Virus record (IMG/VR): IMGVR_UViG_3300030339_000188 | Span: 1-29,178 of that record | Length of the DNA: 29,178 bases | From: a virus | Reading direction: 5' to 3' (one strand) | Shown: piece by piece, positions 1 through 29,178 of the stretch | Numbering within the stretch: the stretch's first letter is position 1 | Layout of the letters: the number at the start of each line of letters is the position of its first letter | The notes under the pieces: model-generated | The model's database searches: none | What the model was told of the DNA's origin: nothing | The model's input: the letters and a program-made list of their open reading frames with translations, nothing else | Position numbers and translations under genes: made by a program

Positions 1-195
1 ACCCTCTTTTAATATTTTTTTAATTTTATTATCCTTATAAGTATTACAGCTATTACAACGTAAGTGTGCATAAAGTCTAAGACCTTCACCTTTTCCTATG
101 TAAAAAGGCTCATAATCAACCTCTAAACTATTAAAACTATAAACTCCTTTTTTTCTCGGATCTAAATAAACATATACATAATACTTGTTTTCCAT
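1..195 (-). CDS. GIY-YIG endonuclease, N-terminal fragment (runs off the left edge)
   Basis: This is the first 65 codons of an ORF starting at an ATG at 195-193 and leaving the window at base 1. The peptide opens MENKYYVYVYLDPRKKG and continues with EPFYIGKGEGLRLYAHL, then KIKKILKEG. The paired YVYVYLDPR and FYIGKGEG..R...H blocks are the signature of the GIY-YIG nuclease superfamily, with the conserved Arg and His following. Such enzymes cut DNA and, in phages, often act as free-standing homing endonucleases. Its place at the end of a tRNA array that also holds two other nuclease genes fits a mobile, self-spreading gene. No Shine-Dalgarno precedes the start. The C-terminal specificity domain lies outside the window, so the target cannot be inferred. 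A non-mobile GIY-YIG repair-type nuclease is the alternative. Confidence 0.8.
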   Translation of the reverse strand, partial: MENKYYVYVYLDPRKKGVYSFNSLEVDYEPFYIGKGEGLRLYAHLRCNSCNTYKDNKIKKILKEG

Positions 196-285
196 TTCGT
201 TTTTATTTAAATACGAAAAAAAAGTTCGAATCTGATTAAATAAAACTAAAATAAGTAGCATTGTTTAAAATTCGAATTATTTTTG

Positions 286-357
286 AGCTTTCTTTCGGAA
301 CTGACCCGAAAATTACTGGTTACAAATCAGTTGTTTTTCCTGTTAAACTAAGAAAGC
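286..357 (-). tRNA. tRNA-Thr (anticodon TGT), non-canonical T-loop
   Basis: The cloverleaf has canonical lengths: acceptor GCTTTCT/AGAAAGC, D-stem GTTT/AAAC, anticodon stem ACTGA/CCAGT with an A.C pair at its top, loop TTTGTAA reading TGT, and T-stem TTCGG/CCGAA. The discriminator is U. The T-loop is GTCAGTT instead of the usual TTCRANY, so the standard tertiary contact with the D-loop is altered. No CCA is encoded. Confidence 0.85.
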
Positions 358-372
358 GTAATAAAAAATTAT

Positions 373-430
373 AAAGTAAAACAGATTAAAAACTACTTAG
401 AGGAGATCTAACTTTAATCTATTTTACTTT
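373..430 (-). other. Long AT-rich hairpin in a tRNA spacer
   Basis: AAAGTAAAA (373-381) and AGATTAAA (383-390) pair with TTTAATCT (413-420) and TTTTACTTT (422-430). The one mismatch in the DNA (C382/A421) becomes a U.G pair in minus-strand RNA, so the 18-bp helix is continuous only in the strand that carries the tRNAs. An inner TTAGA/TCTAA helix caps it, with loop UCUCC. It is probably a processing or stability element of the tRNA precursor; no protein is encoded here. Confidence 0.5.
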
Positions 431-476
431 AAGGAAGGAATAAAGCTCAACATAGATATATAACTTGTTGATAATG

Positions 477-549
477 AGCGGTAAAAGAATTCTGCCATCT
501 TGACCCCTGGTTTGGAAGACCAGCGCTCTAACTTCTGAGCTACTACCGC
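477..549 (-). tRNA. tRNA-Gly (anticodon TCC), aberrant T-arm
   Basis: Acceptor GCGGTAG/TTACCGC, D-stem GCTC/GAGC, anticodon stem CTGGT/ACCAG with loop CTTCCAA (TCC), and U discriminator as usual for Gly. Segment lengths are canonical. The T-arm is AAGAT-GGCAGAA-TTCTT, with one mismatch and a loop that lacks TTCRA. It has either diverged strongly or may be impaired. Confidence 0.82.
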
Positions 550-614
550 AAAATACCTAGTTTATTTATTTTATACTACATCGGGCTAGGTCACCGATCT
601 AATCTTAAAAAATC

Positions 615-700
615 GAATACTTAAAATCTATTTATCTTCACGACATTCTTTTTACCGTTAACTGATTCTTAACTTTATACGGTTGAATAAAGAAGTATTC
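615..700 (-). other. Structured element closed by an 8-bp stem, tRNA-sized
   Basis: GAATACTT (615-622) pairs perfectly with AAGTATTC (693-700). Inside, minus-strand ATTC/GAAT, ACC/GGT and GTTAA/TTAAC helices stack around a 7-nt loop (GAATCAG). At 86 nt it is tRNA-sized, but it has no T-arm consensus and no U33, so I do not call a tRNA. It may be a decayed tRNA or a processed spacer RNA. Confidence 0.35.
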
Positions 701-705
701 AAAGT

Positions 706-1041
706 TTATATTGTAGGATATTTTTTATCTAATTCTTCAATAACCCAATAAGGACTATTTCCAGCTAAAACAACATTTTTAAATCCGTTTTTTAAAGTAA
801 CTATAGATTCTTTTTCTGTTACCGATCCTGTATATCTATCACCATAACTACCGGTTACTTGTTTAGTTGCTGGATCTATATCTCCCCAGTCGCTTCTACC
901 GTTTCCTATTGGTTCTACATAATACTTTTTACCTGTTCTGAAAGACGTTACAATATGTCTTCCTGTTTCCTCAGAGTTAATTAAGAAATTCTTAATTGTT
1001 TCACTTATCCCATTTTTACTTGGTTTTAAATTGTTTATAAC
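706..1041 (-). pseudogene. Start-less ORF remnant (111 codons), unknown family
   Basis: A well-formed reading frame of 111 codons ends in TAA at 708-706. Its middle reads GKKYYVEPIGNGRSDWGDID and its end SPYWVIEELDKKYPTI. Directly upstream in frame are two consecutive stops (TAA TAA), and between them and the body there is no ATG, GTG or TTG. The upstream neighbour is tRNA-Ala, 12 bases away. The protein-like composition and length suggest the 3' part of a gene whose start was lost, perhaps by a recombination event at the tRNA. Use of a rare start such as ATA or ATT is the alternative. I do not recognise the family and assign no function. Confidence 0.5.
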
Positions 1042-1053
1042 TTATTAATTTAG

Positions 1054-1130
1054 TGGAGACTATGGGATTTGAACCCATGACCTTCTCATTGCAAATGAGA
1101 CGCTCTAAGCCAGACTGGAGCTAAGTCCCC
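1054..1130 (-). tRNA. tRNA-Ala (anticodon TGC)
   Basis: Acceptor GGGGACT/AGTCTCC, D-stem GCTC/GAGC with an extended D-loop, anticodon arm CTCAT-TTGCAAT-style loop reading TGC between CTCAT/ATGAG, T-arm ATGGG-TTCAAAT-CCCAT, discriminator A. No CCA is encoded. Confidence 0.95.
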
Positions 1131-1146
1131 GTAACCCTTTCTACGT

Positions 1147-1191
1147 GTAAGTTTCGAAAGGAACAATCTCACAAATATCTTTGTGACTTAC
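1147..1191 (-). other. Inter-tRNA mini-structure (closing stem plus inner hairpins)
   Basis: Between tRNA-Ala and tRNA-Ile, GTAAGT (1147-1152) pairs with ACTTAC (1186-1191). Inside is a perfect TCACAAA-GAT-ATTTGTGA-type hairpin and a smaller TTC/GAA hairpin. The layout (one closing stem, two short hairpins, 45 nt) recurs in other spacers of this array. It may be a precursor-processing signal. Confidence 0.4.
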
Positions 1192-1200
1192 TAGATCTTG

Positions 1201-1274
1201 TAGGCAAGGTTGGACTCGAACCAACGACCACGAACTTATCAGATTCGCATTCTAACCAACTGAAATACATGCCT
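1201..1274 (-). tRNA. tRNA-Ile (anticodon GAT)
   Basis: Acceptor AGGCATG/CTTGCCT with one U.U mismatch, anticodon stem CGAAT/GTTCG, loop CTGATAA (GAT), T-arm GTTGG-TTCGAGT-CCAAC, discriminator A. The D-stem is weak (three pairs). Confidence 0.93.
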
Positions 1275-1283
1275 ATATACTTT

Positions 1284-1487
1284 TTATTTTGAAAAATATT
1301 CTTTAACATTTATATACTTACGTTCATCTTTATATTCAAAGTAAGAAATTAAATCATCAACTACTTGATCTTTTGATGCCTCTCCGCTTGGATTTATCGC
1401 AAAATGAATTTCACTATAATTATGTTCTTTTGATAATCTTTTTAACTTTTCTTCTTGTGTTTCACTACTATAAATAACTGAATCCAT
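1284..1487 (-). CDS. Hypothetical protein, 67 aa, within the tRNA array
   Basis: A short ORF between tRNA-Ile and tRNA-Val, beginning MDSVIYSSETQEEKLKRLSK and ending YINVKEYFSK. It is rich in Glu, Lys, Ser and Tyr and has no signal peptide, membrane segment or recognised motif. What makes it credible is a textbook Shine-Dalgarno: minus-strand AAAAGGAGG ends a few bases before the ATG (bases 1492-1500 on the plus strand). None of the virion genes here has one, so this gene may be translated differently or may have come from another source. It would be cotranscribed with the tRNAs. Function unknown. Confidence 0.7.
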   Translation of the reverse strand: MDSVIYSSETQEEKLKRLSKEHNYSEIHFAINPSGEASKDQVVDDLISYFEYKDERKYINVKEYFSK

Positions 1488-1546
1488 TTTACCTCCTTTT
1501 AAATGTTTTTGATATTTATTAAATATTATGTTTTTATAAAAATTGG

Positions 1547-1620
1547 TAGGAAATGACGGATTCGAACCGCCGACCTTTTCGATGTAAACGAATTACTCTA
1601 ACCAACTGAGCTAATCTCCT
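1547..1620 (-). tRNA. tRNA-Val (anticodon TAC), CCA encoded
   Basis: Acceptor AGGAGAT/ATTTCCT, D-stem GCTC/GAGT, anticodon stem ending TTCG/CGAA, loop TTTACAT (TAC), T-arm GGCGG-TTCGAAT-CCGTC. Discriminator A is followed directly by CCA (bases 1544-1546), so the 3' end may be encoded rather than added. Confidence 0.94.
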
Positions 1621-1626
1621 ATATTG

Positions 1627-1674
1627 TTAAGAACCCTCGTTATAAGATATGCAATCAAATACAGTATTTCTTAA
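1627..1674 (-). other. Inter-tRNA mini-structure (closing stem plus two hairpins)
   Basis: Between tRNA-Val and tRNA-Lys, TTAAGAA (1627-1633) pairs with TTCTTAA (1668-1674). On the minus strand it encloses AAATA-CTG-TATTT and GAT-TGCAT-ATC hairpins. The 48-nt layout matches the elements at 1147-1191 and 4701-4742. Confidence 0.42.
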
Positions 1675-1698
1675 TTATGTTGTTTTTTTTATTAAAAG

Positions 1699-1772
1699 TG
1701 GTTCCTATCAGATTTGAACTGATACTCTCGCATATTAAAAGTATGGGGTTTTGCCAATTAAACTAAAGAACC
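1699..1772 (-). tRNA. tRNA-Lys 1 (anticodon TTT)
   Basis: Acceptor GGTTCTT/AGGAACC, D-arm GTTT...AAAC-like, anticodon stem ending CATA/TATG with loop CTTTTAA (TTT), T-arm TATCA-GTTCAAATC-type arm, discriminator A. No complete CCA is encoded. It decodes the AAA codon that dominates these genes. Confidence 0.93.
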
Positions 1773-1777
1773 AATGG

Positions 1778-1851
1778 TGCATTTGGCGGGACTTGAACCC
1801 GCAACCCACTGGTTAAAAGCCAGTTACATCTACCAATTGAGCTACAAGTGC
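1778..1851 (-). tRNA. tRNA-Lys 2 (anticodon TTT), CCA encoded
   Basis: Acceptor GCACTTG/CAAATGC with one A.C mismatch, D-stem GCTC with GATG, anticodon arm ACTGG-CTTTTAA-CCAGT (TTT), T-arm TGCGG-GTTCAAGTCCCGC type, discriminator A then CCA (1775-1777). It is only 5 bases from tRNA-Lys 1 but differs in body sequence, so it is not a simple tandem duplicate. Confidence 0.94.
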
Positions 1852-1866
1852 TTATTAATGTTTTTT

Positions 1867-1897
1867 AAGCAACTTTAACCCTTGGTATATGTTGCTT
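1867..1897 (-). other. Inter-tRNA hairpin
   Basis: AAGCAAC (1867-1873) pairs with GTTGCTT (1891-1897) around a 17-nt loop. No U-tract follows on the minus strand, so it is not a standard terminator. It may be a processing or stability hairpin between tRNA-Lys 2 and the CAT tRNA. Confidence 0.4.
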
Positions 1898-1983
1898 TTA
1901 GCGTTTACTTTTTAATTGCTTGAACTTTTTCATTTTGTTTGTTTTTTAAATTGTTTAAATTAATATTTTTATTATTGTTTTTG

Positions 1984-2058
1984 TTGCGCGAGTGGGACTC
2001 GAACCCACGACCTCAAGATTATGATTCTCACTATCTGACCAACTGATAATATCGCGCA
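1984..2058 (-). tRNA. tRNA with anticodon CAT (Met, or Ile2 if lysidine-modified)
   Basis: Acceptor TGCGCGA/TCGCGCA is fully paired including position 1-72, which argues against an initiator. Anticodon stem TGAGA/TCTTG, loop ATCATAA (CAT), T-arm GTGGG-TTCGAGT-CCCAC, discriminator A. Whether C34 becomes lysidine (reading AUA) cannot be told from sequence; AUA codons are common in these genes. Confidence 0.9.
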
Positions 2059-2071
2059 AAATGCTTTTTTG

Positions 2072-2146
2072 TGTCTCCTCTCCGAGTCGAACGGAAGCCC
2101 TTGGATTTTCAGTCCAATGTACAATTACCACCTATACGAAGGAGAC
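2072..2146 (-). tRNA. tRNA-Phe (anticodon GAA)
   Basis: Acceptor GTCTCCT/AGGAGAC fully paired, anticodon arm TTGGA-CTGAAAA-TCCAA (GAA), T-arm TTCCG-TTCGACT-CGGAG with one weak pair, discriminator A. Its 5' half overlaps the 3' end of the upstream nuclease ORF, whose TGA stop falls in the anticodon loop. Confidence 0.93.
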
Positions 2147-2972
2147 TTTTTATGTTTTTTTTACATTTACTTAATTCTCCGCTATATATTATTTGTATAT
2201 TCGGAACAGCCTCTAATTTTAACTCTAGATTTTCATCTTTATCTGCATAAAATTTTCCTTTTACTTCAACCCATTTATTATGTTCTTCTAGATAAAAATC
2301 AGGATAGTATTTACTATTTTTCCCTTTCTTATTTACGTATTCAAAAAACTGTGTTGAGTTTTTAACCCATTTTATATTATTTTCATCTAACAACATTGCA
2401 AAAACTTTTTCAGCACCCGAATCCATTTGAAAGCCATTGTAAACGCTTCTATGTTTAATAGTTGAATTTATTTGAAAACCGCCTGATTGTTTTAACCAAC
2501 ATTCTCTATGATATTTTTTTAGATTATAAGATTTATGGTAAATTAACTCACCACATGCTAAACAAATTGAAGTTGTATCTGAGTTTTTATATTGTCGAGG
2601 TTGTGCATTTGCAAATTTAACTTTTTTGCTATTTTTTGAAGAAATAGATTGTTTTAATTTAACTTCATCTGATTTAACTCTACTATTTGCGCATTGTCTC
2701 GAACAGTGTTTTTTGTATTTCCCTTCTGTTAGTTTTTCATATGTTACTTTTACTATATATTCTTTACTGCATTTTTGACAATAAACAACATGTTCTTTAG
2801 CTAAACTGCCACATGTTCTTTTTACTCCTTTACGTTGTTTTGAGACTTTTATACTCTTTGTTTTACTTACTACATTAGGATTGCATTTGCAATTAGAACT
2901 ATGCGCTGCAAATTGTTGTGTTTTTTCAAACTCAAATTCTTCATTACAAAAACGACATTTATATTTCTTCAT
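2109..2972 (-). CDS. Zinc-finger PD-(D/E)XK endonuclease, probable homing type (paralogue 1)
   Basis: A 287-aa protein. The N-terminal ~160 residues carry Cys/His clusters: C6-x2-C9 with H24/C28/C30, C65-x2-C68 with C90/C94, and C137-x2-C140 with H155/C158, a typical DNA-binding zinc-ribbon string. The C-terminal part has a PD-(D/E)XK nuclease core: E188 in a helix, P224-D225-F and V235-E-V-K238. The first ~110 residues closely match the product of 3353-4309, while the nuclease half differs, so the two share a DNA-recognition module with different catalytic halves. It sits between a class II-like tRNA and tRNA-Phe. The last ~12 residues (SLLRIGGNCTLD) are translated from tRNA-Phe sequence, which suggests the original stop was lost or the gene inserted here. 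No Shine-Dalgarno is present; AAAAGAAATG precedes both paralogues. The nuclease call is by motif; homing is inferred from context. Confidence 0.82.
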   Translation of the reverse strand: MKKYKCRFCNEEFEFEKTQQFAAHSSNCKCNPNVVSKTKSIKVSKQRKGVKRTCGSLAKEHVVYCQKCSKEYIVKVTYEKLTEGKYKKHCSRQCANSRVKSDEVKLKQSISSKNSKKVKFANAQPRQYKNSDTTSICLACGELIYHKSYNLKKYHRECWLKQSGGFQINSTIKHRSVYNGFQMDSGAEKVFAMLLDENNIKWVKNSTQFFEYVNKKGKNSKYYPDFYLEEHNKWVEVKGKFYADKDENLELKLEAVPNIQIIYSGELSKCKKNIKSLLRIGGNCTLD

Positions 2973-2974
2973 TT

Positions 2975-2994
2975 CTTTTGAATAAAATCGAACC
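2975..2994 (-). repeat. 20-bp conserved element upstream of nuclease paralogue 1
   Basis: On the minus strand this reads GGTTCGATTTTATTCAAAAG and abuts the nuclease start. The same 20-mer with one change occurs at 4332-4351 upstream of paralogue 2. The first 7 bases match the GGTTCGA of tRNA T-arms. Confidence 0.65.
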
Positions 2995-3029
2995 TTTTTT
3001 CTGGTGTTTTTATATTATATTTTAAAAAG

Positions 3030-3119
3030 CGGTCTATATCGGATTCAAACCGATCTGATTCGTTATTAACTTTCTCCCACGTGACAGGTGGGCGGACACA
3101 TCCAGCATCCCCATAGACC
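3030..3119 (-). tRNA. Class II-shaped tRNA with Asp anticodon GTC
   Basis: Acceptor GGTCTAT/ATAGACC, D-stem GGA/TCC with a GG-containing loop, anticodon arm CCCAC-CTGTCAC-GTGGG (GTC), T-arm ATCGG-TTTGAAT-CCGAT, discriminator G. Between anticodon and T arms there are about 21 nt including a GTT-AAT-AAC hairpin, i.e. a long class II variable arm. Bacterial tRNA-Asp normally has a 4-5 nt variable loop. G73 fits Asp, but G73 plus a long arm also fits seryl-tRNA synthetase. The amino acid is therefore uncertain. Confidence 0.8.
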
Positions 3120-3153
3120 ATAGTATTAATTTCCTTTATTTTAAATTAAAAAG

Positions 3154-3235
3154 CACGCACTGTAGGATTCGAACCTACGAGTGAAAATCAGAGAAGTTTG
3201 GAATTTCTTGCCGTCGACCACTTGGCTAAGTACGT
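3154..3235 (-). tRNA. Class II-shaped tRNA with anticodon CCA (Trp reading)
   Basis: Acceptor ACGTACT/AGTGCGT, D-stem GCC/GGC with loop AAGTGGTCGAC, anticodon stem AGAAA/CTTCT with A31.C39, loop TTCCAAA (CCA), a 13-nt variable region with a TGA-TTT-TCA hairpin, T-arm GTAGG-TTCGAAT-CCTAC, discriminator G. The D-arm and variable arm look like Ser/Leu/Tyr bodies, the anticodon like Trp. The weak anticodon stem lowers certainty of the register. Confidence 0.75.
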
Positions 3236-3240
3236 ATTAT

Positions 3241-3259
3241 ATGCGTTATAAAGCCGCAT
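3241..3259 (-). other. Inter-tRNA hairpin
   Basis: ATGCG (3241-3245) pairs with CGCAT (3255-3259) around a 9-nt loop, between the CCA tRNA and tRNA-Arg. It is short and has no U-tract; a spacer structure like the others in this array. Confidence 0.3.
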
Positions 3260-3267
3260 CCCTTTAG

Positions 3268-3339
3268 TACCCCTACCAGGACTCGAACCTGAATCTAAAA
3301 ATTAGAAGTTTTTCGTTCTATCCCTTGAACTATAGAGGC
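3268..3339 (-). tRNA. tRNA-Arg (anticodon TCT)
   Basis: Acceptor GCCTCTA/TAGGGGT (two G.U pairs), D-stem GTTC/GAAC-type, anticodon arm AAAAA-CTTCTAA-TTTTT (TCT), T-arm TCAGG-TTCGAGT-CCTGG, discriminator A. It reads AGA, the favoured Arg codon in these AT-rich genes. Confidence 0.93.
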
Positions 3340-3352
3340 ATTTAAATTTTTA

Positions 3353-4309
3353 CTACTTGTCTAAAATTTGTTTTCTTAACTTTTGATAGATTTTGTAAAA
3401 CTCTAAATCATAATCAAAATCCAACCATATCATTCTATATCCCTTTTCATCACAATATTTTTGTAAAGCTTCTTTTTTATATGGAATTGTTCTATTATAA
3501 TTATGAGTTGAGTTATTACTCCATTTCATTTTTACTTCTACAATATAAACTTCGTTTTCCTTTTTTACATAAAAATCAGGATTAAAGGTTCTATGGTTAT
3601 TGTTTTCCCAAAAATTTAATATATTTTTATACTTCTCTATCTTCTCTGCCTTAAAAACGTCTATTAAATAAACTATTGCTGCTTGTTCTAACCTAGAATC
3701 TGTTTTAAAGTCGTTTAAAAAACCGTAACTAAAACTTTCTTGCTTAGTATTAAAATTATCAGTTCCTCTTTCTTTTATTACCCTTTGTCGACTAAGTGAG
3801 TGTAAATAATTATTACATTCTTTACTACATGTTTTAACACTCCATTTATAATCAAACTCTTTTTTACAAACTTCACAAATAGATTTTCTATTTGAATATT
3901 TACTAGATTTTCCTATAGATATGTAATAGTCATCTCTTTTTTTTTGAGAAGATAAAAACTTTTCACTAGCTTTTAACGAATTAGATGTTTTTAAATTACT
4001 CTCTTCAGTTTTTATACGACTATTAGCACAAGATCTACAACAGAATTTACTATACTTCTTTTTATTATAAGCCTGTTCTGTTATTTTTACAACATACTCT
4101 TTATTACATTTTTGACAATTTAATATATATTCAAGTTTTAAAACTCCGTTAATTCTTTTTCTACCTGTTAGTTTTTCACTTATTTTAAAAGCTCTTGTTT
4201 TACTAATCACATTAGGATTACAATTACAATTAGAACTATGTGCTGCAAACTGTTGTACTTTTTCGAATTCAAATTCTTCTTTACAAAAACGACATTTATA
4301 TTTCTCCAT
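3353..4309 (-). CDS. Zinc-finger PD-(D/E)XK endonuclease, probable homing type (paralogue 2)
   Basis: A 318-aa protein whose first ~110 residues are nearly the same as those of the 2109-2972 product (KYKCRFC.EEFEFEK.QQFAAHSSNC). Cys/His clusters lie at C6/C9, H24/C28/C30, C65/C68, C90/C94 and C145/C148/C161/C165. The C-terminal nuclease core reads E208, then NPDF at 243-246 and IVEVK at 256-260, the PD-(D/E)XK pattern with its ExK arm. A tail of about 58 residues follows that paralogue 1 lacks. The gene lies between tRNA-Arg and the GTT tRNA and ends in TAG. A CATATTTA late-promoter-like box is at 4320-4328, and the 20-bp conserved element is upstream. Mobility is inferred from its paralogue and location. 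Confidence 0.82.
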   Translation of the reverse strand: MEKYKCRFCKEEFEFEKVQQFAAHSSNCNCNPNVISKTRAFKISEKLTGRKRINGVLKLEYILNCQKCNKEYVVKITEQAYNKKKYSKFCCRSCANSRIKTEESNLKTSNSLKASEKFLSSQKKRDDYYISIGKSSKYSNRKSICEVCKKEFDYKWSVKTCSKECNNYLHSLSRQRVIKERGTDNFNTKQESFSYGFLNDFKTDSRLEQAAIVYLIDVFKAEKIEKYKNILNFWENNNHRTFNPDFYVKKENEVYIVEVKMKWSNNSTHNYNRTIPYKKEALQKYCDEKGYRMIWLDFDYDLEFYKIYQKLRKQILDK

Positions 4310-4331
4310 TTCTTTTTAATATAAATATGTA

Positions 4332-4351
4332 CTTTTGAACAAAATCGAACC
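4332..4351 (-). repeat. 20-bp conserved element upstream of nuclease paralogue 2
   Basis: Minus-strand GGTTCGATTTTGTTCAAAAG, 19 of 20 identical to the element at 2975-2994. Here 22 bases separate it from the nuclease ATG rather than about 2. It could be a relic of a tRNA T-arm carried with the mobile gene, or a regulatory box. Confidence 0.65.
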
Positions 4352-4374
4352 TAAAATCAATATTTATTTTTTTG

Positions 4375-4462
4375 CGCGCCAGGCAGGATTCGAACCTGCG
4401 GTGAAGATTTCTCTTACTGGATTAACAGTCCAGACTTTTCGGCCAACTAAAGCAACCAGCGC
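4375..4462 (-). tRNA. Class II-shaped tRNA with Asn anticodon GTT
   Basis: Acceptor GCGCTGG/CTGGCGC with two G.U pairs, D-stem GCTT/AAGT with a long loop containing GG, anticodon arm CTGGA-CTGTTAA-TCCAG (GTT), a 17-nt variable region forming AAGA-GAAA-TCTT, T-arm GCAGG-TTCGAAT-CCTGC, discriminator G. The variable arm is a clean 4-bp hairpin with a GAAA tetraloop, unusual for an Asn tRNA. Charging identity is uncertain (Asn versus Ser). Confidence 0.85.
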
Positions 4463-4774
4463 ATATTTTATTATATTATTTTATCTTAAAAAAAATAAAC
4501 CTCAATTACAAAGAGTTATACTTGATAACTGTACCATTGCAGGTCTACAACATCTCGGAACTTAATTATTTTAAATCATTATAACAAACTATAGATTTTA
4601 GCTACGTGTTTATTGTTAAATGTGTTTAAAACAGAGTTAAATCACAGAATATTAATTATTTGGCGCCCAAGCCATCTTGAGATCCTAACTTCATAGCGTT
4701 CTGACTTTACTAATCATTAGTTTAAAAGTTTTACTTTGTCAGTACGTGAAAACTTAGTAAAAAACCATATATTG
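4463..4774. other. Gene-free stretch between the GTT tRNA and tRNA-Tyr
   Basis: About 312 bases without a credible ORF or complete tRNA. It holds an AGTTAT/ATAACT hairpin (4514-4530), a CTCAAG-like 6-bp hairpin near 4670-4690 that shares GCCATCTTGA with tRNA-Gly, and the closed mini-structure at 4701-4742. It may contain decayed tRNA sequence. Confidence 0.5.
4701..4742 (-). other. Inter-tRNA mini-structure (closing stem plus two hairpins)
   Basis: CTGAC (4701-4705) pairs with GTCAG (4738-4742). Inside are ACTAA-TCA-TTAGT (4709-4721) and a small AAAA-G-TTTT hairpin. The same 42-48 nt plan is seen at 1147-1191 and 1627-1674. Confidence 0.4.
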
Positions 4775-4856
4775 TGAGAATGGAGAGATTCGAACTCCCA
4801 TGCCTGTTAAGAACCGGAGCTACAATCCGGCGAGCCACCAATTGCTCAACACTCTC
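4775..4856 (-). tRNA. tRNA-Tyr 1 (anticodon GTA), class II
   Basis: Acceptor GAGAGTG/CATTCTC, D-stem GAGC/GCTC, anticodon arm CCGGA-TTGTAGC-TCCGG (GTA), 14-nt variable arm as expected for bacterial tRNA-Tyr, T-arm GGGAG-TTCGAAT-CTCTC, discriminator A. A normal Tyr tRNA. Confidence 0.94.
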
Positions 4857-4866
4857 ATTTTATTTG

Positions 4867-4956
4867 TGGGTGCCAAGGGACTCGAACCCCTCTACTGTAA
4901 GGCCAATACGACGATTTGATCAGGGCGGATTTACAGTCCGCTGCCGTTAGACACCC
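4867..4956 (-). tRNA. tRNA-Tyr 2 (anticodon GTA), D-arm missing, very long variable region
   Basis: Acceptor GGGTGTC/GGCACCC, anticodon arm GCGGA-CTGTAAA-TCCGC (GTA) and T-arm AGGGG-TTCGAGT-CCCCT are all sound, discriminator A. Between acceptor and anticodon stem there are only 8 nt (TAACGGCA), which look like a D-loop without its stem. The variable region is about 33 nt with a possible CAAAT-CGTCGT-ATTGG hairpin. It is the first tRNA of the transcript and lies 10 bases from tRNA-Tyr 1. Confidence 0.78.
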
Positions 4957-5020
4957 ATTTTTATTACCTAATATGTCAAAGAACTTTATTTTTTTATAAT
5001 TAGTTTAATGAAACCATTAT

Positions 5021-5060
5021 AAAAACAAAAAACCCGAAATCTTGTTAAAAACTTCGGGTT
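5021..5060 (-). terminator. Rho-independent terminator of mini-gene B
   Basis: AACCCGAA (5031-5038) pairs with TTCGGGTT (5053-5060). On the minus strand the stem is followed by TTTTGTTTTT. It separates the mini-genes from the tRNA array. Confidence 0.85.
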
Positions 5061-5086
5061 AATTATTAAATGTTTCCATTAATATT

Positions 5087-5194
5087 TTAAATCCGAAATC
5101 TTTGCGTTTTTTTGTCATCTCCAAATCTACTTACACTTCCTGTAAAATAATTTGTATCCGCCGCTGTATTATATGTACACCAATTGCCAGTCAT
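5087..5194 (-). CDS. Mini-protein B, 35 aa, paralogue of mini-protein A
   Basis: Start ATG at 5194-5192. The product is MTGNWCTYNTAADTNYFTGS followed by VSRFGDDKKTQRFRI. It aligns with the 33-aa product of 5351-5452: both begin NW.TY.T within the first residues, share an F.G segment in the middle and end RI. A longer version from 5284 (65 aa) adds residues with no counterpart in the paralogue, and its start would lie at the end of the preceding terminator, so I prefer the short form. A strong terminator follows 27 bases after the stop. No Shine-Dalgarno. Function unknown. The paired retention with separate terminators argues that these are real genes and not chance ORFs. Confidence 0.55.
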   Translation of the reverse strand: MTGNWCTYNTAADTNYFTGSVSRFGDDKKTQRFRI

Positions 5195-5282
5195 AATATT
5201 TCTATTATTTGTGATTATTGTTTTAATATTTTTACTACTATTGTACATTTTTATAATTTTACTTTCTTTATACTTTATAACC

Positions 5283-5320
5283 AAAAAAAAATCCGAAACT
5301 TTTTTACGTTTTCGGATTTT
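5283..5320 (-). terminator. Rho-independent terminator of mini-gene A
   Basis: AAATCCGAAA (5289-5298) pairs with TTTCGGATTT (5310-5319). On the minus strand it runs straight into TTTTTTGG. It shares TCCGAAA with the 3' ends of both mini-genes. Confidence 0.85.
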
Positions 5321-5350
5321 TTAAATTTAATTTCAACTATTAAATTATTT

Positions 5351-5452
5351 TCAAATCCGAATACCTAGCATTCCACAATCATTACTCACTCTATTACCAG
5401 CAAAGCTAATAGCGAAAGTTTTAATTGTTTTATATGTATACCAGTTTTTCAT
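5351..5452 (-). CDS. Mini-protein A, 33 aa
   Basis: Start ATG at 5452-5450, stop TGA at 5353-5351. The product is MKNWYTYKTIKTFAISFAGN followed by RVSNDCGMLGIRI. A late-promoter-type TTATATTTA box lies 17 bases upstream (5470-5478) and a terminator lies 31 bases downstream, so it is a complete single-gene transcription unit. It resembles mini-protein B (NW.TY.T near the start, F.G in the middle, terminal RI), which supports coding. There is no clear signal peptide; the central AISFAG is mildly hydrophobic. Function unknown; a small virion, regulatory or host-interaction peptide are all possible. Confidence 0.62.
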   Translation of the reverse strand: MKNWYTYKTIKTFAISFAGNRVSNDCGMLGIRI

Positions 5453-5469
5453 TTTATTTGTTTTTATTT

Positions 5470-5478
5470 TAAATATAA
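5470..5478 (-). promoter_or_regulatory. Late-type promoter box of mini-gene A
   Basis: Minus-strand TTATATTTA followed by AAATAAA, 17 bases from the ATG. Same sequence as upstream of the major capsid gene. Confidence 0.6.
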
Positions 5479-5576
5479 CTATTTTATTTTTTTTGTTAAT
5501 TTTTTATCAATTATTTTTAACTAATTTGATACCCTAAAGATATAACATGTTTTAACACAATCCACGGATTTTATTT

Positions 5577-5594
5577 AAATATTTTAAAATATTT
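5577..5594. repeat. 18-bp perfect palindrome in the divergent intergenic region
   Basis: AAATATTTTAAAATATTT is its own reverse complement. It lies between the divergent mini-gene A and GNAT promoters, just before a 9-bp inverted repeat (AATTACTTA...TAAGTAGTT, about 5598-5620). It could be an operator for both genes, or merely AT-rich sequence. Confidence 0.35.
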
Positions 5595-5695
5595 TTTAAT
5601 TACTTAAAAAATAAGTAGTTAAGTTTAAATTGTTTTAAAAACTTGATGTTAATATTTAAGAAATACAATTTATATTTCTATAATTTATCATATTT

Positions 5696-5704
5696 TTATA
5701 TTTA
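5696..5704 (+). promoter_or_regulatory. Late-type promoter box of the GNAT gene
   Basis: Plus-strand TTATATTTA followed by AAATAAA, directly before the open frame of the acetyltransferase. Confidence 0.55.
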
Positions 5705-5705
5705 A

Positions 5706-6080
5706 AATAAAAAAAAGGATTTAAGAAAACAAATTTATCTTTTAGAAAAGTTAACTAACAAAAAAATTATCTTAAGAGAAAACTCAGAATTAATACAGTA
5801 TTCACTAAAGAAAACATCTATTGGTTATTTAGTATCTGCTATTCAAAATGAAAAAACAATTGGAAAATTAGAATTTATTAAAAATGAATTCAAACCAGGG
5901 TTAATAGCAGCTAGTGTTGTAGTAGACCCAAATTTTAGAAGACAAGGAATTGCTTCTTCTATGTATGAGTTCGCTGAAAAAGAATTTAATTTAAAATTTA
6001 TTAAAACAGATAGTGTTTTAACTCCTGATGGTAAACTGCTGTGGAATAATCCTAATAGAAAGTTTGGAATTGCAAAATAA
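5706..6080 (+). CDS. GNAT-family acetyltransferase with N-terminal tag; no normal start codon
   Basis: The frame is open for 124 codons from just after an in-frame TAA at 5703-5705 to TAA at 6080. Residues 73-87 read VVDPNFRRQGIASSMY-like, the acetyl-CoA-binding motif A of GNAT enzymes (R-x-x-G-I-A). The enzyme would transfer an acetyl group from acetyl-CoA to an amine. The N-terminus (RKQIYLLEKLTNKKIILRE) matches the tag found on the products of 6347-7081 and 17169-17765, ending LRE. A promoter box sits at 5696-5704, yet no ATG, GTG or TTG precedes the tag; the first ATG is at codon 86, inside the GNAT motif. The gene may use a rare start (AAT/ATT region after the A8 run) or have lost its start. 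At ~124 residues it is short but plausible for a small GNAT. Confidence 0.68.
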   Translation, partial: NKKKDLRKQIYLLEKLTNKKIILRENSELIQYSLKKTSIGYLVSAIQNEKTIGKLEFIKNEFKPGLIAASVVVDPNFRRQGIASSMYEFAEKEFNLKFIKTDSVLTPDGKLLWNNPNRKFGIAK

Positions 6081-6090
6081 ACTTTAGAGG

Positions 6091-6125
6091 AAAATAAAAA
6101 ACCCCTTAATTTAATTGATTAAGAG
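6091..6125 (-). terminator. Terminator after the 68-aa gene
   Basis: CCCTTAAT (6103-6110) pairs with ATTAAGAG (6118-6125). G.U pairs make the helix complete only in minus-strand RNA, which then runs into TTTTTTATTTT. It lies between converging genes. Confidence 0.7.
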
Positions 6126-6138
6126 ATTTTAAAAAAAG

Positions 6139-6345
6139 TTATTTTTCTCTAACTATTATAATTTCTGGACACATATAAATATGCATTAAGCCACTAGCTT
6201 TATTACTATCCAAACCAATATAACGTTCTTTTAATTTACCTTCTTTAGTTTTGTATTTGATTATTTCTAAGAAATCATGAATATATTCGCTTTGAGCAAG
6301 TAAATCTTGTTTTTCTTGTTCTGTATCTACAAAAATTCTTATCAT
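6139..6345 (-). CDS. Hypothetical protein, 68 aa
   Basis: The product begins MIRIFVDTEQEKQDLLAQSE and ends MHIYMCPEIIIVREK. Its ATG is one base beyond the stop of the tagged 244-aa gene upstream, so the two are probably translationally coupled. A terminator follows. No membrane segment or known motif is visible. Function unknown; its pairing with a virion-candidate gene hints at a related late role. Confidence 0.72.
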   Translation of the reverse strand: MIRIFVDTEQEKQDLLAQSEYIHDFLEIIKYKTKEGKLKERYIGLDSNKASGLMHIYMCPEIIIVREK

Positions 6346-6346
6346 A

Positions 6347-7081
6347 TTATATTTTTTCTAAACTTTCTTTTACTCTTAATAAAAACTCACGTTGTCCTAA
6401 GTATTTCCATGATGCATCTACAAACTTTGGCGTAGAATCATCTATTACATAGCTTGTAGGGCCGCCACCTTCGTCAGTTACAGCATCAAATGTAAGAACA
6501 TAAGGTTTTCCTTTTACAATAATTTCCACTTGATATCCAATAGTCCATTTAATTCCACTACGACTCATTGCATCTTTTCCCATTCGAGTAATAGCATTAC
6601 CGCCTTTAGAAAACTTATAATCAAGTCCCATTTTCAAAAGAAGATTTGAAAGAGGTCCTGTATAGCTTCCTCTAAGTCCTTTATCACTTTTACTAAGATC
6701 ATTTTGTTTTTGAACATATTGAGAAGGAACAATTGCATTATCAAATGTATCTTGAATTTCTTGAGGAGTAGCTCCTAGTTTTAAAGCTTTATCTCCAAAT
6801 TCTGAAAAACTACCATTATAATAACGTCCAGATTGAGATATATTAATATCTTCTCCTTTAAGTTTAAGTCCTGCTACAAATCTAGCGATAGCTTTATCTT
6901 TATTAGTTATAGTAGAAGCTACACCTTTTCCATCTCCACCTTTTAATACTATATCTAACATTCTTTCCCAGTCTTTACTTCCAACTTTTGCTTCTGTTAA
7001 AACTACTTTCTTCCCAGAAATTCTTTGAAGTTTTTCAGTAAGCAACTCTATTGTTAATTGTTTTTCTTTGTTTTTAGTCAT
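6347..7081 (-). CDS. Putative packaged virion protein with capsid-targeting-like N-terminal tag, 244 aa
   Basis: Residues 1-30 contain KEKQLTIELLTEKLQRIS and then KKVVLTE, ending at E30. The 198-aa product of 17169-17765 has the same layout with LKE at exactly E30, and the GNAT ORF has a shorter version ending LRE. LxE is the T4 gp21-type prohead protease cleavage pattern, so I infer a propeptide that is removed in the head, as for T4 internal proteins. The remaining ~214 residues contain a Gly/Lys-rich middle (FSKGGNAITRMGKDAMSRSG) and a beta-rich end (VEIIVKGKPYVLTFDAVTDE); no enzyme family is recognised. The gene lies just downstream of the major capsid gene and its terminator; no clear late box is visible in front of it. 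Confidence 0.78.
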   Translation of the reverse strand: MTKNKEKQLTIELLTEKLQRISGKKVVLTEAKVGSKDWERMLDIVLKGGDGKGVASTITNKDKAIARFVAGLKLKGEDINISQSGRYYNGSFSEFGDKALKLGATPQEIQDTFDNAIVPSQYVQKQNDLSKSDKGLRGSYTGPLSNLLLKMGLDYKFSKGGNAITRMGKDAMSRSGIKWTIGYQVEIIVKGKPYVLTFDAVTDEGGGPTSYVIDDSTPKFVDASWKYLGQREFLLRVKESLEKI

Positions 7082-7160
7082 TATTTCTTTTTTTATAGTA
7101 ATACCTTCACTTGCGTAATAATAATCTCTATTTCCTGCTATTATGGTCGTATTTTAAACA

Positions 7161-7194
7161 CAAAAAAACCCTTAACCTATTAAGATTAAGAGTT
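7161..7194 (-). terminator. Terminator of the major capsid gene
   Basis: AACCCTTAA (7167-7175) pairs with TTAAGAGTT (7186-7194) with one G.U in minus-strand RNA, followed by a run of Ts. It lies 18 bases after the capsid gene stop. Confidence 0.82.
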
Positions 7195-7212
7195 TTTTGT
7201 TATTATTTACGA

Positions 7213-8880
7213 TTAGTTAAATACTTCGAATTTTTCAATTCCCTTCATTTGAACGATTCCGTAGAATTTATTGTTCAACATTTTAGTTCCGAATCTTGAA
7301 GCTAATTGTCTACGTGGATTGAAAGTTTCTGGATCAATCACAACAGGTGATAAGATATACTCAATATAAGGACAGTATACATAACCTGTATCGAAGAATG
7401 ATGTACCTTTTCTACCTACAAGACAAACTTCAGCAGGTAATATTGGGTCAACATAAACATCCCATTTTTTAGATAATTTACCAATTCTTTCTACACCAGC
7501 AGCAAATTTAGTACCTTCTTGGTCGCCTTCCATTGGTTTGTAAGTTTCTAAGTTCTCTAACTTAGCAGCACCTTCAGCAGAAATAAGAACCCAGTTAGCA
7601 CCACCTCTACGGGTTGATTTTTGGATTTTACCATTAATTCTGTTTACAGCGTAAACTAAAGTTTGGTTATAGTTACCTTCAGTACCACGGAATACTGTGT
7701 TAGCTGGATTAGGATCGATTGCAGTTGCAAAGTTAGCGTTCCATACTTCAAAGTGAGCAGCACCAATAACTAATTCTTTAATGATCATACGGTCTTTTTC
7801 TTGAGCTGTTTCTTCAGACATTAATTGTGTTAATTCTGCTTCAGCGTCAATTGCATGATAAGCCATTAAGTCTTGAGCTAATTCAATAGTCCAAGCTGTT
7901 TTAAGTTTATGGATGTGTGTTTGAATAGGAGCAGAAGTAACTTTCATTTTTAATTCTGAACTATTTTGTGGTTCAAGTTCTAAGTTAGCGTAATCGTTAA
8001 ATCCGATACGAACTTGAACTGTACCTAAACCTGTTTTAGTAGGAATAATTTTTAAAAGTACATGGTTGTTTGGAGCACCAGGACCTTGGATTCCACCACC
8101 TGTTGTTGTTGGAGGTTGGTTTTGACCAGTTGCGTTACCTGAAGAAGTAACTCCTTGTGTACGACCTGAAGAAAGGAAATCTTCTCCCCAAGCTTGGATA
8201 GTTTTTTGTACGAAATAATCTTGACCTTCAACAAGTGAACCTGCGAACACTCTTAAAGAAGCTAAATTATTCATTGTAAAACCACCTACTGCAGTTGCGT
8301 TAAAATCTACTACTGCAATATTCATTACGTTAGTAGCACCTAAGTCAACATTTGAAATTTGGAAATTTGCAGTTAAAGCAGCATCAGCAGCAGCAACTGT
8401 AGAAGCGTCAGTATAACCACGAGCAATTACACGACCTTTAGAAGTATCGTATCCTTTGTTGTCGTAGAAACGATCGTATCCACTTGTAGTTTCGTAATCT
8501 TTTGCTGTTCCAACAGATGATTTAGCGTTAGCTCCTGTAGTAACTTCATAATCCAAATAGAAAACAACTCCGTTAGAATAAGATAATGGTTGTACACTAA
8601 TTAAATTAGGTGTTACCATTAAAGCGTTTTGACGTCTGATCATTGGGATAGCGATAGTATCAAATACTGCCATATCCGCAGATGTATTATTTTCAGCTAA
8701 GATTTGTTTCTTTTGGTTTTCAGCTAAGATCGCCATTTTTCCCAAATCTCTACCTTTTAATCCATATAAGTATCCTGATTTTTTCCATGCATTAACTACC
8801 TCAGTAATACGAGTAGTTTCAGAACGGTCAAGAATTCTACCTAACTTATATTTTTCTGTATTTTCTTGTAATTGTCTCAT
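7213..8880 (-). CDS. 23: Major capsid protein, T4 gp23 family
   Basis: A 555-aa protein. The segment HKLKTAWTIELAQDLMAYHA followed by IDAEAELTQLMSEE is the hallmark of T4 gp23-type capsid proteins, and the C-terminal stretch (YVDPILPAEVCLVGRKG, then YCPYIEYILSP) is also typical. It forms the hexamers of the head shell. An N-terminal propeptide is likely: tandem ILAE sequences at residues 51-54 and 60-63 fit cleavage by the prohead protease, close to the E65 site of T4 gp23. A Gly/Thr/Pro-rich stretch around residues 245-270 (TTTGGGIQGPGAPNN) looks like an exposed loop or insertion. A promoter box is at 8912-8920 and a terminator follows, so it is its own transcription unit. No Shine-Dalgarno. 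Confidence 0.96.
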   Translation of the reverse strand: MRQLQENTEKYKLGRILDRSETTRITEVVNAWKKSGYLYGLKGRDLGKMAILAENQKKQILAENNTSADMAVFDTIAIPMIRRQNALMVTPNLISVQPLSYSNGVVFYLDYEVTTGANAKSSVGTAKDYETTSGYDRFYDNKGYDTSKGRVIARGYTDASTVAAADAALTANFQISNVDLGATNVMNIAVVDFNATAVGGFTMNNLASLRVFAGSLVEGQDYFVQKTIQAWGEDFLSSGRTQGVTSSGNATGQNQPPTTTGGGIQGPGAPNNHVLLKIIPTKTGLGTVQVRIGFNDYANLELEPQNSSELKMKVTSAPIQTHIHKLKTAWTIELAQDLMAYHAIDAEAELTQLMSEETAQEKDRMIIKELVIGAAHFEVWNANFATAIDPNPANTVFRGTEGNYNQTLVYAVNRINGKIQKSTRRGGANWVLISAEGAAKLENLETYKPMEGDQEGTKFAAGVERIGKLSKKWDVYVDPILPAEVCLVGRKGTSFFDTGYVYCPYIEYILSPVVIDPETFNPRRQLASRFGTKMLNNKFYGIVQMKGIEKFEVFN

Positions 8881-8911
8881 TATTTTTTTTAATTTTAAAT
8901 TGTTTTTATTT

Positions 8912-8920
8912 TAAATATAA
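8912..8920 (-). promoter_or_regulatory. Late-type promoter box of the major capsid gene
   Basis: Minus-strand TTATATTTA then AAATAAA, 31 bases before the ATG at 8880. Confidence 0.65.
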
Positions 8921-8989
8921 CTTGTTTTGAAAAAAAGTAATTTTTGTTATGTTTTTTTTGTTATTTTGTTGTTTTTTTTTATTATTTTA

Positions 8990-10558
8990 TTACATTGTGT
9001 AATATTCATCATCAAGATCTTTCATTCCCATTAAAAAATTAATTCTTTTTTGGTCTGCAGTCATTGCTTGATCATTATCATCGTCAAATTTTGAAGCAAC
9101 AAATGTACTGTTTCCTCTATTGCTTTCTATAATTAAAGAATTAAGTTTTGGTTTTTTGTATTCTTTTGCTGTTGAAATAACTTTCTTATACAAATCTTTA
9201 GTTTTTTCAATAGAACTACATTTGTCAAAACTTTCAGCTAAGTTTTGTTTTGTTTTTTCAGTTAATTCAGGCATTAAGTTTAAAATACCATTGATCTTTA
9301 AAAGCTTGTAGTTTTCTAATTGAAGTTTTTTAACACTTTCTTGTAATTTTTTTATTTCTTTACCTTCAGCTTTTTTAGTTATTATAGATTCTTTTAAATC
9401 TAATTCATCATTTGTTGATTCTGAAAAGCGATCGTAATCTTCATCATCTTTCAATAAATCAATAACTAAGCTATTTACATCATCTTTTTTCTCTAATGAG
9501 TTAGAATAATCAACATCATCGATATCTTCAGCTTCTTCGCTATCGTCTCCAATAGAAGAAACTAATTCTTGATCAGATACTTCACTTGAAGAATCTTCAC
9601 TATTGTCTATTGTCAAATCGCCTAAGCCAGCTTCAGTTGCTTTATCAATATCTAGTTCGTCATCAGTATTTCCTATATCATCTACACTATCAGTATCAAC
9701 AATATCTTCTTCTGAATCAATAACGTCATCTGTACTTTCTACATCTTCAACGTTTTCTTCGTTGTCGTAAACATTTATACCTTCATCTAAGATTTCTTCG
9801 TCTTCTACATCTGTTACATCATCAGTATCAACAATATCTTCTTCTGAATCAATAATGTCTTCAGTATTGTCAGTATCTACTGTATCTAATACAGCTTCAA
9901 GATCTTCAACAACATCTTCTAAGTCAATTTCAATATCTTCAATATCGTTTTGGATATCTTCAATACTTACTTCTTCAACTTCTTCTGAATCTTCTAATTC
10001 TGCATCCAAAGCAATATCATCTTCATCTTCTAATGCAGGTAAAATTTCTTCGTCTTCTTCCGAATCAATATCTTCAACACCTTCTTGTAATTCGTCATCT
10101 TCAGAATCTAAATCAATATCTTCTGAATCATCTTCATCATCACTAATAATGTTTATAATATCCATATCATCATCAGATAAGCCATCTTCTTCTGAATCTA
10201 AATCAGATCCCATCTCAGATTCCATATTGTCTTCAGTATTTTCTACAGGTGCTAATACAATATTAAAAACACCAGTTTCTGGATCAAGAGTTAACACTCC
10301 TGTTTTAGTTCCTTCAGCGTCAACTACAGATACTATATCTCCTACGTTTAAAACAGGATCTATTTCTTCAGTATTTTCAACATCAGCATTTACGTCATCT
10401 ACAACATCTTCTTCTGAAGGTAAACCTGCAGGGTCAATATCAGCAACTTCTATTGAATCAATGTTGCTTTCAACATCAACATCTTCAATATCCTTTTCTG
10501 TATCAATAAGAGAAGTTTGAGATTCTTCTAATAATTTGTTTATTTTATCTTTATTCAT
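8990..10558 (-). CDS. 22: Prohead scaffold/core protein, gp22-like, extremely acidic
   Basis: A 522-aa protein directly upstream of the capsid gene, the T4 position of gp22. Residues ~20-360 are overwhelmingly Asp/Glu/Ser with internal repeats (DSEEDIVDTD at 237-246 and 281-290). A short beta-type segment at 68-105 (VLNVGDIVSVVD, then GVLTLDPETGVFNI) resembles a KOW/SH3-like fold. Residues 395-425 form a coiled-coil-like helix, and the C-terminal ~100 residues (LTEKTKQNLAESFDKC, ... LMGMKDLDDEYYTM) resemble scaffold C-termini that bind the shell. Possible protease sites include NLAE (439-442) and LIIE (475-478). It should fill the prohead and be degraded at maturation. The gp22 call rests on position and composition. 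T4 gp22 is about half this size, so the acidic block is an expansion. Confidence 0.8.
   Translation of the reverse strand: MNKDKINKLLEESQTSLIDTEKDIEDVDVESNIDSIEVADIDPAGLPSEEDVVDDVNADVENTEEIDPVLNVGDIVSVVDAEGTKTGVLTLDPETGVFNIVLAPVENTEDNMESEMGSDLDSEEDGLSDDDMDIINIISDDEDDSEDIDLDSEDDELQEGVEDIDSEEDEEILPALEDEDDIALDAELEDSEEVEEVSIEDIQNDIEDIEIDLEDVVEDLEAVLDTVDTDNTEDIIDSEEDIVDTDDVTDVEDEEILDEGINVYDNEENVEDVESTDDVIDSEEDIVDTDSVDDIGNTDDELDIDKATEAGLGDLTIDNSEDSSSEVSDQELVSSIGDDSEEAEDIDDVDYSNSLEKKDDVNSLVIDLLKDDEDYDRFSESTNDELDLKESIITKKAEGKEIKKLQESVKKLQLENYKLLKINGILNLMPELTEKTKQNLAESFDKCSSIEKTKDLYKKVISTAKEYKKPKLNSLIIESNRGNSTFVASKFDDDNDQAMTADQKRINFLMGMKDLDDEYYTM
9689..9723 (-). repeat. 35-bp direct repeat, copy 1, within the scaffold gene
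   Basis: Identical to 9821-9855 over 35 bases. It encodes the second IDSEEDIVDTD copy. The exact identity at DNA level points to a recent duplication or conversion within the acidic block. Confidence 0.8.
9821..9855 (-). repeat. 35-bp direct repeat, copy 2, within the scaffold gene
   Basis: Identical to 9689-9723; encodes the first IDSEEDIVDTD copy. Confidence 0.8.
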
Positions 10559-10589
10559 TTATAAAAAATTTATTTGATTCATTTTTATT

Positions 10590-10598
10590 TAAATATAG
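10590..10598 (-). promoter_or_regulatory. Late-type promoter box of the scaffold gene
   Basis: Minus-strand CTATATTTA then AATAAA, 31 bases before the ATG at 10558. Confidence 0.55.
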
Positions 10599-10602
10599 AA
10601 GA

Positions 10603-10643
10603 ACAAAAAAAAAAGATAGAAAATCTTAAACTTTCTATCTTTT
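10603..10643 (-). terminator. Terminator after the 326-aa gene
   Basis: AAAAGATAGAAA (10611-10622) pairs with TTTCTATCTTTT (10632-10643). The minus strand continues into a T-run. It ends the protease/326-aa transcript. Confidence 0.82.
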
Positions 10644-10664
10644 AATTATTTTTATTATTTTTTT

Positions 10665-11645
10665 TTAAGCTTTCCTTAACTCAAAGCCTGTTTTACCTTT
10701 CCAAACTAATTCATAGTCATTATATACTCTTAAAATGTTTTCAATTGAGATATCCCATTCATCAGGTTCTACTGTGATTCTTTTTTCTTCTCCTCTTTGA
10801 TTAGTATAGTTTTTAGTTAAAACTTCTATTGAATCATTTTTTGCTACTATAAACTCAGTTTCTTCATCTAAGCTAATTATTTTTGCTACTTCGTCCTCTA
10901 TCTCTTTGTTAATTTCTTTATCTGTTCTTTGTTGAGGTTGAGGTTCGTAAAAATCATCTTCTTTAATTATTTTTTTTGTTGTTTTTACACTATCAACAAA
11001 CATTTCAACATTTTCTCTTGTAGAACTAGCAAGCATGCTATTCATTTCAAATCTTATTTTATCTTCTCTTACATCTATTCCTTGAATTGAAAGAGGTAGC
11101 ATATCATATTTTTTTTGCAATGCTTTTTCTAAATCAGCTTTAAAATCGTAAATCTCTTGTTGAGCATCAACTCTTTTTAAAGCTAAGTTTTCTTGTTTAG
11201 AAGAATATTCTAATACACCATCTATAGTTAAATGTTCACCTATAATTTGAATGTTTTTTAAAGTTGACTTTTTTGTTTTTTTGAAAAAATTAATTATATC
11301 AGTTACTATAGGTTCATCCGCATATTTTTTAAAACCTGGAGTTTTGTCTTCGATTTCTTTTAAAGTTTTCTTTTTAGAAATCTTTTCTTCTAACATAGTT
11401 GTAACTTCTTCAGTTTCGTCTTCTGAGAATAAAGGTGTTAATAAATCAAAAGTATCTTTAGAAACTAGAATTGCATCTATAAAACCATTTTTCTTTATAT
11501 GATTTAATAATTCTTCTTTAGTTAAATCTGAAAAATCTTCAACTAATTTATAACTCTCTTTATTTTCTTCAACATCAGTATAAACACCGCCTCTTACATC
11601 TTTTTTTGTTAAAAGATAATATTGTATATTTTTATCTGTTTCCAT
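10665..11645 (-). CDS. Hypothetical head-module protein, 326 aa
   Basis: The ATG is 3 bases after the stop of the prohead protease gene, so the two form one transcript, closed by the terminator at 10603-10643. The protein is charged (Lys/Glu-rich) and probably largely helical, with the segments SKKKTLKEIEDKTPGFKKYA and RVDAQQEIYDFKADLEKALQ. It ends in a compact domain (EWDISIENILRVYNDYELVW, then KGKTGFELRKA). No family is recognised. Coupling with the protease, between protease and scaffold, suggests a role in prohead core assembly or protease control, but that is inference from position only. Confidence 0.78.
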   Translation of the reverse strand: METDKNIQYYLLTKKDVRGGVYTDVEENKESYKLVEDFSDLTKEELLNHIKKNGFIDAILVSKDTFDLLTPLFSEDETEEVTTMLEEKISKKKTLKEIEDKTPGFKKYADEPIVTDIINFFKKTKKSTLKNIQIIGEHLTIDGVLEYSSKQENLALKRVDAQQEIYDFKADLEKALQKKYDMLPLSIQGIDVREDKIRFEMNSMLASSTRENVEMFVDSVKTTKKIIKEDDFYEPQPQQRTDKEINKEIEDEVAKIISLDEETEFIVAKNDSIEVLTKNYTNQRGEEKRITVEPDEWDISIENILRVYNDYELVWKGKTGFELRKA

Positions 11646-11648
11646 TTT

Positions 11649-12419
11649 TTAGCTTAATATATTTTTTGTTTTTAAAAATCTTTCTAAACCTAATATTTCT
11701 AAATATACCTTTTCTGATTCTGTTAAAGTTTGTATTTTAGGAACTTCAGATTCAAATAATAGTTTAGATTTTTTATGAAGTAAAGGAGTAGATCCGTTTG
11801 CTTCAACTAATTGCATTTTTTCTGACCCAAAGTTAGATGCATTACCTACAAAATCCCAGCATACCATTTCCATATCTTCTGCTACGATATCATATTCAGA
11901 TTCTGAATATTGCTCTAAAGAACCTAAAGCTCTTGAAGAAATTCCAACATTTTTATTGTTTAAAATAAACCCTCTAACTTTTCTTCCTGGTGCATTATCT
12001 GGCATATAAGCGCTTAATACTTTAATTTTTGCAATTACATCTTTTCCATTAAAAGATAAATCTTCAATTACTAAAGCTGCGTTACCTAAAGAAGGTGTTG
12101 CTGAATCTGAAGGATGATCAAGCTCCCCATACGAAAGTCCGTTTCTTACTTCATTCTCCATATATCTGATACATTCTCTTTTTAGATACTCCCAAGGATA
12201 AATTCTACCATTTCTGTTTGGTTTATCTCCTGATTGTATAATTCCAGTAAGCCATAAAGGTAAATCTGGGTTACGTTTACATTTTTCAATATAAGACATT
12301 CCACCTTCTGCTTCTAATAAAAAACCATTAGACTTTGCATTTATAAGACGGCCGTTTATTCTTGATTCGTCAAGTAAAGCTCTTTCACTTGATATTTTTA
12401 TTTTTTTTCCGTAATTCAT
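11649..12419 (-). CDS. 21: Prohead maturation protease, T4 gp21 family (peptidase S80 type)
   Basis: A 256-aa protein. Catalytic blocks are visible: GELDHP with H102, and NVGISSRALGS with the nucleophile Ser at 161-162, plus the NRNGRIYPWEYL segment (69-79) typical of this herpesvirus-like prohead protease family. In T4 this enzyme sits in the prohead core and cleaves scaffold, capsid and internal proteins after (L/I)xE, then cuts itself. Upstream is the 380-aa gene with its own terminator; a promoter box at 12439-12447 serves this gene and the coupled 326-aa gene. Possible self-cleavage sites include FLLE at 33-36. Length and motif order fit the family. Confidence 0.93.
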   Translation of the reverse strand: MNYGKKIKISSERALLDESRINGRLINAKSNGFLLEAEGGMSYIEKCKRNPDLPLWLTGIIQSGDKPNRNGRIYPWEYLKRECIRYMENEVRNGLSYGELDHPSDSATPSLGNAALVIEDLSFNGKDVIAKIKVLSAYMPDNAPGRKVRGFILNNKNVGISSRALGSLEQYSESEYDIVAEDMEMVCWDFVGNASNFGSEKMQLVEANGSTPLLHKKSKLLFESEVPKIQTLTESEKVYLEILGLERFLKTKNILS

Positions 12420-12438
12420 TAAAAAATATATTTTATTT

Positions 12439-12447
12439 TAAATATTG
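12439..12447 (-). promoter_or_regulatory. Late-type promoter box of the protease gene (variant)
   Basis: Minus-strand CAATATTTA then AAATAAAA, 19 bases before the ATG at 12419. Two bases differ from the commonest form. Confidence 0.45.
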
Positions 12448-12474
12448 TTTTTTTTGTAAAAAAATAATTAAAGC

Positions 12475-12512
12475 AAAAAAAAAAGACTTTAATATAGTTA
12501 CTAAAGTCTTTT
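12475..12512 (-). terminator. Terminator of the 380-aa gene
   Basis: AAAAGACTTTA (12481-12491) pairs with TAAAGTCTTTT (12502-12512); the minus strand runs into a long T-run. Confidence 0.84.
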
Positions 12513-12534
12513 TTATTATTATTGTTTGTATTTG

Positions 12535-13677
12535 TTAATTATTTAAAGCATTTGGAATACCTCTTCTTATTTTTTTACAAGTTTCAATTAACTCTTGAAC
12601 TCCGTCTTCGTAATCCATATAAGGAGAAATTCCTTCTTCTACATGTTTGAATTCTGTTCTTAGTCCACTTACAACTCTATCTAAAACTTGAATAGTTTTT
12701 CTTAATTCTTGTTTTGCATCTGCAATTGATTCTTTAGAAGCTGATTTTCTTTCAGTTGATGTTATTGGTTTCACTTGCTCAACATTTTCTTCTTCTTCTT
12801 GGATTACTTCTTTATCTTTATTTTCTTTACTTTCTTGTCTTCTAGATTTAAGATTCTTTTGAATTTCTCTTTCTATTTCTTCATCACTTTTAGGAGCAAA
12901 TTCTTCTTCATCTTTGTAATATGCTTTATCTTTTTGCTCGATTGCATCATCTTCATCTTCAATTGAAGCTTCTACTTCGTCAACATTATCTTCATCATAA
13001 TTGTCGATTTCAAGCCAACCCATTACTTCTTTATCTAAAACATCTAAAGCTCTAGAAACTAAAATAACATATTCTTCAAAAGTTTTAGGGTTATTTGCAT
13101 AATCAGTATCGATGGTTAATTCATTTTTTGCTTTAATGTAACTACCTGGAGATACTGGAGTCATTCTTAAATTACCTTGAAATATTCCTGATCCTAAAAA
13201 TTCTGGAAATTCAGGTAAAATTCTTCTAATAATTTTAGAACCTAATTGACTGTTCTTTTTTATAATTCTTTCAATTTCTCTACCAACTGCTGCTTTTGAT
13301 TTTCCATAAGGTTTAATATCGATATCAAAATCAACAAATAAAGTTTCTAAATCTCTATCTCTAGTACCTTCTACAGAAACTCTAATATTTTTAAGATTTG
13401 CCTTATCTTTAAGAGCTCTTGCTTTTCCATCAGAATCTTCCTTTAAAAGCTTTAAAACATTTTCTTTTAATTCATATGCTTTAAAAATTACATTTTTTAA
13501 ATTTTTGCCTGATTTCGCATTTTCTTTTAACATAGAAATGCATTTTTTTGTATAAAAAGCATCTTTCGGTTTTAATTTACTAGCATGTTTTTCAATAATA
13601 GCAAAAGTATTTTCGTTTAACGAACCACGTTCTTGAGCCGCTAAACATTGGTATTCTAATAACGTAAGTTTTTCCAT
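12535..13677 (-). CDS. Hypothetical head/core-position protein, 380 aa
   Basis: Lies between portal and protease genes, the place occupied in T4 by small prohead core genes (67, 68). The N-terminal ~230 residues look globular (LEYQCLAAQERGSLNENTFA, then FVDFDIDIKPYGKSKAAVGR). Residues ~235-310 are a charged Asp/Glu/Lys linker (EASIEDEDDAIEQKDK), and the end is a helical segment (ELRKTIQVLDRVVSGLRTEF). It has its own promoter box (13711-13719) and terminator. The acidic linker is compatible with a prohead core component. I recognise no family, and the role is inferred from location. Confidence 0.75.
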   Translation of the reverse strand: MEKLTLLEYQCLAAQERGSLNENTFAIIEKHASKLKPKDAFYTKKCISMLKENAKSGKNLKNVIFKAYELKENVLKLLKEDSDGKARALKDKANLKNIRVSVEGTRDRDLETLFVDFDIDIKPYGKSKAAVGREIERIIKKNSQLGSKIIRRILPEFPEFLGSGIFQGNLRMTPVSPGSYIKAKNELTIDTDYANNPKTFEEYVILVSRALDVLDKEVMGWLEIDNYDEDNVDEVEASIEDEDDAIEQKDKAYYKDEEEFAPKSDEEIEREIQKNLKSRRQESKENKDKEVIQEEEENVEQVKPITSTERKSASKESIADAKQELRKTIQVLDRVVSGLRTEFKHVEEGISPYMDYEDGVQELIETCKKIRRGIPNALNN

Positions 13678-13710
13678 TGTTTTTATTTTAATTATTTTAA
13701 ATGTTTATTT

Positions 13711-13719
13711 TAAATATAA
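13711..13719 (-). promoter_or_regulatory. Late-type promoter box of the 380-aa gene
   Basis: Minus-strand TTATATTTA then AAATAAA, 33 bases before the ATG at 13677. Confidence 0.62.
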
Positions 13720-13726
13720 TTATTTA

Positions 13727-13762
13727 AAAAAAAAAGAAACTTACGTTAAATTAAGTTTCTTT
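13727..13762 (-). terminator. Terminator of the portal gene
   Basis: AAAGAAACTTA (13733-13743) pairs with TAAGTTTCTTT (13752-13762), followed on the minus strand by a T-run, 10 bases after the portal stop. The next promoter box starts within 10 bases. Confidence 0.84.
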
Positions 13763-13771
13763 TTTTTTGTT

Positions 13772-15484
13772 TTAAGATAAATCTTTTTTTGTTTTATGAA
13801 AATTTTCTGTAAGGACGCCTCTTACTTTTTCTATATCTTTTCTTGTTGGTTTTCCTATTGGGTTTGAAAACAAAGATTTTATTTCATTTTCGATATGTGT
13901 TTCAATTACTGGTTTTATGCTTTCGAAATTCAAAGATTTAAACATATTTAAATCTTTATCTGATAAATCATTTCCAGGAGTTAAACCTTTTATTTTATCA
14001 ACTAGTACATCTAACTCAGGAGTATCGTAATACCCTTGTTCTGATAATTGTTTAAGTCTCCATTGAATTTTTTTCTCAGAAAATTGTTTCATAATTGTAC
14101 GTTCAACTTCTTCGTCTGTAAATTTAAAAACAGTTTTTAAAACTTCTGTATAAGTCATGAAATTCAACCCTGATTTGTTTTCATCCCAAAGTTTTCCTGC
14201 TACATCAAGTTTTGAACCCATTAAATCCCATTTTGCTTGTTCAGCTATAGTAGAAGAATAAGCCATTTCAATACTGAAAGATTGAATTTCTTCTGTTGAA
14301 CAACCATTTAAAAATAAATGAACAATTGCTATATGTACAAGTCCTTGTATAAATTCAGTTTGGATTCTTTGAATTGTTTTTGCAAACCTAGCATCTTCTT
14401 CTCCTAAAGCTGCTTTATTACTTAAAGATTCTTCAAAAGTAAGGTAACTTTTAGGAATTTTTAATCCTGCAAATAAATCATCTTTAATTATTTTATAATC
14501 TTCAATTGAATCAAGATTTGACGCTCCATCTAAAGTAGTAATATCTGAATTGTTGTTTGCACTTACTGGAATAAAGAAATCATCCATAACCGACATAGGG
14601 TTATGTTTAAAATCTATTTCTCCTGTTCTTGCATCTACTAATGGTTTTTTCTTTACTTCTTTTTTTACTTCTTGAGCAAATTTGTAAGCTTCTTCTCCTG
14701 TTAATCCATCTGTTGCAATTTTAAACAAATATCTTTGAGGAGCTCTGGTTATTCTATATACAATCAAAGCTTCTCTTAAAAGAATAACTCTTCGCCAAGT
14801 TTCTACAATAGGTCTTAATATAGAAACACCATAAGGTTCGGATTCTAAATCCTCTGTGTTTTTCCAATGTACAATTTCCCATGGTTCAAACACTGTTCCT
14901 CCGCCTCCGGATCCATTCCAAATAAATTTATATTCATTTATTTTTTCAAAATCCATTTGCTCTTCATAAGAGGCTAATCCAATCATTTGTTGTCTAACTA
15001 AAGCATCTGGTGGTAAGTAAACTAAATCTACAACACCATCATCTTGTCTAGTAATTAAATAAGCATATACATTTCCAAATTTACAAAACTCTCTTGCAAT
15101 TACAAATGCTCTTTTATTTAAATTTAGGTTATCAAAAAAACATTCTTCTAATAATCTTTTAACTTTTTCGTTTTCAGTTACAATTTTAATTAGATTTCCG
15201 CTAGTATCTTTATTTACAGTTTCTTCTGCATATATATCCAACGCTGCCTTTACAATAGGGTATGTTAAATCCATTTGACGATATTCATCATAAAACATCA
15301 AATATCTTCTATTTGCGCTTTTTAGTCTAACATGTTGATTTAGTTGCCAAATTTTTTGTTTCATCATTCTTTCTTGCTCTGTTGGAGCAGAATTAAGAAT
15401 GTTGACACCGCCATCTGTAATTTTTATTCTTTCTTTCCCAGATAGTCTTTTATAATAATCTGTTATGTCGTCTCTAAAACTCAT
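13772..15484 (-). CDS. 20: Portal protein, T4 gp20 family
   Basis: A 570-aa protein with T4-portal landmarks in order: YDEYRQMDLTYPIVKAALDI early on, EPYGVSILRPIVETWRRVIL, then YRITRAPQRYLFKI, the ARTGEIDFKHNPMSVMDDFF block, TTLDGASNLDSIEDYKIIKD, and LKIPKSYLTFEE. Portals form the dodecameric ring at one head vertex through which DNA enters and to which the neck attaches. Length is close to the T4 protein (524 aa). A promoter box is 16 bases upstream and a terminator follows, so it is transcribed on its own. No Shine-Dalgarno. Confidence 0.95.
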   Translation of the reverse strand: MSFRDDITDYYKRLSGKERIKITDGGVNILNSAPTEQERMMKQKIWQLNQHVRLKSANRRYLMFYDEYRQMDLTYPIVKAALDIYAEETVNKDTSGNLIKIVTENEKVKRLLEECFFDNLNLNKRAFVIAREFCKFGNVYAYLITRQDDGVVDLVYLPPDALVRQQMIGLASYEEQMDFEKINEYKFIWNGSGGGGTVFEPWEIVHWKNTEDLESEPYGVSILRPIVETWRRVILLREALIVYRITRAPQRYLFKIATDGLTGEEAYKFAQEVKKEVKKKPLVDARTGEIDFKHNPMSVMDDFFIPVSANNNSDITTLDGASNLDSIEDYKIIKDDLFAGLKIPKSYLTFEESLSNKAALGEEDARFAKTIQRIQTEFIQGLVHIAIVHLFLNGCSTEEIQSFSIEMAYSSTIAEQAKWDLMGSKLDVAGKLWDENKSGLNFMTYTEVLKTVFKFTDEEVERTIMKQFSEKKIQWRLKQLSEQGYYDTPELDVLVDKIKGLTPGNDLSDKDLNMFKSLNFESIKPVIETHIENEIKSLFSNPIGKPTRKDIEKVRGVLTENFHKTKKDLS

Positions 15485-15500
15485 TTTTTATGTTTTATCT

Positions 15501-15509
15501 TAAATATAA
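15501..15509 (-). promoter_or_regulatory. Late-type promoter box of the portal gene
   Basis: Minus-strand TTATATTTA then AGATAAAA, 16 bases before the ATG at 15484. Confidence 0.6.
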
Positions 15510-15547
15510 GATTTTTATCTTAATTATTTCGTTTTTAAATTAATTTA

Positions 15548-15581
15548 AAAAAAAGAGGGTTGTAAATTTTACAACCCTCTT
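15548..15581 (-). terminator. Terminator of the 406-aa gene
   Basis: AAGAGGGTTGTAAA (15553-15566) pairs perfectly with TTTACAACCCTCTT (15568-15581); minus-strand T-run follows. The strongest terminator in the window. Confidence 0.9.
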
Positions 15582-15603
15582 CAAAATAAGTACAATTATT
15601 TTT

Positions 15604-16824
15604 TTAATCTATTAATCCAGTTATATCATCAAAACTAACATTAGAAATAAAATTGTTACATCCATTAGAATCTTTTTTAGTATTAATATTAACAGTTCCG
15701 TAAAGCCAATCTATATGTCTTATTTCTCCATTACCTTGTTTTGTTTTTATATTTACACCTTCTTTAAGATTTTCAACTATAAAATCAGAATTATGAAGTT
15801 TATCTATTTTAGAAATTAATTTTTTAGAAGCACTTTCTCTTCTTTGAGCTTCTGCTAAAGGTAAATTATCTGTTTTATTGTAATTTTGCTTTATTATTTC
15901 TTTAAGTAAAGTAGGTTTTTTAATTTCTATTTTTTGTTCTTTCAACAATTCTTTATAAGGGATTGTTATAGAGTTTAAAGCTTCTTGTAAAAATTGAAAC
16001 TGAGCATTTCCTACTTTCCAAGGTTTTTTTAATTGTGTATCGTGATATTCTACAATTGTTTTGTAACCATTTTTTTCTACAATTGTTTCTATCACGTATT
16101 CTTTTTGAGATGATTTTGGTAAACCTCTAATTCCTAATAAATTATATTCAGAATCTTTTACTATTTCACCTATGACATTACTCTCTTCTTTATCAATTTC
16201 AAATCTTTCTTCTGATTCTTCGTCTTCTTTCTTTTTTACAATAAAGGTGTCGCTAATTGAGTCATAATAACATTGAACACCATTATCTTTTAAAATATTC
16301 ACATAATTAGACCAATCATCTTTATCCATATTATTGAGTTTGTCATATACATAACTTTCAATATCAAATGATTTTTTTTCACCTATATCTCTGAAATCTA
16401 TATCTTCTCCATATTTCGTTTCAAACTCATCTTCTACAGAGTCATCAAAAGATTCAAGAATTTCGCTAATTTCATCTTCTTGTGAATCTCTTTCTTGTTT
16501 ATCTTCTAAAAAGAAAATTAAATTTTGATTAACTTTTCCTGATTCAAACAATAACTGTATTGTCTGATTTCTCGTAGTATATGAATTTCCTTTTGATTCA
16601 ACATATTCTTTCAAGGTTGAATTACTAATCTTCGCAAAACTTTTTTCTGTAAGATCTAATTCTTTCCCTAAAGATTCGTTAAAAATTCTATTTTTGAGAA
16701 TTACATCAACTTCTTCGTGAAGATAACTTTTTCCTTGAGGATTGTCAATATTTACTTGAAACCTTACTGGATGTTTTTTAATTAAGATATTGTCTATCTT
16801 TTCTGATAAATTTCCTTTAGACAT
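15604..16824 (-). CDS. Hypothetical acidic head-module protein, 406 aa
   Basis: Located upstream of the portal gene and transcribed singly (box at 16851-16859, terminator at 15548-15581). It is rich in Asp/Glu/Lys, with an acidic block around residues 105-150 (EDKQERDSQEDEISEILESF), and a more ordered C-terminal region with EGVNIKTKQGNGEIRHIDWL followed by YGTVNI, a possible small beta-barrel. An LPLAEA sequence could be a prohead protease site. It is of the type expected for a phage structural or core protein, but I recognise no family. T4 has tail genes upstream of the portal gene; this product does not look like a tail sheath or tube. Confidence 0.72.
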   Translation of the reverse strand: MSKGNLSEKIDNILIKKHPVRFQVNIDNPQGKSYLHEEVDVILKNRIFNESLGKELDLTEKSFAKISNSTLKEYVESKGNSYTTRNQTIQLLFESGKVNQNLIFFLEDKQERDSQEDEISEILESFDDSVEDEFETKYGEDIDFRDIGEKKSFDIESYVYDKLNNMDKDDWSNYVNILKDNGVQCYYDSISDTFIVKKKEDEESEERFEIDKEESNVIGEIVKDSEYNLLGIRGLPKSSQKEYVIETIVEKNGYKTIVEYHDTQLKKPWKVGNAQFQFLQEALNSITIPYKELLKEQKIEIKKPTLLKEIIKQNYNKTDNLPLAEAQRRESASKKLISKIDKLHNSDFIVENLKEGVNIKTKQGNGEIRHIDWLYGTVNINTKKDSNGCNNFISNVSFDDITGLID

Positions 16825-16850
16825 TATTTATTTGATTATGCTATTTAATA

Positions 16851-16859
16851 TAAATATTA
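16851..16859 (-). promoter_or_regulatory. Late-type promoter box of the 406-aa gene (variant)
   Basis: Minus-strand TAATATTTA then TATTAAAT, 26 bases before the ATG at 16824. Confidence 0.5.
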
Positions 16860-16873
16860 CAAATTTTTAAAAG

Positions 16874-17113
16874 TTAATGTAAAACAAATGAATTTCTTGT
16901 ATATAACCGCCAAAACACTAATTTTAACATATCTCTAACTATTTTTTTTATTTTTTCTTCATCCTGTGAAGTTAAATTTTCTTTCAATACTATTAAACTA
17001 TCATAAGGAATAATATTATTTTCTAATACTATTCCTTCAGAAGATAATTTAAAATCTTTTACAAGATCTCCTTTTTTGAAGCTATTTATATTTTCTGTTA
17101 ATAATGCGTACAT
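16874..17113 (-). CDS. Hypothetical protein, 79 aa
   Basis: The product starts MYALLTENINSFKKGDLVKD and ends VRDMLKLVFWRLYTRNSFVL-H. The first half resembles a small beta-domain (GDLVKDFKLSSEGIVLENN), the second an amphipathic helix with a Trp/Arg/Tyr-rich end. A promoter box lies 30 bases upstream (17144-17152). The LLTEN near the start recalls the tag family, but the rest of the tag is absent. No terminator is visible before the next box. Function unknown; its place beside portal and core genes suggests a head-related role. Confidence 0.68.
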   Translation of the reverse strand: MYALLTENINSFKKGDLVKDFKLSSEGIVLENNIIPYDSLIVLKENLTSQDEEKIKKIVRDMLKLVFWRLYTRNSFVLH

Positions 17114-17143
17114 TAATTTTACATCTAGTAAATTATTTAACTA

Positions 17144-17152
17144 TAAATATAA
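17144..17152 (-). promoter_or_regulatory. Late-type promoter box of the 79-aa gene
   Basis: Minus-strand TTATATTTA then TAGTTAAA, 30 bases before the ATG at 17113. Confidence 0.58.
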
Positions 17153-17168
17153 CTTTATTTTAAATATC

Positions 17169-17765
17169 TTAAAAAATTTGATATTCATCGTTACCTATAA
17201 CTATACTTTTTATGTTTGAAATTTTAAATTGTCTAACTGCAGCGCCTCCTGGTGTGAAATTTGTACTTGGTTTTAAATAAGGTTTTAATTCTTCTTTAGG
17301 TATTTCATTTCCGTTTATTTTATAAACTGGTTTTGAAGAATCTTTGGCAATCATAATTAATTTAGGTTCTCCACTATTTCTAATTAAAGCTCCTTCATGT
17401 TCTCCCATAGATTTTCCTGATGGTATAAAATTAGCTTTTTCTCCTGCAGCTAATCTCTCAGAGTTTTGTTCGTGTGTGTAATCATAATTTACAATACCAT
17501 CAACATAGTTTTCTTTTACTACTTTATCATACATAGGATTAGGAACTTTTTTACCATCCTGAATGATGTTTTTGTTCATACCTACAAGAGTAACTGTAAA
17601 CAAAGTAACTGGAGTATCTTTCGGCTGCTCTGCTAAGATTTTTTCTAGTTGATCAACATTTATTCTTTTCAAACCTTCTTTTAACACAATTTTCTTTTTA
17701 GAAATTCTTTGTAGTTTTTCAGTAAGTAAAGCTATTTCTAACTGTTTTTCTTTTTCTGTTTTCAT
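17169..17765 (-). CDS. Putative packaged virion protein with capsid-targeting-like tag, 198 aa
   Basis: The N-terminus KEKQLEIALLTEKLQRIS then KKKIVLKE ends at E30, in register with the 244-aa product of 6347-7081 although the bodies are unrelated. I read this as a capsid-targeting propeptide cut after LKE; ILAE at residues 38-41 is a second possible site. The body includes YVDGIVNYDYTHEQNSERLA, FIPSGKSMGEHEGALIRNSG and a region with PVYKINGNEIPKEELKPYLK, a layout I associate with uncharacterised proteins of other large phages, without known function. Its own promoter box is at 17793-17801, divergent from the primase gene. Confidence 0.78.
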   Translation of the reverse strand: MKTEKEKQLEIALLTEKLQRISKKKIVLKEGLKRINVDQLEKILAEQPKDTPVTLFTVTLVGMNKNIIQDGKKVPNPMYDKVVKENYVDGIVNYDYTHEQNSERLAAGEKANFIPSGKSMGEHEGALIRNSGEPKLIMIAKDSSKPVYKINGNEIPKEELKPYLKPSTNFTPGGAAVRQFKISNIKSIVIGNDEYQIF

Positions 17766-17792
17766 TTAATTATCTTTAATTGTTTTTTCAAA

Positions 17793-17801
17793 TAAATATA
17801 T
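17793..17801 (-). promoter_or_regulatory. Late-type promoter box of the 198-aa gene (variant)
   Basis: Minus-strand ATATATTTA then TTTGAAAA, 27 bases before the ATG at 17765. Confidence 0.5.
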
Positions 17802-17829
17802 GTTTTTAGCAATAATTCAAAAAAAAACC

Positions 17830-17849
17830 TTATTTTATGAATAAAATAA
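17830..17849 (+). promoter_or_regulatory. Inverted repeat over the primase ribosome-binding region
   Basis: TTATTTTAT-GA-ATAAAATAA is a perfect 9-bp inverted repeat ending 3 bases before the primase ATG. It could be an operator or a translation-blocking hairpin. The late promoter box is absent here, in line with a gene of another expression class. Confidence 0.45.
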
Positions 17850-17852
17850 AAA

Positions 17853-18722
17853 ATGAAAGGGACTTACGATCAATTATTAAGAGCATTAACTCCATTAGGT
17901 GAAGTAAAGGTTTGTGGATCTCAATTGAAGTTTAATTGTCCTCGTTGTGAAAATGAATTAAAAAACCCTATTGATAAATTTAATCTTGAAATAAATTTTC
18001 AAAAAAACGCAGGTAAATGTTGGGCTTGTGGTTTAAGTGGTTCTCTTTATTCTTTTATTTCACAATATGGTTATAAAGACTTTGCTCCTTTATTTAAATC
18101 TGAAAATAAAGTTAACTATGAAGAAACTAAAGAAAAGAAAGTTTCTTTACCTTTAGAGCTTTCTAACGTATGTAACTTCCCTGAAGTAAATACTTATTTA
18201 AAAAAAAGAGGGTTAACATCAGAATTTATCAAAGAAAGAGAAATTAAATATTGTTTTGATGGATATTTTAAAAATAACATAGTTTTTCCTTCTTATAATA
18301 CAAAAGGAGAATTAGTTGCTATAGTTATGCAAAATTTTTACACTAAACAGTATAGAAAATTTCTTTCTTCTGATTTTGTATGCTTTTACGAAAATTTCAT
18401 AAATAAAAACTCACTTATTATTATGACAGAAGGTGTGTTTGATGGTGGTGTTATCCCAAACTCTTTAATATTGTTAGGAACTGAAATCAACGATAAAATT
18501 TTAGACTTTTTAATAGATGCTGATGTTTTATTAATCTTAGATGCTGATGTTAATAAAGATTTAATAGAAAAAAAGGTAAATCAATTAAAATCAACTTGTA
18601 AATCAGTTCAATATTTAATTTTAACTCCAGAACAAGATGATGTTAATTTTTTCTTTACAAAAAATCCAAATTTACTTAAATCTAAACTTCTTCCTTATTA
18701 TTTACCTGAAGTTTTAATTTGA
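17853..18722 (+). CDS. DNA primase with CHC2-type zinc finger and Toprim domain
   Basis: A 289-aa protein. C29-x2-C32 and C56-x2-C59 (FNCPRC ... GKCWACG) form the zinc-binding domain that reads the priming site. Residues ~140-240 form a Toprim fold: TEG with E193, and LILDADVNKD with D230 and D232 as the metal-binding acidic pair. This is the layout of T4 gp61/DnaG-type primases, which make RNA primers for lagging-strand synthesis. It is slightly shorter than T4 gp61 (342 aa) and has no helicase domain. It is the only replication gene here, on the opposite strand between head and baseplate genes, and overlaps the 3' end of the hub gene by 25 bases tail to tail. No late box; a 9-bp inverted repeat covers its leader. 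Confidence 0.88.
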   Translation: MKGTYDQLLRALTPLGEVKVCGSQLKFNCPRCENELKNPIDKFNLEINFQKNAGKCWACGLSGSLYSFISQYGYKDFAPLFKSENKVNYEETKEKKVSLPLELSNVCNFPEVNTYLKKRGLTSEFIKEREIKYCFDGYFKNNIVFPSYNTKGELVAIVMQNFYTKQYRKFLSSDFVCFYENFINKNSLIIMTEGVFDGGVIPNSLILLGTEINDKILDFLIDADVLLILDADVNKDLIEKKVNQLKSTCKSVQYLILTPEQDDVNFFFTKNPNLLKSKLLPYYLPEVLI

Positions 18723-21541
18723 TGAGAAACTGGAGATGATACATTTAAACCTCCTCCGTTTTCTTGAGAATTATCTAAGTTTTCTTTCTTTTCTTCTTTT
18801 GTGTTATCATCTTTTAAAATACGAGCAGCTTCTAAACTTGTTATGAAAAAATTATCAGATCCAAGTTTATGAGTAGCTGATAACACCATATATTCTCCGT
18901 CAAAAAAACCCATACCTTTGACAAAGACATTTTTACCTGGACCTATCCAAGGATGACAAATTGCTTCTATTTTTGCACTTTGCATTTGAGCAAATAATAT
19001 TTTTAAATTTCTTTGTCTGTCAGCTACGGTTGTAGGTGGTTGTTCAATTTTTGTATTATAATCAGTATAAGTAACAAAATCTCCAACTGTATAATCTACA
19101 TCTATTTTCATAGCATTGGGAGTATCTGTTTTTTCTATAGATATTTTTGTAGATAAACTTCCTTGAAATCTATATGCAAAAACATCTTTTTCTTGCCTCA
19201 TAAGTTCTAAAGTATTCGCATATTTAGATTTAGAATCTGTAGAGTTTAAACTAGAATTAGTTGGTTGGATAATTGGAGTTGCAACATATTGAGATTCATC
19301 AAAATCATCTGTTACACAAATAATCCAAGCAGCATTAATTCCAGCACCTGAACCTGTTGCTGCCGATTGCAAAGCACAGCCGTTATCATCTAAAACTTCT
19401 CTTAACCATCTTATAATGGTTGTTTCGTTATCTGGAGTTTTATTTTCTAAAACACTTGCTTTCTTTTTACTTATTTTTATATAAACTGAATCTGGATGAA
19501 CATCTCCTTGGTTAGCTCCTCTACCAAGACCAATTACATGAACATATCCTGTAAAATCTCTTGAATTTGCTAAATTCCTCCAGTGTCTTTTTCCATTAAC
19601 GTATTGTCTTTTACCTCTTTCAGCATCTGAATCATTAAAACTTGAAAAAGCATCTAAATCTGCTAAATAAGCAATTAACAAATCGCCTAAAGTAATATTT
19701 CTTGATTCAGAAATTACTCTTCTTAAATAATGAGCAAAAGCTAAAGGCATTTGATGAACTATAGAACCTGTAGTTCTAAAAGATAACTTTGCTGTTAAAG
19801 CTCCTGAATCTTCTTGTGAAACTTCTGGGTTTAAAATAGATAATTTAACATAGTTTGCATCTGTTAAGTTAGAACGAGAAACCGTTACTTCTCCGTTTAC
19901 TTCATTATATTGCACTCCATCATCAAATAATGAATAATATTCTTTACTTCCTAAAACGTTTCCATTTTTGTCAACTGTATTAGATATTTCAGAATTAATA
20001 CTTTGAGTTAAAGTAATATATGGTTTACTTGGAAGAATTTGATTTATTAAAAAATGTCTAACTTCATCTCCAAAAACTTCCCATCCTGGATGTGTCCAAA
20101 AGCCCATTGATGTTTTATTTGCTTTATCATAATAAGGCAATCTTAACATCCATCCATATCTAAACCAATAATCGCCTCCAGAACTTCCTGGTCTAGCATC
20201 GTAAATAAAAGACCAAGGTGAAGTTAAATCTGTAAACTTATTCCCTTGAACATCAACTAAAGACATACTTATTATAGCTAATCCATTATCGCATTGAGCT
20301 CCTGATTTAATTTCAAAATCAGTAAACCCTATTGGTCCAGGCTTCGAAGTTGATTTCGACATAGCTCCTGGAGATAAAACTAATTGTCCAAAAGCTCTTA
20401 CTCCTACTTTTCTTGCATTCATGACTTGTAATCCTGCTTCGTTAGGAACACCCATCCAATCATAAGATTCTTTAAAGGGATCTACTGACGTTAAATCTGC
20501 AACACCGCTAGAACTATTCGTTGCTTCTTGACCTTGTCCTGCTCTTTTAGAATCTGTATAAAAAGATCCTTTAGGTAGACCTTCGTCCATTTTTTTTCTT
20601 CTTTCTTGCAATTGATTACTTGCAGAAGTTGCTTTATTTCCTACACTTGCAGCTGTATCTTTTGGTACACTACCTGCTTTTTCATAATAACCATTATCCA
20701 TAGTTACTTGAGGAATAAACTCAACAAAAGGCAATAAACTTTGAGGAGTGTATTTAGAGGATAAATATAATATAAATTGTTTTAAAGAAATCCAGTCACA
20801 ATCTTCACTTACAGAAGCTCTTTTTCCCCAAGATACGTTAACTTGATCTTGTTCTGTATTTGATATATTAATACCTATTTGGTCAAATGTTTTTTGGTAA
20901 TTTGGTAATTCTTCTTTATCGTCTTCAGCACCTAGTCCTCCATCTACTCCATCATTTCCACCATCTCCTTTAGTTGTAGGAGAAACATCAGATGTCTTAG
21001 GAGGATTTTTTGAAGCGGTAGAGTCTGTTTTTTTTCCATCATTTAATGCAAAAACTTCGTTTTTATTTGATCCTTCAAGATAAGAAATATGAACCCACCA
21101 AGGCTCTCCATCTTCTGCGGCTGAACCTTTTCCTGTTTTAGTTTCCCATATTAATTGTTTAAAAGAAGGAACACTATTTTTTATAAAAAAATATAAATCT
21201 CTATTTTTTACACTTCCTTTTTTTAAAGCAGATTTTACGTCAATGTCTGCTGCCGCAGCATTTAAGTGATCACTCGACTTAGCTCCTCCTGCTGCTGCGT
21301 TTGCAGCAGGATCTCTATAAAGACTATTTATCCCAAAACCATCACCAAATTGACTATATAAAGGATCTAAAATATTTACTACTAGTCCTATAATGTTTTT
21401 TTTTATTTTTCCATCTATAAGAACCGAACTTTCGTTTCTCGGTGAACTTTGATATATTTGTTTTGGTTTTAAAACATGTCTCCATGTAAAACTATTACTT
21501 CCAGGGACAAATTGGTCCAATAAAACTGCTTCTTTTGCCAT
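18698..21541 (-). CDS. Baseplate hub protein with N-terminal M15-type peptidase domain
   Basis: A 947-aa protein. Residues ~65-155 carry an M15 zinc peptidase signature: INSLYRDPAANAAAGGAKSS then DHLNAAAADID (S90-x-H92 ... D99) and PWWVHIS (H151), the three usual metal ligands, with E146 as a possible catalytic acid. Such domains cut peptide bonds of peptidoglycan. After a low-complexity Gly/Lys/Thr linker (~165-215) comes a long structural part. Near the end, HPWIGPGKNVFVKGMGFFDG and EYMVLSATHKLG match the hub fold of gp27/gpD-type tail proteins. I infer a tail-tip hub that opens the cell wall, an analogue of T4 gp5/gp27 with a peptidase in place of the lysozyme. The gene is 5 bases downstream of the gp53-like gene, in one transcript. 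Confidence 0.82.
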   Translation of the reverse strand: MAKEAVLLDQFVPGSNSFTWRHVLKPKQIYQSSPRNESSVLIDGKIKKNIIGLVVNILDPLYSQFGDGFGINSLYRDPAANAAAGGAKSSDHLNAAAADIDVKSALKKGSVKNRDLYFFIKNSVPSFKQLIWETKTGKGSAAEDGEPWWVHISYLEGSNKNEVFALNDGKKTDSTASKNPPKTSDVSPTTKGDGGNDGVDGGLGAEDDKEELPNYQKTFDQIGINISNTEQDQVNVSWGKRASVSEDCDWISLKQFILYLSSKYTPQSLLPFVEFIPQVTMDNGYYEKAGSVPKDTAASVGNKATSASNQLQERRKKMDEGLPKGSFYTDSKRAGQGQEATNSSSGVADLTSVDPFKESYDWMGVPNEAGLQVMNARKVGVRAFGQLVLSPGAMSKSTSKPGPIGFTDFEIKSGAQCDNGLAIISMSLVDVQGNKFTDLTSPWSFIYDARPGSSGGDYWFRYGWMLRLPYYDKANKTSMGFWTHPGWEVFGDEVRHFLINQILPSKPYITLTQSINSEISNTVDKNGNVLGSKEYYSLFDDGVQYNEVNGEVTVSRSNLTDANYVKLSILNPEVSQEDSGALTAKLSFRTTGSIVHQMPLAFAHYLRRVISESRNITLGDLLIAYLADLDAFSSFNDSDAERGKRQYVNGKRHWRNLANSRDFTGYVHVIGLGRGANQGDVHPDSVYIKISKKKASVLENKTPDNETTIIRWLREVLDDNGCALQSAATGSGAGINAAWIICVTDDFDESQYVATPIIQPTNSSLNSTDSKSKYANTLELMRQEKDVFAYRFQGSLSTKISIEKTDTPNAMKIDVDYTVGDFVTYTDYNTKIEQPPTTVADRQRNLKILFAQMQSAKIEAICHPWIGPGKNVFVKGMGFFDGEYMVLSATHKLGSDNFFITSLEAARILKDDNTKEEKKENLDNSQENGGGLNVSSPVSHQIKTSGK

Positions 21542-21546
21542 ATTTT

Positions 21547-21816
21547 TTATATTTCTTCGTTATATCCCCATTCGTTCCATATTCTATTTAATGGTAAGGC
21601 TATTCTTATTTTATCACCTGCTTTTATTTGCCATTCAAAATTATATTGTGGGTTTGCACACATAATTACCCAACTGAGAGTAACATCATGATAATACTTA
21701 TCTGCTAAAGTATCAATATTATCAAATTGCTTAAAAACATAAGGAAGATCAGATGAAGCATATGATATTTTCCTCATAGGCTGTATAAAATTTTTTTTTG
21801 TATATCTACTTGCCAT
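21547..21816 (-). CDS. 53: Baseplate wedge protein, T4 gp53-like
   Basis: An 89-aa protein starting MASRYTKKNFIQPMRKISYA. The core FDNIDTLADKYYHDVTLSWV followed by IMCANPQ is the LysM-like pattern of gp53 family baseplate proteins (a time/space-keeping 'LA.KYYGD.TLWWVI..AN' block), and the KAGDKIRIALP end fits. It would help hold wedge subunits in the baseplate. I chose the ATG at 21816 over an upstream TTG at 21846, because the promoter box at 21847-21855 then has the usual ~30-base spacing, and the upstream codons look like leader. It is followed by the hub gene. Confidence 0.78.
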   Translation of the reverse strand: MASRYTKKNFIQPMRKISYASSDLPYVFKQFDNIDTLADKYYHDVTLSWVIMCANPQYNFEWQIKAGDKIRIALPLNRIWNEWGYNEEI

Positions 21817-21846
21817 TATGCTTCTTATTAAATATTGTTTTTTCAA

Positions 21847-21855
21847 TAAATATAA
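21847..21855 (-). promoter_or_regulatory. Late-type promoter box of the gp53-like/hub operon
   Basis: Minus-strand TTATATTTA then TTGAAAA, 30 bases before the ATG at 21816. It faces a second box on the plus strand at 21883-21891. Confidence 0.6.
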
Positions 21856-21882
21856 AAAAATGATACATAATGGTTGTTTTTT

Positions 21883-21891
21883 TTATATTTA
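21883..21891 (+). promoter_or_regulatory. Late-type promoter box of the plus-strand structural genes
   Basis: Plus-strand TTATATTTA then AAACAAA, 18 bases before the ATG at 21910. It overlaps an upstream in-frame extension and so argues for the 21910 start. Confidence 0.62.
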
Positions 21892-21909
21892 AAACAAAAA
21901 AGTAATCCA

Positions 21910-23196
21910 ATGTCTTACATAAGAATCTATCCAAACAAAAATAACACTATTTTTAAATCTAACTTTGGCTCTTTAATTCAAAAGCAAGGAGAAGTTAATA
22001 CTGGAAAAAATCCTATATTTGAATTAAATGATGGAGCAAGTTCTTCACGCATTTTATTAGGCTTTGATCTTGAAGAGTTAAAAAGCAAGTTGGTAAATAA
22101 AAGCTTTACTTGTAATTTAAAGCTTTATGACGCAGGTGCTTTAAGAAACGGAGGGTTTGTAACTAAACCGATTAATTTATATTACTTTAACTCTGTTTTT
22201 GTAGAAGGAAACGGATTTGGTTTTTCAGATGCTAGTGCCTCTGTTGGAATTAGCAATTGGAATAAAAGAACGAATAATGATAGTTGGACTACAGAATTTG
22301 ATACTCCAATTATGAGTATTCAAACTCAATCTCAATCTGATGATTTAATTTTTAAAAATTTAGAAAGTCAAGTTTTAAATTCAATAAATAATAATTTAGA
22401 ATGTAATTTTGCTTTGAATTTTGATTCTTTTGATGCAAATGATGTTTTATACGCTAAATTTATTAGATCAAAATATACGAGAACTATTTTTAAACCTTAT
22501 TTAGAGTTTTTTATAAACGATAGTGTAATTGATTCTCGTTATAACTTAAAAAAAGATATCTCTTCTCCTTTATATTTAATAAATTGGAATTTAGAAGAAA
22601 TTTCAAATTTAACTGTAGAAGTAGAGGATTTACAATCTTCAGAAATTACAACACCTTCTATTACATATGATGGAAACGGAATACATAGATATAACTTTAC
22701 TCCTTTGACTAATGGAGAATATGTAGAAATTTGGAAAACTAATGGAGAAGTTATTAGTAAGTCAATGTTAATTACAAAACCAATATTTGATATTTCTCAA
22801 AACCAATATTCTTCTTTGTATTTTTATCCAACAACTTATTATAACAAAAATTTAATAAGAAAAGGAGATTTAGTTAAAATTAATTTAATTGCTAAAAGTA
22901 ACAGAAAAAATTTTGTTTCTTCTTTTTTTGAATACAAAATTTTAACTACAAGTGAATTTGAAATTTGCCCATGGATGCCAGTAAGTGTATATGGAAATGA
23001 AATGTATTTTTATATGGATACTTCATATTTCTTTGAAGAAATTGAATATGAAATAATAGTTAGATTTAAAAACGGTGAACGTACTCAAACAAGTGTAGAA
23101 GTTTACAAATTTAGAGTTACTTTTGATGGTCCTTCTAAATTCGACGGAGTTGATGCTTCTCCTTATAGCGATAGAGAAATTTATTTAAAAAAATAA
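21910..23196 (+). CDS. Virion structural protein with N-terminal DNRLRE-like domain, 428 aa
   Basis: The product starts MSYIRIYPNKNNTIFKSNFG. The segments NTGKNPIFELNDGASSSRIL-LGFDLEEL and later NLYYFNSVFVEGNG resemble DNRLRE-type beta-sandwich (carbohydrate-binding-like) domains, in which a row of ordered polar residues precedes RFDL-type strands. The C-terminal ~200 residues are another beta-rich region (YFYPTTYYNKNLIRKGDLVK). There is no signal peptide. It lies at the head of a plus-strand run of three structural genes opposite the baseplate genes, so a baseplate, tail-tip or fibre-attachment role is likely. An upstream frame extension from 21874 is rejected because it contains the promoter box. 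The domain call is tentative. Confidence 0.7.
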   Translation: MSYIRIYPNKNNTIFKSNFGSLIQKQGEVNTGKNPIFELNDGASSSRILLGFDLEELKSKLVNKSFTCNLKLYDAGALRNGGFVTKPINLYYFNSVFVEGNGFGFSDASASVGISNWNKRTNNDSWTTEFDTPIMSIQTQSQSDDLIFKNLESQVLNSINNNLECNFALNFDSFDANDVLYAKFIRSKYTRTIFKPYLEFFINDSVIDSRYNLKKDISSPLYLINWNLEEISNLTVEVEDLQSSEITTPSITYDGNGIHRYNFTPLTNGEYVEIWKTNGEVISKSMLITKPIFDISQNQYSSLYFYPTTYYNKNLIRKGDLVKINLIAKSNRKNFVSSFFEYKILTTSEFEICPWMPVSVYGNEMYFYMDTSYFFEEIEYEIIVRFKNGERTQTSVEVYKFRVTFDGPSKFDGVDASPYSDREIYLKK

Positions 23197-23203
23197 TAAC
23201 AAA

Positions 23204-24244
23204 ATGAAACAATTCGATTTTAACGATAATAAAGTTATCAACTATACTCCTTTAGAACCTACATCTCCTCAAATGATGTTTGTACCTACTGAAGAAAGTG
23301 CGGCTTGGAGTTTGCAAAATTATAACGCTACTCAAACTACTTCTACTGTTTATCAAACAGGTATAAGTCAAAAACTTTCAGCTGTTGCTAATTATGTTGG
23401 TATATCAACTATTGACATTCCTCATATAATAGATCCAGATTTTACTGACTTTAAAATTAGTAATCAAACAATAACTAACGAAGATTTATTTACAAATGAT
23501 GGAGATCAAAAAATATTAATGTTAGGGAATAAAATACAATTATTAGAAATACCTAAAGATAGATTTAAAAACTCGGATACAGGAGAATATAATTATGGAG
23601 TATATTATCTTCAAATTCAACCTAAATGTGTTACTACTACAATTAAATGTATTGTTCAAGGAACTCGTAATTTATATTCTAGTATAAACGCAGCTGAAGT
23701 AGTTACTAATTTATCTACTATAAGAACTACATATTATAATCTTGATAAAATCCCTTTTAGTGGAACTACTTTACTTTGGGATTTTGGAAATGCTTTATAT
23801 TTAAAACAAAAAGGAAGATTGCTTGGTTCTGTTGTAGAAATATATGATTCAAATGGGAAGTTAAAGACTACTAGGTTTGCTACAAATGATGATATAAATA
23901 CTTATTCTGATTCAAGAGTAGAATTATCTCCTAATTACATAGGTTATGAATCTCCTCAACATACAATTAATATAGGTGATGTTGTAAAAATATATCCTAG
24001 AGAAACTTACTTCAACCCTATAACATTAACATTGAATTTTCAATCTTTAAATAACACTGTATACGGATTAGTTCAGTTTATGAAAAATGATGTTGCAAGA
24101 GACATCACAACAAACGTTTACGAAATATACGATGATAATGGATTAAGTGTTTCTGCAGAAGGAAATGTAGATGGTAAAGTTGTACAAAGTTACCAAATAC
24201 AACAAGTTGGAAATAAAGAATTACGTAAAAATTTAAAAATTTAA
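23204..24244 (+). CDS. Hypothetical virion protein, 346 aa
   Basis: Starts 7 bases after the previous stop and ends 5 bases before the next ATG, so it is the middle gene of a tight operon. The product begins MKQFDFNDNKVINYTPLEPT and is rich in Thr, Asn, Tyr and Ile, with alternating hydrophobic strands typical of beta-structured phage tail proteins. A segment around residues 130-165 (YNYGVYYLQIQPKCVTTTIK) and the C-terminal stretch (PITLTLNFQSLNNTVYGLVQ) look like sheet-forming repeats. No catalytic motif, signal peptide or coiled coil is visible. The family is not recognised; a tail or baseplate role is inferred from the neighbours. Confidence 0.72.
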   Translation: MKQFDFNDNKVINYTPLEPTSPQMMFVPTEESAAWSLQNYNATQTTSTVYQTGISQKLSAVANYVGISTIDIPHIIDPDFTDFKISNQTITNEDLFTNDGDQKILMLGNKIQLLEIPKDRFKNSDTGEYNYGVYYLQIQPKCVTTTIKCIVQGTRNLYSSINAAEVVTNLSTIRTTYYNLDKIPFSGTTLLWDFGNALYLKQKGRLLGSVVEIYDSNGKLKTTRFATNDDINTYSDSRVELSPNYIGYESPQHTINIGDVVKIYPRETYFNPITLTLNFQSLNNTVYGLVQFMKNDVARDITTNVYEIYDDNGLSVSAEGNVDGKVVQSYQIQQVGNKELRKNLKI

Positions 24245-24249
24245 AAAAT

Positions 24250-27200
24250 ATGCCTACAATAACAACTTCAAAATCAAACGATGCTATTAAAGGTGGCGTA
24301 TTTTTTGGTAGTAACTTAACTCCTGGAGGTTTATTTTCTAACATTCCAGAAAGCACCAATATAGTTTCTAATCAAACTGTTATTTCTCCTAATATTATTC
24401 TTACTTTAGAGCAAATTAAAAATAGCTTAAACAATAGTTTAAGTTCAACTAATTCTTTATCTAACCCAACTTTAAATATATTTTTGAAAAAATATACTCA
24501 ATTGTTGATAGATTACGAAGAAATTAGAAATACAGTTTTTTTTGGATCTAGTTATACAGAATTAAGCTACCAAATAACTTATTTGTCTAGCAAATATCCT
24601 TATAAAATTTATATAGCTAAAAAAGGAACAACAAATACTCTTAAAAAAATTGAATTAAATTCAATTGGTGCAAATTCTTCTTTCTATTTTAAAATAAATG
24701 AAGATATGCCTTTATATAATAATGTAGACATTACTAATGATGGGGCTTTTTCATGGATTAAAGATTATGATATTATAGATTCTACTAAAACTAGATTCCC
24801 TGTAAAAGATTTGCAAGCAATTAAAACAGGGGTTTTAGGAGAAGTTACTCCTTTTAAATCTACAGATAGTTTTTCTTACTATATATTAGAAATAAAAGCA
24901 AACTTAACTTTAAAAGAAGAAGGGAGTGTTATATTTTTTGATTCTCTTAAAATGCAATCAAAATTAGGAGAAGCTCAAATAATAAACGGAGATGGTTATC
25001 CTTTTTATCTTAATGATAGTGTTTATTTAAAAGTTAAATTTGTAAACTTATCTGATAAGTTAAAAGATTTAGAAATTTTAAAAAGAGATGCTGTTGGTGT
25101 TTTTTCGTCTACTGCAATTACTTTTAAAGTAGATTCTTTTAATTCTTCATCACCTTCTTTATGCTCTATTACAATAATTAAATCTTCAGAAGATGGGACT
25201 TCTATTAACGGTTTTCCTTCAGATATTGATTTAGTTGCTGGAGATTATTTAACTATAGTAAAAGACTTATCTCCTGAATATAAAATATATGAAAAAGTAA
25301 AAATTGATAGTATTACAATAGGAGATACTATGATTGTAAACTTTACACCAGATCCTCTTTTAAACATAGATTATAATCAAATTGATACATCTGAAGGTGT
25401 TTACGTCACCCTACCTGAAACACTCGCAAAAATCCAAGTTTCTGGTAGAATAGAAGCTACTGACGAGATACAGTATAATGCTGGGATTGAATTAAATGTT
25501 CAAACAATACATAGAGGACTATTGCTTTCTCCAAAGTTGGGAAAAATTATAGAGTTTGAAAGTACATTAGATGGGTTGCAAAAAGCAATATTAAATATTT
25601 TAAATCCAACTCCTTGGCCTAGAGAAGTAATTACTAATAATATTATAACTGAAGGAGAAGAGTTTAGACTTTGGGTTCAAAATCCAGATAACATGATCAA
25701 AAACAAAACTGATTTTGATTTTAGCTATTATACAGATAATGAACAACAATATGATTTAGTAGGAGCTATAAGTTTAGACGAAAACGAAACTAATCAACTA
25801 ATTAGAAGAGCAATACCTTCTGAATTGATAAATGAAATTAATGAAACTGATGATAGTTTATTCTCTCGTTATGTATTATTAGCAGCAAAGTTTTTTGATT
25901 CAATTAAAGTTTATATAGATTTTATTCAATATACTCATACTTTAAATTATTCTGAATTTAACCAACTTTCTCCTGAATTTTATAAACTATATGCAGATCA
26001 TCATGGCTTAACATTATTTAGTGAAGGAAACGAAAGCGATCTTTCTTCTTTGATTTTTGATACAGTTAATACAAGAAGTTCTTTGTATGTTGAAAACTCA
26101 AACTTAATCGATAGTGTAAAACTAAATGAATTAGCTCAAAAAAGACAAAAATATTTGTTAATAAACTTATTATATATTTATAGCAAAAAAGGAACAATAG
26201 CTTGTCTTGAATCCTTGTTAAACTTATTAGGAACTCCAGATGGGTTAGTTTCTATTTCTGAATATGAATACTTATGGGATAAAGTTAACAATTTTGGATA
26301 TAAAAATATTAATAACGAAAAAGTTAGTGTTCCTCAAGTTTTATCTTATGATAAAGATGTTGACAAATCTGTAAATAAACCTTATTATTATAAACCTGTC
26401 TATGATAACGACAATGTTTACAACCTTAGGGAATTAACTCTTCAAATAGACCCTATTGAAGGAATTACTAAAGATATTTATAAATATATTCAAAAAAAGA
26501 AACAATATGCATATTTCAACCCAGGAAGCTTTTTAAACTTACAACCTATAGAATGTCCAAAAGCAGAAAGTGATGAAAAAACATCTTACTATGGATTACC
26601 TTTATCTTTTCCTGAAAAATTCAGTGGTATAGGTGTAAATTATTTAATAGATAAAACCTCTCCTGATGATTTAAAATTTGCTAAATTTCAAATATGCGGT
26701 TTATATAAACTTAGCAGTTCAAGTGTTACTTTTACAGAAGATGTTGTAAATCCAATCAATACACTTTTTACTTACCAAATTCCTTTGTTGAAAGATTTAC
26801 CTGTAGAAGAAATATACAAAAAAAATAGCATATTTGCTTTAAATCATTATCCTATTGTTTTAAAAATTACAATTCCAGATAATTTTTCAAGTATAACAAC
26901 TTGGAATGTTAAATGTTTAAATTCTCCAAGTAACGATTTTACTTTACAACTTCCTTCTTTATATGATATTGAAAGTATAGAAGAAAAACTTAAACAATTT
27001 AAAATTTTATTTGACAATAAAACTAACGTCTTCAGCTCTTGGATAGAAGATAATAAAACTTCTGAAATTGGCAAATATGATTTTTGTATTAAATACAATT
27101 ATGATAACTTCTTGCAATCAACTTCAATTGAAAGCATTAATTGTAGTTTAGATGTTTACAACAATAATGTTCTATCTCAAAGTTATAACTTTAGCAAAGG

Positions 27201-29178
27201 AAAAAAAATTAAACCTGCTGAAGAATATATTATAGCTAACGTTGAAGGAAAAGATCTTATTGTTAGATTAAGATTGAAAAATGCCAATAACGGGAAAAAA
27301 TATGATAGAATAGTGATTTGCGAAGATGTCTTTACAAATGATGGATTAATACATAATTTAAAATTAACATATAGATTAGAAGGTGTTGAAGTTTTTGTAG
27401 ATTATAAATTTTTTAAATTTGTAAACTGGCAAGAATTTACTTTTTCTGAAAATATTAAAGTTGCTAACACTCAAGGTTCTGTATATTACCCAAAATCATT
27501 ATTAAGTGGAAACTTTAAAGGAGAATGGGATGCTACTCTTAATAACCCTAATTTAGATGCTAATTTTAACTCTTATAAAGTAGGAGATTATTGGATCGTA
27601 AAAAACGAAAATAGTTCTTCATCTTTAGATAAACTTAATGGATGGAAAGAAAATGATTTAGCTTTAAAAACAAAAACAGGGTGGGTTAGAAAAAGAATTA
27701 GTTCTTTACCAGTTGAAATTCTAAACAGACAATTAGATCAACAAACTCCTGACTGGCAAGCAGATTCTGGTGTGTATCCTTTTATTGTTGATGATAGTAA
27801 AATCCAACCAGGTGTTTTTTGGAAAACTACTGAAGTTAACGATGTTTATAATAATATTTTAAAATTAAACATTACAGCAGGAAGTTATGTTTACAAATCT
27901 TCATCTTCAGAATGGGGGCAAACTTATGACTTGCAAGTCTTAGAGTCAAAAATATACCAAGGAGAATGGTTTACTAAAGAAAATGAACTTCCTACCCCTA
28001 TTGATTTTTCATGGAAAATTGACACAAAGGGAACTTTAGATTCAATCAATTGGAAAAGTGGCAACTTAATTGTTAAAACACAAGAAGGATGGATTCAAGT
28101 TAACGAACAACAATATAGTTTAAAATGGTGGGATATGTTTGTAGGAATGCCTGCGAATATTGATATGAATATAAATAAAGTTTCTGTATTTGAAAAACTT
28201 TATATAAACCAGCCAGATTTCGAAGATTCTAATTTATCTAATAATTTAAATCATGAATTAGAAAAATGGTGGTTTGATTTCTCAAATCAAGAAAAAAATA
28301 TTAGCGGAAATTATGTAACAGATAAAATTAATATATTTGCAAACTATAACGGCTCAACCCCTTCTTTAAATAATTTTTTAGATACTTTAAAAATTAATGA
28401 TTTCTTTAAAGAAAGCTATTCAGTTATTAAATTATCAAATGTTGATAGAACTAATGTTGAAATACTATCTCAAGTAATTGGGAATACTCCTGATGTAGAA
28501 TATATTAAGTTAAATTCTTACTTTAACCCTAGTTTTGTTGAAAAAAAATTAAATTCATCAGATGCTGTTGTTTATAAAGAATTTGTTAAAAATATGATTA
28601 AACAAACTGGTTGGACAAATTCAATACATCAAGATTATAATTACGAAGGGTTTAATGAAATTATTAATAATTATTACAAATTTTCTGAAAAAGTTTTAGA
28701 TTATTCAACACTTTTAGCTTATTCTCAAAACGTTAAGCCAAAATTTGAAGGTATTGTAAAACAATTTATACCTATTGTTATTAATATTACTGAATTTAAT
28801 ATTCTTTATAGGTTTTTTACATCTAAACATCGTTATCAAAAATCTTTTTATTTAAGTAATATAGGTACTTATTTAAACTCTCCTGCGTTTTCACACTTTA
28901 AAATATTAAAATGTGAAAGTGGTGTTACTTATGAAATTAGCTTAGTAAATAAAATTACGGATGTTAATATATCACCTACGACATATTTTATATTTTCTAA
29001 TAGTGAGTCTGTTCAATGGCTTGGAACTGCAATTACAAACAAAATAAACGGTGAAGCTACAAGTAATTATTTAACTGCAAAAAAACAAAATGATATTATA
29101 TATTTTTATATAGATACACAAAATTTTAAAGATATATTTAATTTGGACCCTAAAGATGTTAATATAAAACTTTCTTCA
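24250..29178 (+). CDS. Giant tail/baseplate structural protein, N-terminal 1643 codons (runs off the right edge)
   Basis: An uninterrupted frame from ATG at 24250 to the last base. It opens MPTITTSKSNDAIKGGVFFG. The first ~600 residues look beta-rich. Residues ~628-670 (LAQKRQKYLLINLLYIYSKK, then GTIACLESLLNLLG) are helical and resemble a segment of P2 gpI-type baseplate proteins. Two copies of a GEW-type module follow: one near residues 1087-1150 (FKGEWDATLNNPNL ... GDYWIV ... GWKENDLALKT), the other near 1236-1290 (YQGEWFTKENELPTPI ... INWKSGNLIVKTQEGW). These repeats recall adhesive modules of phage fibres. Size and place suggest a baseplate wedge or tail-peripheral protein, loosely comparable with T4 gp7. 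The stop is outside the window. Confidence 0.8.
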   Translation, partial: MPTITTSKSNDAIKGGVFFGSNLTPGGLFSNIPESTNIVSNQTVISPNIILTLEQIKNSLNNSLSSTNSLSNPTLNIFLKKYTQLLIDYEEIRNTVFFGSSYTELSYQITYLSSKYPYKIYIAKKGTTNTLKKIELNSIGANSSFYFKINEDMPLYNNVDITNDGAFSWIKDYDIIDSTKTRFPVKDLQAIKTGVLGEVTPFKSTDSFSYYILEIKANLTLKEEGSVIFFDSLKMQSKLGEAQIINGDGYPFYLNDSVYLKVKFVNLSDKLKDLEILKRDAVGVFSSTAITFKVDSFNSSSPSLCSITIIKSSEDGTSINGFPSDIDLVAGDYLTIVKDLSPEYKIYEKVKIDSITIGDTMIVNFTPDPLLNIDYNQIDTSEGVYVTLPETLAKIQVSGRIEATDEIQYNAGIELNVQTIHRGLLLSPKLGKIIEFESTLDGLQKAILNILNPTPWPREVITNNIITEGEEFRLWVQNPDNMIKNKTDFDFSYYTDNEQQYDLVGAISLDENETNQLIRRAIPSELINEINETDDSLFSRYVLLAAKFFDSIKVYIDFIQYTHTLNYSEFNQLSPEFYKLYADHHGLTLFSEGNESDLSSLIFDTVNTRSSLYVENSNLIDSVKLNELAQKRQKYLLINLLYIYSKKGTIACLESLLNLLGTPDGLVSISEYEYLWDKVNNFGYKNINNEKVSVPQVLSYDKDVDKSVNKPYYYKPVYDNDNVYNLRELTLQIDPIEGITKDIYKYIQKKKQYAYFNPGSFLNLQPIECPKAESDEKTSYYGLPLSFPEKFSGIGVNYLIDKTSPDDLKFAKFQICGLYKLSSSSVTFTEDVVNPINTLFTYQIPLLKDLPVEEIYKKNSIFALNHYPIVLKITIPDNFSSITTWNVKCLNSPSNDFTLQLPSLYDIESIEEKLKQFKILFDNKTNVFSSWIEDNKTSEIGKYDFCIKYNYDNFLQSTSIESINCSLDVYNNNVLSQSYNFSKGKKIKPAEEYIIANVEGKDLIVRLRLKNANNGKKYDRIVICEDVFTNDGLIHNLKLTYRLEGVEVFVDYKFFKFVNWQEFTFSENIKVANTQGSVYYPKSLLSGNFKGEWDATLNNPNLDANFNSYKVGDYWIVKNENSSSSLDKLNGWKENDLALKTKTGWVRKRISSLPVEILNRQLDQQTPDWQADSGVYPFIVDDSKIQPGVFWKTTEVNDVYNNILKLNITAGSYVYKSSSSEWGQTYDLQVLESKIYQGEWFTKENELPTPIDFSWKIDTKGTLDSINWKSGNLIVKTQEGWIQVNEQQYSLKWWDMFVGMPANIDMNINKVSVFEKLYINQPDFEDSNLSNNLNHELEKWWFDFSNQEKNISGNYVTDKINIFANYNGSTPSLNNFLDTLKINDFFKESYSVIKLSNVDRTNVEILSQVIGNTPDVEYIKLNSYFNPSFVEKKLNSSDAVVYKEFVKNMIKQTGWTNSIHQDYNYEGFNEIINNYYKFSEKVLDYSTLLAYSQNVKPKFEGIVKQFIPIVINITEFNILYRFFTSKHRYQKSFYLSNIGTYLNSPAFSHFKILKCESGVTYEISLVNKITDVNISPTTYFIFSNSESVQWLGTAITNKINGEATSNYLTAKKQNDIIYFYIDTQNFKDIFNLDPKDVNIKLSS

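Follow-up and report, generated by a model that had tools for sequence, protein, structure and literature searches.

A predicted M15 zinc peptidase in front of a putative tail hub protein in a T4-like bacteriophage

A fusion gene of 947 codons

The window, that is, the whole stretch of DNA analyzed here, is a 29 kb segment covering positions 1 to 29,178 of the IMG/VR virus record IMGVR_UViG_3300030339_000188. The virus is a bacteriophage, and profile matches showed that the window also encodes a T4-like portal, a prohead protease and a major head protein. One gene of the window encodes a protein, P0001, that combines an M15-type peptidase domain, a linker and a long region resembling a tail hub (Table 1). 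Its reading frame begins with ATG and contains no internal stops. The initial annotation had given the length and position of this frame (18698-21541) exactly, and had left unspecified the strand, which is minus. No NCBIfam family matched P0001 or its relative L002, and a PDB sequence search with P0001 returned no genuine match.

Table 1. Features of the fusion gene and its upstream neighbor (residue numbers refer to P0001)
Feature	Position	Strand	Evidence
gp53-like baseplate wedge gene, just upstream	21547..21846	minus	phrog_7145 'baseplate wedge subunit', E 4.6e-7
Fusion gene, predicted M15 peptidase/putative tail hub (P0001)	18698..21541	minus	947-aa ORF; full-length relative L002
M15 peptidase domain (predicted), residues ~10-171	21029..21514	minus	PF08291, phrog_894, AlphaFold2, 1lbu match
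H92, putative first zinc ligand	21266..21268	minus	42/42 aligned sequences; aligns with 1lbu H154
D99, putative second zinc ligand	21245..21247	minus	42/42; aligns with 1lbu D161
E133, invariant acid, candidate general base	21143..21145	minus	42/42 (biased count)
H151, putative third zinc ligand	21089..21091	minus	42/42; outside the 1lbu sequence alignment
Linker with abundant G, S, T, K, D and E, residues 172-217	20891..21028	minus	Sequence; low identity to L002; low pLDDT
Putative hub region, residues 218-912	18806..20890	minus	50% identical to L002 across 216-947
gpD/gp27-type C-terminal hub module, residues 857-927	18761..18973	minus	phrog_52 match

The relative L002 came from an independent contig (L002:3562-6429, 955 amino acids). 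It is 46% identical to P0001 and has the same uninterrupted architecture. The identity was 35% across residues 41-160 (the M15 domain), 17% across residues 161-215 and 50% across residues 216-947. The flexible linker that had been proposed after the peptidase is thus real, since the conservation drops there in comparison with either side. AlphaFold2 also gave pLDDT values below 50 across residues 183-212. We considered whether the fusion could be an artefact of assembly or a frameshift, in which a stand-alone endolysin gene lies beside a hub gene. Such an origin would agree with the other M15 relatives, as all 80 examined were stand-alone, single-domain ORFs of 118-165 amino acids. However, the linker of P0001 contains no in-frame start codon (ATG, GTG or TTG), and the finding of L002 refutes an artefact for practical purposes.

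The N-terminal M15 domain

Residues 51-105 of P0001 matched the Pfam family Peptidase_M15_3 (PF08291; E = 1.8e-8; score 34.9 bits, curated cut-off 23.2) and residues 33-171 matched phrog_894, annotated as 'endolysin' (E = 3.5e-15). The M15 domain of L002 also matched phrog_894 (E = 4.5e-8) and had no PF08291 match at E 1. In the AlphaFold2 model, the M15 part of P0001 mostly had pLDDT values above 90. Among solved structures compared with this model by VIA-align, the best match was the zinc DD-peptidase 1lbu (Z 12.9, rmsd 2.7, 123 aligned residues), and the six rows after it were likewise M15 enzymes (Z 4.7-5.9). A Foldseek search with the full chain also placed 1lbu in the top row (E = 0.018, probability 1.00), with no match at E <= 0.001. 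These results bear out the M15-type peptidase that the initial annotation had recognized at the N-terminus. Residues ~10-171 are thus predicted to form an M15 zinc peptidase, either an endopeptidase or a carboxypeptidase.

We aligned 42 M15 sequences, comprising P0001, L002 and 40 stand-alone domains. The motifs from which a zinc site had been proposed, S90-x-H92...D99 and W149-V150-H151, exist in P0001 at that numbering. The putative ligands H92, D99 and H151 were conserved in all 42 sequences and the model has the M15 fold, in agreement with the proposed zinc site. S73 and R76 were also invariant. The same count for E133 is biased, because this residue belonged to the scan pattern used to fetch the relatives. 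P0001 and L002 have kept their ligands despite the low identity of their M15 domains; this conservation, shared with the 40 stand-alone domains, suggests selection for activity.

Alternatively, the M15 domain might be structural or substrate-binding, or might be a carboxypeptidase that leaves cross-links intact; the wall would then not be opened by it. The position three residues before H151, occupied by an acid in 1lbu, is W148 in P0001 and G in L002, and it is D in 26 of the 42 sequences. L002 additionally has R in place of the serine two residues before H92 and V in place of the tryptophan two residues before H151. These replacements speak for this alternative. However, 14 of the 40 stand-alone domains lack the acid as well, and it is therefore not a hallmark of the subfamily. 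Considering also the invariance of H92, D99, H151, S73 and R76, we regard a domain with no part in opening the wall as quite unlikely.

The C-terminal part

Residues 857-927 of P0001 matched positions 461-533 of the phrog_52 profile (E = 1.2e-7), and the C-terminus of L002 matched phrog_52 as well (E = 3e-6). This is the family of P2 gpD, and gpD itself scores E = 1.3e-187. Residues 309-353 of T4 gp27 fell on positions 461-506 of the same profile, although weakly (E = 0.072). In hhalign, the two-sequence hub alignment matched T4 gp27 weakly (E = 0.19), in the same register as phrog_52. The hhalign matches of the hub to P2 gpD and Mu gp44 were meaningless and were discarded. For residues 216-856, no convincing family match was found among the Pfam and PHROG profiles. 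When the full chain was submitted to AlphaFold2 (39 sequences), only the M15 part was modelled, and residues 370-913 alone (two sequences) reached a pLDDT of 32. There were no solved hub structures among the matches listed by Foldseek and VIA-align for P0001. Matches of residues 775-947 to fluorescent proteins and cystatins (Z 3-4) were rejected because this stretch was modelled at low confidence. Of the gp27/gpD-like hub that the initial annotation had placed at the C-terminus, the part at residues 857-927 is upheld by phrog_52, whereas the fold of residues 216-856 was not confirmed.

Judged from these ~71 residues and from the gene order described below, the C-terminal part of P0001 looks like a hub. 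It might instead be a wedge, cap or other baseplate protein with a gpD-type barrel, and not the central hub. The clear family match covers 71 of ~730 residues, and gp27 (391 amino acids) and gpD (387 amino acids) are each about half as long as the region. The lack of a confident AlphaFold2 model for the hub points in the same direction. By contrast, in both P0001 and L002 it is the C-terminal end of the chain that matches the C-terminal end of the gpD profile part, and the gene order fits that of gene 5 and the hub. A position outside the central hub therefore seems unlikely to us.

Gene neighborhood

The ORF of the gp53-like gene just upstream runs from a TTG codon, but its likely start is the ATG at 21816, where the neighbor in L002 starts. 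The two neighbors are 53% identical, and that of L002 also matches phrog_7145 (E = 1.4e-7). In both the window and L002, the gp53-like gene is followed by the fusion gene, and in T4 gene 53 is followed by gene 5. The fusion gene thus occupies the slot of the T4 tail-lysozyme gene 5, which hints at a replacement.

Search for further hub relatives

We searched viral_contigs with the whole hub and with three hub sub-alignments, and found L002 alone each time. The search of genome_contigs with the hub revealed zero relatives. In tblastn searches of phages, P0001 had no match up to E 10 and L002 had one chance match at E 8. The hub profile matched only the window and L002 in six records; among 8,119 ORFs from 176 loci, it matched the window and L002 loci and gave one chance match, L008 (E = 0.25). 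For 20 of the 80 portal relatives the whole contigs were scanned, and neither the hub (0/20) nor phrog_52 (0/20) was found, in a scan that had no positive control. All of these hub scans depend on short conserved peptides or on profile similarity, and more distant hubs could escape them. In the open-access literature, covered by titles and the starts of abstracts, we recognized no description of an M15 peptidase fused to a phage hub. The words peptidase and baseplate are absent from the main text of the MaF61 paper.

Comparison with known tail-tip enzymes and a possible role in entry

Tal-type tail lysins carry a hub and a wall hydrolase in one chain with a flexible linker. Their order, with the hub N-terminal and the hydrolase C-terminal, is reversed in P0001, where the M15 domain (residues 10-171) precedes the gpD-like module (residues 857-927). 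Diffocin CD1368 is also similar to P0001 in having a hub and wall hydrolases on one chain with a flexible linker. Its hub (residues 1-314) is followed by the hydrolases (residues 338-581), a lytic transglycosylase and an endopeptidase, the latter being a catalytic-triad enzyme compared with SagA (PMC10996793). In P0001, by contrast, a predicted zinc M15 domain comes before the hub. P2 gpD shares with P0001 the significant C-terminal match to phrog_52, but the hub profile covers gpD over its whole length and P0001 has an additional enzyme domain.

Like gp5-gp27 of T4, P0001 would bring together a wall enzyme and a hub at the tail tip, and its gene likewise comes after a gp53-like gene. In T4, the lysozyme lies in the middle of gp5, a chain separate from gp27 (PMC3004832). 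P0001 differs in that the M15 peptidase is N-terminal on the hub chain itself. A Pfam search of P0001 up to E 10 found PF08291 only, with the Gp5 OB and lysozyme domains absent. Both are recovered with this library in gp5 of the T4-like Caulobacter phage Cr30 (YP_009098974.1). In the eight window proteins scanned, neither domain was matched.

These negative results, and the hint of replacement given by the gene 5 slot, argue against a phage that has the hub and peptidase as described and, in addition, a separate glycan-cutting gp5 lysozyme supplemented by the peptidase. However, this virus record has a length of 29 kb, and a gp5-type lysozyme may lie elsewhere in the genome. Enzymes of two kinds are also found together in CD1368 and in Cr30 gp5, where a Phage_lysozyme2 domain (E = 5.5e-29) is combined with an M15 module of phrog_894 at the C-terminus (E = 5.8e-13). 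The proposal of the initial annotation, by which the entry step would act on peptide cross-links and not on glycan strands, is therefore a conjecture. We give such a second enzyme a little less than an even chance. It is a tentative and rather doubtful idea that a rare T4-like lineage has replaced its tail-tip muramidase, with the M15-hub fusion as the sole virion wall enzyme and peptide cross-links alone being cut. P0001 offers a direct route to ask whether peptide cutting alone suffices for entry with a contractile tail.

The reading we prefer, with a probability of about 0.72, is that in a T4-like phage with a contractile tail, P0001 is the central tail-hub subunit and carries an N-terminal M15 zinc peptidase, probably a captured endolysin domain, on a flexible linker, which cuts the wall at entry. 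The donors would probably have been M15 endolysins with a single domain, which are common in phages. Such stand-alone M15_3 endolysins (phrog_894, PF08291) have the domain and the invariant residues in common with P0001, but they are single-domain ORFs and presumably serve lysis, not entry. The gpD-like part would form a trimeric hub below the tail tube, and three peptidase domains would then hang at the tail tip. Upon contraction, the tip would cross the outer membrane, and the peptidases would cut peptidoglycan peptide stems or cross-links locally. The local cut would open a path for the tube.

P0001 is a new arrangement of parts known from other phages. What it adds to the known layouts of tail wall enzymes is the order of the parts, with a predicted zinc peptidase, not a lysozyme, in front of the hub. 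Other phages already provide examples of tail-tip proteins with an M15 module. Cr30 gp5 resembles P0001 in carrying the phrog_894 module on a central tail-tip protein, although it keeps the OB and Phage_lysozyme2 domains and has the module C-terminal, not N-terminal on the hub. In the Pseudomonas phages Peetri and phi30-3, the same module is C-terminal to a PAAR spike tip and not on a hub. One M15 module thus occurs on three different tail-tip proteins (P0001, Cr30 gp5 and PAAR-M15), which points to repeated capture of the endolysin domain.

The fusion gene and its source

The boundaries that the initial annotation set for the fusion gene were correct, and they enclose a single minus-strand ORF, which is complete. 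Besides this gene, the window carries a portal gene (phrog_213, E = 1.9e-54), a gene for the major head protein (phrog_138, E = 1.1e-55) and one for a prohead protease (phrog_207, E = 1.5e-30), all identified by profile matches. As these are T4-like genes, the source of the window, judged by sequence, is a T4-like tailed phage. The virus record comprises 29,178 bases and is presumably too short for a whole genome of this kind. Among named phages, the top portal relatives were Microcystis phage Mel-JY01 (32%) and Flavobacterium phage immuto (28%). A DNA-primase-like ORF (17853-18722, plus strand; phrog_47, E = 1.3e-24) is convergent with the hub gene and overlaps its 3′ end by 25 bases.

Coordinates of the fusion gene and of phage genes with M15 modules
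Feature	Location	Strand	Remarks
M15/hub fusion gene	window 18698-21541	(-)	single complete ORF, 947 aa
PAAR proteins with C-terminal M15, Pseudomonas phages	L095 5446-6453; L096 3326-4348		annotated PAAR or hypothetical
Cr30 gp5	L177 2357-4462		annotated only baseplate hub subunit and tail lysozyme

The M15 domain

An M15-type peptidase had been proposed at the front of the chain, and the analysis bore this out. Residues 51-105 matched Pfam PF08291 above the family cut-off (E = 1.8e-8), and residues 33-171 matched phrog_894 (E = 3.5e-15). AlphaFold2 modeled the domain with pLDDT mostly >90. Its best match among solved structures, far ahead of the others, was the zinc DD-peptidase 1lbu (Z 12.9, rmsd 2.7, 123 residues); the six matches that followed (Z 4.7-5.9) were likewise M15 enzymes (LysB4, VanY, VanXYc, LdcB). 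In a family-profile alignment (E = 6.5e-8), R76, H92 and D99 corresponded to R138, H154 and D161 of 1lbu, numbered by counting from the printed range. Positions 154, 161 and 197 are the zinc ligands of 1lbu.

Of 44 non-redundant stand-alone M15 proteins, 40 were aligned with the fusion protein and its relative L002 (encoded on a viral contig). S73, R76, H92, A97, D99, Q129, I131, W132, E133, P147 and H151 were invariant in the 42 sequences. The invariance of Q129, I131, W132 and E133 is biased, as they are part of one of the two peptide patterns that fetched the loci; H92, D99, H151, S73 and R76 lie outside both fetching patterns. Three residues before H151, where 1lbu has an acidic residue, 26 of 42 sequences have D, seven A, five S, one N and one K; the fusion protein has W and L002 has G. 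In L002, the residues two positions ahead of H92 (serine) and of H151 (W) are replaced as well.

The hub part and its relatives

Residues 857-927 matched phrog_52 (E = 1.2e-7), as did L002 (E = 3e-6). P2 gpD matched this profile with E = 1.3e-187, so phrog_52 is the P2 gpD family. A phrog_52 search of the T4 genome gave one match only, within gene 27 (E = 1e-3). Residues 309-353 of T4 gp27 fell weakly (E = 0.072) on positions 461-506 of the profile, the same stretch, which places gp27 residue 309 opposite residue 857; a separate hhalign run gave this register, also weakly (E = 0.19). The aligned gp27 residues lie in the second of the two gp27 tube barrels, which comprises 207-239 and 307-368 (PMC3004832).

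Gene order agrees with T4, in which gene 53 is followed by gene 5 (tail lysozyme). A gp53-like gene precedes the hub gene in both the window and the L002 contig, with 53% identity between the two. Profile searches and AlphaFold2 gave no convincing family match or confident model for the other ~640 hub-part residues, so the hub identity rests on the 857-927 module and gene order. From these, the C-terminal part is most likely a tail hub; the gp27/gpD-like hub initially described is upheld in that module and the gene order, and not across the ~640 residues.

L002, encoded on a contig of 7,909 bases, has 955 aa and is 46% identical to the fusion protein across its full length (hub 50%, M15 35%, linker 17%). 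No other hub relative was found by peptide and profile searches of viral and genome contigs or by tblastn in phages. When the fusion protein was searched by tblastn against 50,697 phage records, 16 matched, every one confined to residues 43-170. At least 535 stretches encode relatives. The best 80 all carried an M15 match, and each is an ORF of 118-165 aa, with five running into a contig end. As these are stand-alone and L002 is the only hub relative, the domain appears to be widespread by itself but seldom joined to a hub among the sequences searched. Flavobacterium phage MaF61 encodes a stand-alone M15 protein of 160 aa (L001 11911-12393, annotated 'putative peptidase/plate protein'), 52% identical to a stand-alone relative on a viral contig. 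A PARP-type ADP-ribosyltransferase (PF00644, E = 5e-23), with a weak match to the WGR domain (0.0038), is encoded at L002 1801-3090, directly upstream of the gp53-like gene that precedes the hub gene.

Precedents and possible function

M15 modules of phrog_894 also occur at the C-terminus of PAAR proteins in Pseudomonas phages Peetri (E = 2.6e-10) and phi30-3 (E = 8.6e-10), and of gp5 in Caulobacter phage Cr30 (E = 5.8e-13), where the OB and Phage_lysozyme2 domains are retained. None of the three has a product name that refers to a peptidase. By tblastn, the phi30-3 PAAR protein matched 219 of 50,697 phage records, 25 with at least 80% of it covered in one place. Tal proteins combine hub and hydrolase in a single chain. 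So does diffocin CD1368, with the hub first (PMC10996793), whereas M15 stands in front here. Hub-hydrolase chains are therefore already known; the M15-first order and the direct attachment of M15 to the hub appear to be new.

We infer that three peptidases would be tethered to a hub trimer beneath the tail tube; tail contraction would bring the tip into the periplasm, where the peptidases would make the surrounding peptidoglycan thinner. Trimer formation, the position at the tip, catalysis and the bond that is cut all belong to this inference. Separate translation of the hub is argued against, as the linker has no in-frame start codon. The poor conservation of the linker fits a tether. The initial interpretation is supported in part, for the M15 domain, the linker and the gpD-like C-terminal module. 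No gp5-type domain was found in the fusion protein (Pfam) or in eight scanned proteins of the window, which covers a minor part of the genome. Peptide cutting may either replace or assist glycan cutting.

Other genes in the window

On the plus strand, opposite to the hub gene, 21874-29178 holds three successive ORFs; the first two encode 440 and 346 aa, and the third, which exits the contig, encodes at least 1,643 aa. None had a convincing family match (Pfam only for the 1,643-aa ORF). Two otherwise different minus-strand ORFs, 6347-7081 and 17169-17765, have their first ~30 residues in common (24/44 identical, E = 1e-9). This segment ends in L-x-E followed by A or G, the cleavage motif of the T4 prohead protease. 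Both may thus encode internal head proteins whose leader targets them to the capsid. In the major head protein (7213-8880), ILAE occurs twice, at residues ~51-54 and ~60-63. Twelve tRNA genes lie on the minus strand at 285-4856. Two ORFs, 2109-2972 and 3353-4309, split up this run of tRNA genes; they are paralogs (41% identity over 268 aligned columns) with Cys/His-rich N-termini. The former had weak nuclease-like matches, and both are perhaps mobile endonucleases.
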